A stretch of DNA of 64,000 nt, from positions 1,446,501 to 1,510,500 of the forward strand of contig NZ_CP133091.1 in the NCBI RefSeq assembly GCF_030908385.1. Reading direction: 5' to 3'. The notes under the pieces were generated by a model. The model saw nothing but the letters and a program-made list of their open reading frames with translations. It made no database searches and was not told the origin of the DNA. This document shows, one piece after another, positions 1 to 64,000 of the stretch (its first letter is position 1; each line of letters starts with the position of its first letter). This DNA comes from Mangrovimonas sp. YM274. Lineage in GTDB: Bacteria; Bacteroidota; Bacteroidia; Flavobacteriales; Flavobacteriaceae. A program made the translations under genes and the position numbers.

Positions 1-109
1 CGCGATATTTAATAAGCGCTTCTTCAGAAAAATATGGAGCAAGCGCTTCTGCTTTACTTCGGTATCTCCCATCAATTGGAGAGATGGCATTTAATGGTGA
101 TAAAGACAT
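1..109 (-). CDS. purB: Adenylosuccinate lyase, N-terminal fragment (cut by window edge)
   Basis: The first 36 codons of a minus-strand gene that continues past the left edge. The translated start MSLSPLNAISPIDGRYRS is the typical N-terminus of Bacteroidota adenylosuccinate lyase, the enzyme that splits SAICAR and adenylosuccinate in purine biosynthesis. The ATG is the complement of 107-109. A TAnnTTTG box lies 24 bases upstream. No catalytic region is inside the window, so the call rests on the N-terminal signature alone. Confidence 0.85.
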   Translation of the reverse strand, partial: MSLSPLNAISPIDGRYRSKAEALAPYFSEEALIKYR

Positions 110-132
110 GATGTATGTTTTTTTAGAAGTTG

Positions 133-140
133 CAAAGATA
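133..140 (-). promoter_or_regulatory. -7 promoter element of purB
   Basis: On the minus strand this reads TATCTTTG followed by C, matching the Bacteroidota primary sigma -7 consensus TAnnTTTG. It lies 24 bases before the purB ATG. No TTG is seen at the usual -33 spacing, so only half of the consensus is supported. Confidence 0.5.
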
Positions 141-215
141 ATCTTTTTAGGTGTAAGACCGAAGTGCAGATTATGAAGTTTTTGGAAGAATTGGGGCGAC
201 TTTTCTTTACAAAAT

Positions 216-779
216 CTAAGATTTTATTTTTTTGAGAATATGCCGTGCTCGGGCTTTATATCCTGCACTTTGCAATTGAAAATCACGCTCCAAGATCATG
301 GCAAGTTCCGGATGGATCCAATCGTAATCTTTGCCTAACAGAAAAAGGGTATGCATGGCATAGGCCTTTGGAGCAATTTTTTGATCATTGATCATGTAGT
401 CAAAGCAGACTTCAATAATGCGTTCCCTATGGGTTGGGGACAATTCGGTTTGGATCCGGTTTGGAGTTTTGTCGTAATAGGCTTTAATCAGGTATTCACA
501 TACTTTGGCCACAGGCCTTACAGCCGAATCCAAATGCACTTTACCCATATCTTCCGTAAACCTATCTAGGAATGGAATCAAAGCCTCCAAATCTTCTCCT
601 CCTACAAACTCCAATACCCAAGCGGCCCTACAGGAAACCTTGTCATCTACCATAAACAAAATATCCAATAATTTAGGAATAAGTGTAGGGGTAGAGATTA
701 CCAAATTGGCATAGTACAAGCGCTTTTCGCGGGAATGGTTGACAAAATTTAATTCGTCGTAGAGTTGAGCTGAAGTCAC
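216..779 (-). CDS. Conserved HEAT-like helical protein upstream of purB
   Basis: A 187-residue, soluble, leucine-rich, mostly helical protein with no signal peptide or catalytic motif. Residues about 28-75 read like two helical repeats (IPKLLDILF, then CRAAWVLEFVG), suggesting a HEAT/ARM-type scaffold; that is inference from helix spacing. It ends 106 bases before purB on the same strand and so may share regulation with it, although purB has its own -7 box. I recognise it only as a conserved flavobacterial hypothetical protein and assign no biochemical function. Confidence 0.75.
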   Translation of the reverse strand: MTSAQLYDELNFVNHSREKRLYYANLVISTPTLIPKLLDILFMVDDKVSCRAAWVLEFVGGEDLEALIPFLDRFTEDMGKVHLDSAVRPVAKVCEYLIKAYYDKTPNRIQTELSPTHRERIIEVCFDYMINDQKIAPKAYAMHTLFLLGKDYDWIHPELAMILERDFQLQSAGYKARARHILKKIKS

Positions 780-816
780 TATTTATTGCTATTTTTAAAT
801 CCTAAAAATAACTAAA

Positions 817-1293
817 ATGAAAATATTCAAGAAAATCTTATTGGTACTTTTAGTCCTTGTTGTTGTGGCTCAGTTTTTTGGTCCTGAAAAGAATGAGGGA
901 GACCTTGCTTCTTTGGAGCCTTTTTTAACTGAAACCAATCCTCCGGAAGATGTAAAAGTCATTTTAAAGGAAAGTTGTTATGACTGTCATAGTGATGTAA
1001 CTAAGTATCCTTGGTATAACAATATTACGCCAGTGAATTTTTGGATGGGAGAGCATGTAGAAGATGGTAAGAAACATTTGAATTTCTCTGCTTGGAATGA
1101 CTATTCTGTGAAGAAAAAGGACCATAAATTGGATGAATTGATAGAAGAAGTTGAAGAAGGCAAAATGCCATTACCATCCTATACTTGGACTCATGGTGAA
1201 GCCAACCTTACCGAGGCCCAAATAATAGCACTTAACTCTTGGGCCAAGCAATTGCGCAACCAATACCAAGCTCAAATTACCAGCAACGATTAA
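817..1293 (+). CDS. Haem-binding domain protein (single CxxCH), membrane-anchored
   Basis: 158 residues. The N-terminus (KIFKKILLVLLVLVVVAQFF) is an uncleaved anchor or signal segment that would place the rest in the periplasm. At about residues 53-57 there is one c-type haem attachment motif, CYDCH, followed by KYPWYNN, as in the Haem_bd family (PF14376). Single-haem proteins of this family are thought to act in periplasmic redox chemistry; the partner is unknown. The stop codon overlaps the ATG of the next gene (TAATG), so the two are probably translationally coupled. Confidence 0.85.
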   Translation: MKIFKKILLVLLVLVVVAQFFGPEKNEGDLASLEPFLTETNPPEDVKVILKESCYDCHSDVTKYPWYNNITPVNFWMGEHVEDGKKHLNFSAWNDYSVKKKDHKLDELIEEVEEGKMPLPSYTWTHGEANLTEAQIIALNSWAKQLRNQYQAQITSND

Positions 1294-2522
1294 TGAAACA
1301 ACTGCTTATTATCGGCTTCGTGTGGCCCGAACCCAAAAGTTCGGCGGCAGGAAGCCGCATGATGCAATTAATTTTTAGTTTTCTTCAACAGAATTACCAA
1401 ATCACCTTTGCCACGGCAACGGCTAAAACCGATAATGCTTTTGATTTAGAAAGCATTGGTGTTACAGTAAAAGCCATAGAGCTGAACAGCTCAAGTTTTG
1501 ACACTTTTGTCAAGGAATTGCATCCCGATATTGTGTTGTTCGATCGGTTTTTGGCTGAGGAACAATTCGGTTGGCGGGTAGCAGAGCACTGCCCAAACGC
1601 TCTACGTATTTTGGATACTGAAGATTTGCATTGTCTACGCCGCGGAAGGCATCAAGCTTTAAAAGAAGCTAAGGAATTTGACAATGGTTATCTGTTCAAC
1701 GACACAGCAAAAAGGGAAATAGCCAGTATCTATCGCTGTGATTTAAGTTTGATCATTTCAGAAGTAGAAATGGACTTGCTTACTGAAACATTCAAAATAG
1801 ACCCTTCATTATTGTATTATTTACCGTTTCTTCTGGATGAAATCCCAGAGGATACTTTAAGAAATTTACCTTCGTTTGAAGAGCGGCAAGATTTTGTAAG
1901 TATTGGCAATTTCCTGCATGAGCCTAATTACAATATGGTGTTGTATTTAAAAACTGCTATTTGGCCATTGATAAGAAAGCAATTGTCTAATGCAGAATTA
2001 CATGTCTATGGTGCCTATCCCTCCCAAAAAGTGTTTCAGTTATATAATGAAAAAGAAGGCTTTTTAATTAAGGGAGCAGCTGCCGAAGTCGATGAGGTCA
2101 TGCAAAGTGCCAAAGTGTGTTTGGTTCCTCTGCAATTTGGCGCGGGACTTAAGGGGAAATTAATAGATGCTATGATCAATGGTACACCTTGTGTGATGAG
2201 CCCAATTGCAGCCGAGGGGATGTTTGGCCAATTGTCACCGAATGGTTTTATTGCGGTAACACCTCAAGAATTTGCAGACCAAGCAGTGTGTTTGTACAAT
2301 GATAAAGTGGTCTGGGAGCAGAGCCAAGAACAAGGTTTTCAATGTCTTGAAAAGCGATTTATGAAATCCCAATTTGAAATACTTTTTATGAACCGGATAG
2401 AGGAACTATTAAAAACTTTGCCTCTTCACAGACAACAAAACTTTATTGGCTACATGTTATTACACCACAGTATGCAAAGTACCAAGTTTATGAGCAAGTG
2501 GATAGAAGCTAAAAATGCATAG
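1293..2522 (+). CDS. Glycosyltransferase, GT-B fold (glycosyl transferases group 1 type)
   Basis: 409 residues from the ATG that overlaps the previous stop. A longer frame from a TTG at 1239 lies inside the haem protein and is less likely. The start KQLLIIGFVWPEPKSSAAGSR is the usual glycine-rich N-terminal Rossmann strand of GT-B enzymes. The C-terminal half has the nucleotide-sugar region: LVPLQFGAGLKGKLIDAM followed by GTPCVMSPIAAEGM, matching the E/K-x7-E style motif of GT4-like enzymes. Donor and acceptor cannot be read from sequence. Coupling to a haem protein is odd and may be incidental. Confidence 0.85.
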   Translation: MKQLLIIGFVWPEPKSSAAGSRMMQLIFSFLQQNYQITFATATAKTDNAFDLESIGVTVKAIELNSSSFDTFVKELHPDIVLFDRFLAEEQFGWRVAEHCPNALRILDTEDLHCLRRGRHQALKEAKEFDNGYLFNDTAKREIASIYRCDLSLIISEVEMDLLTETFKIDPSLLYYLPFLLDEIPEDTLRNLPSFEERQDFVSIGNFLHEPNYNMVLYLKTAIWPLIRKQLSNAELHVYGAYPSQKVFQLYNEKEGFLIKGAAAEVDEVMQSAKVCLVPLQFGAGLKGKLIDAMINGTPCVMSPIAAEGMFGQLSPNGFIAVTPQEFADQAVCLYNDKVVWEQSQEQGFQCLEKRFMKSQFEILFMNRIEELLKTLPLHRQQNFIGYMLLHHSMQSTKFMSKWIEAKNA

Positions 2523-2644
2523 ATTTTTTACAACATTTAGACTTTTACATATTTTTTAATGGTTTTTGCTTAAATCTTATTTTAGAGAGGGGATAATTGC
2601 TGAATTTTTAATGTAAATTTACAGTAAATTTTTACAAAGCATTT

Positions 2645-5600
2645 GTGATCCCAAAAATACATATATTCCTATTTCTAGTTATTCTACCTATTTTTTGTGC
2701 TGCCCAAGGTAATGTGCCTCCTTCCATTGAAGCTGTAGGAGATCAGGATTACTGTCCTTTATCACAAATAAATATTGTTACCAGTTTTGATATTGTAGAT
2801 CCGGACGATACCAGCGTTGAGGCACTCTACATTCAAATATCTACGGGCTATCAGCAAGGTATTGATAATTTGGTGTTAACAGGAAGTCACCCAAACATTT
2901 CTACAAGTTGGGATGCCAATCAAGGAAAATTGACCTTGAGTGGAGTGGGAACTTCAGAGCCAACTTATACCGATTTAATTGCGGCTGTTAGTGATGTGAT
3001 GTATCAAAGCAACACGGCCAATGTGTCTGGGGAAAAGTACTTTTCATTTACCGTTGGAGATGCCAACTATTTACCCTCTACGGGGCATTATTATGAATAC
3101 GTTCCAAATTTAGGAATCACGTGGACAGTGGCAAAAGCTGCTGCGGAAAGTAGCACATATTATGGGCTTCAAGGGTATTTGGCCACCATAACATCTGCCG
3201 AAGAAGCGCAATTATCTGGAGAACAAGCTGCAGGGGCAGGTTGGATAGGGGGTAGTGATGTAGAGTCCGAAGGGACTTGGAAATGGATGACAGGGCCAGA
3301 AGAAGGTATGGTATTTTGGAATGGCGGCGTGAATGGATCTACACCCAACTATGCTTTTTGGAACACAGGAGAGCCCAATAATTTGAACAATGAAGATTAT
3401 GCCCATGTCACAGCTCCGGGGGTTGGTGTTCCTGGATCTTGGAATGATTTACCTAATGCGGGTGATCCTGCTGGAGCGGGAGATTATCAGCCTAAAGGAT
3501 ATATAGTGGAATATGGAGGCATGCCGGGCGATCCAGAAGTTGATATTTCAGCCAGTACCAAAATTACCATTCCTGAAATTGTGAATGTTGTTGGGGCTGC
3601 GGTTTGTGGTTCGGGTTCCGTGGAATTAGAAGCCGTTTCTTCAGGTGGGACGGTGTTATGGTTTGATGATCCCAATGGGACTTCTATTGCTTCTGGATTG
3701 ACCTTTGTTACTCCAGAAATTTCAGAAACGACTACTTATTATGTGCTAGCTTCCATAAACGGTTGCCCAAATGGGGTAAAAGAACCTGTTGTTGCATCGG
3801 TGGTTGAAATTCCTACCATAACAGATTATAATGATGCCATTATTTGTGGAGTATCTGGGAGTGGCGTACTTAGCGCAACCCCTTCTCAAGGAACGGTTTT
3901 TTGGTATGATGCCATGGTTGGTGGTAATGTAGTTGGGACAGGAAGTACTTTTACAACACCAGAACTTAGTGATACCACAACATTTTATGCTGAAGCCCAA
4001 AATAACGGATGTACAAGTGTAAATAGAGTTCCCGTAACCTTGACGGTTCAGGATACACCATCACCTATAGCAGATGCGGAACAAGTTTTCTGTAGCCTTG
4101 AAAATGCTACCATTGCAAATTTGCTGGTTGAAGGAACAGCCGTTGCTTGGTATGCTTCGGATACAGGCGGAACGCCTTTGGCGACTTCCCAAAACTTAGA
4201 GAATGGCACGAGCTATTATGCCTCCCAAACTATTGATGGTTGCGAAAGTTCTATTCGTACTATGGTGACGGTAGTTCTTTTTGAAACGCCTCAGGTACCA
4301 AATGATATATCGGTTTTGGAAGTTTGTGATTCCAATTTGGATGGTGATGATACTAATGGTGTGTCAAGTTTCGATTTAACCCAAAATGAATCTGTGATTT
4401 TGGATGGAGCCCCAGCTTCAGAGTATGGTTTCTCATATTTTTTGGATGCGGCATTTTCTCAGGAAATCTTAACTCCTGAAAATTTTGAAAATACAGTTGC
4501 TAATACTCAAGCTATTTATGTTCGCGTTACCAATTTGCAGGAGGGTGGCTGTTATTCGGAAGGAAGTTTTGATATTCAAGTAAATGCTTTGCCAGACGTT
4601 GTTTCAAGTTTGGTGTTTAAAAATTGCGATGAAGATGGATTGGCGGATGGCTATACTAATTTCAACCTGAATGAAATTAATGAAGTTTTGGTTAACGGAA
4701 GTTCAGAAGTTTTTGAAATTTCGTATCACTTGACTTTTGACAATGCCAATGATGGCATTGAGGCAGTTAATCCCGTGCCATTCAATAATTCTGTTTCGGA
4801 AGAAGTGTTTGCAAGGGTGGTTTCAGAAAATGGGTGTTTTCGGGTTTCAACCATTACATTAGAGGTGTCCACAACTTCGTTTCAGGACGGTTATATGGAA
4901 ACTTTAGAGTATTGTGATGACGATGGTGATGGCTTTTATGAATTCGATTTAAGCCAGATGTCACAGGTATTTTTGGACCAATTTCCAGCAGGACAAAATT
5001 TAAGTGTTCATTACTATCGAAATCTAGCAGATGCCCAACTGGAGCAAAATGAAATCGATGCCTCCATACCTTATACCAACGAAACTCCTGATGCCCAATT
5101 ATTGTATGTAAGGGTTGAAAGCGATGACAATGGTGACTGTTTTGGGATTGGACCTCACTTGATGTTGGAAGTCTATACTTTGCCTCAATTTGATACCGAC
5201 GATGAAGTCATTTACTGTTTGGAAGGAGATCCTGTTACCTTGATGGTGACAAACCCAAATGGTAGTTACACCTATGAGTGGACAGATAGCAGTGGTACAG
5301 TTATTTCTAATACACCTTCGGTTTCTGTTGCTTCGGGAGGAATGTACTCGGTAGTTGCGACTTCGGAATATGGTTGTCAATCAGAACCGAGTGTGGTAAC
5401 AGTCATAGAATCTTCGGTTGCAGAATTGGATGAGGAAGATATAACGATTCAGGATTTTTCAAATAATAATACCGTTTCTATAAATCCCAATGGTTTGGGG
5501 ATAGGGGATTATGAATACGCCTTGGATGATGAGTTGTCTGGTTTCCATGACGACCCTTATTTTGATGGTGTTGCTGCAGGAGAGCATATCTTGTATGTTA

Positions 5601-5920
5601 GGGATAAGAATGGTTGCGGCATCGCCCAATTGGAGATTTTTGTGGTAGGTTATGCGAAGTTTTTTAGTCCGAATGGAGATACTTATAACGATGTCTGGAA
5701 TATCAAAGGATTTAATGAAGCCTATTCTGAAAAATCTACCGTTAATATTTTTGACCGCTACGGAAAGCTTATGGCCGTAATCAAGCCTTCAGGAACGGGC
5801 TGGGATGGCACCTTTAACGGCCTAGCTTTGCCAGCTTCCGATTATTGGTTTGAAGCTCAATTGATACGTTTAAATGGGCAAACTAGAACCTTAAGAGGGC
5901 ATTTTAGCCTTTTAAGATAG
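2645..5920 (+). CDS. Secreted C-type-lectin and Ig-like repeat protein with T9SS type B sorting domain
   Basis: 1091 residues starting at GTG (MIPKIHIFLFLVILPIFCAAQ is a signal peptide). Residues about 145-292 form a C-type lectin-like domain: HYYEYV, AYFWNTGEPNN-type motifs (here AFWNTGEPNNLNNEDYAH) and GSWNDLP. Two or three repeats of the Ig-like domain common in CHU-type proteins follow (STTTYYVLA, DTTTFYAEA, NGTSYYAS), then several Asp-rich repeats (CDDDGDGFYEFDLS). The last 85 residues, beginning FFSPNGDTYNDVWNI, are the gliding-motility-associated C-terminal (type B sorting) domain. Inferred role: cell-surface or released glycan-binding adhesin exported by T9SS. Confidence 0.9.
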   Translation: MIPKIHIFLFLVILPIFCAAQGNVPPSIEAVGDQDYCPLSQINIVTSFDIVDPDDTSVEALYIQISTGYQQGIDNLVLTGSHPNISTSWDANQGKLTLSGVGTSEPTYTDLIAAVSDVMYQSNTANVSGEKYFSFTVGDANYLPSTGHYYEYVPNLGITWTVAKAAAESSTYYGLQGYLATITSAEEAQLSGEQAAGAGWIGGSDVESEGTWKWMTGPEEGMVFWNGGVNGSTPNYAFWNTGEPNNLNNEDYAHVTAPGVGVPGSWNDLPNAGDPAGAGDYQPKGYIVEYGGMPGDPEVDISASTKITIPEIVNVVGAAVCGSGSVELEAVSSGGTVLWFDDPNGTSIASGLTFVTPEISETTTYYVLASINGCPNGVKEPVVASVVEIPTITDYNDAIICGVSGSGVLSATPSQGTVFWYDAMVGGNVVGTGSTFTTPELSDTTTFYAEAQNNGCTSVNRVPVTLTVQDTPSPIADAEQVFCSLENATIANLLVEGTAVAWYASDTGGTPLATSQNLENGTSYYASQTIDGCESSIRTMVTVVLFETPQVPNDISVLEVCDSNLDGDDTNGVSSFDLTQNESVILDGAPASEYGFSYFLDAAFSQEILTPENFENTVANTQAIYVRVTNLQEGGCYSEGSFDIQVNALPDVVSSLVFKNCDEDGLADGYTNFNLNEINEVLVNGSSEVFEISYHLTFDNANDGIEAVNPVPFNNSVSEEVFARVVSENGCFRVSTITLEVSTTSFQDGYMETLEYCDDDGDGFYEFDLSQMSQVFLDQFPAGQNLSVHYYRNLADAQLEQNEIDASIPYTNETPDAQLLYVRVESDDNGDCFGIGPHLMLEVYTLPQFDTDDEVIYCLEGDPVTLMVTNPNGSYTYEWTDSSGTVISNTPSVSVASGGMYSVVATSEYGCQSEPSVVTVIESSVAELDEEDITIQDFSNNNTVSINPNGLGIGDYEYALDDELSGFHDDPYFDGVAAGEHILYVRDKNGCGIAQLEIFVVGYAKFFSPNGDTYNDVWNIKGFNEAYSEKSTVNIFDRYGKLMAVIKPSGTGWDGTFNGLALPASDYWFEAQLIRLNGQTRTLRGHFSLLR

Positions 5921-5922
5921 GT

Positions 5923-6681
5923 TTAGTTGTAATAGCCGGATGCTTCTAGATAATCCTTGATATCGTTGGATAGTTCCAGTGCACGATTTTGCACTTCCAC
6001 CACATAGGTTTTGATGCGCTTTTTTCTGAAAAGACTGGTACGGAGTAAATTTCTCCCTTTCACAGATTTTAATTGCGCTTCTAGAACAGCTTTTTGAATA
6101 GAGTCATTGTGGAGAAATGGTAAATCTTCATCAAGGTATCGGTTTTCAAATTCATCATTGTAATACCAAAACTCAGCTTCTTCTAAAGTGTATTTTTCAT
6201 CCCAAACAACATGGGTAAGATATCTGTTCTTGATAGTGGTATAATAGGTGTTGATATTGTTGTAAAGCTCTTTATTGTCAATAAGTTTGGAAATGTTTGT
6301 GGAGTTGTATTTTTGGTAGGTTCTGTCTATAATAGGTTTGGTAAGGTAAATGGGCATCACTAATTTGATAATGGTATCCATTTCAAGATGTTCATGCGAA
6401 ATCTGCTTTAAAAGTGTTCTTTTTCTATTGCTCATATCATCCAGAAATTGGATGTGGTCCTCTAGGTTTTCCAAATCCAATGCAATGTCAACTGTCAAGT
6501 CGTTTAGGTAATCCAAGGTATGTTGTTTTTCAATTCGGTCTTGATTCCAGTTGTTTACTTGAAGCGCAATAAGAATCCCTAAAACGACAAGAAGAATTTC
6601 TCCCAAGGCATATTTTAAATACTGTCCCAATTGATTTTTATCCAGAAGTGTTCTTCTGATGTTTTTAAAGAATTTCAGCAT
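5923..6681 (-). CDS. DUF6090 family membrane-anchored protein
   Basis: 252 residues. The N-terminus (FFKNIRRTLLDKN, then YALGEILLVVLGILIALQVNNWN) is the hallmark of DUF6090: a short basic cytoplasmic segment, one transmembrane helix ending in QVNNWN, and a helical periplasmic domain with a coiled-coil start. Function is unknown; paralogues are numerous in Flavobacteriaceae. It converges on the lectin gene with only two bases between stop codons, and no terminator is visible there. Confidence 0.85.
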   Translation of the reverse strand: MLKFFKNIRRTLLDKNQLGQYLKYALGEILLVVLGILIALQVNNWNQDRIEKQHTLDYLNDLTVDIALDLENLEDHIQFLDDMSNRKRTLLKQISHEHLEMDTIIKLVMPIYLTKPIIDRTYQKYNSTNISKLIDNKELYNNINTYYTTIKNRYLTHVVWDEKYTLEEAEFWYYNDEFENRYLDEDLPFLHNDSIQKAVLEAQLKSVKGRNLLRTSLFRKKRIKTYVVEVQNRALELSNDIKDYLEASGYYN

Positions 6682-6770
6682 AGTTGGTTAATGAAATGAT
6701 AGACATTAGCAACTAATTTAATCAAAATTGAATAAAGCTGAGGAAATGAGTTTTGAGACCAATAATTTGC

Positions 6771-6820
6771 AAAAAAAAATACTACCGTTTATAAGAAGAT
6801 ATAAGCAGCAGTATTTTTTT
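6771..6820 (-). terminator. Possible weak terminator after the beta-helix gene
   Basis: Arms AAAAATACT and AGTATTTTT flank a 20-30 base loop, and on the minus strand the right arm runs into a T-tract just downstream of the gene ending at 6838. The stem is AT-rich and short in GC pairs, so this is tentative. Confidence 0.35.
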
Positions 6821-6837
6821 GATTTAAACAAACGAGT

Positions 6838-8547
6838 TTATTTTTTCAAGAGTTTAATTGTATTGAGCTCAAAATTGTTATTGAAAAGACCTAAAAAATA
6901 AATTCCAGAATTTAAGTTATCTAAATTTTCTATTGTGTATTCACTGGTTAAATTCTCTAGGGTGAACTCATTTATCATTTTTCCATTTAAGTTGTAAAGT
7001 ATTATTTTATTGAACTGCTGCTTCTTTGCCCCTTTTATATTGAGATGGTCTGAAATGGGATTAGGGAAAATGGAAACATTATTTTCCAATAAATCGTTTA
7101 TAGAGAGAGTTTCAGAACTCTCCTTAGCACCTATGTCAATTATTGTAGAATTATAAATGTTCTCTATGTCGGGATCGCCCGCATTAATGGCGCTAGAGGA
7201 ATTATTTAATTTACAAAAATCTGGGTTTAGAGGATCCATAGAAATCAAATCAGCTGAAGAGAAGATATTGTAATAGGTGTCTGATGGGGTTCCATTGTCA
7301 TTGGTGGTCACAATGGTCCCAATTCCTATAGGTAAATTGCTTACATCATTACCATTATTGTACAAAAGGTTGTAGGTTACAGAGTTCGGAACAGGAGTTC
7401 CTTCTGAAATGATTCCGCTTACACTGTTGTTTATAATTATATTGGAGTTTATTATAGGGTTTGGGTTAAATGCATCTGAATTATAAATGCTTACTCCTTT
7501 TAAATTTGAAAAAATAGTGTTGTTTCTTATGGTAGGTTGGTTACCATTAACAGAAATCCCTTTAGTTGAATCGAAAATAATATTGTTGTGGATAGTAATG
7601 CTTGTATAAGTTGATATACCATTTATACAATCTGAAATGATATTGTTACGAACTACAGTTTGGTAATTTGCCCAACCTGTATAAATCCCAATCGCATTGT
7701 CATAGATACGGTTACCATCGATAATTGCAATGGGGTTAGTTGAATCATTGAAAAACACACCTCTATCACAATCCGATATTTCATTGTTTAAAATGTTCAC
7801 ATTTGTTGCATCATTGCCAATACTTATTCCTTTTTCATCACTATGTCTTATAATGCAGTTTTCTATAGTGGCTTCAGCTTCTATATTTACTATTCCTTTA
7901 TTCTCAGAATTCTCTTCTTTTCCATATTCAATGATACAGTATTTCAAAATAGTTGAGTTTGAACTTGAATTAATGTTTATGCTATTCCAATCAGTATTTG
8001 AAGGATTGGAATTTTGAGAAGTAAACCTAATGTAATTTTCCTCAGTCCCAATAGCATTTAAGGTGCCGTTAACCAAAATTGAATAGTAACCACTGAATTT
8101 AATTAGTGTTCCAGGTTCAATGGTTAGAGTTGCTCCAGAGGGTACTTTAATATTTCCGTTAACAATATAGGTGTTGTTACTTGTCCAAACGCCAGATACG
8201 TTTGTTGGAAATAAGCCAATTATTCCAATATTGACTATAGAGTTGGAGTTTAGAACAACGCTTGGAAGTGTTGTGTTTTCGGCGATGAACTGGTCGCTCA
8301 AGGTGTATGTTTGATAGCCTTCTTTTTCAAAGGTGACATCATAAATTCCATTCTCAATGGTTGCGTTGAATGTACCATCTGAGTTTGATGTTGTTTCACC
8401 ATAAACAGCACTAGGCGAAATAGGGGCAAATTTAATGGTAATACCACTATGATCGGAGCTGTCATCGAGCAAAACGCTTCCTGTAATTACAGAAGCATTT
8501 GCAAAAGTGGATAAAAAGAAAATTAAATAAAGTAGATTTTTTTGCAT
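6838..8547 (-). CDS. Secreted parallel beta-helix protein with T9SS type A sorting domain
   Basis: 569 residues from the ATG at 8547, chosen because MQKNLLYLIFFLSTFANA is a clean signal peptide; the open frame extends to 8607. Residues about 20-90 form a carboxypeptidase-regulatory-like (Ig) domain (TSNSDGTF, GIYDVTFEKEGYQTYTL). The middle is a right-handed beta-helix with repeated NNIISD/NNTIF/NSNIIINN turns like pectate-lyase-type proteins. The last 80 residues (SIFPNPISDHLNIKG to LNSGIYFL) are a type A sorting domain. No catalytic residues could be assigned; polysaccharide binding or cleavage is inference from the fold. Confidence 0.9.
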   Translation of the reverse strand: MQKNLLYLIFFLSTFANASVITGSVLLDDSSDHSGITIKFAPISPSAVYGETTSNSDGTFNATIENGIYDVTFEKEGYQTYTLSDQFIAENTTLPSVVLNSNSIVNIGIIGLFPTNVSGVWTSNNTYIVNGNIKVPSGATLTIEPGTLIKFSGYYSILVNGTLNAIGTEENYIRFTSQNSNPSNTDWNSININSSSNSTILKYCIIEYGKEENSENKGIVNIEAEATIENCIIRHSDEKGISIGNDATNVNILNNEISDCDRGVFFNDSTNPIAIIDGNRIYDNAIGIYTGWANYQTVVRNNIISDCINGISTYTSITIHNNIIFDSTKGISVNGNQPTIRNNTIFSNLKGVSIYNSDAFNPNPIINSNIIINNSVSGIISEGTPVPNSVTYNLLYNNGNDVSNLPIGIGTIVTTNDNGTPSDTYYNIFSSADLISMDPLNPDFCKLNNSSSAINAGDPDIENIYNSTIIDIGAKESSETLSINDLLENNVSIFPNPISDHLNIKGAKKQQFNKIILYNLNGKMINEFTLENLTSEYTIENLDNLNSGIYFLGLFNNNFELNTIKLLKK

Positions 8548-8676
8548 GAGAGTACAGTTATGGTTGATATCGAGGAGAAAAGTAGTTTTAATGTGAGAAA
8601 TTTCCAAATTTTATTTCAATAGGAAATAGGTTAAGGTTATTAAATTTTATAAAATCATTTATAATTGAAACTAATT

Positions 8677-9150
8677 CTACCTTGACGATAAAACTAATTT
8701 CTTTAACAATGAAATTTGCCCAAGATGATAATAGCTGTGTTCTATGATGGCTTCAATATTACGTTCATAGGTTCCGTAGGCCTCTTTTACAAAAACTTTA
8801 TCTAGATCCTTAGAGGAGAGTTTTTCAACCTCAAGAGCAAAGGTTTCGGCATCTTCAATGATTATTTTCAGTCGTTGTTCCCAATCTTTTTGAGAAGTTA
8901 TAGGAGGGAAATCAAAACTGAATTTGTCCTTTATTAAAAGGTCTCCTCCTTGTAAAACATTTAGAGTGCCAGCAATGTAGTAGTGGATGTGTTGGGCAAG
9001 AGTACCTATAGTGTTGAGTTGCCCAGCAGGTGTGATGGCCATTTGCCAATTGACATCGGAGAGTAGTGATTTTAAATTGGTGTTCGCAATCCAATCCCCA
9101 GAAAGGATCACCTCCCTAAACCGATTGGCAATTTGTTTTGAGCGTTTCAT
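8677..9150 (-). CDS. DinB-like four-helix protein
   Basis: 157 residues from the ATG at 9150; the frame is open to 9207 and an ATG at 9168 is also possible. The sequence has the DinB layout: an N-terminal helix (IANRFREVIL), GTLAQHIHYYIAG with one expected metal-ligand histidine, and a late HSYYHLGQISLLKKL with further histidines. DinB-family proteins bind a divalent metal and often have thiol-transferase or unknown activity. The 5' region contains an 11-bp inverted repeat (9160-9233). Confidence 0.75.
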   Translation of the reverse strand: MKRSKQIANRFREVILSGDWIANTNLKSLLSDVNWQMAITPAGQLNTIGTLAQHIHYYIAGTLNVLQGGDLLIKDKFSFDFPPITSQKDWEQRLKIIIEDAETFALEVEKLSSKDLDKVFVKEAYGTYERNIEAIIEHSYYHLGQISLLKKLVLSSR

Positions 9151-9159
9151 AAAAGTAAA

Positions 9160-9233
9160 GGTTACCATCAGGTTTTTTAAGTCCAATTCGAAAAAAAAAT
9201 AGGACATTTAAAAATACAAAATTGATGGTAACC
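9160..9233. repeat. 11-bp inverted repeat in the DinB gene leader
   Basis: GGTTACCATCA at 9160-9170 is the exact reverse complement of TGATGGTAACC at 9223-9233. Inside it, GTCC (9181-9184) and GGAC (9202-9205) can also pair. It lies at the start of the DinB-like gene, so it could be a leader hairpin or an operator. Confidence 0.6.
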
Positions 9234-9245
9234 CTTAGTTATTTT

Positions 9246-12035
9246 CTAATGAAATAGAGAAGTCAATTCTTCTGCAGATATTTCATAGGACGGATGGAAA
9301 TCTTCAGACTCCATATAGTTAACAATGGATTGGTATAATTGACGTGCTTCTGGTCTGTCTGCAATTTTGTTCAATTGGGACATGCAAACCAATAACTTTC
9401 CTGTACCAACCTTAAATTCGAAAATGAGGCCTAATTTGTGGTTACGTTCCAAATTGTCAATTACCTGAACAATAGGACGATAATCATTAGCTGTATTATC
9501 CAATATTAGAGAATTACTGTTTTTGATCATTGAAAACCATTGCCAATTGGTATGAAAATCGGTAGGGAAAGCATTAAATATTGGATGTTTTGGATCCATA
9601 AGTAATCCTAGTGTTCCTGGCGAAACAGGTTTGTTGTTGGATTCGCTAATGCTCTTGAACATGCCGTAGTTCCAAAATTCGGGAGGGAAGTGTCCTGGAA
9701 AACTGTTCTTTTCAATAGATGATGTTTTTGGGAAATACAAAACCGTACCGCCGTTTTTTAGGTTGTTTAAAGCAGATGTATTCAAATCTTCAACAATGGA
9801 AATAGAAGTTGGAATTTCAATATCCTCTTTGGAAGGATACACCCAAATAGGATAGGAGTTGCTGTATTCCGTATTGGCAATGGACACCAAAACGTTCAAT
9901 CTTTCAGGTTTTTCAATGTTTGACAAGTCAAAACTTAATTTTCCTAAATTGGATAACCCGTCATTGGAAATGGATGTTGCGCTAACATTGCCTTGGTTCA
10001 TGACAAAGCCATTTTCTTTTTCAACTTTCCATTGCACGCCTTCAGTAATCGCCTTGTTGGAATAGTTAACAACATCTAATTGAGCTGTGAAATGTTCACT
10101 GTTGGTCCATGTGTATTTAGGGAATTCAAGTAGCAGAACCACATCGTTGCAGGACTGTTTCCATGTTTCAGGAGTTACCACATCTTTACTGTCCATAAAA
10201 GCATCCAAAATACCAACCAAAGCTGTTCCTTGACCAGGGAAATCTTGAAGGTCTAAAAGTTGGAACCCTGCCATATCTTTTGTGCGAAGCGCGGCTTCCA
10301 TTTCTGCCTTATAGCAAATAGCGGACCAAGCACCTGAAGCCTTTTGAAAGGCACTATCCAAATCTAGCATACCAGCTTTTTCAAGTCTGTTTTTAAACTC
10401 GATAAGGTTCCAAGCCTTTAAAATACCGGTGTATTTTTCAATTTCTTTGTAATCAGGATAGATTTGGTATTGCCCGATTTCATGACTGATAATTGGAAGC
10501 TCCAAACGAGATACCGAATAATCAAAATTGAAATTTGTTGATGGTGTTTGGGTGTTCAAAATTCCGCCATCCTTGGCATCGGCAAAGGCGTGTGTTAATC
10601 TTGTGTGAGCTTTGTTGGCATCGCCATCAAAAGGAGTTCTGGCCCCTACAAAAAACTCGGCATAGTCACGAGGAGGGACATAGCCTATATTATTGTTAGA
10701 ACCTATGGTGTACATTGGGCGACCGTCGTAACCTTTTAAAGACACCATTAGTTTTTCAACATTGTCATGCCCGCTCCAAATTTCATTTCCAGGGGAAAAC
10801 ATGACAAACGATGGGTGGTTGGCATAGGCTTTCAACATCGCTTCTCCTTCGGCTTTCAATTGGGCAGCAATAGTATCAGACTCCAAACCTCCCCAAAATG
10901 GAAGTTCGGCCTGAAGATACATACCTTCTAGGTCAGCCGCAGTAAAGGCTGCTTCTGGAGGACAGTAGGTGTGGAAACGGTAATGGTTGATGCCGTAAGA
11001 TTTAGCAATCTTATAGATTTTTCGCCAAGATTCCACATCCATGGGTGTGTGTCCTATATTTGGAAACACGGCAGCATCGTGCTTTCCTCTTAAAAAGGTT
11101 TGGCGTCCATTGATGGCAAAATGTCTTCCGTCAACTTTAAAATTGCGCATTCCAAAAATCACTGATTGGGCATCTTTGGTGTTTTTATTGGAAATAATGG
11201 CTGTTACTTTGTAAAGCGGTTGTTCATACTCATCCCATAGCGCTATGTCGTTTTCAAATACATAACTCACGGTGTTTTTAGATTTATTGGCAAGTATGAA
11301 TTGTTGAGGTTTCAATTGTGTAGTTACGCCATTGATGGTGTTCTCCACTAAAAGTTCTAGGGAAACTTGATCTGAGCCATTTTCTACCTCAATGGCAACA
11401 TCTATTGCTTTCTTTTCAATATTTGGAAATACCTGTAGGTTGGAAATGTAGGTAGGCGCAGAGGCTTCTAAGTACATTTTCCCAATAACCCCATTCCAAT
11501 TGGTTTGGGTATCATCGGTGTAGATATGCACATTTCCGTAAGGCGTTAATTTTAAATCGTTATTGATTTGAAGCGTGATATAATGTTCCCCGGGACTTAA
11601 AAAGGAGGACACATCAAACTGTTGAGGTGCTTGCAATAATTGTGAAGATCCAACAAGCGTACTATCAATCCAAACATTTGAAGGTTTTGTGCGTTCCAAA
11701 TACAATATGATATGCTGCTCCTTGAAATTTTCCGGAATGATCACCTTTTTTCTATACCAAGCGGCACCTTCATAAATAAAAGGACGGTTGAGGTGCATAG
11801 TGGTGGTATCTGTGTTAACAAAGCCTTTTTTATTGGAATCTGTAGTTCCCGGTAAAGTTACGTTGTCATTCAAATCCGTCAAGAACCATTTTTCGGAAGT
11901 GCCAACATTGGCTGTGTCCAAAGCAAATTGCCATGAACCTTCCAGATTTAATGTATGTCTGTATTGTGTTGGAGTGGGGGTGTTTTGGCAGTTAAAGCAA
12001 ATCACACTGAGTATAATGAGATAGGCGTATTTCAT
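9246..12035 (-). CDS. Glycoside hydrolase family 2 protein (beta-galactosidase/glucuronidase type), probable lipoprotein
   Basis: 929 residues. The N-terminus MKYAYLIILSVICFNCQN resembles a relaxed Bacteroidota lipobox. Order: sugar-binding jelly roll (about 28-200, LEGSWQFALD, WYRKKVIIP), Ig-like domain (to about 310), then a TIM barrel starting at NGRQTFLRGKHDAA. The acid/base is the Glu of SPGNEIWSG (about 419) and the likely nucleophile the Glu of IISHEIGQY (about 517). A further C-terminal beta domain follows. Substrate is unknown. There is no SusC/SusD pair, sulfatase or other glycosidase nearby, so it is not in a visible polysaccharide utilisation locus. It follows the peroxiredoxin-like gene by 61 bases on the same strand. 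Confidence 0.9.
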   Translation of the reverse strand: MKYAYLIILSVICFNCQNTPTPTQYRHTLNLEGSWQFALDTANVGTSEKWFLTDLNDNVTLPGTTDSNKKGFVNTDTTTMHLNRPFIYEGAAWYRKKVIIPENFKEQHIILYLERTKPSNVWIDSTLVGSSQLLQAPQQFDVSSFLSPGEHYITLQINNDLKLTPYGNVHIYTDDTQTNWNGVIGKMYLEASAPTYISNLQVFPNIEKKAIDVAIEVENGSDQVSLELLVENTINGVTTQLKPQQFILANKSKNTVSYVFENDIALWDEYEQPLYKVTAIISNKNTKDAQSVIFGMRNFKVDGRHFAINGRQTFLRGKHDAAVFPNIGHTPMDVESWRKIYKIAKSYGINHYRFHTYCPPEAAFTAADLEGMYLQAELPFWGGLESDTIAAQLKAEGEAMLKAYANHPSFVMFSPGNEIWSGHDNVEKLMVSLKGYDGRPMYTIGSNNNIGYVPPRDYAEFFVGARTPFDGDANKAHTRLTHAFADAKDGGILNTQTPSTNFNFDYSVSRLELPIISHEIGQYQIYPDYKEIEKYTGILKAWNLIEFKNRLEKAGMLDLDSAFQKASGAWSAICYKAEMEAALRTKDMAGFQLLDLQDFPGQGTALVGILDAFMDSKDVVTPETWKQSCNDVVLLLEFPKYTWTNSEHFTAQLDVVNYSNKAITEGVQWKVEKENGFVMNQGNVSATSISNDGLSNLGKLSFDLSNIEKPERLNVLVSIANTEYSNSYPIWVYPSKEDIEIPTSISIVEDLNTSALNNLKNGGTVLYFPKTSSIEKNSFPGHFPPEFWNYGMFKSISESNNKPVSPGTLGLLMDPKHPIFNAFPTDFHTNWQWFSMIKNSNSLILDNTANDYRPIVQVIDNLERNHKLGLIFEFKVGTGKLLVCMSQLNKIADRPEARQLYQSIVNYMESEDFHPSYEISAEELTSLFH

Positions 12036-12096
12036 TTGGAAATTGTTCTGAGGGCTTTTGGTTGAAGTTGATTAAAAGGTTGGTAATGCAGATTGA

Positions 12097-12657
12097 CTAA
12101 GCATTTTTCCATTTAATGTTACAACCAATGCTAGGCTTTTGGTTGTCTGAAATAGGAGAATTGTTAAGTAGTGCATTTAAGGCGTCTCTAAGGTCCTTTC
12201 CTGTTACCGGAATATCATTTCCAGGTCTTGAATCATCTAGTTGCCCTCGGTACACAAGCTTTAAATCATCATCAAATAAATAGAAGTCTGGGGTACAGGC
12301 GGCATCGTAGTCTTTAGCTACTTTTTGGGTTTGGTCATAAAGGTAAGGGAAGATAAAACCTTCATTTATGGCCATTTCTTTCATGAGGTTAGGGTTGTCT
12401 TCAGGATAATTTTCAACATCATTACTAGAGATGGCTACCCAATTTATTCCTTTGGAGGTAAAGTCTTTGGCTATTTTGGACAATTCAGTATTCACATGCT
12501 TGACAAAGGGGCAGTGATTACAGATAAACATAATTACGGTTCCTTTTAGACCTTTAAGGTCATCCAAGGATTGGTTGGTGCCGCTTACGGTGTCGTAAAG
12601 TGTAAATTGTGGTGCTTTTGTGCCCAAGGGCAACATGTTTGAAGGTGTTCTAGCCAT
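12097..12657 (-). CDS. Thioredoxin-fold peroxiredoxin-like protein (AhpC/TSA family)
   Basis: 186 residues, no signal peptide, so cytoplasmic. LPLGTKAPQFTLYDTVSG is the usual AhpC/TSA start. The active site reads MFICNHCPFVKHV, a CxxC motif of the CNHCPFV subclass; ACTPDFYLFD holds the cis-proline region. These proteins reduce peroxides or disulfides; the partner is not known. A TAATTTTG -7 box lies 18 bases upstream of the ATG. The GH2 gene follows on the same strand. Confidence 0.88.
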   Translation of the reverse strand: MARTPSNMLPLGTKAPQFTLYDTVSGTNQSLDDLKGLKGTVIMFICNHCPFVKHVNTELSKIAKDFTSKGINWVAISSNDVENYPEDNPNLMKEMAINEGFIFPYLYDQTQKVAKDYDAACTPDFYLFDDDLKLVYRGQLDDSRPGNDIPVTGKDLRDALNALLNNSPISDNQKPSIGCNIKWKNA

Positions 12658-12674
12658 AACAATTAAATTAAACT

Positions 12675-12682
12675 CAAAATTA
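12675..12682 (-). promoter_or_regulatory. -7 promoter element of the AhpC/TSA-like gene
   Basis: Minus strand TAATTTTG matches TAnnTTTG and lies 18 bases before the ATG at 12657. A TTG 13 bases further upstream is too close for the usual -33 spacing. Confidence 0.45.
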
Positions 12683-12771
12683 CTTAAAAATTAGCCAACC
12701 TAAAAGAATACTTGGGAGGCATTTGTATAAGGATCTCATAAACAGGATGGGGGCATTTTTAAAATAGTTTG

Positions 12772-12779
12772 TACTTTTG
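12772..12779 (+). promoter_or_regulatory. -7 element almost touching the CsaA-like start codon
   Basis: TACTTTTG matches TAnnTTTG and ends only four bases before the ATG at 12784. If used, transcription would begin at or near the start codon, giving a leaderless message. No TTG at the usual -33 spacing. Confidence 0.4.
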
Positions 12780-12783
12780 GCGG

Positions 12784-13119
12784 ATGAACAACAGCATAAC
12801 TTTTGAGGACTTTTCTAAAGTGGATCTTCGTGTAGGAACCATTATTGAAGTAAATGATTTCCCTAAGGCACATCGGCCAGCCTATCAGTTAACTATTGAT
12901 TTTGGTACTTTGGGAATTAAGAAGTCCTCCGCCCAAATTACGAGCTTATATACCAAGGCGGAATTACTGAACAAACAAGTTGTGGCTGTTGTCAATTTCC
13001 CTAAGAAACAAATAGCCAATTTTATTAGCGAATGTTTGTTGTTGGGAGCAGTAGATGGAAAAGATGTGGTGTTGTTGAATCCAGAGCAGCATGTAGATAA
13101 TGGAACTTCTGTAGCTTAA
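12784..13119 (+). CDS. CsaA-like tRNA-binding domain protein
   Basis: 111 residues from the ATG at 12784; an upstream TTG frame at 12769 runs through the promoter box and is rejected. The whole protein is one EMAP/tRNA_bind OB-fold: DFSKVDLRVGTIIEV, AYQLTIDFG, KKSSAQIT and VVAVVNFPKKQIANF are the family landmarks. Homologues (CsaA) are dimers that bind tRNA and have been linked to protein export. Five bases separate it from the BASS transporter gene, so the two are likely co-transcribed. Confidence 0.9.
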   Translation: MNNSITFEDFSKVDLRVGTIIEVNDFPKAHRPAYQLTIDFGTLGIKKSSAQITSLYTKAELLNKQVVAVVNFPKKQIANFISECLLLGAVDGKDVVLLNPEQHVDNGTSVA

Positions 13120-13123
13120 GAAT

Positions 13124-14035
13124 ATGCAAGAATTAGATACTGTCCAAATTCAGTTCAACAATGATGATTTATGGGTGCTTAACGTTGCTTTGGCTGTGGT
13201 GATGTTTGGAGTGGCTTTGGGAATATCGGTTGAAGATTTTAAAAATGTAATGAAACAGCCTAGATTGATTTTTGTAGGGCTGCTTTCGCAATTTATTGTC
13301 TTACCATTATTAACTTTTTTAGTGATTTTGGTTATAAATCCTCAACCAAGTATTGCCTTAGGTATGATGATGGTAGCGGCTTGTCCTGGCGGTAATATAT
13401 CAAATTTCATGACACATTTGGCTAATGGAAATTCGGCATTGTCAGTAAGTTTAACGGCTTTGGGAACCTTGTTGGCTATTGTTATGACTCCTTTAAATTT
13501 TCAGCTTTATGGCAACCTGTATCCGCCAACAGCCCAAATATTGAGAACAGTGGAAGTGGCTCCATTGGAATTGCTGAAACTGGTAGTGTTGCTTTTGGGA
13601 ATTCCATTAATATTGGGCATGACATTGCGGTATAAAAATGTAAGGTTGGCTGAGCGCTTGTCGAAATTGTTGAAACCGCTTTCTATTATAGTTTTTGTAG
13701 CTATTGTGATTATAGCTTTTTCAAATAACCTAGATGTGTTTAATAATTACATTTCTCATGTAGTTTATATTGGAACTGGTCATAATTTGTTGGCAATTAG
13801 CACAGGGTTTATTGCCGCAAAATTATTTGGATTGACCAAACGTGATCAAAAAACGATAGCAATAGAAACGGGCATCCAAAATTCAGGGTTGGGATTACTC
13901 TTGATTTTTACCTTTTTTAATGGACTGGGAGGTATGGCTATTATGGCTGCCTTTTGGGGTATTTGGCATATTGTGTCTGGGTTGGCTTTGGCCTTGTATT
14001 GGTCTAAAACGTCTTCTAAAATTAGTGTGGTTTGA
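13124..14035 (+). CDS. Bile acid:sodium symporter (BASS) family transporter
   Basis: 303 residues with nine or ten hydrophobic segments. VMFGVALGISVEDFKNV at the N-terminus and CPGGNISNFMTHLANGN in TM4 are BASS signatures for sodium and substrate binding. TGIQNSGLGLLLI is the crossover helix of the second half. Family members take up organic anions with sodium; the substrate is not predictable, and bile acid is only a family name. The stop overlaps the TTG start of the acyltransferase (TTGA), making a coupled pair. Confidence 0.9.
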   Translation: MQELDTVQIQFNNDDLWVLNVALAVVMFGVALGISVEDFKNVMKQPRLIFVGLLSQFIVLPLLTFLVILVINPQPSIALGMMMVAACPGGNISNFMTHLANGNSALSVSLTALGTLLAIVMTPLNFQLYGNLYPPTAQILRTVEVAPLELLKLVVLLLGIPLILGMTLRYKNVRLAERLSKLLKPLSIIVFVAIVIIAFSNNLDVFNNYISHVVYIGTGHNLLAISTGFIAAKLFGLTKRDQKTIAIETGIQNSGLGLLLIFTFFNGLGGMAIMAAFWGIWHIVSGLALALYWSKTSSKISVV

Positions 14036-15063
14036 ATAAGATTTGGTTGTTTTTGGTAAGAAGCTATGTGCAACTAGGTCTCTTTTTTTATTACCGAAAA
14101 GTTTTGGTAGCAAAGCAGCAGCCTTTTTCCAAAAATGAGGCCGTAATCTTTTTGGGGAATCACCAAAATGCACTTATGGATGCTTTGGTTATAGCTGCCA
14201 AAAATGGTCGTTTTGTCTATTTTTTGACACGAGCAAGTGTTTTTAGCAACCCTTTGGTCGCTAAAATTTTAAGGAGTCTCAGAATGTTGCCTGTCTATAG
14301 GGTAAGGGACGGTTGGAAAACAATTTCAAAAAACGATGAAGTTTTTAAAACCTGCTCCAAACTATTGCAAGACAAAAAGGCGATAGCTGTTTTCCCAGAA
14401 GGAAACCACAATTTAAAACGAACTGTCAGACCCTTAAGTAAGGGCTTTACCAGAATTGTTTTTGAAACCTTGGCGAAGTACCCTGACACAAGGCTGTCGT
14501 TGATTCCTGTGGGGATCAACTATGAAGACGCTATAGGCTATGCTAATGGCGTCTTATTAAATTTTGGAACCACCATAAAGGTTACGTCCCAAGACATTAT
14601 AAAAAGTCCTAATATGGCGCAACAACTTAAAACAAGGGTTCATGAAGAGTTGTGTGCATTGACTACTCATATTGATTCAAAAGCTTATGACGATACGTTG
14701 CAAAGATTGGAGGCAGACAAAGTTGATTTTCTCAATCCTATTGCTGTCAATAAATATGTAGATACTGGTTTTAATGGAGCTCATTTGAAAACTGCAACAC
14801 AAGGTGGATGGACAAAGCGATTTTTTGTATCCCTTTTGAAATGTGTTTTGTTGCCCCCTTATTTGGTTTGGAAGCAAATATTGTTGCCTAGGATAAAGGA
14901 ACGTGAATTTGTGTCTACCTTTCGGTTTGCTGTGGTGTTAACTCTTGTGCCGTTTTACTTAATTCTATCTACGACAATAATTGCAGGTATATTTGGACTG
15001 CCTGTTGCCGGGATATATTTATTAGGTATTCTTATAGTCGCTTTATTGGCAGTGAAACTTTAG
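14032..15063 (+). CDS. PlsC-like 1-acylglycerol-3-phosphate acyltransferase
   Basis: 343 residues starting at TTG overlapping the previous stop. The acyltransferase motif I reads GNHQNALMDAL, with five rather than four residues between His and Asp (HX5D), a variant I also associate with Bacteroidota members. VFPEGNHNLK is the glycerol-phosphate binding FPEG motif. Two C-terminal hydrophobic helices (VLTLVPFYLILSTTIIAGI and IYLLGILIVALLAV) anchor it in the inner membrane. Role: acylation of a glycerolipid or other lipid acceptor. Confidence 0.88.
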   Translation: MNKIWLFLVRSYVQLGLFFYYRKVLVAKQQPFSKNEAVIFLGNHQNALMDALVIAAKNGRFVYFLTRASVFSNPLVAKILRSLRMLPVYRVRDGWKTISKNDEVFKTCSKLLQDKKAIAVFPEGNHNLKRTVRPLSKGFTRIVFETLAKYPDTRLSLIPVGINYEDAIGYANGVLLNFGTTIKVTSQDIIKSPNMAQQLKTRVHEELCALTTHIDSKAYDDTLQRLEADKVDFLNPIAVNKYVDTGFNGAHLKTATQGGWTKRFFVSLLKCVLLPPYLVWKQILLPRIKEREFVSTFRFAVVLTLVPFYLILSTTIIAGIFGLPVAGIYLLGILIVALLAVKL

Positions 15064-15081
15064 GGAATGGTAGTGAATCTA

Positions 15082-15115
15082 TAAAAAAAAAAACCGCTAC
15101 AAATTGCAGCGGTTT
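15082..15115 (-). terminator. Rho-independent terminator of the DUF3276 gene
   Basis: AAACCGCT (15091-15098) pairs with AGCGGTTT (15108-15115) across a 9-base loop. On the minus strand the stem is followed by about ten T residues, giving a strong terminator just past the DUF3276 stop. Confidence 0.85.
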
Positions 15116-15142
15116 CTCCTTGTGTTATGTTACATAAAATAA

Positions 15143-15544
15143 TTAAATATCTTCAAAGTTTACATCGGTAAAACTTCCAGTAGAGGCCGTAGTCTCGTAG
15201 CTTGTTTCTCCTTCTTCAATATCGTCGTTAGAATAATAATCGTCTTTTTTGAAGTTTTTTTGGTGACGCTCGCTAATTACTTCATCTCCTTTTTCTTCGA
15301 TGATATAATCTGTCATTTCAGCTAAGATTTCGTTAAATTCAGCAAAATCTTCTTTGTATAAGTAAATTTTATGTTTTTTGTAGTGAAAAGACCCATCCTC
15401 ATTGGTGAATTTTTTACTTTCTGTAATAGTTAGGTAGTAATCTCCAGCTTTGGTTGCTCTTACGTCAAAAAAATATGTTCGTCTTCCTGCTCTTAATACT
15501 TTAGAAAAAATTTCCTCTTTTTCCATCATTCCTTGGTCACTCAT
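15143..15544 (-). CDS. DUF3276 / PUR-domain nucleic-acid-binding protein
   Basis: 133 residues. The conserved block EIFSKVLRAGRRTYFFDVRA, then DYYLTITESKK and KHKIYLYKEDF, is the PUR repeat found in DUF3276 proteins, which resemble the eukaryotic Pur-alpha single-strand DNA/RNA-binding fold. The C-terminal 45 residues are acidic and probably disordered. Cytoplasmic. Monocistronic by position, with a strong terminator downstream. Confidence 0.9.
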   Translation of the reverse strand: MSDQGMMEKEEIFSKVLRAGRRTYFFDVRATKAGDYYLTITESKKFTNEDGSFHYKKHKIYLYKEDFAEFNEILAEMTDYIIEEKGDEVISERHQKNFKKDDYYSNDDIEEGETSYETTASTGSFTDVNFEDI

Positions 15545-15621
15545 AAGATTTTAATATTAAAAAATTAGTTCCTATTAATGTCTCAAAAATCTAAAAAAAA
15601 AGCAAAGAAACCAACAATTTG

Positions 15622-17379
15622 TCATATTTCTTTTTCGCTGAGCTGTTTTAAATAAAGGTCTTTGTAGTAACCTTTTGAATTTAAGAGAGTTTCATGATTT
15701 CCTCTTTGAATGATCTCGCCATTATCCAAGACAATGATGTGATCTGCGTTCTTTGCAGAGGAAATCCTGTGGCTTACAATTACGGTTGTTTTGTCTTTGG
15801 ATACCTTGTTAAGGTTCTTGAGGATTTTCTCTTCGGTTTCTGTGTCGACAGCTGAAAGACAGTCATCAAACAATAAAATTTTAGGTGACTTTATAATGGC
15901 CCTTGCAATGGATATCCGTTGTTTTTGTCCTCCAGATAAGGTAATCCCGCGCTCTCCCAAAATAGTATCATAGCCTTTTGAGAATCCAGTAATATTTTTG
16001 TGGACATCTGAGTTTTTGGCGGCATTAATAACCTCTTCATCCGTGGCGTCCTCTTTTCCAAACTTAATGTTGTTTTTGATGGTATCCGAAAACAGGAAGG
16101 CGTCCTGCGGTACATAACCAATGCTGTCTCTTAAATCGGTTAAGTTTACACGATCAATTGGCGTTTCGTCTATAAGAATAGTACCTGTATCAATATCGTA
16201 AAGTCGCCCAATAAGGTCTAGAATAGTAGATTTACCGGAGCCTGTTTTTCCCAAAATGGCAAGAGATTCTCCTTTTTTCAATGTAAAACTAATGCCCTTT
16301 AATGCTTGAATATTGGTGTCTGGATAGGTAAACGATACATTTTTAAATTCAATATTTCCTTGAATCACACTGTGAGCATCGGTGTTGTTCTTTATACTAG
16401 GTTCTATTTTTAAAAATTCATTGATGCGTTTTTGGGAGGCTTCAGCTCTTTGTACCACAGAGGTTACCCAACCTACGGTGGCAACAGGCCAAGTAAGTAG
16501 GTTTACATAGATTATAAATTTGGCAATAACCCCTAAACTTTCTATTTCTCCATCAATATATTGTTTCCCACCTATATATATAACGATAATGTTACTTAGC
16601 CCAATTAGTAAGATCATTAACGGAAAAAACAGGGCTTGTACTTTGGTTAGGTCAATGTTCTTTTGTCGGTTTTCAGCAGAGAGCTTATCAAAATCTTCAT
16701 ACACCTGCTGTTCGATGCCGTAGGATTTTATAACCCCAACACCACTAAATGATTCTTGGGCAAAGGTATTAAGTTTGGAGAGCCAAACTTGAACAATGGT
16801 ACTGCGCTTGTGAATGGCTTTACTTAAAATATAAATGAAATAAGAAAGCACAGGAAGAGGAATAATGGTATACAAAGTCAACATAGGGGCTGACTTGAAC
16901 ATTAAAAAGAGAGCAATAATAAATAAGGTGATGGTATTGATACTGTACATTATGGCTGGGCCTGCATACTCTCGTGCTTTTCCAACATCTTCGCTAATAC
17001 GATTCATTAAATCTCCGGTACGGTTGGATTTATAGAAATCCAAGGAGAGACGCTGGTACTGATTGTACACTTCATTCTTTAAATCGTATTCAATATATCT
17101 GGATACGTTGATGATGGTCTGTCTCATTAAAAAAGTAAAGACTCCTCCCACTATGGCAGCTCCCACTATGTATAAAATATTAATGAATAGCTCCTTTTTT
17201 ACTAAAGCAATATCTGTAATAGCACCCTTTCTATATTGGTCGATAACGTCAACAGATGACCCTACCAATTCAGGAGTAAACAATAAAAAAATACGGGCTA
17301 CTATGGTAATGACAATACCTGCGAGAAGTTTGTAACGATACTTGTAAAAATATTTGTTGAGATGTTGTAATTCTTTCAT
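15622..17379 (-). CDS. ABC exporter, fused permease and ATPase (MsbA/MDR-like)
   Basis: 585 residues. N-terminal six-helix exporter domain (about 15-310; GIVITIVARIFLLFTPELVG is TM1) followed by an ATPase domain. Walker A is GKTGSGKST (about 377-385), the signature is LSGGQKQR, Walker B is ILLFDDCLSA and the switch His is in VIVSHRISS. The glutamate that normally follows Walker B Asp reads DDC, i.e. the catalytic Glu position holds Asp. Half-transporters like this form homodimers that export lipids, peptides or drugs; the substrate is unknown. Divergent from leucine dehydrogenase. Confidence 0.92.
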   Translation of the reverse strand: MKELQHLNKYFYKYRYKLLAGIVITIVARIFLLFTPELVGSSVDVIDQYRKGAITDIALVKKELFINILYIVGAAIVGGVFTFLMRQTIINVSRYIEYDLKNEVYNQYQRLSLDFYKSNRTGDLMNRISEDVGKAREYAGPAIMYSINTITLFIIALFLMFKSAPMLTLYTIIPLPVLSYFIYILSKAIHKRSTIVQVWLSKLNTFAQESFSGVGVIKSYGIEQQVYEDFDKLSAENRQKNIDLTKVQALFFPLMILLIGLSNIIVIYIGGKQYIDGEIESLGVIAKFIIYVNLLTWPVATVGWVTSVVQRAEASQKRINEFLKIEPSIKNNTDAHSVIQGNIEFKNVSFTYPDTNIQALKGISFTLKKGESLAILGKTGSGKSTILDLIGRLYDIDTGTILIDETPIDRVNLTDLRDSIGYVPQDAFLFSDTIKNNIKFGKEDATDEEVINAAKNSDVHKNITGFSKGYDTILGERGITLSGGQKQRISIARAIIKSPKILLFDDCLSAVDTETEEKILKNLNKVSKDKTTVIVSHRISSAKNADHIIVLDNGEIIQRGNHETLLNSKGYYKDLYLKQLSEKEI

Positions 17380-17435
17380 TGAAAAAAAGGAACTGTTAAG
17401 CTTTTTTTAAGATACTTTAATTTTATGATTATTTT

Positions 17436-17467
17436 TTGCTAATATTTCAATAATGGATTAATTTTGC
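17436..17467 (+). promoter_or_regulatory. Full Bacteroidota promoter of leucine dehydrogenase
   Basis: TTG at 17436-17438 and TAATTTTG at 17459-17466 are separated by 20 bases, matching TTG-N(17-23)-TAnnTTTG. The start codon is 48 bases downstream at 17515. Confidence 0.75.
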
Positions 17468-17514
17468 ACGCGTTTTTAGAGGTGCTAAAAACGTATTTAA
17501 TTAATTCAAATTAC

Positions 17515-18618
17515 ATGATTTCAGACGTTATAAGTTCTTCAGAACTTTCGAAAGTCGATCCGGTTTTTGGTCAATTGTCTTTTGACAACCATGAGCAAGT
17601 GGTTTTTTGCAACGACAAAGATACTGGTTTAAAAGCAATAATTGGTATTCATAACACAGTTTTAGGTCCTGCTCTGGGAGGTACAAGAATGTGGAACTAC
17701 AACAACGAATGGGAAGCCTTAAACGACGTATTGCGTTTGTCTAGAGGGATGACCTATAAATCTGCAATTACGGGCCTAAACCTTGGTGGAGGGAAAGCTG
17801 TAATTATTGGAGATGCTAAGACCCAAAAAACTCCAGAACTTATGAAAAAGTTTGGTGAGTTTGTACATTCTTTGAGCGGTAAGTATATTACGGCAGAGGA
17901 TGTTGGAATGGCAACTTCAGATATGGATTTGGTGAGGGAAGTAACGCCTTATGTAACGGGTATTTCAGAAAGCAAGGGTGGCGCTGGTAACCCATCGCCA
18001 ATTACAGCTTATGGAGTGTTTATGGGAATGAAAGCAGCGGCCAAGTTTAAATTTGGTTCGGATGTGCTGGAGGACAAAACTGTGTTTGTACAGGGGATTG
18101 GTAATGTAGGGGAAGCCTTGGTTGAGCATTTGGTTAACGAAGGTGCGAAAGTAACCATTACCGATATAAGTCCTGAACGTTTGGAAATGGTAAGTTCAAA
18201 ATACGGAGCTACCATCTATAAAGGAAAAGACATCTACAGCGAAGCTATGGATATCTATGCGCCTTGTGCTTTGGGAGCTACTATTAATGATGATACCATT
18301 AACCGTATTCAAGCAAAAATTATTGCTGGAGCAGCCAATAACCAATTGGCAGAAGAGCGTACTCATGGTAAAATCTTACAGGAGCGCGGTATTGTTTACG
18401 CTCCAGATTTCTTGATTAACGCAGGTGGAATCATTAATGTGTATGCTGAATTGGAGAATTACGGCAGACCAGAAATTATCCGCAAAACTGAAAATATCTA
18501 CAATACAACATTGGAAATTCTTGAAAAGGCTCAAGCTACTCAAATTACAACCCACGAGGCAGCTTTGAAAACTGCTCAAGAGCGTATTGAAACGCGCAAG
18601 AAGGAAAACGCAAAATAA
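17515..18618 (+). CDS. ldh: Leucine (branched-chain amino acid) dehydrogenase
   Basis: 367 residues from the ATG at 17515; an upstream TTG at 17464 lies inside the promoter and is rejected. GLNLGGGKAVI carries the catalytic lysine (about residue 93) of Glu/Leu/Phe/Val dehydrogenases; YITAEDVGM, and the NAD-binding GIGNVGEALVEHL, are both present. Length and CALGATINDDT match leucine dehydrogenase better than glutamate dehydrogenase (about 450 residues). It deaminates leucine, valine and isoleucine to 2-oxo acids with NAD. The HMG-CoA-lyase-like gene 6 kb away would suit the same leucine catabolic route. Confidence 0.9.
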   Translation: MISDVISSSELSKVDPVFGQLSFDNHEQVVFCNDKDTGLKAIIGIHNTVLGPALGGTRMWNYNNEWEALNDVLRLSRGMTYKSAITGLNLGGGKAVIIGDAKTQKTPELMKKFGEFVHSLSGKYITAEDVGMATSDMDLVREVTPYVTGISESKGGAGNPSPITAYGVFMGMKAAAKFKFGSDVLEDKTVFVQGIGNVGEALVEHLVNEGAKVTITDISPERLEMVSSKYGATIYKGKDIYSEAMDIYAPCALGATINDDTINRIQAKIIAGAANNQLAEERTHGKILQERGIVYAPDFLINAGGIINVYAELENYGRPEIIRKTENIYNTTLEILEKAQATQITTHEAALKTAQERIETRKKENAK

Positions 18619-18665
18619 TTGCGGATAGATTCCTTTTTTTAGTTTCAGCAATGAATAAATAATAG

Positions 18666-18674
18666 TATTTTTGC
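18666..18674 (+). promoter_or_regulatory. -7 element before nusB
   Basis: TATTTTTGC matches TAnnTTTG with the commonly following C. No TTG stands at the expected distance upstream. The next bases, GAGGCGAAAG, are one arm of a hairpin and recur after other promoters in this window. Confidence 0.5.
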
Positions 18675-18715
18675 GAGGCGAAAGAAATAACACTTTCGCC
18701 TCTTTAATTTTTTAT
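18675..18715 (+). terminator. GC-rich hairpin plus T-tract between ldh and nusB
   Basis: GAGGCGAAAG (18675-18684) pairs perfectly with CTTTCGCCTC (18693-18702) over an 8-base loop, followed by TTTAATTTTTTAT. It reads as an intrinsic terminator for leucine dehydrogenase, but it also begins one base after the -7 box of nusB, so it could act as an attenuator or operator in the nusB leader. Confidence 0.75.
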
Positions 18716-18730
18716 AAAAGGTTCTTATAT

Positions 18731-19675
18731 ATGCTTAATAGAAGACATATCCGTATTAAGGCGATGCAAACCATTTATGCTTTTAATGGTACAGAAAGTG
18801 ACGACATCAAGAAGGATGAAAGATTTTTGCTTCAAAGTTTGGATAGTATGTACGATTTGTACTTGGTCATCCTAGCATTATTGATAGAAACTCACAAAAG
18901 AGCCGAAGACCACTTAAACAAGAGTCAGAAAAAATTCCTGGCAACACAGGAAGAAAAGAACCCCAATGCCAAATTTGTAAACAACTCCGTTCTACAGGCA
19001 TTGAGAAACAATCATGAGCTTTTAGATGAAATTGAATCCAGAAAGTTGAATTTCTGGTATTTGGATTTTGAGTACGTAGAAATCATATTCAAAGCTATTG
19101 TTGAAAGTGATTTGTATAAGGAATACATGGCTTCAACAAATTCAAGCTTTAAAGAAGACAAGGAGTTGGTTGCTACCATCTTTTCTGAAATTATTGCGCC
19201 TAACGACAAACTGTACGACTATTTTGAGGATAAAAAGATTACTTGGGTAGATGATTTGCCCATAGTCAATACTAGTATTCTTAAATTATTGAAGAAAGTT
19301 AAAAAGGATAGTCCAGAGAGTTATTTTACGCCAGATTTGTACAAAGATTTGGATGATCGGGATTTTGCAGTAGACCTATTGAAGAAGACGCTTTTGAATG
19401 TGTCTAAGTACAATGAGGACATCTCCAAAAAAACTAAAAATTGGGATACCGAGCGTATTGCAAGCCTTGATGCGGTACTATTGCAAATGGCCATTTGCGA
19501 GTTTCAAAAGTTTCCATCGATCCCAGTAAAGGTAACCATTAATGAATATCTGGAAATAGCCAAGGAGTACTCCACACCAAAGAGTAGTATCTTTATAAAT
19601 GGTATTTTAGACAAGATTATCAAGGAGTACACGGCTGAGGGCAAATTAAATAAAATTGGACGCGGATTGATGTAG
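18731..19675 (+). CDS. nusB: Transcription antitermination factor NusB (long Bacteroidota form)
   Basis: 314 residues from the ATG at 18731. LNRRHIRIKAMQTIYAF is the N-terminal RNA-binding start typical of Bacteroidota NusB, and the C-terminal half (KVTINEYLEIAKEYSTPKSSIFINGILDKI) is the canonical NusB fold. About 150 residues longer than E. coli NusB because of an inserted helical middle, normal for the phylum. It binds boxA RNA with NusE for rRNA antitermination. First gene of nusB-DUF1573-yajC, a common flavobacterial order. Confidence 0.93.
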   Translation: MLNRRHIRIKAMQTIYAFNGTESDDIKKDERFLLQSLDSMYDLYLVILALLIETHKRAEDHLNKSQKKFLATQEEKNPNAKFVNNSVLQALRNNHELLDEIESRKLNFWYLDFEYVEIIFKAIVESDLYKEYMASTNSSFKEDKELVATIFSEIIAPNDKLYDYFEDKKITWVDDLPIVNTSILKLLKKVKKDSPESYFTPDLYKDLDDRDFAVDLLKKTLLNVSKYNEDISKKTKNWDTERIASLDAVLLQMAICEFQKFPSIPVKVTINEYLEIAKEYSTPKSSIFINGILDKIIKEYTAEGKLNKIGRGLM

Positions 19676-19745
19676 TTAGAAATAATTACTACATTTACGC
19701 CTCGAAAAAGGAACAATTAAATATTAATAATTAAATTTTATCCCA

Positions 19746-20228
19746 ATGAAAAAAGTGATATTAAGTTTAAGCGCTCTTTGTTTAGTAGCTTTTACTTCAT
19801 GTAAAGAAGATGCAGCAAGTAAAGTAAAAAGTGAAAATGTAGCAGTAGCTGCAGAAAGAGATGCTGTTGCTGGAGACCTACCTGTAATCTCTTTTGAGGA
19901 AACAGAGCACGACTTTGGAACCATTAAAAACGGAACCCCAGTTGAAACTAAATTCGTTTATACAAATACTGGTAAAGCTCCTTTGGTAGTAAGCAACATC
20001 AAGAGTACTTGTGGATGTACAGTACCTCAGGATTGGAGTAAAGAGCCTTTGGCTCCAGGAGAATCTGCTGAGTTTACAGTGAAATTCAACGGTAAAGGTA
20101 AAAACCAAATCTCTAAAACGATTACCTTAACAACCAATACGGAAAAAGGTAAGGAAATGGTTAAAATTAAAGCATTTATCGAAGCTGATCCTGCAGACGC
20201 TGCAGCTAAGCCAGCAGCAGCACACTAA
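19746..20228 (+). CDS. DUF1573 lipoprotein
   Basis: 160 residues. MKKVILSLSALCLVAFTSCKE is a lipoprotein signal with lipobox FTSC. The rest is one DUF1573 Ig-like domain: HDFGTIKNGTPVETKFVYTNTG, STCGCTVPQDWSKEPLAPGE, GKGKNQISKTITLTTNT. Ala/Pro-rich tail. The domain is widespread in Bacteroidota envelopes; its function is not established. Lies three bases before yajC. Confidence 0.9.
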   Translation: MKKVILSLSALCLVAFTSCKEDAASKVKSENVAVAAERDAVAGDLPVISFEETEHDFGTIKNGTPVETKFVYTNTGKAPLVVSNIKSTCGCTVPQDWSKEPLAPGESAEFTVKFNGKGKNQISKTITLTTNTEKGKEMVKIKAFIEADPADAAAKPAAAH

Positions 20229-20231
20229 AAT

Positions 20232-20522
20232 ATGGGAAACTTAACTGATTTTTTACCTTTTATAGCCATGTTTGCGGTGGTGTACTTCTTTATGATTGCA
20301 CCGCAAATGAAAAGAGCTAAACAGGAAAAAAAGTTTGCTAACGAGCTAAAAAGGGGAGACAAAGTGATTACCAAAAGCGGTTTGCACGGTAAGATTGTCG
20401 AACTGAACGATAAAGACAATAGCTGCGTTATTGAAACCTTGGCGGGCAAAATAAAATTTGAACGTTCTGCCATTTCAATGGAAATGAGCAAAAAGATTCA
20501 AGACAAAGTAGCCACGAAATAG
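20232..20522 (+). CDS. yajC: Preprotein translocase accessory subunit YajC
   Basis: 96 residues, the usual YajC length. One N-terminal transmembrane helix (LPFIAMFAVVYFFMIAPQMKRAKQ) followed by the conserved cytoplasmic part LKRGDKVITKSGLHGKIVEL. YajC associates with SecDF-YidC at the translocon. Last gene of the nusB group, with a long symmetric terminator after it. Confidence 0.95.
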   Translation: MGNLTDFLPFIAMFAVVYFFMIAPQMKRAKQEKKFANELKRGDKVITKSGLHGKIVELNDKDNSCVIETLAGKIKFERSAISMEMSKKIQDKVATK

Positions 20523-20533
20523 GTTGTCTTTTA

Positions 20534-20577
20534 AGCATAAAAAAAGCCACTTCATTTGAAGTGGCTTTTTTTATGCT
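20534..20577. terminator. Symmetric bidirectional terminator between yajC and a convergent gene
   Basis: A 44-bp near-perfect palindrome whose core AGCCACTTCA/TGAAGTGGCT has a two-base centre and is flanked by A7 on the left and T7 on the right. It can end transcription from both sides. Confidence 0.92.
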
Positions 20578-20595
20578 GACTAGATTGTAAGTTTA

Positions 20596-21189
20596 TTAGC
20601 AATTCTTGTATTTGTCGTATAAGCCTTTGCCCTGTAAAATCATAGGAGTGATCTTTTCCAACCGACTTAGTTTTGTCGCATCTCTTTTAGCAGAGGCAAT
20701 GTATTCGCAATATTCTCGCTGCTTACCGGGTGATAAGGTTTCAAAATGTTGCTTTAGTTCTGTACTGTCCTCAAGAAGCTCTTTGAGTTCCTTTGGGACT
20801 TCAACAGTTTTCCCTTTTCTCTCGGGTTTGAGCTCTTTTCCCAATTTTTGGTTTTCTATAGCTTCTTTTACATAAGAAAGCACTACATTTTTATCTATGT
20901 CCTCAATGCTTTCAAAGCGCATTTGTCTTAAAGCCTTAGTTTTTTCTTGAGCATTGACCAACAGTTGTTTCTCATCTTTTAAAAATACACCGTTGAAAAA
21001 CCATATGCCGAAATGATTTTTAAAAGCTCCCAATCCAATAACATTTTTACCATTGATGGCATACACAGGAGCATTCCATTTCAGGGATTCTTCTACTTCG
21101 GTGGAAGTGATGATATCCCTTAAAAGGCCCAGAGCTTCGGGGAAATTAGAGTTTTCAATATAAGCTTCAACAGAAGTTGCCTTTGCCAT
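20596..21189 (-). CDS. DUF1801 / YdeI-like protein
   Basis: 197 residues, cytoplasmic. The N-terminal 120 residues are a DUF1801 domain (LRDIITSTEVEESLKWNAPVYAING, GLGAFKNHFGIWFFNG); the C-terminal part (VPKELKELLEDSTELKQHFETLSPGKQREY) is the YdeI/OmpD-associated helical domain, ending in a Lys/Arg-rich segment. The two domains together are a common architecture. Biochemical function is not established. Convergent with yajC and sharing its terminator. Confidence 0.85.
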   Translation of the reverse strand: MAKATSVEAYIENSNFPEALGLLRDIITSTEVEESLKWNAPVYAINGKNVIGLGAFKNHFGIWFFNGVFLKDEKQLLVNAQEKTKALRQMRFESIEDIDKNVVLSYVKEAIENQKLGKELKPERKGKTVEVPKELKELLEDSTELKQHFETLSPGKQREYCEYIASAKRDATKLSRLEKITPMILQGKGLYDKYKNC

Positions 21190-21211
21190 AATACTTTAGA
21201 ATTTAGAAAAG

Positions 21212-21240
21212 AAAAACGGGAACTTTTGGGGTTCCCGTTT
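21212..21240 (-). terminator. Rho-independent terminator of pepT
   Basis: AAACGGGAAC (21214-21223) pairs with GTTCCCGTTT (21231-21240) over seven bases. On the minus strand the stem is followed by TTCTTTTC, just past the pepT stop at 21267. Confidence 0.85.
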
Positions 21241-21266
21241 ACTAAATTAGGCAATTTTATTCAATC

Positions 21267-22505
21267 TTATTTTTTCAATGCAGTAAGTTCGGCAATTTTA
21301 CAGATCACTTCGGTAGCCTTGATCATGCTTTCCACAGGGACATATTCGTAACGTCCATGGAAGTTATGGCCTCCAGCAAAGATGTTTGGACAAGGTAAGC
21401 CCATATAGCTTAATTGCGACCCGTCTGTACCACCTCGGATAGGTTTGATGATAGGTTTAATGTTCAGTTCTTTCATAGCCTCTTCCGCAATATCTACAAT
21501 GTGCATTACAGGCTCTACTTTTTCCTTCATGTTGAAGTATTGATCCTTGATTTCAATTTCAATGACTTCTCTTCCGTATTCAGAATTGATTTCGTTGGCC
21601 AATTTCTGCATCACTTCTTTACGAGCTTCAAAATGTCCTTTGTCGTGGTCACGAATGATGTATTTCAAAACGGTTTCCTCAACTTTCCCTTCCATGCCAT
21701 GCAAGTGGAAAAACCCTTGGTAACCTTCTGTATGTTCTGGAGTTTCGAGTCTTGGCAAGGAATTGATGAAGTCGGTAGCAATATACATGGAGTTTACCAA
21801 TTTTCCTTTGGCGTAACCCGGGTGCACAATCTTTCCTTTTACCTTTACAGTGGCTCCTGCCGCGTTGAAGTTTTCGTATTCCAATTCACCAATTTGGCTC
21901 CCGTCCATGGTGTAAGCCCATTCAGCTCCAAATTTTTCAACGTCAAATTTATGAGCGCCTCTACCAATTTCTTCATCAGGTGTAAAGCCCACGCGAATAG
22001 GACCGTGTTTTATTTCTGGGTGTTGGATAAGGTATTCCATAGCCGAAACAATTTCGGTAATACCCGCCTTGTCATCAGCGCCTAAAAGGGTGTTTCCGTC
22101 GGTGGTAATCAAGGTTTGACCTTTGTATTGCAATAAGTCATCAAAGTAGGAAGGAGACAGGATAATGTCCTTTTCAGCATTTAAAACAATATCCTTACCA
22201 TCGTAGTTTTCTATAATTTGTGGTTTTACATTGGCGCCAGTAAAGTCAGGTGATGTGTCAAAATGCGATACAAATCCAATAGTTGGCACTTCATGGTCTA
22301 CGTTGCTAGGCAAGGTTGCCATAATGTAGGCGTTCTCATCAATAGTCACATCGGTCATCCCAATATCCTTCAGTTCTTGGGCTAGGGCATTGGCCAAATC
22401 CCATTGTTTTGCGGTACTTGGAGTCGTTTCAGATGCAGGATCCGATTCTGTGTCAACAGTTACATAACTTATAAATCTGTCTATAAGGTGTTGTTTGTTT
22501 ATCAT
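21267..22505 (-). CDS. pepT: Peptidase T (tripeptide aminopeptidase)
   Basis: 412 residues, the normal PepT length. Metal ligands of M20 peptidases are in place: [47 protein letters not shown] and, near the end, [22 protein letters not shown] with [12 protein letters not shown]. Two zinc ions are bound and tripeptide N-terminal residues released in the cytoplasm. Monocistronic with its own terminator. Confidence 0.96.
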
Positions 22506-22600
22506 GAGAGGGTATTTTAATGAAAATCAATGTTAATAAAGTCTTCAAAAATACTACTAATTTCTAAAATGAATAGTAAGGTTATTTGTCATTTGCGTAG

Positions 22601-22609
22601 TATTTTTGC
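22601..22609 (+). promoter_or_regulatory. -7 element of pyrD
   Basis: TATTTTTGC matches TAnnTTTG plus C and lies 18 bases before the pyrD ATG. No well-placed -33 TTG. Confidence 0.5.
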
Positions 22610-22626
22610 AGTCCAAGCTTGTAATT

Positions 22627-23646
22627 ATGTATAAACTTATCGTTAGACCGTTATTTTTTCTTTTTGACCCGGAAAAAATTCACCATTTCACATTTTCCTT
22701 AATTCGAATTCTTCATAAAATTCCTTTGGTACCAAGCATATTTAGAGGCTTGTATCTTGTTGAAGATAAACGATTGGAACGCGAACTCTTTGGTTTGAAA
22801 TTTAAAAATCCTGTTGGTTTGGCGGCCGGTTTTGATAAGGATGCCAAATTATATAAAGAGCTAGGTGATTTAGGATTTGGATTTATTGAAATAGGCACCT
22901 TAACGCCAAAAGCGCAACCTGGAAACCCTAAGAAACGTTTGTTCCGTTTGAAGGCAGATTCTGCTATCATCAATAGAATGGGCTTTAACAATGGAGGTGT
23001 TGAAGAAGCTGTAGAACGCTTGAAAAAGAATAAAGGCGTGCTGATAGGAGGGAACATTGGAAAGAATAAAGTGACTCCTAATGAAACCGCGGTGGAGGAT
23101 TATAAAATCTGTTTTAATGCGCTGTTTGATTATGTGGATTACTTTGTGGTAAATGTAAGTTCTCCAAATACACCAAACTTAAGAGCGTTACAGGATAAGG
23201 AGCCTTTGACGCATCTTTTAAAAACTTTGAAAGACCTCAATGCTGAAAAGTCGAGTCCAAAACCAATTCTACTTAAAATTGCTCCAGATTTAACCGATGA
23301 GCAATTACTAGACATTATCGATATTGTGAAGGATACCAAAATTGAAGGTGTTATTGCAACAAATACGACCATTTCAAGAGAAGGGTTGAAATCTGAAAGC
23401 AAAGAAGAAACTGGAGGCTTAAGTGGAAAACCATTGACTCAAAGATCTACAGAAGTGATTCGTTTTCTTTCTGAAAAAAGCAATAAGGCATTCCCAATTA
23501 TTGGAGTAGGAGGTATCCATTCTGCAGAAGATGCTCTTGAAAAACTTGATGCAGGTGCTAGTTTGGTACAGTTGTATACAGGCTTCATTTATGAGGGGCC
23601 AAAACTGATTTCCAAAATCAACAAAGCGATTTTAAATCACGCTTAA
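22627..23646 (+). CDS. pyrD: Dihydroorotate dehydrogenase, quinone-dependent (class 2)
   Basis: 339 residues from the ATG at 22627; the TTG at 22606 lies in the -7 box. The N-terminal helical extension [25 protein letters not shown] is the membrane-associating, quinone-binding part of class 2 enzymes. [46 protein letters not shown] (catalytic Ser region) and the FMN-binding [21 protein letters not shown] are all present. It oxidises dihydroorotate to orotate in pyrimidine synthesis. Stop and next start overlap (TAATG). Confidence 0.96.
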
Positions 23647-24263
23647 TGAATGTTGATATTCTGATATCGTTTGTAGTGGCAACGTCGGCCTTGGCAATTT
23701 CGCCAGGACCGGATAATATTTATGTGCTGCTGCAAAGCATTGCCCATGGCAAAAAATATGGTTTGGCTACTGTAGCTGGATTGATTTCGGGATGTATAGT
23801 ACATACCACTTTGGTGGCTTTTGGAGTGTCTACCTTGATTAAGGAAAACGACTATGTGTATTTAGCCATCAAACTTTTTGGTGCGGGCTATTTATTGTAT
23901 TTGGCCTATAAGGTGTATAAAAGCAGTTCGGCATTGGAATTGAACTCCCGTGGCATTCCTAAAAAGAGCGTGTCGCAATTGTACAAACAAGGGGTGATTA
24001 TGAATGTTCTCAACCCCAAAGTATCCCTATTCTTTTTAGCACTTTTTCCTGGTTTTTTGTTTAGTGATAGTCTGTCAACCGTTTGGCAATTTTATGTGTT
24101 GGGATTTATTTTCATGGGCGTTTCCTTGGTGATTTTTGCCGGTATAGCTATTCTTTCAGGAGCTATTTCAAATTATCTTATTCATCATAAAAATACAGGT
24201 TTGGTGTTGAAATGGCTTCAGATTATTGTCTTTGTGGGAATCGCCATTTTCATTTTAATCTAG
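23646..24263 (+). CDS. LysE/RhtB family amino-acid exporter
   Basis: 205 residues with five or six transmembrane helices. The N-terminal ALAISPGPDNIYVLLQSIAHG is the family hallmark (SPGPD), with GLISGC and MNVLNPKVSLFFLALFPGF as the second and third landmarks. Members export lysine, threonine, homoserine or other metabolites; the substrate here is unknown. Translationally coupled to pyrD. Confidence 0.9.
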   Translation: MNVDILISFVVATSALAISPGPDNIYVLLQSIAHGKKYGLATVAGLISGCIVHTTLVAFGVSTLIKENDYVYLAIKLFGAGYLLYLAYKVYKSSSALELNSRGIPKKSVSQLYKQGVIMNVLNPKVSLFFLALFPGFLFSDSLSTVWQFYVLGFIFMGVSLVIFAGIAILSGAISNYLIHHKNTGLVLKWLQIIVFVGIAIFILI

Positions 24264-24300
24264 TTTATAAGAAAACGTTTTAGTAGACGGTGAACTTTAC

Positions 24301-24308
24301 TATCTTTG
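24301..24308 (+). promoter_or_regulatory. -7 element very close to the HMG-CoA-lyase-like start
   Basis: TATCTTTG matches TAnnTTTG and ends six bases before the ATG at 24315. A transcript from it would have little or no leader. Confidence 0.5.
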
Positions 24309-24314
24309 ACTTTT

Positions 24315-25178
24315 ATGAGCGACTACGTTAAAATTATAGAATGCCCTAGAGATGCCATGCAGGGCATTAAGGATTTTATTCCAACCGAAAAGAAAGTTCA
24401 ATATATCCAGTCGTTGCTTAGGGTAGGCTTTGATACCATCGATTTTGGCAGTTTTGTCTCTCCCAAAGCCATTCCACAAATGGCAGATACCGCCGAAGTG
24501 TTATCGCGTTTAGATTTAAGCAATACCAACAGTAAACTATTGGCCATTATCGCCAATACCCGAGGTGCAATGGATGCCTGCCAACATCCAGAAATCCAAT
24601 ATTTGGGCTATCCGTTTTCCATTTCAGAAAATTTCCAAATGCGTAATACACATAAAACCATTGCGGAGTCCGTAGTGACCTTACAGGAGATCCTTGATAT
24701 TGCTAATAACGCAGGCAAGGAGGTTGTGGTTTATATTAGTATGGGCTTTGGAAATCCTTACGGAGATCCTTGGAATGTGGATATTGTAGGCGAATGGACG
24801 GAAGCTTTATCAAAAATGGGAGTGAATATTTTATCGTTGAGCGATACTGTTGGAAGCTCCAATCCAGAAAGTATTGAGTATTTGTTTTCCAGTTTAATTC
24901 CGCAATATCCCAACATAGAATTTGGAGCTCATTTACATACCACACCCACCACTTGGTTCGAAAAGGTTGATGCAGCTTTTAAATCGGGATGCAGACGTTT
25001 TGATGGCGCTATTCAGGGTTTTGGTGGTTGCCCAATGGCGAAAGACGAGCTTACAGGAAATATGCCTACAGAAAAATTACTGTCTTATTTTACGGCTAAA
25101 AAGCAGTCCAACCTTAATGCGATGAGTTTTGAAAGCGCACATAACGAGGCTACAAAGATTTTCAAAAATTATCATTAA
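24315..25178 (+). CDS. Hydroxymethylglutaryl-CoA lyase-like enzyme
   Basis: 287 residues from the ATG at 24315. A DRE-TIM (HMGL-like) barrel: IIECPRDAMQ gives the catalytic Arg-Asp pair, FGAHLHTTP the metal-binding His-x-His, and GGCPMAKDELTGNMPTE the glycine-cysteine loop with the conserved NMPTE. The first motif differs from the usual VGPRDGLQNE (here CPRDAMQGIK), so the substrate could be a related 3-hydroxyacyl-CoA. HMG-CoA lyase completes leucine breakdown to acetoacetate and acetyl-CoA, which fits leucine dehydrogenase nearby. Confidence 0.82.
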   Translation: MSDYVKIIECPRDAMQGIKDFIPTEKKVQYIQSLLRVGFDTIDFGSFVSPKAIPQMADTAEVLSRLDLSNTNSKLLAIIANTRGAMDACQHPEIQYLGYPFSISENFQMRNTHKTIAESVVTLQEILDIANNAGKEVVVYISMGFGNPYGDPWNVDIVGEWTEALSKMGVNILSLSDTVGSSNPESIEYLFSSLIPQYPNIEFGAHLHTTPTTWFEKVDAAFKSGCRRFDGAIQGFGGCPMAKDELTGNMPTEKLLSYFTAKKQSNLNAMSFESAHNEATKIFKNYH

Positions 25179-25246
25179 ATAGTTTTAGTGGAGGCTTGCT
25201 AAGTTTTGGATAAAATTATTTTATTTAAAATTAATCCAGATAAAGT

Positions 25247-25277
25247 TTGCAACTTTCAAAGTGATGACTACTTTTGC
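25247..25277 (+). promoter_or_regulatory. Full Bacteroidota promoter of the DUF4856-imelysin locus
   Basis: TTG (25247-25249) and TACTTTTG (25269-25276) are 19 bases apart, an exact consensus promoter. The transcript would carry a leader of about 35 bases beginning in GAGACGAAAC before the ATG at 25316. Confidence 0.8.
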
Positions 25278-25315
25278 GAGACGAAACAACTTATTTTAAA
25301 CAAGTCTAAATTAAG

Positions 25316-26521
25316 ATGAAAAAAGTAGTATTAACTTTAAGTGCACTAACTGCAATTTGTTTAACCTCTTGTAGCAGTGACGATGATAGCTCCGTAAACA
25401 ATAATCAAGTAATAGCGCCTATTACCTATGAATTTGAAAGAGGAGGGAATTCAACCGTTAGTTTTTCTGGTCAGACTACACGAATTGCCATGGCGCAAGA
25501 GCTAAGAGGCGCTTTGTTAGACAACACGCTTTCGGCATCTCAGTTGATGGGAATGTTTGCCCACGAAGAAGGGAATGAAGATTTCTCAGATGCAACATTA
25601 AATGCCTCTAACAAGAACATACGAAGTAAAACAGCTGCATCTTCAGATTATTTTTCGGCAAATACGGTAGCTGCAGAGGCTATTAAATCTGATTTGGATG
25701 CATGGATTACAGAACAAGCCGATGTTGTTTTTGCAAATTGGGCGGTGACAGCCGAAGCTGGTGTTGCAGGGCAAATCCAAGAACCAGGAGGAGGAACAAC
25801 CCGTTACGTAAATGCTAAGGGATTGGAACTAAACCAAGCTGTAGCAAAATCTTTGATAGGTGGGTTGATGACCGATCAAATGTTGAACAACTATTTGAGT
25901 GTAAATGAACTTGATGCAGGGGATAACATGGAAAATAATACGGCAGAGGTTTTAGAAGATGGACAATTATATACTTCTATGGAACATAAATGGGATGAGG
26001 CTTATGGATACTTGTACGGTGCCGAAGTAGATCCATCTATGCCAGTTTTGAATGCGGATAGTTATCTGAATACATATTTAAGTCAAGTGGATAGCGATGC
26101 TGATTTTGCAGGAATTGCAGAAGCCGTTTACGAGGCATTTAAATTAGGACGTGCAGCCATTGTAGCCCACGACTATGATCTACGTGATGAGCAGGCTGAA
26201 ATTATCAGAGCTTCAATTTCTAAGGTTAGTGCCGTAAGAGCAGTACATTATTTTATTGGAGGTAAGGAAGCTATGGAAGCCAATAATATGGCTAAGGCAT
26301 TTCATGAACTTTCAGAAGGGTTTGGTTTTATGTACAGTCTTCAATTTACACGCAAACCGGGAACTAATGCCCCATATTTTTCTAAGTCAGAAATAGACGG
26401 ATATGTTAGTACATTAATGGCTGGAAATGGGTTTTGGGACGTTTCTGGAGAAACCTTGGAAACAATGGCGCAAGAAATTGCTAGCAGATTTGGGTTTACC
26501 GTTGAGGAAGCTGCAAATTAA
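25316..26521 (+). CDS. DUF4856 lipoprotein
   Basis: 401 residues. MKKVVLTLSALTAICLTSCSS is a lipoprotein signal with lipobox LTSC, followed by an Asp/Ser/Asn-rich tether. The mature part starts YEFERGGNSTVSFSGQTTRIAMAQEL, the signature start of DUF4856, and is helical, like imelysin, with DLRDEQAEIIRASISKVSAVRAVHYF near the C-terminal half. Function unknown. Immediate neighbours are imelysin, HTTM and a TonB receptor, which suggests a periplasm-facing role in uptake of a metal or cofactor. A strong promoter precedes and a terminator follows it. Confidence 0.88.
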   Translation: MKKVVLTLSALTAICLTSCSSDDDSSVNNNQVIAPITYEFERGGNSTVSFSGQTTRIAMAQELRGALLDNTLSASQLMGMFAHEEGNEDFSDATLNASNKNIRSKTAASSDYFSANTVAAEAIKSDLDAWITEQADVVFANWAVTAEAGVAGQIQEPGGGTTRYVNAKGLELNQAVAKSLIGGLMTDQMLNNYLSVNELDAGDNMENNTAEVLEDGQLYTSMEHKWDEAYGYLYGAEVDPSMPVLNADSYLNTYLSQVDSDADFAGIAEAVYEAFKLGRAAIVAHDYDLRDEQAEIIRASISKVSAVRAVHYFIGGKEAMEANNMAKAFHELSEGFGFMYSLQFTRKPGTNAPYFSKSEIDGYVSTLMAGNGFWDVSGETLETMAQEIASRFGFTVEEAAN

Positions 26522-26543
26522 AAAATATAAAATTTAAGTAATT

Positions 26544-26582
26544 AAGTGGTTGTTGCATTAGGTTTGCGGCAACCACTTTTTT
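26544..26582 (+). terminator. Terminator after the DUF4856 gene
   Basis: AAGTGGTTG (26544-26552) pairs with CAACCACTT (26570-26578), extended by G-U and G-C pairs, and is followed by TTTTTT. It separates the DUF4856 gene from imelysin, so the upstream gene can be made in excess. Confidence 0.85.
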
Positions 26583-26589
26583 ATATTTG
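26582..26589 (+). promoter_or_regulatory. -7 element before imelysin
   Basis: TATATTTG matches TAnnTTTG and begins on the last T of the preceding terminator. A TTG 15 bases upstream lies in the terminator stem, so promoter and terminator overlap. ATG of imelysin is 31 bases downstream. Confidence 0.5.
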
Positions 26590-26620
26590 CAAAGTTTATT
26601 TAGAGTAAATAAAAATAACC

Positions 26621-27730
26621 ATGAAATATCTTTTTAGTTTAGCTATAGTTGCATTGCTTTTCACCGGATGTGATTCTGATTCTGGATCCAGTAGTTCTAA
26701 TGGTGACGGATATGACAGAAGTCTTATACTTTCTAATTTAGCAGATAATATAATCATACCGGCTTATACAGAGTTCGGTAATGACATTTCTGCTCTTAAA
26801 ACTTCTGCTAGTACTTTTGTGGAAAATGCAAATCAAGCTAATTTAGAAGCTTTAAGATCCAATTTGTTTGAAGCCTATAAGACATGGCAATATGTAGGTA
26901 TGTATGATTTGGGGAAGGCCTACGAACTGCAATTGGGATATCAAATGAATGTATTTCCTACCTCTGTTGCTGAAATAGAAGCCAATATTATTGCTGGTAC
27001 TTATGATTTGGGACATAGTAATAACCATGATGCTGTTGGATTCCCTGCGTTGGATTATTTACTCTATGGGATTGGAGAGAATGATATGGATATTCTAGCC
27101 AAGTATACTACCGATCCTTTGGCTGAAAACTACCGAAACTACTTGATGGATTTGGTCAATAGAATGGATGCTTTAACACAGCCTGTAGTTGCAGATTGGC
27201 CAAATTTCCGAAGTGAGTTTGTTAGTAGCAGTGGCAATACGGTTAATAGTTCGTTGAACAAATTGATGAACGATTATATTGCTTTTTACGAAACTGCCTT
27301 AAGAAAAAATAAAATTGGATACCCTGCCGGTGTTTGGACAACAAGTACGTACCCAGAGAAGGTAGAAGCCTATTATAGTGGAGCGTATTCCAAAGAATTG
27401 TCTTTACATGCATTAAAAGCTGTAGAGGATGTTTTTAATGGCAAACATTACAATGGAAGTGCTGTTGGGGAGAGCTTCAAAACGTATTTAGACTATTTGA
27501 ACCAGATAAAGGACGGTACCGATTTAAGCGAACTTATCAATAATCAATTTGATTTATCTAGGGATAAAATCAATGTTTTGGATCCGAATTTTTATTCTCA
27601 GATAACCACAAATAATACGATGATGTTAGCAGCCTATGACGAACTTCAAAAGAATGTTATTTTGATGAAGGTTGATATGCTTCAAAGCTTTAATATATCG
27701 GTGGATTATGTAGATAGCGATGGGGATTAA
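26621..27730 (+). CDS. Imelysin family lipoprotein
   Basis: 369 residues. MKYLFSLAIVALLFTGCDSDS carries lipobox FTGC. The body is the two-four-helix-bundle imelysin/EfeO-like fold: ADNIIIPAYTEFGNDISAL, FEAYKTWQYVGMYDLGKAYE, and near the end KNVILMKVDMLQSFNISVDYVDSDGD. The family motif normally written GxHxxE appears here as GFPALDYLLYG, i.e. without its His and Glu. Imelysin-like proteins are iron-regulated periplasmic or surface proteins in Bacteroidota; peptidase activity is doubtful for most. A terminator-like hairpin follows. Confidence 0.9.
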   Translation: MKYLFSLAIVALLFTGCDSDSGSSSSNGDGYDRSLILSNLADNIIIPAYTEFGNDISALKTSASTFVENANQANLEALRSNLFEAYKTWQYVGMYDLGKAYELQLGYQMNVFPTSVAEIEANIIAGTYDLGHSNNHDAVGFPALDYLLYGIGENDMDILAKYTTDPLAENYRNYLMDLVNRMDALTQPVVADWPNFRSEFVSSSGNTVNSSLNKLMNDYIAFYETALRKNKIGYPAGVWTTSTYPEKVEAYYSGAYSKELSLHALKAVEDVFNGKHYNGSAVGESFKTYLDYLNQIKDGTDLSELINNQFDLSRDKINVLDPNFYSQITTNNTMMLAAYDELQKNVILMKVDMLQSFNISVDYVDSDGD

Positions 27731-27759
27731 TCCTTGATGCTGTAACAAACAAACGCTAG

Positions 27760-27791
27760 GATTCTTGCCATATCAGGTAAGAATCTTTTTT
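27760..27791 (+). terminator. Terminator/attenuator hairpin directly before the HTTM start
   Basis: GATTCTTGCC (27760-27769) pairs with GGTAAGAATC (27776-27785), 10 pairs including one G-U, followed by TTTTTT. The T-tract ends four bases before the HTTM ATG at 27796, so reading through this hairpin would set the amounts of HTTM and TonB receptor relative to imelysin. Confidence 0.85.
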
Positions 27792-27795
27792 ATAT

Positions 27796-29154
27796 ATGAC
27801 TTCTGCCTTAAAAAAATATTTGTCGTCCTATGCCAATGTAGCTCCTTTGGTGGTATTTCGTATTGGGTTTGGCCTTATGATGTTTGCAAGTATTATACGG
27901 TTTTGGAGTAAAGGGTGGATTGAAAAACTTTATATTGATCCTCAATATCATTTTTCGTATTACGGTTTTGAATGGGTGAAACCCTTAGGTGGTTTTACCT
28001 ATTTATTATTTGTAATATGTGCTATAGCGGCTTTTTGTATAGCAATAGGCTATAAGTATCGATGGATGGTAGCGGCTTTCTTTTTAAGCTTTACCTATAT
28101 TGAATTAATGGACAAAACTACCTATTTAAACCACTATTATTTTATTAGCGTGTTAAGTTTTATAATGATTTTTCTACCAGCTAATGCTGCGTTTTCTGTG
28201 GATAGTGTATTCAAAGGAAAATCATATAAGACCATTCCTAAATGGACTATTGACAGTATTAAGTTAATGCTGGGGGTGGTTTACTTTTATGCCGGTATAG
28301 CAAAGCTAAATTCTGATTGGTTATTAAGGGCCATGCCTTTAAAAATATGGCTGCCTTCAAAATATAGTTTACCTTTTATAGGAGAAAATTTAATGCAGCA
28401 GGAGTGGTTTCATTATGCCATGAGTTGGGGAGGTATGCTATATGATGTGAGTATTCCGTTTTTATTGCTTTACAGGAAAACAAGATGGTTTGCCTTTGCA
28501 ATGGTGGTGTTTTTTCATGTCTTTACAAGAGTTTTATTTCCTATAGGGATGTTTCCATATATCATGATTGTAAGCACCTTAATTTTCTTTGATGCTGGTT
28601 TTCATAATAGAATTATTGCAGGCCTAAAAAAAGTGCTCTCATTTCAGAAAAAGCCTAACATCCAAGAAAAATACCTCTATAAATTTCAAAAACCAGCTTT
28701 GCTAGTATTGAGTATCTTTTTCGTGGTACAATTGGTGTTTCCTTTTAGATACTTGCTTTATCCTGGTGAATTATTTTGGACAGAGGAAGGTTATAGACTG
28801 TCATGGCGGGTAATGTTAATGGAAAAACAAGGGCACACCACGTTTAAAATTGTTGATGGTAAAACAGGCCAATTTAAATATGTAGATAATTCTCAGTTTT
28901 TAACAACATTTCAAGAGAAACAAATGAGCTTTCAGCCAGATTTTATTCTGGAGTTTGCTCACTTTTTAGGGGATTACTACCGAGAAAATGAAAATTTCCA
29001 GGAAGTACAGGTGTATGCCGACAGTTATGTGGCTTTAAACGGGAGGTTGAGTCAACAATTTATAGACCCGACAATAGATTTATATAAGGAACGGGAATCG
29101 TTTAAACATAAACATTGGATTTTACCATTTAATGATGAAATTAAAGGACTTTAG
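27796..29154 (+). CDS. HTTM domain membrane protein
   Basis: 452 residues with about eight transmembrane helices in the first 330 and a soluble C-terminal part (WTEEGYRLSWRVMLMEKQG). APLVVFRIGFGLMMFASIIRFW, DKTTYLNHYYFISVLSFIMIF and YFYAGIAKLNSDWLLRAMPL are landmarks of the HTTM domain, distantly related to the membrane part of vitamin-K-dependent gamma-carboxylase. No biochemical role is proven for such bacterial proteins. The C-terminus overlaps or abuts the TonB receptor gene. Confidence 0.9.
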   Translation: MTSALKKYLSSYANVAPLVVFRIGFGLMMFASIIRFWSKGWIEKLYIDPQYHFSYYGFEWVKPLGGFTYLLFVICAIAAFCIAIGYKYRWMVAAFFLSFTYIELMDKTTYLNHYYFISVLSFIMIFLPANAAFSVDSVFKGKSYKTIPKWTIDSIKLMLGVVYFYAGIAKLNSDWLLRAMPLKIWLPSKYSLPFIGENLMQQEWFHYAMSWGGMLYDVSIPFLLLYRKTRWFAFAMVVFFHVFTRVLFPIGMFPYIMIVSTLIFFDAGFHNRIIAGLKKVLSFQKKPNIQEKYLYKFQKPALLVLSIFFVVQLVFPFRYLLYPGELFWTEEGYRLSWRVMLMEKQGHTTFKIVDGKTGQFKYVDNSQFLTTFQEKQMSFQPDFILEFAHFLGDYYRENENFQEVQVYADSYVALNGRLSQQFIDPTIDLYKERESFKHKHWILPFNDEIKGL

Positions 29155-29155
29155 C

Positions 29156-31612
29156 ATGTTATTCAATTGGATAGTTAAATTATTTACTAAAGAAGTTATC
29201 ACTATTTTTTGTGTTGTTTTATGTGTGTTGCAGTCAGTAGCACAGCATAAGGTGTCTGGCATGGTAACGGACAGTCTTACAAAAGCTCCTGTTGGTGAAG
29301 TTGAAATTTACGATAAGTTGAGAGGGCTTATAACAACAACGGATGCTAAGGGACATTTTGAATTTCAAACAAATAAAAGTAAGCTTACTTTGGTATTTTT
29401 TTCATTGTACCATGATGTTTTGGAAAAGGAACTTGCCATTACAAAAGATGTTGAGATGGCTATCGAATTATCCGTGACCGTAGAAGAATTGACGGCTGTG
29501 CAAATCAATTCTAGGCGTGCCAAAGCCTTTGCTTTAGAGCGTTTGGAAGACGTGGAGGGAACGGCAATTTATGCTGGGAAAAAGACGGAAGTAGTATTGG
29601 TTGACCAATCCATGGCAAATCTAGCAACCAATAATGCGCGACAAATCTATAGTGAAGTGGCGGGGTTGAATATTTATCAAAATGACGATGCTGGTTTGCA
29701 GTTAAATATTGGAGGGCGTGGTCTAGATCCTAATCGTACTTCTAATTTCAATACGCGTCAAAATGGTTATGATATCAGTGCCGATGTTTTGGGGTATCCC
29801 GAAAGTTATTATACCCCGGCAGCAGAAGGTTTAAAGGAAATACAGGTTGTAAGAGGAGCAGCATCCTTACAATACGGAACCCAATTTGGCGGATTGGTAA
29901 ATTTTGTAATGAAGGAACCTAATGCCAATAAACCTTTTGAATTGATAACCAGAAACACCTTGGGCAGCTTTGGGCTCTATACCAACTTTACAAGCATTGG
30001 GGGGACCAAAGATAAGCTTAGTTATTATGGATATTTTAATTATAAAAAAGGTGATGGGTTTAGGCCAAATTCGGAGTTTGAATCAAAGAATGCCTATATG
30101 CATTTAGGCTATCAGCTTACTGATAAAACAAAATTGACTGGAGAGCTTACCCATCTGCACTATTTGGCACAACAGGGAGGTGGGCTTTCAGATGGTATGT
30201 TTGCTGAGGATGCTTACCAAAGCAATCGTGAAAGAAATTGGTTTCAGGTTGATTGGTGGTTATACAACCTAACCTTGTCTCACCAATTTTCGGAAAACAC
30301 CAATTATACTTTTAGTGCTTTCGGGCTTAATGCCTCTCGTTATGCGCTTGGATTTAGGGAAAATAGAGTAAGCCAAGCCGATAATTTACAGGAACGAGAT
30401 CTTATTAAAAGTGAGTTTAACAATTTTGGATTTGAAACCAGATTGTTACATAAATATTTGTTGGGTGATACCAAGAGCACGTTTTTGATTGGGGGTAAAT
30501 TTTATAAGGCCAATAATTCTAGTGAGCAGGGGCCGGGATCGGATGGTTTTGGACCGGATTTTGACTTTTATTTGGATGATTATCCTACCTATCAAAATCA
30601 ATCAGCTTATACGTACCCTAACTTGAATGTGGCAGCATTTGGTGAGAATATTTTCTATTTCAACGAAAAATTTTCTATTACTCCGGGGTTCAGGTTTGAA
30701 TATATCAATACCGGAAGTGAAGGCTTTTATAAGGAATTTAGTGTGGATGGGGCCGGAAATATTGATGAAGAGATTACGCATTTTCAAGATGAAACCAGAG
30801 AGCGCTCGTTTGTGCTTTTAGGGTTAGGAGCTAGCTACAAACCTGTTAAAGGAGCGGAACTTTATGCTAATATTTCTCAAAACTACCGGTCTGTAACCTT
30901 TGCGGATATCAGTATTTTCAATCCTTCATTTAGTATTTCTCCAGATATTTCAGATGAGAAGGGATTTACAACAGATGTGGGCTTACGAGGACGCTTTAAG
31001 GATATTGTATCTTATGATGTTGGTGGATTTGCAATTTCTTATCGCGATAGGATTGGGATCGTTTTAAAAGAGCGGGAAGATGGTAAACTGGTAAGTGAAC
31101 GAGGTAATGTGGGGAATGCTCTTATTTTTGGGATGGAGTCCTTGATTGATGTCAATCTAAATAATTGGTTGATTGATAATAATGATTTGGTTTTAAGTTG
31201 CTTTTTCAATGGCGCTTTTATTAGTTCGGAATATACGTCTTCTGAAGAAACAGGTGTAGTGGGCAATGAAGTAGAGTTTATTCCCGCTGCAAATATCAAA
31301 ACTGGACTTAATTTTGGATATAAGAATTTCCTTTCTAGAATACAATATACATATCTGGGAGCTCAATTTACAGATGCTACCAATGCCGAAACTGACGAGC
31401 AAAATGAGAGTGGTGTATCGGGAATGATTCCTTCTTATGATATTTTGGATGTCTCTCTATCATATTCCTACAAAAGATTTAAGCTAGAAGCAGGTGTAAA
31501 TAATGTGCTTGATAATGTTTATTTCACTAGGCGTGCCACTGGGTATCCTGGTCCGGGTATTATTCCATCTGCGCCAAGAAATTGGTATACCTCATTGCAA
31601 ATACGGTTGTAG
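29156..31612 (+). CDS. TonB-dependent outer-membrane receptor, FecA-like
   Basis: 818 residues from the ATG at 29156, two bases after the HTTM stop; an upstream ATG at 29132 inside HTTM is also open. Signal FTKEVITIFCVVLCVLQSVAQ, then a carboxypeptidase-like regulatory domain (HKVSGMVTDSLTKAPVGEVEI), a plug (ATNNARQIYSEVAGLNIYQND, IQVVRGAASLQYGTQFGGLVNF) and a barrel ending in RNWYTSLQIRL. The plug with NIGGRGLDPNRTSNFNTRQNG is like ferric dicitrate receptors. No SusD partner, so a siderophore, haem or metal complex is likelier than a glycan. Confidence 0.92.
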   Translation: MLFNWIVKLFTKEVITIFCVVLCVLQSVAQHKVSGMVTDSLTKAPVGEVEIYDKLRGLITTTDAKGHFEFQTNKSKLTLVFFSLYHDVLEKELAITKDVEMAIELSVTVEELTAVQINSRRAKAFALERLEDVEGTAIYAGKKTEVVLVDQSMANLATNNARQIYSEVAGLNIYQNDDAGLQLNIGGRGLDPNRTSNFNTRQNGYDISADVLGYPESYYTPAAEGLKEIQVVRGAASLQYGTQFGGLVNFVMKEPNANKPFELITRNTLGSFGLYTNFTSIGGTKDKLSYYGYFNYKKGDGFRPNSEFESKNAYMHLGYQLTDKTKLTGELTHLHYLAQQGGGLSDGMFAEDAYQSNRERNWFQVDWWLYNLTLSHQFSENTNYTFSAFGLNASRYALGFRENRVSQADNLQERDLIKSEFNNFGFETRLLHKYLLGDTKSTFLIGGKFYKANNSSEQGPGSDGFGPDFDFYLDDYPTYQNQSAYTYPNLNVAAFGENIFYFNEKFSITPGFRFEYINTGSEGFYKEFSVDGAGNIDEEITHFQDETRERSFVLLGLGASYKPVKGAELYANISQNYRSVTFADISIFNPSFSISPDISDEKGFTTDVGLRGRFKDIVSYDVGGFAISYRDRIGIVLKEREDGKLVSERGNVGNALIFGMESLIDVNLNNWLIDNNDLVLSCFFNGAFISSEYTSSEETGVVGNEVEFIPAANIKTGLNFGYKNFLSRIQYTYLGAQFTDATNAETDEQNESGVSGMIPSYDILDVSLSYSYKRFKLEAGVNNVLDNVYFTRRATGYPGPGIIPSAPRNWYTSLQIRL

Positions 31613-31822
31613 TCAATTATATAATTTCATTTAGGCTTTTTCAAATACGTGTTTGTTGGTTCCCAAACCAGAGTTAAATGCTGTTTTTGGAGGGGGAGCA
31701 ATAAGCCCCTTTCTTAAAGTTTGCTTAAGATATTGATTTTGTAACAATTGTTACTTGTTAATTGAAATAAAGCACATTACTTTACGTTGTTAATGTGATT
31801 AAACATACACAATTAAGTTATT

Positions 31823-32260
31823 ATGCGTAAGTTATTAGTGCTTCTACTATTTATTTTGGGAGTAAATAGTGTGTTTTCGCAAGAATGGCAAACCAACTTC
31901 GAGGAAGCCAAATCCCAAGCAGCTAAAGAGCATAAATCCATTGTATTGATTTTCTCAGGTTCCGATTGGTGTGCACCGTGTATCAAATTGGAGAAGCAGA
32001 TTTTGGAAACAGAACAGTTCAAATCGTTCGCCAATGAAAGGGCTGTGCTTGTTAGGGCTGATTTTCCACGGAAAAAGCAAAATCAATTGGATGAAAACCT
32101 TCAAAATCAAAATAAGCACTTAGCAGAAATGTACAACCAACAGGGATATTTTCCACTTGTGGTTGTAATGTCTCCCGAAGGGAAAGTTTTGGGTCAGGCA
32201 GGGTATGAAAAAACCAGTCCAGAGGCTTATGTAGCAAAGCTAAAGGGCTTTATGAAATGA
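31823..32260 (+). CDS. Periplasmic thioredoxin-fold protein
   Basis: 145 residues. MRKLLVLLLFILGVNSVFSQ is a signal peptide. Active site SGSDWCAPCIKLEKQIL (CxxC) and a cis-Pro loop GYFPLVVVMSPEGKVLG make this a thioredoxin of the DUF255/thioredoxin_7 kind acting in the periplasm. It is the first gene of a tight four-gene operon (ApbE starts 10 bases later), so it may reduce cysteines in the Cys-rich DUF4266 product; that link is inference. Confidence 0.88.
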   Translation: MRKLLVLLLFILGVNSVFSQEWQTNFEEAKSQAAKEHKSIVLIFSGSDWCAPCIKLEKQILETEQFKSFANERAVLVRADFPRKKQNQLDENLQNQNKHLAEMYNQQGYFPLVVVMSPEGKVLGQAGYEKTSPEAYVAKLKGFMK

Positions 32261-32269
32261 TAGGCTGAA

Positions 32270-33247
32270 ATGAAACGTCTCTTCTTGATCCTATTTTTTT
32301 TATGGGGAATCTCAGCTTCCGCACAGTCCGTTTTTAAGCGGACCCTAAAACTAATGGGAAGTCGTTTTGATATCTCTGTTGTAGCAGAAAATCAACAACA
32401 GGCCGATGGTTATATTGATATTGCGGTTGAAGAAATTACCAGAATTGAAAAGTTGATATCATCGTGGGATGCCAATTCCCAAACCTCAATGATCAATGCC
32501 AATGCGGGCATACAGCCTGTTATAGTTGATAGAGAGTTATTCAATTTAATTAAACGAGCTGTGGGATTGTCCAAACTCACCCAGGGAGCTTTTGATATTT
32601 CATATGCGTCCATGGACAAAATTTGGAAGTTTGATGGCAGTATGGAAATGATGCCAACAGAGGAGGAAATTAAGCAGTCTGTGTCTAAAGTTGGCTATCA
32701 GCATATCGATTTGAATGAAAATGCTGGTTCGGTTTTTTTGGATACTAAAGGAATGAAAATTGGCTTTGGGGCCATTGGCAAGGGGTATGCCGCAGATCAA
32801 GCAAAAGAGCGTTTGAAGGCTTTAGGGGTGCAAGCAGGTATCATTAATGCTTCTGGCGACATGAATACATGGGGACGGCAACCCAATGGCGAACTTTGGA
32901 ATATTGCCATTACAAACCCTCTTAACAAAGATAATGTGTTTGCCATGCTGCCAGTAGACAACCAGGCCATTGTAACTTCCGGTAATTATGAAAAGTTTGT
33001 AAAGTTTAACGGGGTACGTTATGCTCATATTATCGACCCTAGAACCGGTTACCCTAGTACGGGAATTATCAGCGTAAGTGTTATGGCAGCAAAAGCTGAA
33101 CTCGCCGATGCTCTTGCTACCTCGGTATTTGTCATGGGCAAGGAGGTAGGTTTGGATTTTATCAACCAATTAAATGGTGTAGAATGCATCATTATAGATG
33201 AACAAGGAAATATAAATTACTCCAATTTAATAAAACCAAAACAATGA
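32270..33247 (+). CDS. apbE: FAD:protein FMN transferase
   Basis: 325 residues. Signal peptide MKRLFLILFFLWGISASAQS places it in the periplasm. Family motifs: LMGSRFDISV, GAIGKGYAADQAKERL, NASGDMNTWG, and TSGNYEKFVKFNGVRYAHIIDPRTGYPS. ApbE moves FMN from FAD onto a Thr/Ser of a client protein using magnesium. No typical FMN-acceptor domain is encoded in the neighbourhood. The stop overlaps the DUF4266 start (ATGA), so the two are translationally coupled. Confidence 0.95.
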   Translation: MKRLFLILFFLWGISASAQSVFKRTLKLMGSRFDISVVAENQQQADGYIDIAVEEITRIEKLISSWDANSQTSMINANAGIQPVIVDRELFNLIKRAVGLSKLTQGAFDISYASMDKIWKFDGSMEMMPTEEEIKQSVSKVGYQHIDLNENAGSVFLDTKGMKIGFGAIGKGYAADQAKERLKALGVQAGIINASGDMNTWGRQPNGELWNIAITNPLNKDNVFAMLPVDNQAIVTSGNYEKFVKFNGVRYAHIIDPRTGYPSTGIISVSVMAAKAELADALATSVFVMGKEVGLDFINQLNGVECIIIDEQGNINYSNLIKPKQ

Positions 33248-33456
33248 TTAAGTACGTGTCATTAATGGGATTTTTAATAATCTCATTAAGTTCTTGCACG
33301 GCGGTAAAAGAATATGAAAAGGTCAATATTAATGACCCGGAAATGGTCTTGTCCGCTCGAAAAGCAGAACGCTTCGAAACCAATTTTCAATTGTATAGAG
33401 AAGGTTCCTCCGGTGCCAATGGAGGTAAAACGGGAGGAGGCTGCGGATGCAATTAG
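33244..33456 (+). CDS. DUF4266 small lipoprotein with Gly/Cys tail
   Basis: 70 residues. Signal SLMGFLIISLSSCTAV gives lipobox SSC. The mature peptide of about 50 residues has the DUF4266 block NINDPEMVLSARKAERFETN and ends in a glycine- and cysteine-rich tail, GKTGGGCGCN. From memory this last tail is strongly conserved in the family. No function is known to me. It overlaps apbE by four bases and the DUF3570 gene starts three bases after its stop. A segment SSGAN resembles the FMN-acceptor motif SGAT but lacks the acceptor Thr. Confidence 0.88.
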   Translation: MIKYVSLMGFLIISLSSCTAVKEYEKVNINDPEMVLSARKAERFETNFQLYREGSSGANGGKTGGGCGCN

Positions 33457-33458
33457 GT

Positions 33459-34763
33459 ATGAAAAAGATAAGTTTACTGCTGTTACTGTTGGCAGTAGCT
33501 GTTGGCTATTCGCAAAACAAACCTGCAGATTCCTTACAAAATTCTACAGTAACAGCCTATAAAAAGCGCGTATTGGAAACTACGGAAGTAGATTTTTTAA
33601 TGAGTTATTATGCACAGGATGGTAAGCATGCTGCGGTTTCTGGTGGGATTGGTGATGAAAACTTAACCGATATCACACCAACCATTGTGGTAGCCATTCC
33701 TTTGAACAGCGACGATGTTTTGACCGTGGACGCTGGGATTTCTGCATACACTTCGGCATCTTCCAGTAACATTAATCCGTTCGATTCTAACAAACCGGCG
33801 AGCCCGTTTTCTGATTCTTCGGGGGCATCTAGGTCTGATACTTGGGTGAATGGAAATTTTAGTTATGCCCATTCTTCGGACGACAGAAATCAAATAATAG
33901 GAGCGACTCTGAGTGTGGCTTCAGAATACGATTATTTCTCCATAGGTTTTGGTGGAAATTATACGCGTTTGTTTAACGAAAAAAATACAGAACTTGGAGT
34001 AAAGGCCAATGTGTTTTTGGATACTTGGAACCCTCAATACCCTATTGAGTTAAGAAATGGTTTTTCGCACTCGGGTATTGAAGGACCAGGAACTTATGAT
34101 CCATTTAAATATGAAAAATTTAATGACTTGGGCCGAAACTCCTATAGTTTGTCATTGAGCTTTTCGCAAATCCTGACAGAAAATTTACAGGCCTCCATTT
34201 TTATGGATCTTGTGTTGCAGCAAGGATTGCTTTCTACACCGCATCAAAGGGTATATTTTATGGATCAACCAGATTTCTTTATAGCAGATTTTCAGTTGGC
34301 TGATGATGTAGAGCGTTTACCAGATAGTCGATTTAAAATTCCGATTGGGGGTAGGTTAAATTATTTTATAAATGAAAGATTGACACTTAGAACTTATTAT
34401 CGGTTTTATTCAGACGACTGGGGGATTACGTCACATACAGCTAGTATAGAAGTGCCTTACAAGATCAGTGATAAATTTACGATATACCCAATTTATAGAT
34501 ATTATACCCAAACGGCAGCCGATTACTTCGCTCCTTATGAAGCGCATTTGTCAAATGAAGACTATTACACTTCAGATTATGATCTCTCAAAATTTGATAG
34601 TAATCAATTTGGTGCAGGTTTTAATTACACTGATATTTTTACAAGCTTCCATATTTGGAAAGCTGGCTTGAAAAGTATCGATTTCAGGTATGCTCATTAC
34701 AAGCGTAGCGACGGGCTGTCAGCCAATATATTCTCCACTGCATTTAAGTTTTTGATTGATTAG
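33459..34763 (+). CDS. DUF3570 outer-membrane beta-barrel protein
   Basis: 434 residues from the ATG at 33459. Signal MKKISLLLLLLAVAVGYSQ. The rest alternates aromatic and polar residues as in outer-membrane barrels, with RLNYFINERLTLRTYYRFYSDD and DKFTIYPIYRYYTQTAADYF, and the C-terminus SANIFSTAFKFLID. These match DUF3570. Consistently found beside DUF4266 and ApbE in Bacteroidota. Probably a pore or scaffold for the DUF4266 lipoprotein; function not established. Confidence 0.88.
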   Translation: MKKISLLLLLLAVAVGYSQNKPADSLQNSTVTAYKKRVLETTEVDFLMSYYAQDGKHAAVSGGIGDENLTDITPTIVVAIPLNSDDVLTVDAGISAYTSASSSNINPFDSNKPASPFSDSSGASRSDTWVNGNFSYAHSSDDRNQIIGATLSVASEYDYFSIGFGGNYTRLFNEKNTELGVKANVFLDTWNPQYPIELRNGFSHSGIEGPGTYDPFKYEKFNDLGRNSYSLSLSFSQILTENLQASIFMDLVLQQGLLSTPHQRVYFMDQPDFFIADFQLADDVERLPDSRFKIPIGGRLNYFINERLTLRTYYRFYSDDWGITSHTASIEVPYKISDKFTIYPIYRYYTQTAADYFAPYEAHLSNEDYYTSDYDLSKFDSNQFGAGFNYTDIFTSFHIWKAGLKSIDFRYAHYKRSDGLSANIFSTAFKFLID

Positions 34764-34798
34764 AATTTAAGTATCTTTATGTTTTATCAAAGCTCAAG

Positions 34799-35521
34799 TT
34801 GATTCAACAAAAGACCTTAAAGAACGGCCTTATATTTTTGTTTTTAACCCTTGGCCAATTTGCCTTGGCCAAGGAATGGATATGTTTTAAAGACTTTCAA
34901 AAGACAACAGGAAACCTTGAGTTGCCAACTTCTGATTGGTTGAAATCTGATAGGAAACACAATACCCTTAAATGGGAACAAGCAAACGCATACAATTTAG
35001 AGCATGGTCTCTTTGGGGAATACACCAGTATTCAACAAAGAACAGATTTTTATCAATGGCTTTACGAAGCGTTGGACAAAAAGGGACATGAAGTTGTATG
35101 GCCAAAAATGGCCCATTTCATATCTAATAAATTAAGGCTTGTTAAAGGATTTCCGTATTGCATATTCATGAAAGGCAGCATCAAGAAATATGCTTATTTA
35201 GGAAGTGAGGCTGCTTTTAATGGAGCCCTCGAAACTTTGGGAGCACTTTACTATTCCAAAGTCATATTTAAAGGAGAAAATGCCTTGGATTGGGATAAGC
35301 AACTTCTATACAAGGAACAACATATATGGCTAGAAAATATCTATAAAAAAGTAGATGCTTCAACCTTGAAAACCATTGAACGTATGGCTAAGGGAAAAGG
35401 ATTTTATGCTTTGATTGTACCCAGGGAAATTCGTTTTCAAGGCGATATTTCATTGGAAGAAAAGCGCTACGAATATGCCTTGCATACTTTGAGGGATTAT
35501 TGCAAGGAGCATTATCCATAA
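34799..35521 (+). CDS. Conserved secreted protein of unknown function
   Basis: 240 residues starting at TTG. The segment KNGLIFLFLTLGQFALAKEW is a probable signal peptide. The mature part is basic and aromatic-rich (GHEVVWPKMAHFISNKLRL, HIWLENIYKKVDASTLKTIERM) with no motif I recognise. It lies 36 bases after the DUF3570 gene on the same strand and could belong to that operon, though similar genes may exist without that neighbour. No function assigned. Confidence 0.72.
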   Translation: MIQQKTLKNGLIFLFLTLGQFALAKEWICFKDFQKTTGNLELPTSDWLKSDRKHNTLKWEQANAYNLEHGLFGEYTSIQQRTDFYQWLYEALDKKGHEVVWPKMAHFISNKLRLVKGFPYCIFMKGSIKKYAYLGSEAAFNGALETLGALYYSKVIFKGENALDWDKQLLYKEQHIWLENIYKKVDASTLKTIERMAKGKGFYALIVPREIRFQGDISLEEKRYEYALHTLRDYCKEHYP

Positions 35522-35536
35522 TTTAACTTCATTTAA

Positions 35537-37066
<1,530 letters not shown>

Positions 37067-37080
37067 TAAGGGCTGCAATA

Positions 37081-37119
37081 AAACAAAAAGCGCGATGGAT
37101 TCCATCGCGCTTTTTGTTT
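37081..37119. terminator. Bidirectional terminator between guaB and NDH-2
   Basis: AAACAAAAAGCGCGATGG pairs with CCATCGCGCTTTTTGTTT around a three-base loop. GC-rich core with A5 on the left and T5 on the right serves both converging genes. Confidence 0.92.
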
Positions 37120-37137
37120 ATAGAGGTTATTGGAGAA

Positions 37138-38394
37138 TTATTTTTTAGGTTTAATAATCATCCGGAACGATTGATCCTTATTAATGTAATATCCAATCCA
37201 ATCGTAAAGCGCCCGCATTCTGTTTCTAAAATTTACCAACGACATGATGTGCACAAAAATCCAAATACACCATGCCAAAAAACCTTTAAAGAAAAACTTT
37301 TGGTCTGGGCCGTCTGTAACAGCTTTGTTACGTCCAATTATGGCCATTGTGCCCAAATCTTTATAGGCGAAAGGCTTCCATTGGTGGGTTGAACATAAAT
37401 TTTCACCAAGGTTCTTGGCTTGCTGAATAGCGGTTTGCGCCAATTGAGGATGGCCTTTTGGGTAATTGGGGTCTCCTGAAACCAAAGCAGAATCTCCTAT
37501 AGCATAGATATTGTCATAACCATCGACCAAATTAAAGGCATTGGTTTTTAAACGTCTTCCCGGGCCATAGTTTTCAGGTGTAAAACCGTCAAAGGTTTTG
37601 GCTGAAATTCCTGCAGCCCAAATTAGGTTGCGGCTGTGTATTTCGGTACCATCCGATAGGGATATCACATCATCCTTAAAGTCTTTAACCAGAGTATTGA
37701 GTTTGATGGTAACTCCAAGTTCTTCCAGCTTTTTATAGCTGTATTTTTGGGTTTTTTCAGACATCACGGCTAAAACAGCATCTTGACCGTCAATTAGGTA
37801 GATTTCGCCTAGGTCATTCATGCTTAATTCAGGATAATCTTTGGTTAATATATGGGCACGCATTTCAGCAAAAATTCCGGAAAGTTCCACTCCGGTAGGA
37901 CCTGCACCAGCAATGACAAAGGATAGCAGTTTTTTGCGATCTTCTCTTTTTTCAAGACGCGTGGCACGTTCCAATCGGGTAAAAATAACATTTCGCAAGG
38001 CCAAGGCATCGCTGATGGTTTTCATTGGTAAGCTGTATTCTTCAATATTTTTGTTTCCAAAGAAATTGGTTTCAGCTCCCGTGGCCATGACCAAAAGATC
38101 ATAATAAAGCTCTCCGTTGCTTACAATGATTTTGTTTTCTTGAGGCACTACCTTTTCAAGGGCTCCCAATCTGAATTTTACATTGGGTTTTGAGCGTAAT
38201 ATTTTCCTGAAGGGGTAACTAATGGCGGACGGCTCCATAAAGCCAGCAGCGACTTGATAGAGTAAAGGAGGAAAGAAATTGTAATTGTTGGTATCCACCA
38301 AAATTACATTATAGTTGGAGTTGCCTAGTTGGTTGATAAGTTCTAAACCAGCAAAGCCACCTCCAACAATGATGATGGTTTTTCTATTGGACAT
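37138..38394 (-). CDS. ndh: Type II NADH dehydrogenase (NDH-2)
   Basis: 418 residues. Two dinucleotide folds: IIVGGGFAGLELINQL (FAD) at the start and FVIAGAGPTGVELSGIFAEMR (NADH) at about 165. GYDNIYAIGDSALV is the FAD pyrophosphate contact and PQLAQTAIQQAKNLGENL the quinone-side helix. The C-terminus (FLAWCIWIFVHIMSLVNFRNRMRA) is the amphipathic membrane-binding tail. It passes electrons from NADH to quinone without pumping protons. A TATCTTTG box lies 28 bases upstream. Confidence 0.92.
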   Translation of the reverse strand: MSNRKTIIIVGGGFAGLELINQLGNSNYNVILVDTNNYNFFPPLLYQVAAGFMEPSAISYPFRKILRSKPNVKFRLGALEKVVPQENKIIVSNGELYYDLLVMATGAETNFFGNKNIEEYSLPMKTISDALALRNVIFTRLERATRLEKREDRKKLLSFVIAGAGPTGVELSGIFAEMRAHILTKDYPELSMNDLGEIYLIDGQDAVLAVMSEKTQKYSYKKLEELGVTIKLNTLVKDFKDDVISLSDGTEIHSRNLIWAAGISAKTFDGFTPENYGPGRRLKTNAFNLVDGYDNIYAIGDSALVSGDPNYPKGHPQLAQTAIQQAKNLGENLCSTHQWKPFAYKDLGTMAIIGRNKAVTDGPDQKFFFKGFLAWCIWIFVHIMSLVNFRNRMRALYDWIGYYINKDQSFRMIIKPKK

Positions 38395-38422
38395 GATGTA
38401 ATGGATAATCTGAATCTACCTA

Positions 38423-38430
38423 CAAAGATA
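38423..38430 (-). promoter_or_regulatory. -7 element of the NDH-2 gene
   Basis: Minus strand TATCTTTG matches TAnnTTTG, 28 bases before the ATG at 38394. No correctly spaced -33 TTG. Confidence 0.45.
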
Positions 38431-38559
38431 TTGGCTACGGTCAAACTACAGATGATTTAATAATATAAAAATAACATGGAATTACGCTTTTTTTCAAAAT
38501 GCAATTATTTTGTAGTATGAGATGATTATTGTAGAGTATTTTGCTTAAAAAGTTGCGGT

Positions 38560-38901
38560 TTATGGATCTTTTAAAATATGTTTTAAACCTAACAGTAAGT
38601 TGTGCTCCAAGGTGTCAATATGGCCATCGACACTAAAGAGTTCTTTAATTTCACTAATTAATATTTCTAATTCTTCGGGGTTGTAATTAAGGGAAGATAG
38701 GGAGGATCTAATTTTTTGAATGCTTTGATAATCGTTGTCTTTGTCAAACTCATGATGGATTTTCTCAAGGTCCAAATCTTTGATTTTTGATTTTATGTAT
38801 GCTTTTTCAGCTTTGGACTCATTAAAATCGGCATGGGAACAAAAAATCATGATATATGCCTTTAATTCGTCTTTACTCCAATTGGTAACAAACTCATTCA
38901 T
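38560..38901 (-). CDS. Small TerB-like helical protein
   Basis: 113 residues, cytoplasmic, acidic and helical. WSKDELKAYIMIFCSHADFNESKAEKAYI and ELFSVDGHIDTLEHNLLLGLKHIL resemble the two halves of TerB-like domains, with DG-H-D possibly a metal site. The assignment rests on pattern and length only. Function unknown. It lies upstream of ndh on the same strand but 165 bases away. Confidence 0.7.
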   Translation of the reverse strand: MNEFVTNWSKDELKAYIMIFCSHADFNESKAEKAYIKSKIKDLDLEKIHHEFDKDNDYQSIQKIRSSLSSLNYNPEELEILISEIKELFSVDGHIDTLEHNLLLGLKHILKDP

Positions 38902-38986
38902 AGGAATGGAAATTAATGGTTTGAAAGTGTCAAACAGTGATACATAAAGTTACGGAATAAAATTGTAGAATTAAATTTTAGGAATT

Positions 38987-39020
38987 AAAAAAGCCCTATA
39001 CTTGATGTGCAGGGCTTTTA
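38987..39020 (-). terminator. Rho-independent terminator of the 39043 lipoprotein gene
   Basis: AAAAGCCCT (left arm, ending at 38997) pairs with AGGGCTTTT (39011-39019) over a 13-base loop. On the minus strand it is followed by TTTTTTAA. Confidence 0.85.
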
Positions 39021-39042
39021 AAGGTTCTAGAGTGTCCGGAGT

Positions 39043-40008
39043 TTATTCAGTACAATCAAATTTTATGTTGGAAACATCTCCTTTTTTAGAGTCTCCGTTT
39101 ACTTTAAAGTCGGTAAAAATATTTGCGAAATTCGCATTGTTTTGATCACAGTCGGCATCAAAAACAATGGCAAACGTAGTTTCTGCACAGGCTTCCAAAT
39201 CGCCAACCCAAGTTAAAACCGTTGGGGATCCTTGACCATTTCCAGGATTAACCGAATATTCCTTATCGTCCAAAGGTGTAAAATCTACAATGTGAGGACA
39301 AGTAAATTGAACGACTGCATCTTCTAAAGCATCAACACTTGAATAAGTGAACAGGTAGCTGTTTTCCCCTATAGCTTCATAGCTAAAGCTTTCTTCACAA
39401 GGGCAAATGCCTATTAAAGAATAAGTAGCATCTAATGTAAGATCATCAGAAAGACCTTCTTGTTTAATGCTAAACGATATTTCATCACAAGCTTCCCAAT
39501 CCATTGGTAAATTGTATATCAGAGATACAATTTCTCCACCTTCCAGATTATCTTGAATTACCGGGGAAATATTGACTACTTGTGGTTCACCATTAATATT
39601 GACATTAGTAATTTCAACTTCAATTGAGGAATTGAAATTAGCATTTCCGATATACTGATAGTAAACATCAATTATAAATTGTGTCTCGGTATTATAAGCT
39701 TCATAGCTTACTTCCTTTTTTTTATATCCGTTGCCGTTGCCTTGTTCGTGAAAGTCAGAGTCTGCCATTACAAAGTAATCACCACTACCGGCAACAATAC
39801 AAGAAGTTTCGCAGTCTACATAAGCTTCACGCATGGCAGAAGCAGCCATAGCTGTCTTGTTTACAGAAGTAAGCTTTTCCAAGCTTAAGGATTGTGTGTT
39901 TTCAGGGATTTGGTTATCCTGTAATTCTTCAGATTGACAGGAAAACATTAGGATAGAAACCAACATACAGCACCCTAAGAACTGGTTGATTTTGGGCATG
40001 TTTTTCAT
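39043..40008 (-). CDS. Orphan lipoprotein with Cys-rich repeats
   Basis: 321 residues. Signal INQFLGCCMLVSILMFSCQS with lipobox FSC. After a polar tether come two or three beta-type segments, each with paired cysteines (YVDCETSC, DWEACDEISFSI, GICPCEESFSYEA, DLEACAETTFAIVFDADCDQ). The repeated ACxE-x2-F-x-I pattern suggests duplicated Ig-like units, probably disulfide-linked. I recognise no family. It has its own terminator and is flanked by long spacers; surface location is inference. Confidence 0.78.
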   Translation of the reverse strand: MKNMPKINQFLGCCMLVSILMFSCQSEELQDNQIPENTQSLSLEKLTSVNKTAMAASAMREAYVDCETSCIVAGSGDYFVMADSDFHEQGNGNGYKKKEVSYEAYNTETQFIIDVYYQYIGNANFNSSIEVEITNVNINGEPQVVNISPVIQDNLEGGEIVSLIYNLPMDWEACDEISFSIKQEGLSDDLTLDATYSLIGICPCEESFSYEAIGENSYLFTYSSVDALEDAVVQFTCPHIVDFTPLDDKEYSVNPGNGQGSPTVLTWVGDLEACAETTFAIVFDADCDQNNANFANIFTDFKVNGDSKKGDVSNIKFDCTE

Positions 40009-40216
40009 GATTCATTTAGTTAAGGTTACTATCAAACACTATTGTTTGATAGGGTTTTGCTAACAAATGAATTGAATTTTGAAATCCTGAAGATTTATTT
40101 TTGGTGAACTACTTAAAAAGTAGAGGAGTTACAAGTAGATTCAAAAATCATCGACGAAATGCATTTCTTACAATAGTCAGAAAAAGCAAAATTTAGTTAC
40201 GATATAATTCCGACAA

Positions 40217-40591
40217 TCAATTATTCCAATAATTAAGGTTTTCCCTTAATACCTTTGATTTTGAAAGGTAATGGGCCGCCCAGAAGGAAATCCAAATAGC
40301 GTATATTAAAAACGCATAAATTCCTATTTGAAGATTTTGAATGGCTAGTATTAAACTAACAATAAACCCAAGGGCTAAATTAAGCCTAACGGCATTTTTA
40401 ATGCGCATGTTAAAAACACCGGTTAAAAAATTCCACTTGGTTAGCTCATTGGTAATTACTGGTTTCTTTGGATTGGAGAAATCGATGGATACTTGTTGGG
40501 AAGGTTCCATTTTTACGATTATTTGGTCGTCCCGTCGAAGATAATCGTAGTCGAATTTCTTTAAGAAATCCTCTGTATGCTGCAGTTTCAT
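40217..40591 (-). CDS. Small membrane protein of unknown function
   Basis: 124 residues from the ATG at 40591; the frame is open to 40642 (141 residues), and the start is not certain. A soluble N-terminal domain of about 65 residues (FLKKFDYDYLRRDDQIIVKM) is followed by two adjacent transmembrane helices (LNLALGFIVSLILAIQN and YAFLIYAIWISFWAAHYL). No recognised family. Confidence 0.68.
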   Translation of the reverse strand: MKLQHTEDFLKKFDYDYLRRDDQIIVKMEPSQQVSIDFSNPKKPVITNELTKWNFLTGVFNMRIKNAVRLNLALGFIVSLILAIQNLQIGIYAFLIYAIWISFWAAHYLSKSKVLRENLNYWNN

Positions 40592-40730
40592 ATAGTTTGT
40601 CGTTAAACGGTAGTTGGCTGCTTGAATTGCTAACAGCCTCATGGTGGTTAACTTGAACGATAAATTTACGACTTAAAGCGATGAAGCTTCCAATTTCAAT
40701 GTTAAGAGAATGTAAAGTTTTAGAATTCTA

Positions 40731-41462
40731 TTATTGAATACATGACTGTAAATAGTTACAATTATAAAAACTCAATATTTCGGAAATATTCTTCTTGGTG
40801 AATTCTTCGTTTTCTACTTTTTCTAAAAGCTCAGGACAATCATTGAAGTAGTTTTTCATAGATCTTTTAAAACTCTTGGAAAATGGGAGTCCTCTTGTAT
40901 ACAATGTTTCAATTTGATCGCTATTTCCATGCCCAACATAATAACTATATCGAGGGAAATTGACAACTAAACCACACGTGTTTTGTCCAATAGGTACTAA
41001 ATTTCCATTAGGAAGCCTTAAGTTGTAATTGATTTTATAGTTTGAAAATGGATTTATAAAGTCAAGTCCTTTAGGCTCTGAGTCATCAAATGATATTAGT
41101 CTATTGTTGCCATTATTATCTATAAATGAGCCTTCATAAACCCTTACATATAGGCTTAGACTGTCTATGGAAACAATTTCAACTATGTCTTCAAATTTAG
41201 AGCCGTCAACATGTTTGTACCTGAATTTTCTAAAATAGTTGTTTTCTAAAATATCAACACCTATAAGGTCCTTGGATTTGTAGCCCTTCCATTTTAAAGT
41301 GTCATTTTTGAATTTTACAGTAACGATAGAGTGAATGCCGCTTATTTCTGCTTCTCCTGATATACGCGTACTATCCTTTAAAATTAATATGGCAGGACCT
41401 TTTTGTGCAGAAGCAACGCTATTGAAGCAAACAAATGCTAAGCATAAAATTAAAAATCTCAT
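40731..41462 (-). CDS. Secreted protein of unknown function
   Basis: 243 residues. MRFLILCLAFVCFNSVASAQ is a signal peptide. The first half is beta-rich (GPAILILKDSTRISGEAEI, VDILENNYFRKFRYKHVDG), the second half has KINYNLRLPNGNL and cysteines at the end. I recognise no family. It follows the M1 peptidase gene by 31 bases upstream on the same strand (peptidase first in neither case is certain), so co-transcription is possible but unproved. Confidence 0.75.
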   Translation of the reverse strand: MRFLILCLAFVCFNSVASAQKGPAILILKDSTRISGEAEISGIHSIVTVKFKNDTLKWKGYKSKDLIGVDILENNYFRKFRYKHVDGSKFEDIVEIVSIDSLSLYVRVYEGSFIDNNGNNRLISFDDSEPKGLDFINPFSNYKINYNLRLPNGNLVPIGQNTCGLVVNFPRYSYYVGHGNSDQIETLYTRGLPFSKSFKRSMKNYFNDCPELLEKVENEEFTKKNISEILSFYNCNYLQSCIQ

Positions 41463-41493
41463 TGTGGTTGGTTTTGTTGATTTTAAAATGTTT

Positions 41494-43350
41494 TTATTCT
41501 AGCGAGGTTTCGAGCAACATATCTATTGTACCAGCCGTGACTGAGTGGTAATTACCCCGTGTTTCTTTGTAAATGGATAATGCTTCCTCAACTTTGTCTG
41601 CTTTTTTATAGGCTTTAAATAAGGTTTCTACATACCATCTTCTTCCAACATGGGTTAGGAATGATGCAATATTTTTATCGACCTCGTTGCCTCTGTAATC
41701 GTGAATGATTGATTGTTCGAACCAAACCATGGCAATATGGGAGTTGCCAGAATTTGTAAAGTCAAAAGCCTTATCCAAAAGCGCCATTTGTTCTGGCGTG
41801 ATGGTTTCTGGGAAATTACGAATGAAATGCACCCACTCTTGAGTGGTCCAATTACTGGTCAAGGTGGTGTCTACTTCATTCAATGTTAGAAATTGCTCCA
41901 AAGTGCGTTCCGCAGTATCAAATTTATCTGAAGCAATTACAGCAGCATTGGAAGGAATGCCTGGTTTGTAAATCCATTCTTTAGTGTTGAATGTAATGTT
42001 GTTTGGTTGTAGCAGCTGTGTGTTCAGGTAATTGACAAAATCTTCAGTAGTCAAAGTGCTAAAAGCATTGGTTGTAAAATAGCTCTTTAAAAACACATCA
42101 AACTTATCGCGGCCAACAGTTTCTTCCAAAGTTCTTAAAAATAGGTACCCCTTGTCATAGGCAATACTGTTCATGCCATCATCAGGGTTTTCATTTTTCA
42201 AGTCCAATTTTAATTGTGTGCTTTTAGGCGTATCCTTAAGATCTTCTATTTCATCTTCCAAATCCTGACGGCCAATCAAGGCCAACATATCGGCACGTTC
42301 TTTCCCGTAAAGAGCTTCCATAATTCTGATTTCAAAATAGACGGTAAAGCCTTCATTCAACCAGAAATCGTTCCAAGTTGAGTTGGTAACCAAATTACCC
42401 GACCAAGAATGCGCCAATTCGTGTGCAATCACCGAAGTTAAACTTTTGTCACCGGCAATTAAAGTAGGCGTAGCAAATGTAAGTCGAGGGTTTTCCATGC
42501 CTCCAAAAGGAAAACTAGGCGGCAGTACAATGACATCAAATTGCTCCCAGGCATAAGTGCCATAAAGTGCTTCGGCAGCCTTGAGCATATTGTCCATTTC
42601 AGAAAATTCATTTTGAACTTTATCAATCATAGACGTTTCGGCATATACACCTGTACGGTTGCTAATAGCTCTATATTCTAAATTTCCTACGGAAAGCGCT
42701 ATCAAGTAAGGGGAGATTGGTTGTTTCATTTGAAAATGATACAATCCTTCAGTGTTTTTTTCTTTAGGGTTCTCGGCACTCATCACAGCCATAAGCTCAG
42801 TGGGCACTTTTACAGTAGCGTTGTAAGTGATGCGTATTTGAGGACTATCTTGAATAGGAATCCAAGTACGGGTTAAAATGGCTTGCCCTTGGGTAAACAA
42901 GAACGGATGTGTTTTATCTGCCGTTTGTTGTGGAGCTAACCATTGCAAGGCTTCGGTACGATCTGTGGTTTCGTAGAAAACCGTGACTGTTTTAGTGTCC
43001 TGTTTAATATCTATATGAAGTGCTTGCCCCAGAAATTCATCAAAATCGCCTAAATGGAATGAAGTTGCTTTACCGTCAGCTTCCACACTTTTAATATTTA
43101 AAAACTTACTGTCCAAAACAATTTCAGAAGCATTACTATTGGTAATGTCATATGTGGCTGATCCTTTTATAGTTTGAGAATCAAAATCAACTTCAATGTC
43201 TAAATCTAAATGGTTGATGTAAGCCTTGTTGGGAACGGCGAAGGAATGGGGTTCCTCCACAAAGGTTTTGGGTATTGCATTTTCTTTTTCACTAGCACAG
43301 TTAAAGCATGACAATGCTATGGTTAATAGAAGAATAAGGGGGTATTTCAT
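41494..43350 (-). CDS. M1 family zinc aminopeptidase (leukotriene A4 hydrolase-like)
   Basis: 618 residues. Signal MKYPLILLLTIALSCFNCASE looks like a relaxed lipobox, so probably envelope-located. Zinc site HELAH (about 308-312) with the third ligand Glu 19 residues later in FWLNEGF; the substrate-binding GGMEN motif precedes it (SFPFGGMENPRLTF). N-terminal saddle domain and a C-terminal helical domain make it the size and order of the LTA4H/cold-active aminopeptidase branch. Releases N-terminal residues from peptides. It lies ten bases downstream of the small gene at 43360. Confidence 0.93.
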   Translation of the reverse strand: MKYPLILLLTIALSCFNCASEKENAIPKTFVEEPHSFAVPNKAYINHLDLDIEVDFDSQTIKGSATYDITNSNASEIVLDSKFLNIKSVEADGKATSFHLGDFDEFLGQALHIDIKQDTKTVTVFYETTDRTEALQWLAPQQTADKTHPFLFTQGQAILTRTWIPIQDSPQIRITYNATVKVPTELMAVMSAENPKEKNTEGLYHFQMKQPISPYLIALSVGNLEYRAISNRTGVYAETSMIDKVQNEFSEMDNMLKAAEALYGTYAWEQFDVIVLPPSFPFGGMENPRLTFATPTLIAGDKSLTSVIAHELAHSWSGNLVTNSTWNDFWLNEGFTVYFEIRIMEALYGKERADMLALIGRQDLEDEIEDLKDTPKSTQLKLDLKNENPDDGMNSIAYDKGYLFLRTLEETVGRDKFDVFLKSYFTTNAFSTLTTEDFVNYLNTQLLQPNNITFNTKEWIYKPGIPSNAAVIASDKFDTAERTLEQFLTLNEVDTTLTSNWTTQEWVHFIRNFPETITPEQMALLDKAFDFTNSGNSHIAMVWFEQSIIHDYRGNEVDKNIASFLTHVGRRWYVETLFKAYKKADKVEEALSIYKETRGNYHSVTAGTIDMLLETSLE

Positions 43351-43359
43351 GTTAAAAGA

Positions 43360-43599
43360 TTATAGGTTTTGGTACACTTGGCCACGATGTGGTTTAAGTG
43401 CATCACGAACAGGTTTCATCTGGGATTCATCCACCACTAAAAATGCGATGGAATGCATTTCGGATAGGGTTTCCACACCCGTAATCTCGAGATCCAGATT
43501 TTCCATGCGAATATACTCTTTTAAATGGATTTCATGGTGTTGGGCGGTTTTTAGGGCGGCTGGCCCACGGAAGTCCCAGATTAATTTTAATTTACGCAT
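43360..43599 (-). CDS. Small conserved protein, unknown function
   Basis: 79 residues, no signal. LKLIWDFRGPAALKTAQHHEIHLKEYI followed by EMHSIAFLVVDESQMKPVRDALKPHRGQ suggests a compact alpha/beta (ferredoxin-like) fold; this is only a pattern reading. Its start overlaps the end of the SRPBCC gene by eight bases and the M1 peptidase starts nine bases after its stop, so it sits in a tight three-gene unit. Confidence 0.72.
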   Translation of the reverse strand: MRKLKLIWDFRGPAALKTAQHHEIHLKEYIRMENLDLEITGVETLSEMHSIAFLVVDESQMKPVRDALKPHRGQVYQNL

Positions 43600-44047
43600 T
43601 GGCTACAGAAGTTCCTTTTTCTGCAAAGTTCTTAAAATCTACCATGTATTGCAACGATTGTTTCTTAAAAGCACTGGGCATGAATTTGGTCATTAATTTC
43701 ATGGTAAAGCTTAAGGGGACAAATTCATTGTCCGAAGTCCAAACGGTTTGACCGTCTTCTGTTTGTTTAAAGTAGTTTTCTTGGATATTATGCATGCCAT
43801 GGGTTGTGTAGGTGGCGTGCAATTCGTAGGGTAAATTAGCGTGTGTAATAGTTTCCACAAGTTCCATTACGCGCTTTCCCAATTTATAGACCAGTTTCAT
43901 TTTGGATCCAAGTTCTCCCGGTGTGCCCGAAATATGTTCGGCAGCAATGAGGCCTTTTTGCCAATGCTTCATATTTTCCGTATTGTTGAATTTATGTAGG
44001 AATTCATCCAGTGGTAGGGCCACAGTAATTTTAGTGGAGTACTTCAT
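43592..44047 (-). CDS. SRPBCC (START-like) family protein
   Basis: 151 residues from the ATG at 44047. Sequence opens KYSTKITVALPLDEFLHKF and continues NTENMKHWQKGLIAAEHISG, ELGSKMKLVYKLGKRVMELVETI, typical of the SRPBCC/polyketide-cyclase-like ligand pocket fold. These bind hydrophobic ligands; none can be named. First gene of the SRPBCC-small protein-M1 peptidase run, overlapping the next by eight bases. Confidence 0.85.
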   Translation of the reverse strand: MKYSTKITVALPLDEFLHKFNNTENMKHWQKGLIAAEHISGTPGELGSKMKLVYKLGKRVMELVETITHANLPYELHATYTTHGMHNIQENYFKQTEDGQTVWTSDNEFVPLSFTMKLMTKFMPSAFKKQSLQYMVDFKNFAEKGTSVANA

Positions 44048-44195
44048 TGTTAGCAGTTTATTCGAAATTAAAGATACTATGTTATTTTGATATTCCATTC
44101 GTTTTTTTGTTTACACAATGAAATGTTCGGTTTTAACATGACTGATAGCTTCTTTTTATACGAATTGCTTTATAAGGACGTTTCATAAAAGCAGC

Positions 44196-44226
44196 TTGTC
44201 AAATATGTTAATTATGTTATTTTTGC
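44196..44226 (+). promoter_or_regulatory. Full Bacteroidota promoter of the PPIase operon
   Basis: TTG (44196-44198) and TATTTTTG (44218-44225) are 19 bases apart, followed by C, an exact consensus. The start codon is at 44251. Confidence 0.8.
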
Positions 44227-44250
44227 TGCAATTGACCAATTGTTTTTTCT

Positions 44251-46236
44251 ATGAAATCAAAACTAAAGTTTTTAGTCCTTTTATTATTTGTTTCTGGGTT
44301 TGTATGTGCGCAAACTACGAGTGATGATGTGTTGTTTACTGTGGATGGAGACCCCGTAAAGGCTTCTGAGTTTATTAGGGTTTATAACAAGAATCTTGAT
44401 TTGGTAAAGGATGAATCACAAAAAGATGTAGATGAATATTTAAAGCTTTTTGTGAATTATCAATTGAAAATTAAAGAGGCAAAACGTTTGGGACTAGATG
44501 ATAATGCCCAATACAAAAGGGAATTTGCCAATTACAAAAAGCAACTGACCAAAAACTTCCTGACTGATAATAAGGTGACCGATGCCTTGGTGAAGGAAGC
44601 CTACGATAGGATGTCATATGATATTAAGGCTTCTCATATTTTATTTCGTGTAGAAGAAGCTGAACGAGATACTCTTAAGGTGTACAACGATTTATTGGAG
44701 TTGCGTGAAAGAGCTAAAAAAGAAGGTTTTGAAAGCGTGTTTAAAGAGTTGAACACCAAATACAAGGCCCCTGGTTCAAGAGAAATTAATTACAAAGGAC
44801 ATGAAACTTATGCTGAGGAGTTGGGGTATTTTTCGGCCTTCAAAATGGTTTATAATTTTGAAACGGTAGCTTACAATACTGAGGTGGGGGAGATTTCTAT
44901 GCCATTTAGAACGCGTTTTGGATATCATATTGTGATGGTTGAGGACAAGCGTCCTTCTAGAGGAGAAGTTACCGTAGAGCACATCATGGTGTCTAAAGTT
45001 CAAAAGGATTCTTCTTTAAATCCAGAAGTAAGAATTAATGAGCTCTACAAAAAAATCATGCAAGGCGAGTCTTTTGAGGCTGTGGCAAAACAGTTTTCAG
45101 ATGATAAAAGCTCGGCGGCTAAAGGCGGTTTGTTGCCATCATTTAAAGGTGGGCAATTAAGCTCTTCGGAATTTGAAGAAGTGGCCTTTGGCTTGACGGA
45201 AAATGGACAGATTTCGGAACCGTTTAAAACAGAATTTGGATGGCATATCGTGAAATTGATTGACAAAACGGGAAACCCAGAGTTTGATACCATTAAGTTG
45301 GAATTGGAACAACGTGTAAAGCGTGATTCAAGATCGGCATTAATCAATACGGCTCTTACCAATAACTTAAAACAACGTTATAGTGTTAAGGATAACCAAG
45401 AGGCCTTGACTTATTTTGAAGGGTTGATTAACGCCAGTTATTTTCAAAACAACTGGACTTTACCGGGGGATTTTATCAAAGACAAAACGTTCATCACCAT
45501 AGGGAAACAAGATTACACCTATGGAGCGTTTGGGGATTATTTAGTATCTTCTCAAAGAAAATATTTTGGAAAGCAATTGACCAATACCGAAGTTGTTGCG
45601 GCCGAGTATGAAGCCTTTTTGGAAGCCAAACTTATAGAATACCGAGAGCGTAATCTAGAATTTGAAGACGAGGAATTCGCTTTTATTTTAGGTGAATATA
45701 GAGATGGGTTATTGTTGTTTGACCTAATGGAAAAGGAAGTTTGGAATACCGCTTCTAAAGATACCGTTGGATTGAAAAGCTACTACGAATCGCACAAGGC
45801 AGATTACGTTTGGCCGGTTAGGGCAGATGCCGTGGTTGCTTCGGCGGCCAAGAAAAGAGATATTTCTAAGGTGGAGGATTTGCTGGAAGACAACAAATCG
45901 GTTGAAGAAATCAGTGATAAGTTGAATACCGAAAGCGAACAAAAGGTTATTTTTACTAAAGGAATAATGGATACAACGCATCAAGCATTGCCTGAAGATT
46001 TTGAATTTAAAAAAGGCGTGTCTTCGATTTATAAATTCAATGATTCCTATCATGTTGCAATGGTAGAAGAGGTATATCCTAGTGGGCCTAAAACCTTCGA
46101 GGAAGCAAGAGGGAGTGTTGTAAGCGACTATCAAAATTATATTGAAAAAAACTGGTTGAACACTTTGCATGAGCGCTATAATGTTGAAATAAACCAAGAC
46201 GTGTTGGCTAAGGTGAAATCTCAAATCCTGAATTAA
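44251..46236 (+). CDS. Periplasmic peptidyl-prolyl isomerase with two parvulin domains
   Basis: 661 residues. Signal MKSKLKFLVLLLFVSGFVCAQ. An N-terminal SurA-like chaperone part (VLFTVDGDPVKASEFIRVYNK, VNYQLKIKEAKRLGL) precedes two parvulin (PpiC) domains: about 122-232 (KASHILFRVEEAE, EISMPFRTRFGYHIVMVED) and about 242-345 (TVEHIMVSKVQK, GQISEPFKTEFGWHIVKLID). About 300 further residues form a helical domain not found in SurA. Role: folding of outer-membrane or secreted proteins. First of a chaperone operon. Confidence 0.93.
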   Translation: MKSKLKFLVLLLFVSGFVCAQTTSDDVLFTVDGDPVKASEFIRVYNKNLDLVKDESQKDVDEYLKLFVNYQLKIKEAKRLGLDDNAQYKREFANYKKQLTKNFLTDNKVTDALVKEAYDRMSYDIKASHILFRVEEAERDTLKVYNDLLELRERAKKEGFESVFKELNTKYKAPGSREINYKGHETYAEELGYFSAFKMVYNFETVAYNTEVGEISMPFRTRFGYHIVMVEDKRPSRGEVTVEHIMVSKVQKDSSLNPEVRINELYKKIMQGESFEAVAKQFSDDKSSAAKGGLLPSFKGGQLSSSEFEEVAFGLTENGQISEPFKTEFGWHIVKLIDKTGNPEFDTIKLELEQRVKRDSRSALINTALTNNLKQRYSVKDNQEALTYFEGLINASYFQNNWTLPGDFIKDKTFITIGKQDYTYGAFGDYLVSSQRKYFGKQLTNTEVVAAEYEAFLEAKLIEYRERNLEFEDEEFAFILGEYRDGLLLFDLMEKEVWNTASKDTVGLKSYYESHKADYVWPVRADAVVASAAKKRDISKVEDLLEDNKSVEEISDKLNTESEQKVIFTKGIMDTTHQALPEDFEFKKGVSSIYKFNDSYHVAMVEEVYPSGPKTFEEARGSVVSDYQNYIEKNWLNTLHERYNVEINQDVLAKVKSQILN

Positions 46237-47091
46237 TTGAATAAAAACAGCCTAATCATATTATTACTGTTGCTTACGGTTTTCTCATGCGATTTGTTTA
46301 AAAAGACAGACGATAGAGTGCCTATTGCTCGAGTAAATGAATCTTATTTATATCAGGAAGATATTGAAGGTTTGGTGGCAGAGGGAACCCCAAAAGAAGA
46401 TAGTACGCTTTTAGTAAATGGATTTATCAACCGGTGGGCAACGCAACTTTTATTGGTGGATGGAGCACAAACCAACCTACCAGAGAAGATGCAGCAGGAT
46501 TTCAATAAACTAGTATCGCAATATAAAAAAGACCTTTTTACCAAGGCTTATTTGGATGCTTTAGTTAAAAAGAATATTGATACCACGGTTAGCAAGGAAG
46601 AGGCTCAAAAGGTGTATGATCTCAACAAAGAGACTTTTAAGCTTAATGAAGAGTTGCTTAAGCTGAGATATATTAAAATTGCTCAAAACGCCATAAACAG
46701 GGAGGACATAGAGAAGCGTTTTAAGCGCTATGACGAAGAGGATAAAACCTATTTAGATTCAATTTCAATTCAATTTAAATCCTATACTTTGAACGATTCC
46801 GTTTGGGTAAAAGTTTCCCAAGTAATCGACAAGGTTCCCGTGTTACATGCTGAGAATAAAAAAGAACTGTTAAAAAAATCTAATTTTTTACAGCTCAAAG
46901 ATTCATTAGACCTATATTTGATGCAAATAAATGATGTCCTTTTGCAAAATGATTATGCGCCCTTGGAATACGTCAAGCCAACCATTAATCAAATAGTAAT
47001 GAACAAAAGGAAATTGGAACTCATTAAACAGCTGGAAAAAGATATTACCAAAGATGCTATTAAAAACAAACAATTTGAAATCTTCAATTAA
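46237..47091 (+). CDS. SurA-N-like lipoprotein without a parvulin domain
   Basis: 284 residues starting at TTG immediately after the previous stop. LLLLTVFSCDLFKK gives lipobox FSC. It has the chaperone-type N-terminal pattern (RVPIARVNESYLYQEDIEGL, INRWATQLLLVDGA) and helical remainder, but I can find no parvulin block (no HIL...GYHI motifs). Likely a holdase partner of the two isomerases either side of it. Overlaps the next gene. Confidence 0.85.
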   Translation: MNKNSLIILLLLLTVFSCDLFKKTDDRVPIARVNESYLYQEDIEGLVAEGTPKEDSTLLVNGFINRWATQLLLVDGAQTNLPEKMQQDFNKLVSQYKKDLFTKAYLDALVKKNIDTTVSKEEAQKVYDLNKETFKLNEELLKLRYIKIAQNAINREDIEKRFKRYDEEDKTYLDSISIQFKSYTLNDSVWVKVSQVIDKVPVLHAENKKELLKKSNFLQLKDSLDLYLMQINDVLLQNDYAPLEYVKPTINQIVMNKRKLELIKQLEKDITKDAIKNKQFEIFN

Positions 47092-48502
47092 TTTAAAATT
47101 TATGATGGCCACTTTAGCGCTTATGTCGTTTGGAGTGGTTCCTGCCCAGGAAATTATAGAAGAGCCTGAAGTAGAAAAGGAGGCGCAGATCATCGATCCT
47201 AATGCCCGTAAAAAGGTTGATGGGGTTGTAGCTGTGGTTGGAGATTTTGTGGTTTTAGACTCAGATATCGATAAGGAATTTATTCAGTTGCAGGCCAGGG
47301 GAGTCTCTACCGCAGAAATTACAAGATGCCAGTTGTTTGGAAAACTGTTGGAGGACAAATTATATACCCACCACGCGATTCAGGATAGTATTACGGTGAA
47401 TGAATTGGAAATTCGTTCCAATATCGATCAACAGATTAATGCCTTCTTGGAGCAGACTAATGGCTCTATGGATGAGCTGTTGAAATTTTATAATAAAGAT
47501 AGTGAGGAAAGCCTAAGAGAGGAGATGTTCATCATCAACAAAAATGGAAAGTTGGCATTTGAGATGCAAAACAAGATTGTTGAGGATATTGAAGTGACTC
47601 CGGAAGAGGTTAGAGAATATTTTAACAATATACCTAAGGACGAACGTCCTATGTTTGGAACAGAGCTGAAAGTAGCTCAAATTGTAGTTATTCCGGAAGT
47701 GTCCCAAGAAGAAAAGCAAAAGGTAATTGATAGGCTAAAGGAATTTAAGGCCGATGTTATTGAAAATGGCGCTAGTTTTACTACCAAAGCAGTATTTTAT
47801 TCAGATGATGTTGCATCAAGGAAGAATGGTGGTAAATACGAATTGAACAAGAAGCACCCGCAAATGGTAAAGGAGTTTAGGGAGGTAGCTTTTTCATTAC
47901 AAGAAGGCGAGATTTCGGAGCCCTTTGAAACCGATTTCGGATATCATATCATTTATCTAGAAAAGATTAAAGGCCAAATTTATGAGGTAAGACATATTTT
48001 ATTGCGTCCTGAAATCACTCAAGAAGCTGTTAAGGAGGCTAAAGATAAAATTGAGCTGATTAGAAAACGCATTGTAGATGGTGATGTGTCGTTTGCTGAT
48101 GCCGCAAAGGAGTTTAGTGATGAGAAGGAAACCAAACAAGATGGCGGGCAATTGATTAATCCTAGAACTCAAGATCATAATTTCGAGTTGACTAAAATGG
48201 ATCCAGAATTATACTCTCAAATCCAGCATTTAAAGGATGGAGAGGTGAGTTTAGTATTGCAAGATGAAGACCGAGTAAACCGTATTAAATTTAAAATTTT
48301 GACGGTAACAGATAGAATAGATGAGCATGAAGCAGATTTTGCCAGAGATTATTTGAAGATTAAAAGCCTAGCAGAACAAGAAAAGCAATTAAAAGCCATT
48401 GATAAGTGGACCGAAGAGAAAATCCAGGAAACCTATATCAAAATTAATGGTGAATATAGAGATTGCGAGTTTAACAGTAATTGGTTAAAAAAAGAAAAAT
48501 AA
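47075..48502 (+). CDS. surA: SurA-like periplasmic peptidyl-prolyl isomerase
   Basis: 475 residues if the TTG at 47075 is used, which gives a basic N-region ahead of MMATLALMSFGVVPAQ; an ATG at 47054 in the same frame adds seven residues. SurA layout: N-domain (VDGVVAVVGDFVVLDSDIDKEF, then GKLLEDKLYTHHAI), then two parvulin domains (ELKVAQIVVIPEV to EPFETDFGYHIIYLEK; YEVRHILLRPEI to a second, more divergent one) and a C-terminal helix. It escorts outer-membrane proteins across the periplasm. Overlaps the lipoprotein gene by 17 bases. Confidence 0.92.
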   Translation: MKSSINLKFMMATLALMSFGVVPAQEIIEEPEVEKEAQIIDPNARKKVDGVVAVVGDFVVLDSDIDKEFIQLQARGVSTAEITRCQLFGKLLEDKLYTHHAIQDSITVNELEIRSNIDQQINAFLEQTNGSMDELLKFYNKDSEESLREEMFIINKNGKLAFEMQNKIVEDIEVTPEEVREYFNNIPKDERPMFGTELKVAQIVVIPEVSQEEKQKVIDRLKEFKADVIENGASFTTKAVFYSDDVASRKNGGKYELNKKHPQMVKEFREVAFSLQEGEISEPFETDFGYHIIYLEKIKGQIYEVRHILLRPEITQEAVKEAKDKIELIRKRIVDGDVSFADAAKEFSDEKETKQDGGQLINPRTQDHNFELTKMDPELYSQIQHLKDGEVSLVLQDEDRVNRIKFKILTVTDRIDEHEADFARDYLKIKSLAEQEKQLKAIDKWTEEKIQETYIKINGEYRDCEFNSNWLKKEK

Positions 48503-48503
48503 T

Positions 48504-49457
48504 ATGTCTGACGTAACAGCTGTAGAACAGTTTGTAAAAAAACACAAAGCCCTAAAAAGTGAAGTTGCTAAAGTAATTGTTGGTCAAGATGAAGTGGTAA
48601 ATCAAATTTTGATTTCCATTTTTTCGGGTGGTCATTCCCTCCTAGTGGGAGTGCCAGGATTGGCAAAAACCTTAATGGTAAATACCATTGCACAAGCTCT
48701 TGGGTTAGATTTCAAACGTATACAGTTTACACCAGATTTGATGCCAAGTGATATTTTAGGAAGTGAAATTTTGGATGAAAATCGTCATTTCAAGTTTATC
48801 AAAGGACCTATTTTTGCCAATATTATCTTAGCGGACGAAATTAACAGGACGCCTCCAAAAACGCAGGCAGCCTTATTGGAAGCTATGCAAGAGCGGGCGG
48901 TGACGGTTGCTGGCCACCATTACAAATTAAGTTTGCCTTATTTCGTGCTTGCCACGCAAAATCCAATCGAACAGGAAGGAACTTATCCTTTGCCAGAAGC
49001 CCAATTGGATCGTTTTATGTTTGCCATTAACTTAAAATATCCTTCATTTAAAGAAGAGGTAGAGGTTGTGAAGTCAACAACTTCGGATACTAAATCAGAG
49101 GTGAATGCTTTGTTCACAGCAGAGGAAATTATCAAATTCCAAAGTGTTATCAGACGTATTCCTGTAGCGGACAATGTTATTGAATATGCCGTTGGAATGG
49201 TTGCAAAAACAAGACCAAATGAACCGTCAGCATCAGACTTAGTAAAAGAGTTTGTTGATTGGGGAGCTGGTCCCAGAGCCTCTCAGAACTTGATTTTGGC
49301 AGCAAAATCACACGCCGCTATTCAGGGGAAATTTTCACCAGACATTGAAAATGTACAGGCTGTTGCCAATGGCATCTTAAGACACCGTATTATAAAAAAC
49401 TACAAAGCAGAGGCGGAAGGTGTTACTGACGAGCAAATTATTGAGAGTTTGTTTTAA
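48504..49457 (+). CDS. MoxR family AAA+ ATPase
   Basis: 317 residues. Walker A VGVPGLAKT, Walker B IILADEINRTPPKTQAALLEAMQE, and ATQNPIEQEGTYPLPEAQLDRF are the MoxR signatures. Cytoplasmic hexameric ATPase that, in other systems, assembles metal cofactors or membrane complexes together with a VWA-domain protein. No VWA partner is encoded downstream here, since the next 445 bases hold no convincing gene. It starts two bases after surA, as the last gene of the chaperone operon. Confidence 0.93.
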   Translation: MSDVTAVEQFVKKHKALKSEVAKVIVGQDEVVNQILISIFSGGHSLLVGVPGLAKTLMVNTIAQALGLDFKRIQFTPDLMPSDILGSEILDENRHFKFIKGPIFANIILADEINRTPPKTQAALLEAMQERAVTVAGHHYKLSLPYFVLATQNPIEQEGTYPLPEAQLDRFMFAINLKYPSFKEEVEVVKSTTSDTKSEVNALFTAEEIIKFQSVIRRIPVADNVIEYAVGMVAKTRPNEPSASDLVKEFVDWGAGPRASQNLILAAKSHAAIQGKFSPDIENVQAVANGILRHRIIKNYKAEAEGVTDEQIIESLF

Positions 49458-49779
49458 TTTTGCAGAAGGATACGATAAACTTCCCATAGTCCGTTATTTG
49501 GTTTCCTTTTAATTTAATCTTCAATAATTTTAAAATTAGAGTTTAAAGCTAAGTTGGTGTATGTTACCTATGTTTTATATTCTTAATTTCGAAAAGCCCT
49601 TTATGGACCTAAGAGACCGCCCAATCATTAAGACTTTATTTCAAGAATCTCTCGGCAACCAGCGGTTTTGAAGCAGAGTTAAATCTAGTGTCATATCAAT
49701 TAATTATAGCACTATATGCATTTAATATAATTGAATATTGTATTCACTATTTTATTTTTAAAACTTTGTATTAATTCTT
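49458..49779. other. Gene-poor stretch between moxR and acnB
   Basis: Together with the acnB leader this is 445 bases without a convincing gene. It holds a TAATTTTG box at 49455-49462 touching the moxR stop, and one 36-codon open frame at 49561-49671 on the plus strand (starting MLPMFYILNFEKPF), with no recognisable family; it could be a gene remnant or chance. No clear terminator for moxR is visible in the first 100 bases. Confidence 0.45.
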
Positions 49780-49788
49780 TACTTTTGC
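49780..49788 (+). promoter_or_regulatory. -7 element of acnB
   Basis: TACTTTTGC matches TAnnTTTG plus C. A TTG 11 bases upstream is too close for -33. The bases after it, GAGGCTAAAG, resemble those after the nusB and DUF4856 promoters. A leader of about 110 bases would precede acnB. Confidence 0.55.
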
Positions 49789-49902
49789 GAGGCTAAAGAA
49801 AAAAAATATTTTAAAAACGGCTTTGGTTTAGATAGAGTGTCTGTAGTTTTTGGACGCTATTTTTTTATCACTTATAAGCCATTAAATTATAATATCTTAA
49901 AT

Positions 49903-52683
49903 ATGAATATATACAACGATTACATCAAGGAAATCGAAGAGCGTAAAGCTCAGGGACTTCACCCTAAACCTATTGATGATGCAGCTTTATTAAGCGAAAT
50001 CATTGAGCAAATTAAAGATTTGAACAATGAAAGCCGCAAAGATTCTCTAAATTTCTTTATTTACAATACTTTGCCTGGAACAACCAGTGCCGCAGGAGTA
50101 AAGGCTAAATTTTTAAAAGAAATTATCCTTGGTGAGTCAGTTGTTGAAGAGATTAGCCCTGCTTTTGCTTTTGAGCAGTTGTCACACATGAAGGGAGGCC
50201 CTTCTGTAGAAGTGCTTCTTGATTTGGCTTTAGGAAGCGATGAGGCCATTGCTGCAGAAGCTGCCAAAGTATTAAAAACACAGGTGTTCCTTTATGAAGC
50301 AGATACTGCTCGTTTGGAAGAAGCATTCAAATCAGGTAATGCTATTGCAAGGCAATTGATTGAAAGTTATGCTAAGGCTGAGTTTTTTACAGAACTTCCG
50401 GAAGTAGAAGAAAAAATAGAGATTGTAACATTTATTGCAGGTGTAGGGGATATTTCTACAGATTTATTGTCTCCTGGAGCCGATGCCCATTCTCGTTCAG
50501 ACCGTGAGTTGCATGGACAGTCTATATTTGAGCATAACAAAGAAATGCAAAACGATCTTAAGGCCTTACAAGAACAACACCCGGATAAGCGTGTGATGTT
50601 AGTTGCTGAAAAAGGAACTATGGGAGTAGGGTCTTCAAGAATGTCTGGAGTAAACAATGTGGCTTTATGGACAGGTATACAAGCTAGCCCATATGTACCA
50701 TTTATCAATATTGCTCCTGTTATTGCTGGAACAAACGGAATTTCTCCAATTTTCCTTACTACTGTGGGAGTAACAGGAGGTATTGGAATTGATCTTAAGA
50801 ATTGGGTTAAGAAAAAAGATGCTGAAGGAAATGTTGTATTGGATGGAAATGGAGATCCCGTTTTGGAACAAGCCTATTCAGTAGAAACTGGTACCGTTCT
50901 AACCATTAATACAAAAGAGAAGAAATTATATAATGGAGATCAAGAGTTAATTGATATTTCTGCATCCTTAACGCCACAAAAGATGGAGTTCATTAAGGCA
51001 GGGGGATCTTACGCTGTTGTATTTGGGAAAAAATTACAGACGTTTGCCGCTAAAGTATTAGGAATTGAGATTCCTCAAGTTTATGCACCGTCAAAAGAAA
51101 TTTCTGTGGATGGTCAAGGTCTAACGGCAGTAGAAAAAATATTCAACCAAAATGCAGTAGGAACAACTCCAGGAAAAACATTACATGCAGGTTCTGATGT
51201 TCGTGTTGAAGTAAATATTGTAGGATCTCAAGATACTACGGGGTTAATGACATCTCAAGAGTTGGAAATGATGGCGGCTACGGTAATTTCACCAATAGTG
51301 GATGGTGGGTATCAGTCTGGTTGTCATACAGCTTCCGTTTGGGATGACAAGTCCAAAGCGAATATTCCTAAATTGATGAGATTTATGAATGACTTTGGCC
51401 TAATTACAGGACGCGATCCTAAAGGAGTCTACCATGCAATGACCGATGTAATTCATAAAGTTTTAAATGATATTACAGTAAGTGATTGGGATATCATCAT
51501 TGGTGGAGATTCTCACACACGTATGTCTAAGGGAGTTGCATTTGGTGCCGATTCTGGTACTGTAGCATTAGCCTTGGCTACAGGTGAAGCGACTATGCCA
51601 ATACCGCAATCTGTTAAAGTGACCTTTAAAGGAAACATGAGAAGCTTCATGGATTTCCGAGATGTAGTGCATGCTACGCAACAACAAATGTTGAAGCAGT
51701 TTGGAGGTGAAAACGTATTCCAAGGACGTGTAATTGAAGTGCACATTGGAACATTGACTTCAGACCAAGCCTTTACATTTACAGATTGGACTGCAGAAAT
51801 GAAGGCCAAGGCGTCTATCTGTATTTCTGAAGATGAAACTTTAATCGAATCTTTAGAGATTGCAAGAGATCGTATCCAAATCATGATTGAAAAAGGTATG
51901 GATAATGAAACGCAAGTACTGCAAGGTTTGGTAGATAAAGCAAATGCAAGAATCCAAGAGGTTAAAACTGGAATTAAGCCAGCTTTAAGACCAGATGCCA
52001 ACGCGAAATATTATGCAGAGGTTGTCATTGATTTGGACGAGATTGCAGAACCAATGATTGCCGATCCAGATGTCAACAACGAAGATGTATCTAAACGATA
52101 TACCCACGATACCATCAGACCATTGTCTTATTATGGAGGTACAAAGCAGGTAGATCTAGGGTTTGTAGGGTCTTGTATGGTTCATAAAGGAGATATGAAG
52201 ATATTGGCTCAAATGTTGAAAAACATCGAAGCACAGCAAGGTAAAGTAGAGTTTAAAGCTCCTTTAGTTGTAGCACCTCCAACCTATAATATTGTTGATG
52301 AGTTGAAAGCTGAAGGTGATTGGGAAGTATTACAAAAGTACTCTGGATTTGAGTTTGATGATAATGCACCAAAAGGTTTAGCACGTACTAAGTACGAAAA
52401 CATGCTGTACTTGGAGCGTCCAGGTTGTAACCTGTGTATGGGTAACCAGGAAAAAGCGGAGCCAGGAGATACAGTAATGGCAACATCTACACGTTTATTC
52501 CAAGGAAGAGTTGTAAAAGATTCTGGAGAGAAAAAAGGAGAATCTTTATTGTCTTCCACTCCAGTAGTAGTGTTATCTACTATTTTAGGTAGAACTCCTA
52601 CTATGGAAGAATATGAGGCAGCTGTTGAAGGTATAGTTTTAACTAGATTTTCACCGTCTCAAAAGCAATTGGTATTAGCTTAA
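49903..52683 (+). CDS. acnB: Aconitate hydratase B (2-methylisocitrate dehydratase type)
   Basis: 926 residues from the ATG at 49903; the longer frame from 49837 lies in the leader. The N-terminal HEAT-like helical domain (to about 160) precedes the swivel domain, the order specific to AcnB. Cluster ligands: GCHTASVWDD and the CxxC of ERPGCNLCMGNQEKA. GGDSHTRMSKGVAFGADSGT is a substrate loop. It interconverts citrate and isocitrate in the TCA cycle and can dehydrate methylisocitrate. Directly followed by a terminator and a second aconitase. Confidence 0.95.
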   Translation: MNIYNDYIKEIEERKAQGLHPKPIDDAALLSEIIEQIKDLNNESRKDSLNFFIYNTLPGTTSAAGVKAKFLKEIILGESVVEEISPAFAFEQLSHMKGGPSVEVLLDLALGSDEAIAAEAAKVLKTQVFLYEADTARLEEAFKSGNAIARQLIESYAKAEFFTELPEVEEKIEIVTFIAGVGDISTDLLSPGADAHSRSDRELHGQSIFEHNKEMQNDLKALQEQHPDKRVMLVAEKGTMGVGSSRMSGVNNVALWTGIQASPYVPFINIAPVIAGTNGISPIFLTTVGVTGGIGIDLKNWVKKKDAEGNVVLDGNGDPVLEQAYSVETGTVLTINTKEKKLYNGDQELIDISASLTPQKMEFIKAGGSYAVVFGKKLQTFAAKVLGIEIPQVYAPSKEISVDGQGLTAVEKIFNQNAVGTTPGKTLHAGSDVRVEVNIVGSQDTTGLMTSQELEMMAATVISPIVDGGYQSGCHTASVWDDKSKANIPKLMRFMNDFGLITGRDPKGVYHAMTDVIHKVLNDITVSDWDIIIGGDSHTRMSKGVAFGADSGTVALALATGEATMPIPQSVKVTFKGNMRSFMDFRDVVHATQQQMLKQFGGENVFQGRVIEVHIGTLTSDQAFTFTDWTAEMKAKASICISEDETLIESLEIARDRIQIMIEKGMDNETQVLQGLVDKANARIQEVKTGIKPALRPDANAKYYAEVVIDLDEIAEPMIADPDVNNEDVSKRYTHDTIRPLSYYGGTKQVDLGFVGSCMVHKGDMKILAQMLKNIEAQQGKVEFKAPLVVAPPTYNIVDELKAEGDWEVLQKYSGFEFDDNAPKGLARTKYENMLYLERPGCNLCMGNQEKAEPGDTVMATSTRLFQGRVVKDSGEKKGESLLSSTPVVVLSTILGRTPTMEEYEAAVEGIVLTRFSPSQKQLVLA

Positions 52684-52703
52684 AAGTTGATTTAATATAT
52701 GTG

Positions 52704-52735
52704 AAAGTCCGAGTTTTAACTCGGACTTTTTTTTT
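52704..52735 (+). terminator. Terminator after acnB
   Basis: AAAGTCCGAGTT pairs with AACTCGGACTTT around a two-base centre and is followed by nine T residues. The two aconitase genes are therefore separate transcription units. Confidence 0.9.
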
Positions 52736-52851
52736 CTGTCGTTTTAAATCCTTGAATTGGAAACCTTGACATTTTAAGTTTTTCAAACGAGTACATATTT
52801 TGTATATTGTAAACACCAAAAAAAGGAATAGAAATAAACAATAAAAAACTT

Positions 52852-55122
52852 ATGGCATTTGATATAGACATGATAAAGGAGGTTTATGCTAACATGGCAG
52901 AACGTGTAGATAAAGCGCGTGAAGTTGTAGGTAAACCATTGACACTCTCTGAAAAGATTTTATACTCACATCTTTGGGATGGAACTCCAGAGAAGGCTTT
53001 TGTTAGGGGAAAGGATTATGTGGATTTTGCTCCAGATAGAATTGCATGTCAGGATGCAACCGCACAAATGGCATTGTTGCAATTTATGCAAGCTGGAAAA
53101 CCTAAGGTTGCCGTACCAACTACAGTACACTGTGATCACTTAATTCAAGCAAAACAAGGGGCGAAAGAAGATTTAAGACAAGCCAATGAAACTAGTAAGG
53201 AAGTGTTTGATTTTTTGGCGTCTGTATCCAATAAATATGGAATTGGATTTTGGAAACCGGGAGCAGGGATTATTCACCAAGTAGTTTTGGAGAACTATGC
53301 TTTTCCAGGCGGAATGATGATTGGTACCGATTCTCATACTGTAAATGCAGGAGGCTTGGGAATGGTAGCTATTGGAGTAGGAGGGGCTGATGCCGTAGAT
53401 GTAATGGCCGGTATGGCTTGGGAGCTTAAGTTTCCAAAGTTGATAGGTGTAAAATTAACAGGAAAACTATCTGGTTGGACGGCACCTAAAGATGTAATTC
53501 TTAAAGTTGCTGAAATTTTAACGGTAAAAGGTGGTACTGGAGCCATAGTGGAATATTTTGGCCCGGGAGCAACAGCGATGTCTTGTACCGGTAAAGGTAC
53601 CATTTGTAACATGGGAGCAGAAATTGGAGCAACCACCTCTACATTTGGTTATGATGAATCCATGGAACGTTATTTACGCGCTACGGAAAGAGCTGATGTT
53701 GCCGATGCTGCCAATGAAATCAAAGATTATTTGACAGCAGATGCTGAAGTATACCAAAATCCAGAGCAATATTTTGATCAGGTTATAGAAATTAATCTTT
53801 CAGAATTATCTCCACTTTTAAATGGTCCGTTTACGCCAGACTTGTCTACACCTGCTGGTAAGGAAATGACGGAAAAGGCAAAGGCCAATGAATGGCCATT
53901 GGCTGTTGAGTGGGGCTTGATTGGATCATGTACGAACTCGTCCTATGAAGATTTGTCGAGGGCTTCTTCAATAGCACAGCAAGCTTTGGATAAAAATTTA
54001 AAAACCAAAGCAGAATTTGGGATAAATCCAGGTTCTGAACAGGTGCGTTATACTGCCGAACGTGATGGTATTCTTCAAGTGTTTGAAAAATTAGACGCTA
54101 AAATTTTTACCAATGCCTGTGGTCCCTGTATCGGGCAATGGGCACGATATAGTGACCCTAAAAATGCTCCTAAAAACAGTATTGTGCATTCCTTCAACAG
54201 AAACTTTGCAAAGCGTGCCGATGGTAACCCTAACACGCATGCCTTTGTGGCATCCCCCGAATTAACAGCGGCAATAGCTATTGCGGGACGTTTGGACTTT
54301 AACCCTCTCACCGATAAGTTAATCAACGAAAATGGTGAAGAAGTAATGTTTGATGAGCCTACAGGATGGGAATTACCGCCAAAAGGTTTTGAAGTTAAAG
54401 AAAATGGATATGTAGATCCTGTTGAAGATGGAAGTGGGTTAGAGGTTTCTGTAAGTCCTACTTCGGAGCGTTTACAATTGTTGGAGCCATTTACTCCAAT
54501 TGGAGATACTATAACGGGAGCTAAATTATTAATCAAGGCTTTTGGTAAGTGTACCACAGACCATATCTCTATGGCAGGACCTTGGTTACGTTTTAGAGGT
54601 CATCTAGATAATATTTCCAACAACTGCTTAATTGGTGCTGTGAATGCGTACAACCAACAAACAAACTTTGTGAAGAACCAATTGACAGGTGAGTATGGTG
54701 GCGTACCAGATGTACAACGCGAGTATAAGGCAGCAGGGATTAAAACAGTAGTGGTTGGAGATCATAATTACGGAGAAGGGTCTTCCAGAGAGCATGCAGC
54801 TATGGAGCCGAGGCACTTAGGAGTAGCGGCAGTATTGGTGAAGTCTTTTGCACGTATTCATGAAACAAACCTTAAAAAACAAGGGATGTTAGCTTTAACC
54901 TTTGCAAATGAAAATGATTATGATTTGGTACAAGAGGATGATACTTTCAATTTCTTAGATCTGAATGAATTTGCTCCAGATAAGCCTTTAAGCATTGAGT
55001 TGGTACATAATGATGGATCTAAAGATGTCATTACAGTTAACCATAGTTATAATGAAGCGCAAATTGCATGGTATAATGAGGGATCTGCATTGAACCTTAT
55101 CAAAAAGCAAAATGCCGCATAA
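52852..55122 (+). CDS. acn: Aconitate hydratase, mitochondrial/AcnA type
   Basis: 756 residues, the length of mitochondrial aconitase and shorter than AcnA (about 890). Cluster ligands: the Cys of [17 protein letters not shown] and the CxxC of [43 protein letters not shown] and, in the swivel domain, [22 protein letters not shown] are substrate-binding. It catalyses the same citrate-isocitrate step as acnB next to it; the pair may differ in stability to oxygen or in regulation, as AcnA and AcnB do in enterobacteria. Confidence 0.95.
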
Positions 55123-55142
55123 AAATATGATAATGCATTATT

Positions 55143-55179
55143 AAGAAAAGGCTCCTAGTATTATGGGAGCCTTTTTCTT
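55143..55179 (+). terminator. Terminator after the second aconitase
   Basis: AAAAGGCTCC (55146-55155) pairs with GGAGCCTTTT (55166-55175) over a 10-base loop and is followed by further T residues. Confidence 0.85.
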
Positions 55180-55210
55180 GATGATATAAAAACTTTTGTA
55201 GTTATTTTTG
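55178..55210 (+). promoter_or_regulatory. Promoter of the TlpA-like gene
   Basis: TTG (55178-55180) and TATTTTTG (55203-55210) are 22 bases apart, within the consensus range. The -7 box ends three bases before the ATG at 55214, so the message would be leaderless or nearly so. Confidence 0.5.
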
Positions 55211-55213
55211 AAT

Positions 55214-55780
55214 ATGAAGCTGAATAAATCCCAAAAACAAAATATTGTTTTTTTAGTGATACTTGTACTGCTTTTAGTACCACAAACTAGGTTTCCAATT
55301 CAATTGCTTATAAATAAAGGCCTGGCTTTATTTGGTCCTTCGATTGAGGATGTTGAAGATAGGGAGGTCCTGAGTAGCTACAATTGGAAGTTAATGGATA
55401 GTAATGACAAAATCGTAAATTTTGAGGACTATCAAGGTAAGGTGGTGTTAATCAATTTTTGGGCCACTTGGTGTCCTCCTTGTATTGCTGAAATGGACAG
55501 TCTGGAGGAACTTTATGAAATTTATAAAGATGAAGTTGTGTTTGTATTTGTTAGTAATGAAGAACAGCCTGTAGTAGAACAATTTTTAATTAAAAAGAAT
55601 TACGGTTTTAGGGCATATAGGCCGCTTCAAGCGCCTCCAAAAGAGTTAGAGGTATCTACTATACCGAGAACATTTTTAATAGATAAGAACGGCGCTATTG
55701 CTATAGATAAAACAGGTGCGGCCAATTGGAGTAGTGATGCGGTAAAAGAACAAATAGAAAAATTGTTGAATATTAAGTAA
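55214..55780 (+). CDS. TlpA-like membrane-anchored thioredoxin
   Basis: 188 residues from the ATG at 55214. The hydrophobic N-terminus KQNIVFLVILVLLLVPQTRF is an uncleaved anchor; the rest is a periplasmic thioredoxin domain with LINFWATWCPPCIAEM (CxxC) and a cis-Pro loop STIPRTFLIDKNG. TlpA/ResA-type proteins keep cysteines of apocytochromes or other envelope proteins reduced. Own promoter; shares a terminator with the convergent tRNA genes. Confidence 0.9.
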   Translation: MKLNKSQKQNIVFLVILVLLLVPQTRFPIQLLINKGLALFGPSIEDVEDREVLSSYNWKLMDSNDKIVNFEDYQGKVVLINFWATWCPPCIAEMDSLEELYEIYKDEVVFVFVSNEEQPVVEQFLIKKNYGFRAYRPLQAPPKELEVSTIPRTFLIDKNGAIAIDKTGAANWSSDAVKEQIEKLLNIK

Positions 55781-55794
55781 GGATGGTATAAAAC

Positions 55795-55827
55795 AAAAAA
55801 AGTTAAGCCTTTTCGCTTAACTTTTTT
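55795..55827. terminator. Bidirectional terminator between the TlpA-like gene and tRNA-Lys
   Basis: AAAAAAAGTTAAGC pairs with GCTTAACTTTTTT over a six-base loop (CTTTTC). It serves the plus-strand thioredoxin gene and the minus-strand tRNA cluster. A near copy is at 56056-56087. Confidence 0.88.
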
Positions 55828-55832
55828 CTTTG

Positions 55833-55905
55833 TGACCCGGCTGGGGCTCGAACCCAGGACCCTAACATTAAAAGTGTTATGCTCTACCAGCTGAGCTACC
55901 GAGTC
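55833..55905 (-). tRNA. tRNA-Lys (anticodon TTT)
   Basis: 73 bases fold as a tRNA: acceptor arm GACTCGG/CCGGGTC (one T-G pair), D-arm AGCTCAGCTGGTAGAGC, anticodon stem TAACA/TGTTA with loop CTTTTAA giving TTT, T-arm CTGGG-TTCGAGC-CCCAG, discriminator A. CCA is not encoded. It differs from the copy at 56093-56165 by one base in the D-arm. Confidence 0.95.
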
Positions 55906-55955
55906 ATTATGTTTTTGAGGTTTAAAACGTCCCTTCTCAGAGGCGTTGCATTCTG

Positions 55956-56039
55956 TGCGCACGAGAAGATTCGAACTTCCACATCCTAATGGATACTAGC
56001 CCCTCAAGCTAGCGCGTCTACCGGTTCCGCCACGTGCGC
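55956..56039 (-). tRNA. tRNA-Leu (anticodon GAG)
   Basis: 84 bases with a long variable arm, as in class II tRNAs. Acceptor arm GCGCACG/CGTGCGC, anticodon stem CTAGC/GCTAG with loop TTGAGGG giving anticodon GAG, T-loop TTCGAAT, discriminator A. It sits between two copies of tRNA-Lys. Confidence 0.94.
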
Positions 56040-56055
56040 ATACGGTCAACTTAAT

Positions 56056-56087
56056 AAAAAAAGTTAAGCTATTTCGCTTAACTTTTT
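56056..56087 (-). terminator. Second copy of the AGTTAAGC hairpin, after the upstream tRNA-Lys
   Basis: AAAAAGTTAAGC pairs with GCTTAACTTTTT over TATTTC. On the minus strand it is followed by TTATT. It stands at the same distance from its tRNA-Lys as the copy at 55795-55827, so hairpin and tRNA appear to have been duplicated together. Confidence 0.8.
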
Positions 56088-56092
56088 ACTTG

Positions 56093-56165
56093 TGACCCGG
56101 CTGGGGCTCGAACCCAGGACCCTAACATTAAAAGTGTTATGCTCTACCAACTGAGCTACCGAGTC
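56093..56165 (-). tRNA. tRNA-Lys (anticodon TTT), second copy
   Basis: Identical to the tRNA-Lys at 55833-55905 except one D-arm base (AGTTGG instead of AGCTGG on the RNA strand). Same TTT anticodon. First of the three genes in transcription order, with a consensus promoter just upstream. Confidence 0.95.
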
Positions 56166-56182
56166 TTTTTGTAATGCGGGTG

Positions 56183-56212
56183 CAAAGATAGGATGATTTA
56201 TTTGTTTTCCAA
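56183..56212 (-). promoter_or_regulatory. Full Bacteroidota promoter of the tRNA cluster
   Basis: On the minus strand TTG (56210-56212) and TATCTTTG (56183-56190) are 19 bases apart and followed by C. The mature 5' end of the first tRNA-Lys is 17 bases downstream of the box. Confidence 0.8.
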
Positions 56213-56282
56213 ACCATTTTCAAAATAATTTTTTGTTTTTTTGCCTTAGAGATTCATATGCTTTTAGCAATCAATATATAAC

Positions 56283-56810
56283 ATGGAAAAAAAAATATTT
56301 TTAGTTGGGTACATGGGGTCAGGTAAAACCTCGGTTGGGGCCAAATTGGCGAAAATTTTAAAATGTGATTTTTTAGATTTGGATGTCTTTATTGAGGAAA
56401 AGGAGGGAATGACTGTTAGGGAACTATTCAAATTAAAAGGAGAGATTTATTTTAGAAGAGCCGAATCAAAATACCTTCAAGAAATTATTGACCAAAAAGA
56501 GATCAAGGTTATTTCGTTAGGAGGGGGGACGCCTTGTTATGGAAATAATATGGGAAGAATTTTATCGGCTTCCAATGCTAAAAGTGTGTATTTAAAGGCA
56601 TCCATTCCTACTTTAACCAAACGTTTATTTGAGGAGCGTATAAATAGGCCATTGATTGCACACTTGGATTCTGAAGAACTTTTAGTGGAGTTTATAGGAA
56701 AACATCTTTTTGAACGTTCACCTTATTATAGTCAAAGTGAGGTAACTGTTCTAACGGATGGCAAGAGCTTAGATGATATTATAAGTGAAATTTTGAGCGT
56801 GGAGCAATGA
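56283..56810 (+). CDS. aroK: Shikimate kinase
   Basis: 175 residues. Walker A YMGSGKTSVGAKLAKIL at the N-terminus; shikimate-binding DLDVFIEEKEGMTVRELFKLKGE and FRRAESKYL; GGGTPCYG and the lid-region arginine in EERINRPLI complete the active site. It phosphorylates shikimate with ATP in the aromatic amino acid pathway. No other aromatic pathway gene is nearby. Convergent with the PyrR-like gene, 10 bases apart. Confidence 0.95.
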   Translation: MEKKIFLVGYMGSGKTSVGAKLAKILKCDFLDLDVFIEEKEGMTVRELFKLKGEIYFRRAESKYLQEIIDQKEIKVISLGGGTPCYGNNMGRILSASNAKSVYLKASIPTLTKRLFEERINRPLIAHLDSEELLVEFIGKHLFERSPYYSQSEVTVLTDGKSLDDIISEILSVEQ

Positions 56811-56820
56811 AGCTTCTTGC

Positions 56821-57324
56821 TTATTGCAAGAAGGCTTCAAAGGTGTCTCCGTCTAGAATTACTTCTACATGTTCTTTAATAGAAGTAGAAAGTGAAATAC
56901 CTTTAAAATCGGCTTTCACAGGGTATTTTTTATGATTTCGGTTCACCAATACGGCTGTTTTAAATTGCTTTAAGGGAACATTTAAAAAATGCTTAACGCC
57001 ATAGATTAGGGTGCTGCCAGAGTTTAATACATCGTCAACCAATACAATAGATTTGTTTGTGTAGTCCTCTTGCTTTAATGAGGTTTTAACTTCTTCCAAA
57101 GGATGTTTTTTATCAACAATCACTTTGCACAATATGGTATTGATATCGGAAATGTTATCTAGAGAGGCTTTGAGTTTTTGTGCCAAAAGATACCCGTTGC
57201 TATCTATTCCGGCTAAAATGACCTCTTTTTCTGAAACGTTACTTTCATAAATTTGATAAGCAATACGACGGATTTTATGTTGGATTTCTTGGTGGTTTAG
57301 TATAGTGTTTTTTGTAACAGTCAT
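56821..57324 (-). CDS. PyrR-like phosphoribosyltransferase
   Basis: 167 residues. The PRPP-binding signature SIVLVDDVLNSGSTLIYGV and the start NHQEIQHKIRRIAYQIYESN follow type I PRTases of the PyrR/uracil PRTase group. PyrR in Bacillus binds pyr mRNA and has weak uracil PRTase activity; whether this one does is not visible, and Bacteroidota homologues are often annotated simply as phosphoribosyltransferase. A TATCTTTG box lies 18 bases upstream. Confidence 0.88.
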   Translation of the reverse strand: MTVTKNTILNHQEIQHKIRRIAYQIYESNVSEKEVILAGIDSNGYLLAQKLKASLDNISDINTILCKVIVDKKHPLEEVKTSLKQEDYTNKSIVLVDDVLNSGSTLIYGVKHFLNVPLKQFKTAVLVNRNHKKYPVKADFKGISLSTSIKEHVEVILDGDTFEAFLQ

Positions 57325-57341
57325 CGCTAATGTTGTTTTGT

Positions 57342-57349
57342 CAAAGATA
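57342..57349 (-). promoter_or_regulatory. -7 element of the PyrR-like gene
   Basis: Minus strand TATCTTTG matches TAnnTTTG, 17 bases before the ATG at 57324. It lies between the end of the S4 gene and this gene, so the two may be separate units. Confidence 0.45.
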
Positions 57350-57375
57350 AAGGAGAAAATTCAATAATGTTCTAT

Positions 57376-57750
57376 TCAGTCATCATTTTCACCATAATAG
57401 CCTTCAAGATCACGACGGTCTTTTTTGGTAGGTCGGCCGGTTCCTTTTTTTCTATAGTAATCTTGAGAGTATTTTAAAAGTTCCTTGGCTTCAAACTCTT
57501 CTTTTGGAGTTAAATCGGTTCGGTATATATCGACAAGTTTTGCACCAACACGATTAGGAGGCACGTCGTTGACCTTAATTTTATAATTGATTTGATCTTT
57601 GCGTAATTCTATTGTGTCCGATATAAAAACTTCCCTGCTTGGTTTGGCTACTTGTTCATTTATTTTTACATGGCCCTTTTTGCAGGCTTCTGTTGCAATA
57701 CTCCTTGTTTTATAGTATCTCACACACCAAAGAAATTTGTCAACTCTCAT
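57376..57750 (-). CDS. hslR: S4-domain RNA-binding protein, Hsp15-like
   Basis: 124 residues. The first 60 (MRVDKFLWCVRYYKTRSIATEACKKGHVKIN) form an S4 domain, the rest a basic C-terminal arm (KKGTGRPTKKDRRDLEG). Hsp15 binds stalled 50S subunits carrying peptidyl-tRNA; length and layout fit. Cytoplasmic. Upstream of the PyrR-like gene on the same strand, 51 bases away. Confidence 0.9.
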   Translation of the reverse strand: MRVDKFLWCVRYYKTRSIATEACKKGHVKINEQVAKPSREVFISDTIELRKDQINYKIKVNDVPPNRVGAKLVDIYRTDLTPKEEFEAKELLKYSQDYYRKKGTGRPTKKDRRDLEGYYGENDD

Positions 57751-57940
57751 ATTAAAATTATAAAATCTACGTTAATCTTTTTGTACAAAAGTATTATAAT
57801 ATTGTATCTTGCGCACTTAAAATTACGCATTATTGTTGTGTTCTGCCTAACAGTGTGCAATATAGAAAAGGAAAATTAGTTAACTACGTATTAAGCTTTC
57901 AAAACTACAGGTTTGAAGGATTAAGGTTAAAAAAAAGCAT

Positions 57941-58873
57941 ATGAAATTAAAAAATTACCATGTAATATTGCTGGGAGTGATTTTGTCCTTTGTGTCTTGT
58001 AATAAGGATGATGACGGAACGACCTCGATTCCAGAAAGAGACCGAGAGGAACAACAATTGACCGATAAGGATTCTTTAATGGGGTATTTTGAAACTCATT
58101 ATTATAACGCTTCTACTTTTGCAACTCCTGGTAATTTTTCATTGTCAGATTTGATAATAACCGAATTACCAACGGATGAAGATGGGAATTATTTAGAGCT
58201 ACCGGATCCAGAGAACAATACTTTGTTAATTGATGCTGTAGAAACCCATTTAACCACCTACCAGGAAACCGAATACGAATACTATATTTTAAGGTTGAAT
58301 CAAGGAGGAGGTGATATGCCTCACTTTTCAGACAGCGTATTGGCCAACTATTCTGGGAATACAATGGATGGAGAAGTATTTGATAGTACTGTAAATGCCG
58401 ATTCGGATTTTGATTTACTTAGTGTAATACCTGGGTGGAGGGAAGTGTTGCCTCAATTTAGTGCCGCAACTTCATTTGTTGAAAATGGAGATGGAACGGT
58501 AACGTATGAAGGCTATGGTTTTGGAGCCATGTTTTTGCCTTCAGGTTTAGGATATTTTTCTTCGGCACAAAGCGGAATACCTTCATATTCCAATTTAATA
58601 TTCAAGTTTGAATTGTATCAAACGGAAGTTAATGATCATGACAGTGATGGGGTGCCATCGTATTTGGAAGATTTGGATGGAGATAAGGATTTATATAATG
58701 ATGATACCGACGGTGATGAAGTTCCAAACTTTTTGGATGTGGATGATGATGGTGATGATGTATTAACAAAGCATGAGGATTTAAATAATGATGGTGACCC
58801 AACTAACGATTTAAATAGTGAAGGAGTTCCTCTTTATTTAGATGAAAACTCCACTGAATCTAATCAAGATTAG
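57941..58873 (+). CDS. FKBP-type peptidyl-prolyl isomerase lipoprotein with calcium-repeat tail
   Basis: 310 residues. LGVILSFVSCNKDDD has lipobox VSC. The middle (about 125-235) follows the FKBP pattern: DSVLANYSGNTMDGEVFDST, IPGWREVLPQ, FGAMFLPSGLGYF, YSNLIFKFEL; the last is the usual end of the domain. About 70 acidic residues follow with thrombospondin-type-3-like repeats (DHDSDGVPSYLED, DTDGDEVPNFLDVDDDGDD) expected to bind calcium. FKBP-type lipoproteins such as GldI serve gliding and secretion in this group; this is not GldI itself as far as I can tell. Confidence 0.88.
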   Translation: MKLKNYHVILLGVILSFVSCNKDDDGTTSIPERDREEQQLTDKDSLMGYFETHYYNASTFATPGNFSLSDLIITELPTDEDGNYLELPDPENNTLLIDAVETHLTTYQETEYEYYILRLNQGGGDMPHFSDSVLANYSGNTMDGEVFDSTVNADSDFDLLSVIPGWREVLPQFSAATSFVENGDGTVTYEGYGFGAMFLPSGLGYFSSAQSGIPSYSNLIFKFELYQTEVNDHDSDGVPSYLEDLDGDKDLYNDDTDGDEVPNFLDVDDDGDDVLTKHEDLNNDGDPTNDLNSEGVPLYLDENSTESNQD

Positions 58874-58892
58874 ATTTAGTTTATTTTATATT

Positions 58893-58932
58893 AAAAAAAG
58901 AGCCGCTATTAATAACTAGCGGCTCTTTTTTT
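58893..58932. terminator. Bidirectional terminator between the FKBP and T9SS genes
   Basis: AAAAAAAGAGCCGCTA pairs with TAGCGGCTCTTTTTTT over an eight-base loop. It serves the plus-strand FKBP gene and the minus-strand gene ending at 58949. Confidence 0.92.
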
Positions 58933-58948
58933 GTGTCTATTTTAAGGA

Positions 58949-59767
58949 TTATTTCAGGCTATTAAGAGCTATTTGCTTTGTGTAGGTACCCTTTGAACTT
59001 TCAATAACAATTAAATATGTTTGATTTACTGTTTTTGTAAATGGAATGTCGGCTTCATTTGTATTTATATTTAATTTATTTAAGATTCTTTGTCCAGCCA
59101 TATTGTAGATAGAAACATGTTCTATTGTGTTGCCTTGAGAAGTCTTGATTTGTAATTTTTGTGAATATTGCGAATAGGTTATTTGGGCGGGTTCAATTTG
59201 GTTGTTTTTTAATCCTAAAGTGCCATTTGAACTATTTACGAACGTAATTTCATTAATATTATTGGAAAAGGTAATGTAGTATCTGTCCAAATGATCTCCA
59301 CTAGTTAATTGTTTTGAATAATTAGCATCGTTAATTTGTGTAAAAGTATTTAGTATAGAGTCGTAAATGTATACATTAATTTCGGTATCAAAATTTTCTA
59401 GATTGTTCAAAGCTATTTCTATTTCACCTGAATTATCCAAAAACATGGCAAGTGGATAGGACTTTGTGGCATTAAAAGCACCAACACCTTGAACCTCATA
59501 ATTTTGATTGTTAATTCGCCAGTTTAAGTCATCTGGTAAATTCTCGATATTGGGAGCGTCGTAACCATAATCAATGCCATCCGTTGCAGAATTGTCTGAG
59601 GTAAATGCCAATAATAAATGTCGAGTGTATCCAAGAGGCGTTACAAAATCAATGCGTACTCTTTGAATTGTACTGTTAGTAGATTGCGTGGTGTTATTGT
59701 CTGCTATTGCAAAATTAAAAGCACATAGCACTGAGATTAGCGAAAGTAGAGTGGTTAGTTTTTTCAT
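58949..59767 (-). CDS. Secreted T9SS type A protein, free-standing paralogue of the neighbour's C-terminal module
   Basis: 272 residues. Signal MKKLTTLLSLISVLCAFNFA. The body aligns throughout with the last 230 residues of the protein ending at 59935: RVRIDFVTPLGYTRHLLLAFTSD / GYDAPN, VQGVGAFNATKSYPLAMFLD, ETEINVYIYDSI, DRYYITFS, then a type A sorting domain (HVSIYNMAGQRILNKLN, PFTKTVNQTYLIVIESSKGTYTKQIAL). So it is probably a truncated duplicate. No function known; secreted by T9SS and anchored or released after sorting. Confidence 0.88.
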   Translation of the reverse strand: MKKLTTLLSLISVLCAFNFAIADNNTTQSTNSTIQRVRIDFVTPLGYTRHLLLAFTSDNSATDGIDYGYDAPNIENLPDDLNWRINNQNYEVQGVGAFNATKSYPLAMFLDNSGEIEIALNNLENFDTEINVYIYDSILNTFTQINDANYSKQLTSGDHLDRYYITFSNNINEITFVNSSNGTLGLKNNQIEPAQITYSQYSQKLQIKTSQGNTIEHVSIYNMAGQRILNKLNINTNEADIPFTKTVNQTYLIVIESSKGTYTKQIALNSLK

Positions 59768-59889
59768 TTTATTGGGGTAAAATAATTATGCTTTGTTTTG
59801 TACGATAATATGTGGAGACATGTAGAATAACTGTATTTAAAATAAAAAAATTGGATAGAATGTATGTTTAATACCGTATTATAGGGAAT

Positions 59890-59919
59890 AAAAAAAGCAG
59901 CCCTTTAGGCTGCTTTTTT
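59890..59919 (-). terminator. Terminator of the giant T9SS gene
   Basis: AAAAAAGCAGCC pairs with GGCTGCTTTTTT over CTTTA. On the minus strand the stem is followed by TTTTTTT and lies 15 bases after the stop at 59935. Confidence 0.9.
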
Positions 59920-59934
59920 GTAGGTAAATTGTTT

Positions 59935-62900
59935 TTAATTGAGTTTAATAACAATTTTTTTGTTGATTGCTCCCTTGTCTGTAACTACTTTAATAATGTA
60001 GTTACCATCAGCAATCTTTTTTACAGGAATTTTAAATTCACTTGAAATAGTTGTGTTTGTAGCATTCCAAGATTTTACTTTCTGGCCAATAATGTTAGTA
60101 AGATATACTTGTTTTACATTCAGGTGCTCTTGTGTTTTGATGTAAATCTCTTCACTACTGTTGAGGTAGTTTATAACGATGTTTTGTAGGTTCTTGTTAT
60201 TTACAGTAAGAGTGTCATCTGCTTCAAATGTAATGTAGAATCTATTTTCATAGGTTCCTGTATCCAATTGTATTTCAAAAGCATTTTGATTTATCTGTGT
60301 ATAAATGCCTGTTACGGAGTCAAAAACAAACACATTAGTTTCTTGTTCAAAGTTCTCTTGCTCACGTAACACTATTTTGAGGTTTCCACTTTGAGCCATT
60401 ACCACATTTAAAGGGTATTGTTTGGAGGAATCAAAAGCGCCTACTCCTTGGATGATATAATTCTCTCCGGAAATGTTCCATGAAACGTCGGTGCTAAAGG
60501 AGTCCTTGTTCTTGGCGTCATACCCAAAATCAAAATTATCACTAGCCTCATTATTGTCAACAAACCCAAGCAATAAATTTCTCACTATATTATTGGGTGT
60601 TGAGGCGCTCAATCGGATCCGTTTAATTTCATTTTGAGACTCTTCCTGTTCTTGGTTTTGATCGGTGTTGGCGGTTCTCATGAATGTGGATGTTCCAGAG
60701 CCGGTTTCTCTTTTGAACACTCTTTGGTCATTTTCAAATTTAATTTGCCCTCCTGTTCCTGGTTGAGATGCGTGTACTACAAATCCTTGACCAACAGGTA
60801 TGTATTGACCGGGTGTTACATTTGAAAATCCTTCGCCACTGCCTTGATAGCCGTCTTCAGTAATTGGTGGGGCCGAAGGAATTTCTCCCCCCGTTAAATT
60901 GTAGACAGCGAAGCCGCCTTCATATTCGGAAACATTATGCGAATTGTTGGAGGCATAATGAACCCAAAAATAGAGGGCGCCATCAAAAGCACTTGAAGTT
61001 TCAGGGTTTGCAGCGGAGTTGTAATCGGAATTGGCAATACTGTTTGGAATATTGTCCTTGATAAATTCATCAGCATCAAGAGCACTTGGATAGGGATTTC
61101 CAATTAGAAATTCTTCCCCATTGCTAAATTCTGTAGAGCTGTTTTGAATAGTACCATTGTGAGGTTTACCTTTGAATACATAATTCTGATAGGCTCCACT
61201 AGCTCCACTTCCTTTCATGGTATAACCATTACCGGTAGGTATACTGCCATAACTAGCCATATGATTCCATTGTAAATAGGTGTTGGAAACTGCATTGTAA
61301 GTATAGATCCAACGATTGGTAATGGATAATGGCGGTCCAGGGTTAGAATTGTGGCCTTCAATCCAATTTATAGTCTGAGGTGAGGCTGCATTGGTACCGT
61401 CCATTAAAACATCAGCAACGGTATAATCTGTATTGTTTGCTGTTGTATTCTGAGGACTCACAGGGCTACTCCAATAATTATAGTTATAGAGATTACTAGT
61501 CCCTTGTTGGTCTCTTTCGATATATCCTCCACTGGAGAGATCCAATTCGCTGTCATTCAATTGGTCTATGTTGTATCGCTTTTGAATCAATTGGGATTCA
61601 CCTACTAAATCTATTTGTCCGTTTAATTTAAGATAATGGGTGATCCAAAGTCCATGGCCATCGTTGGTTTCGTCCTCAGCCCCGGTTCCCGTTATAGTCA
61701 GCTCATTGGAATCCACTAATAAGCCTAAAAGGGTAACGTCTTGAGCATCACTAGTCACATCATGCGTTGTTTCAACAATATTCCAATCAATCATGGTGCC
61801 GTTAATACCTGGGCTATTAGGATGATCCCAAACAGGATAATTGGTCCAAGGTGAAGCTGATGTATTATCATTATTCCAATCCCCAGTTTGAACAGTTGTA
61901 TAAGGGAGTGGAGCGGTTTCTTGTTGGTTGGAGGTAATATTTTTTAAGCGACCATTCGCTCCTAAGGCAAAATTTGGTGATAGGTTACCACAAGCAATAT
62001 CCATACGGTAATAGCCTTCTAGATTAGACCATAACAACGGATTGTCATCAATCCCATCTTGATTAGCATCTGGACCGTTTATTTTTGTACCTAAAACCAC
62101 ACCTCCAACATCCGAACCTAAAGGCTCGATTTCTTGGTTCATCATTTGTCTAATGTGTTCAATTGACAAGGCTTTGTTCCAAATACGCAATTCATCTATC
62201 CAGCCATTAAAGTGATTGGTAGGAACTGTGGAAGAGGCTTGGGCCATGGCCCCTAAAATAGCTTTGTAATTATTGTTTGAAGGCTGACCGCCACCTCCAA
62301 CTTTTATTAATATACCATCAATATAAAGTCTATATTGATTACCTGCTCGAGTTAATGCTAGATGATACCATCTAGATGTGTCTAGGGTATAGGGAGAAGA
62401 ATTTAAGAATCCACTTTGATTCCAACGAAATTCTACAATACCAGAATTGTTTATTCGTAAATCGTATCCATGCGCCCCACCAGTGAAGTTAGCGTCTCTT
62501 TTAGAGAAGATAGATTGAATTCCTCCTATTGTTTCAGGTTTCACCCATACTTCAATGCTAAAATCACCACTATCTAAATCATAATTATTTTTTCCGAAAT
62601 CTACATAATCGTCTCCACCATCAAAATCAACCAAATCACAATTTATAATTTCAATGGTCATATCACTCGAACAGCCATTAACCGTCCAAGTTAAGGTATA
62701 TGTGCCAGCATCTCCTGTAAATATTGCGTCAGGATCATTGATATCAGAAATTGAGAAATTACCACCACAGGTACTACTTTCAGTAATGGCCCATTCCCCT
62801 GCAATCTCTGTATCATCTATAGCTCCTTCATCATCACAGGTTAAACAATTGTTGGGGAGTGTAAAGGCTCCCTTAGCGGCATTTTCAGAGGCCGTCAATC

Positions 62901-64000
62901 TATTGTCATAGGCATTCAGCTGAACGGTATCTTGGCCACATTCTGCAGGGGTAAACGTAATATCTTCACCAGCATATGCATAGGATACTTTTATTTCAAC
63001 TAAATCGGTACCTTCTTCGTCGTAGGATCTACAACCATTAATCAATGCTGTTGCGCCATAATTATGGCGTCCTGGAACCTCAGGAACAAAGGAAATAGGT
63101 ACTTGGGTTTGGCCAGTTACAATTGGGGCTTCACTAGGGTCTCCTATACCATCAGTCCATTCCAATTCTGTATCCACAAAGACCTCTTGATAAACAAAAA
63201 TGTTGTCCATGGCCCAGGCACTTTGGTCAGTAGTACCGGTAAAAGACCATCTAATCCTTACATTGCTCTCGCCTATATAGGCATCAAGAGGAATAGAAGT
63301 GTTATCTGTTTGGAAGTTGTATTCAGTTGGAGTTGACCCGGCCACAGATTCTGCAGTTCCTGCTGTGTACCAATCTACGTCACCAGTTCCTGGAGCATGC
63401 ATTAGTACTAGTGTGGAATAGTTTACACCTCCATCGGTAGATATTTCAATAATGGCATAATCTTGATCAGAAAAATAGTATGCTTGATCAAAATCCAAAC
63501 TTGCGCCTTCCACATCGGATAAATCCATAATAGGAGTCTCTAGAGTTGTTGGAGTGGCTCCATTATATTGATTAGAACTGAAATCGCCATAAGCTATGGT
63601 GTATTTTCCTTCGTTCGAACAGTAAACAATATTGCCGTTTGTTTGATTGTTACAGGTTTTTGCGGACCAATTCCGTGGTTTAGTTGCACTTCCTCCAGCT
63701 GTAAATCCACCTGTCTCGCCATCAACCAACCAGCCATCGGGATCTTGGGTATTTAGCTGACCTTGATTGAAATCTCCCGGAGGATAGTCAGGAAATGCCT
63801 CTTCCGTCGCTACGTAATTACTTGTTGCTAGTAGATTGACATCATCTCCTAAGCAATAGTTGGTATCGGCATCTAAATTTTCAATTGTGGGAGCAGATCC
63901 AGGAGGTAAAGATCTAACATAAAACAGACTAGAATACACGCTGCAATTTTCTACTTGAATTAAAACCCTGTAATAGGTAGACTCCAATTCGCCAATTGCG
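59935..64000 (-). CDS. Giant multidomain surface protein with LamG domain and T9SS type A sorting domain (5' end missing)
   Basis: At least 1354 residues; the frame stays open to the right edge, so the N-terminus lies outside. Visible parts in order: Ig-like segments (VEIKVSYAYAGEDITF), a MAM-like or lectin-like segment (ASLDFDQAYYFSDQDYAIIEIS), a LamG/concanavalin domain (DFDGGDDYVDFGKNNYDLDS, FSIEVWVKPETIGG, LYIDGILIKVGG, WIDELRIWNKALS), a beta domain, and the C-terminal module shared with the gene at 58949 ending in ITNIIGQKVKSW-type type A sorting sequence. Likely a surface adhesin. Own terminator. Confidence 0.9.
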   Translation of the reverse strand, partial: AIGELESTYYRVLIQVENCSVYSSLFYVRSLPPGSAPTIENLDADTNYCLGDDVNLLATSNYVATEEAFPDYPPGDFNQGQLNTQDPDGWLVDGETGGFTAGGSATKPRNWSAKTCNNQTNGNIVYCSNEGKYTIAYGDFSSNQYNGATPTTLETPIMDLSDVEGASLDFDQAYYFSDQDYAIIEISTDGGVNYSTLVLMHAPGTGDVDWYTAGTAESVAGSTPTEYNFQTDNTSIPLDAYIGESNVRIRWSFTGTTDQSAWAMDNIFVYQEVFVDTELEWTDGIGDPSEAPIVTGQTQVPISFVPEVPGRHNYGATALINGCRSYDEEGTDLVEIKVSYAYAGEDITFTPAECGQDTVQLNAYDNRLTASENAAKGAFTLPNNCLTCDDEGAIDDTEIAGEWAITESSTCGGNFSISDINDPDAIFTGDAGTYTLTWTVNGCSSDMTIEIINCDLVDFDGGDDYVDFGKNNYDLDSGDFSIEVWVKPETIGGIQSIFSKRDANFTGGAHGYDLRINNSGIVEFRWNQSGFLNSSPYTLDTSRWYHLALTRAGNQYRLYIDGILIKVGGGGQPSNNNYKAILGAMAQASSTVPTNHFNGWIDELRIWNKALSIEHIRQMMNQEIEPLGSDVGGVVLGTKINGPDANQDGIDDNPLLWSNLEGYYRMDIACGNLSPNFALGANGRLKNITSNQQETAPLPYTTVQTGDWNNDNTSASPWTNYPVWDHPNSPGINGTMIDWNIVETTHDVTSDAQDVTLLGLLVDSNELTITGTGAEDETNDGHGLWITHYLKLNGQIDLVGESQLIQKRYNIDQLNDSELDLSSGGYIERDQQGTSNLYNYNYWSSPVSPQNTTANNTDYTVADVLMDGTNAASPQTINWIEGHNSNPGPPLSITNRWIYTYNAVSNTYLQWNHMASYGSIPTGNGYTMKGSGASGAYQNYVFKGKPHNGTIQNSSTEFSNGEEFLIGNPYPSALDADEFIKDNIPNSIANSDYNSAANPETSSAFDGALYFWVHYASNNSHNVSEYEGGFAVYNLTGGEIPSAPPITEDGYQGSGEGFSNVTPGQYIPVGQGFVVHASQPGTGGQIKFENDQRVFKRETGSGTSTFMRTANTDQNQEQEESQNEIKRIRLSASTPNNIVRNLLLGFVDNNEASDNFDFGYDAKNKDSFSTDVSWNISGENYIIQGVGAFDSSKQYPLNVVMAQSGNLKIVLREQENFEQETNVFVFDSVTGIYTQINQNAFEIQLDTGTYENRFYITFEADDTLTVNNKNLQNIVINYLNSSEEIYIKTQEHLNVKQVYLTNIIGQKVKSWNATNTTISSEFKIPVKKIADGNYIIKVVTDKGAINKKIVIKLN

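Follow-up and report, generated by a model that had tools for sequence, protein, structure and literature searches.

Four ORFs, all on the + strand, lie at positions 31823-34763 of the window, the 64-kb stretch of Mangrovimonas DNA that was analyzed. They were taken from an ORF listing and encode a thioredoxin, ApbE, DUF4266 and DUF3570 (Table 1). The first-pass annotation had named these four genes from the sequence, and Pfam confirmed every identity, with WCAPC in the thioredoxin and a lipobox Cys and a GGGCGCN end in DUF4266. The close packing it described was also found. The thioredoxin and ApbE genes are 9 bases apart and ApbE overlaps DUF4266 (-4). The final gap is +2 from ATG 33459, as had been stated, or -10 from the first in-frame ATG at 33447; the start at 33459 yields a typical signal peptide, and ApbE has one as well (both judged by eye). 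The thioredoxin, which we propose to be a periplasmic electron carrier, resembles DsbH but scores below the cut-off of the DsbH model. A promoter and terminator scan of 31500-35000 found sites no more frequently than in shuffled sequences.

Table 1. Genes and predicted features of the operon, in window coordinates.
Feature	Position	Strand	Basis or remark
Thioredoxin-like protein, secreted	31823..32260	+	Thioredoxin_7 (PF13899) 1.9e-15; active site SGSDWCAPC
ApbE FAD:protein FMN transferase	32270..33247	+	PF02424 2.2e-84 over 1-266/266
DUF4266 lipoprotein	33244..33456	+	Pfam 2.1e-20 over 1-50/50; lipobox Cys18; Gly-rich tail ending GGGCGCN
DUF4266 C-terminal Cys-Gly-Cys-Asn	33442..33453	+	Proposed dithiol relay
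DUF3570, predicted 16-stranded outer-membrane β-barrel	33459..34763 (first in-frame ATG 33447)	+	Pfam 2.1e-37
DUF3570 FMN site 1, TSAS, mature S82	33750..33761	+	End of strand 3; relaxed motif
DUF3570 FMN site 2, SGAS, mature S105	33819..33830	+	Canonical motif; 5' of strand 4
DUF3570 loop 2, mature 79-108, both FMN sites	33750..33839	+	Extracellular by topology (predicted)

The exact order thioredoxin-ApbE-DUF4266-DUF3570 recurred for 95/140 DUF3570 genes in 132 loci, the window included, and is therefore beyond chance, though the loci are not independent of one another. DUF4266 was present in 83/296 sampled genomes of the phylum, which are likewise not independent (46/83 belong to one family, f17), and each of these 83 also encodes DUF3570. 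ApbE was found somewhere in 83/86 genomes with DUF3570; the remaining three are multi-contig drafts. Occurrence of DUF4266 and DUF3570 independently of ApbE, which would have spoken against the original reading, is thus rare. Two module loci (L103 and L104) belong to genomes whose only ApbE sits elsewhere, and one (L099) has a natural thioredoxin-ApbE fusion. In seven Chlorobi-type loci, a label assigned to f17 and similar families partly from motif type and DsbD context, a DsbD-cluster gene lies next downstream. The 80 loci that are named individually, among which Chryseobacterium and Mucilaginibacter are frequent, are the best 80 of at least 544 confirmed relatives. For the neighboring genes, a single representative of each BLAST cluster was scanned to name the family. 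The DUF4266 of locus L123 was detected by the scan for relatives, not by ORF calling.

The first-pass annotation had described an envelope redox module with no known client. The redox module and the suggestion that the barrel is the client were right; the lack of a known client was not, as passages of Meheust et al. 2021 (PMC8238504) report that DUF3570 of Chlorobium luteolum is flavinylated at two [S/T]GA[S/T] sites. The same passages describe clusters of ApbE, DUF3570, thioredoxin and DUF4266, with or without DsbD. The four genes are therefore a widespread bacterial kit that has already been described, and the identification of the missing client as the DUF3570 barrel of the same operon is well supported. 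The window's DUF3570 has both motifs, TSAS in the relaxed form only and SGAS in the canonical form, and should carry covalent FMN. At site 1, which falls in the same aligned loop across DUF3570s, A81 and S82 are invariant in 73 aligned sequences (alignment A2, the window plus 72/83 listed relatives). At least one copy of the relaxed motif [STA][GSA]A[ST] occurs in 137/137 distinct DUF3570s, counted without duplicates and proteins under 360 aa. Site 1 has Ser in place of the motif Gly, and the leading Asp is missing in the window's clade. In another protein a Gly-to-Ala change halved flavinylation, and Thr was preferred over Ser (PMC12052999). The stricter [ST][GS]A[ST] is absent from three DUF3570s (L087, L088 and L092), and site 2 is missing or displaced in several.

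It had also been noted that no classical FMN-binding client is encoded within 10 kb. Literally this is true, and none of the four genes has a Pfam FMN_bind match. The statement is nonetheless misleading, since the DUF3570 family is itself among the published ApbE substrates. Conventional clients elsewhere in the genome had been named as part of a counterargument, and they exist. FMN_bind (PF04205) has a single match, in the nqr operon at C1:3353187 (NqrC), and DUF2271 has one at C1:3762089, as part of a PepSY-DUF2271 system; both are far from the window. However, a second ApbE, a lipoprotein, is encoded near the nqr genes and is available for these other clients. The only DsbD_TM (PF02683) match in the genome is at C1:3009756, outside the module locus.

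DUF4266 had been offered as a client too. It is tightly linked to ApbE, but 127 distinct DUF4266 sequences have no conserved Ser or Thr acceptor; counted from the C terminus, for example, position -15 is S in 95, A in 23, G in 4, V in 3 and I in 2. DUF4266 was therefore rejected as a client, and we consider that assignment very probably wrong. What is conserved is CGC within the last six residues (127/127), and 124/127 have only two Cys in the tail. Surface lipoproteins of Bacteroidetes have an acidic export signal after the lipobox Cys (PMC5080379). No such signal was found in the window's DUF4266, and acidic residues are absent from positions +2 to +5 in 124/127 sequences, so DUF4266 is predicted to face the periplasm.

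AlphaFold (AF2) models of two DUF3570s, the window's included, had 16 strands each, with pLDDT of 87.7 and 89.7. The best VIA match of the window model was the PgaA barrel 4y25 (Z 21.4, rmsd 3.2, 253 aligned). Foldseek TM-scores against single structures were low (0.33-0.47), which indicates a common barrel fold with no close relative, and a sequence search of solved structures with E up to 1 returned none for DUF3570. These models give good support to an outer-membrane barrel of 16 strands in which the turns on one side are short. The mean length of the connections is 18 residues for those assigned as extracellular and 5 for the rest. Strand order and connection lengths were used to argue the side of each loop, and they place both FMN sites in loop 2, on the predicted extracellular side; loop residues 81-110 have block pLDDT of 51-60. 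Outside the motifs loop 2 is poorly conserved (mean 1.91 bits versus 1.76-2.74 for the inner turns).

Thioredoxin and DUF4266 are both predicted to be periplasmic, and the conserved residues of the strands point into the lumen. Both features would suit a device in which the FMN loop folds into the lumen and electron or disulfide exchange is confined to periplasmic partners, for instance in the reduction of a ferric chelate on its way through the pore, with no electrons reaching the outside. We consider this unlikely. At lumen-facing strand positions conservation rises outward (2.68, 3.01, then 3.78 bits), and both FMN sites are likewise nearer to the outer end than to the inner one. Lipid-facing positions have no such rise (2.44, 2.30, then 2.16 bits). 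The lumen/lipid difference was reached by 0/20,000 strand-flip permutations within the DUF3570 family, with the limits of strands 12 and 13 in the DSSP string smoothed manually.

We think it rather likely that the module belongs, as one of its Bacteroidota representatives, to the DUF3570-type ('DsbD-class') flavinylation system and has a surface FMN pair fed via DsbD, thioredoxin and DUF4266. Secreted ApbE would attach FMN to two Ser of DUF3570 during its passage across the periplasm. The flavinylated protein would then enter the outer membrane as a barrel of 16 strands, and loop 2 would hold the two FMNs at the outer rim. DsbD, encoded elsewhere in the genome, would reduce the periplasmic thioredoxin, which would in turn reduce the C-terminal CGC dithiol of DUF4266, anchored in the outer membrane. 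The flexible DUF4266 tail could hand electrons to the barrel, where they would reach the FMN pair. The acceptor that this pair would reduce, on the cell surface or beyond it, is most likely a metal such as ferric iron. We infer the FMN on the window's DUF3570, the electron path, the DUF4266 relay, the direction of flow and the substrate.

Metal reduction, of iron in particular, is probably what the surface FMN pair serves. Genes of the VIT1 cluster lie within four genes of the module in 23/132 loci, all on the module's strand (versus 60% of all neighbors); they fall into 7 sequence clusters and are thus not 23 independent cases. CzcA/CusB and heme-binding genes are near the module in some loci. 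These neighbors, together with the invariant CGC, could also point to a copper, iron or zinc site in the DUF4266 tail, a barrel for metal transport or sensing, and FMN that tunes the metal redox state. We regard such metal handling as very improbable, since the neighbors are patchy and lineage-dependent and 124/127 tails have just the two Cys. The iron-type genes upstream (DUF4856, imelysin, HTTM and TonB) were rejected as a general part of the module: single-sequence phmmer with strict cut-offs, run without any genome of the window's genus, found none of them in 51 relatives' loci beyond the window and a single TonB relative (L188) in the best 80 of at least 544 relatives' loci; distant homologs may be missed at this stringency. 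In passages that do not name the genes, a paper on iron genes of Flavobacterium psychrophilum (PMC9331221) places iron-responsive electron-transfer genes nearby and cites the flavinylation paper. Passages of a Caulobacter preprint (PMC11870441) tie iron to PepSY/DUF2271, not to DUF3570.

The Chlorobi-type clusters may point to a flow in the opposite direction, in which the barrel would take electrons from Fe(II), a reduced sulfur compound or a similar external donor and pass them inward. For the Chlorobi-type copies, a part in the sulfur activation of green sulfur bacteria is also conceivable. In four loci (L102, L108, L112 and L113), cytochrome ORFs with 8 heme motifs lie 2.2-4.5 kb from the module on the same strand, and L112 has a Cyc2-like heme-porin ORF, for which a sequence search of solved structures with E up to 1 returned none. 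We find uptake quite improbable. The usual role of DsbD and thioredoxin is to export reducing power, and ORFs with at least four heme motifs are absent from the best 80 of at least 544 loci, nearly all of them Bacteroidota.

What is new is the predicted location of both flavin sites, on the external face of the outer membrane. Neither the barrel fold nor the side of the sites was found in open-licence PMC text, figures excluded, and the words 'barrel' and 'porin' are absent from the text of PMC8238504, again without figures. Locating the two sites in a single outer loop makes a specific, testable claim out of a loosely defined extracytosolic redox module: flavin and thiol, with no heme, would carry electrons through the outer membrane, and the barrel is a candidate heme-free wire. 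We know of no precedent for an outer-membrane loop that carries FMN through barrel assembly. Tentatively, and with some doubt, we suggest a cytochrome-free conduit in which the periplasmic DUF4266 CGC charges the covalent FMN pair, forming a flavin-wired surface reductase or oxidase in many Bacteroidota and Chlorobi. As the DUF4266 marker is in 83/296 sampled genomes, the answer would apply widely.

Porin-cytochrome conduits such as Mtr and Cyc2 are outer-membrane barrels that hold a redox cofactor. Like them, the DUF3570 barrel could move electrons across the outer membrane; they use heme cytochromes, whereas the window's module has no multiheme cytochrome (no ORF with at least two CxxCH motifs, single motifs not counted, at 20-45 kb of the window). 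In Nqr and other FMN_bind flavinylation ApbE likewise attaches FMN to a Ser or Thr outside the cytosol, but there the client domain is located in the inner membrane or the periplasm. PepSY-DUF2271 flavinylation, proposed for iron reduction, also has a client with the ApbE motif and an adjoining TonB receptor. It differs in its inner-membrane PepSY protein with flavodoxin/reductase-like parts (by eye) and its soluble DUF2271 client, with no barrel client. Closest is the DsbD-class system, from which the window departs in having TSAS at site 1 instead of [S/T]GA[S/T] and its DsbD elsewhere in the genome. In the passages of PMC8238504, 316 DsbD-class clusters have no DsbD nearby, so that DsbD is variable and not defining, and the system described there has the same four families, the DUF3570 motifs, the CXC of DUF4266 and the PF13899 thioredoxin.

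The four ORFs named in the first-pass annotation (thioredoxin, ApbE, DUF4266 and DUF3570) were recovered at their positions in the window sequence, and profile matches upheld all four family names. DUF3570 can start at ATG 33447, overlapping DUF4266 by 10 bases, or at ATG 33459, which leaves a 2-base gap and gives a typical signal peptide by eye. The order thioredoxin-ApbE-DUF4266-DUF3570 recurs for 95/140 DUF3570 genes in the 132 module-bearing loci (window counted) and is therefore not due to chance. The median DUF4266-DUF3570 spacing is 21 bases (n = 135 pairs).

The annotation had regarded the operon as lacking a known client. That puzzle was already answered in print, as the accessible sections of PMC8238504 (Meheust et al. 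2021) identify DUF3570 as an ApbE substrate. The C. luteolum DUF3570 was flavinylated by its own ApbE, and flavinylation was abolished only by Ser-to-Ala changes at both [S/T]GA[S/T] sites (PMC8238504). The window module is a member of this known kind.

The window DUF3570 carries TSAS (site 1, mature S82) and SGAS (site 2, mature S105). The motif Gly is frequently Ser or Ala in Bacteroidota DUF3570s. The canonical [ST]GA[ST] was found in 60/137 distinct DUF3570s in the region searched; the relaxed [STA][GSA]A[ST] was found in 137/137, three of which (loci L087, L088 and L092) match only the widest form, with Ala at the first position. Because the relaxed motif is readily matched by chance in Ser-rich stretches, weight was placed on aligned invariant residues. 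A81 and S82 are invariant in an alignment of 73 sequences. In a joint alignment of Bacteroidota and Chlorobi-type DUF3570s (a label inferred from motif type and DsbD context), site 1 falls in the same column region in both groups, and site 2 is missing or shifted in several proteins. The available text of PMC12052999 gives D-x-x-[S/T]-G-A-[S/T] as the canonical motif and reports that loss of the Asp has minor effects, a Gly-to-Ala change halves flavinylation, and Thr is favored over Ser. Since window site 1, unlike this motif, has neither the Asp nor the Gly, and given the published Gly and Thr/Ser effects, its complete flavinylation is not assured.

An AlphaFold2 model of the window DUF3570 (73 sequences, 415 residues, pLDDT 87.7) has 16 strands, read by eye from the DSSP string, and a second model, built for a short-loop homologue from Pedobacter (pLDDT 89.7), again has 16. 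The best VIA-align match of the window model was PgaA 4y25 (Z 21.4, rmsd 3.2, 253 aligned), with further matches to the OM barrels PelB, BcsC, OmpG and a BamA model. Foldseek returned the same class with low TM-scores (0.33–0.47). An even strand number with both ends periplasmic places connections 1-2, 3-4 and so on outside; these are 9, 30, 2, 34, 33, 4, 27 and 4 residues long, and the inner turns 4, 5, 4, 2, 4, 5 and 10. Both FMN sites lie within connection 3-4 (loop 2), which is thus predicted to be on the outer side of the outer membrane. The loop block has a pLDDT of 51–60, so its pose is not defined by the model.

With strand positions taken from the model, two limits hand-smoothed and the lumen face chosen by hydrophobicity, lumen-facing conservation in this barrel family was 2.68, 3.01 and 3.78 bits from inner to outer third. 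Lipid-facing positions showed no rise (2.44, 2.30 and 2.16 bits), and 0/20,000 random strand flips matched the observed lumen/lipid difference. Tyr makes up most of the top-scoring residues, which also include a single Trp, a number of Gln and some charged residues. Loop 2 overall is only modestly conserved (1.91 bits), with its motifs conserved.

CGC lies inside the last six residues of 127/127 distinct DUF4266 proteins, and 124/127 have exactly two Cys in the last 50 residues. A conserved Ser or Thr position was sought in these 127 proteins and none was found. Unlike the Bacteroidetes lipoprotein export signal as described in the available text of PMC5080379, positions +2 to +5 after the lipobox Cys have no acidic residue in 124/127. 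The prediction is thus an OM-tethered DUF4266 on the periplasmic side, carrying an extended Gly-rich tail. This location would suit a tail that relays electrons into the barrel from below.

Among 296 genomes of the phylum, DUF3570 occurs in 86 and DUF4266 in 83, all within the 86. Occurrence of the pair independently of ApbE, a pattern raised in the annotation, was not what the check returned: ApbE is present in 83/86 DUF3570 genomes and 192/296 overall (Fisher p about 1e-15, kinship ignored), the other three (G181, G213 and G276) being multi-contig drafts. No ApbE was in view at 5/52 loci (window counted); contigs end close to the module at L109, L114 and L117, and the genomes of L103 and L104 have one ApbE elsewhere. 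The best 80 of at least 544 relatives' loci contain DUF3570 in 80, ApbE in 75 and thioredoxin in 73. In a cluster of 10 Chlorobi-type loci a ResA/TlpA-like thioredoxin gene comes first, and in 7 Chlorobi-type loci a DsbD-cluster gene is next downstream of the module. The modules of L187 and L188, whose record titles name candidate division KSB1 and Chlorobiota, are as close to the window's as Lutibacter ones, and their contigs are possibly mis-binned Flavobacteriaceae.

The window's genome has two ApbE genes. The second, a lipoprotein by eye, is near nqr genes whose NqrC carries AGAT. A DUF2271 with TGAT, a further client type, adjoins a TonB receptor and a reductase of the PepSY type. Conventional clients are thus encoded outside the window. 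We infer a division of labor in which the window ApbE serves DUF3570.

Neighbors were counted within four genes either side at the 132 loci, one representative being scanned per cluster. The largest clusters, by number of loci, are histidine kinase (31), VIT1 (23), a 129-aa protein without a name (23), a protein we take to be CzcA from sequence resemblance, with no family match (20), CusB/HlyD (20), cytochrome b561 (13), haem-binding proteins (11), Rieske proteins (10) and Chlorobi-type DsbD (7). An ORF with 8 heme motifs occurs at L102, L108, L112 and L113. VIT1 is on the module's strand in 23/23 loci versus 60% for all neighbors, the 23 cases forming 7 sequence clusters and hence not being independent. 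VIT1 is reported in 25 DUF3570 clusters (PMC8238504). Combined, the VIT1, CzcA, CusB/HlyD, heme and other neighbors point to envelope metal redox, with no single proven substrate.

A Rieske lipoprotein is directly upstream on the same strand at L071, L072, L077, L087, L089, L091, L094, L100, L197 and L198; several have CSNSDD, CSSDD or CSKDD at the lipobox, with the look of surface export. The genes just upstream of the window module resemble an iron-uptake operon, and at the relatives' loci examined they were absent beside the module save one TonB relative (L188).

Coordinates of the module and of neighboring or related features
Stretch	Positions	Feature
Window	31823-34763 (+)	Thioredoxin-ApbE-DUF4266-DUF3570
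Window	25316-31612	DUF4856 lipoprotein, imelysin (M75), HTTM/VKGC-like protein, siderophore-type TonB receptor in series
Window	34799-35521	240-aa ORF directly after DUF3570; no Pfam/NCBIfam match, no relative in neighbor sets of other loci
L099	6500-7930	Thioredoxin and ApbE naturally fused, single 476-aa ORF
L112 (Chlorobi-type)	1038-9350	8-heme-motif ORF, mono-heme cytochrome, cupredoxin-like protein and presumed Cyc2-like heme-porin ORF (by motif) upstream of thioredoxin-DUF4266-DUF3570
L113	7914-16458	Four DUF3570 and two DUF4266 genes, Big_5 (Ig-like) and OpcA-like genes between; last two DUF3570s a single 832-aa frame in genome profile search, two ORFs by ORF calling
L201 (window's genome, G000:C1:3757000-3768000)	2862-10103	Further flavinylation-type cluster: fusion judged by eye to be PepSY/flavodoxin/reductase-like, DUF2271 (TGAT), ankyrin-like protein, TonB receptor

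Published clusters combine ApbE, DUF3570, a PF13899 thioredoxin and DUF4266; DUF3570 is in 227 of 285 DsbD clusters, and 316 clusters have no DsbD nearby, the type to which the window operon belongs (PMC8238504). The available text of the later papers PMC11334425, PMC10979944 (preprint of PMC11334425) and PMC12052999 does not treat DUF3570 as a barrel; PMC11334425 mentions the outer membrane in passing among flavinylation contexts. Within the literature searched, the predicted outer-loop FMN placement and the conservation gradient are new, and together they make a heme-free conduit across the outer membrane directly testable.
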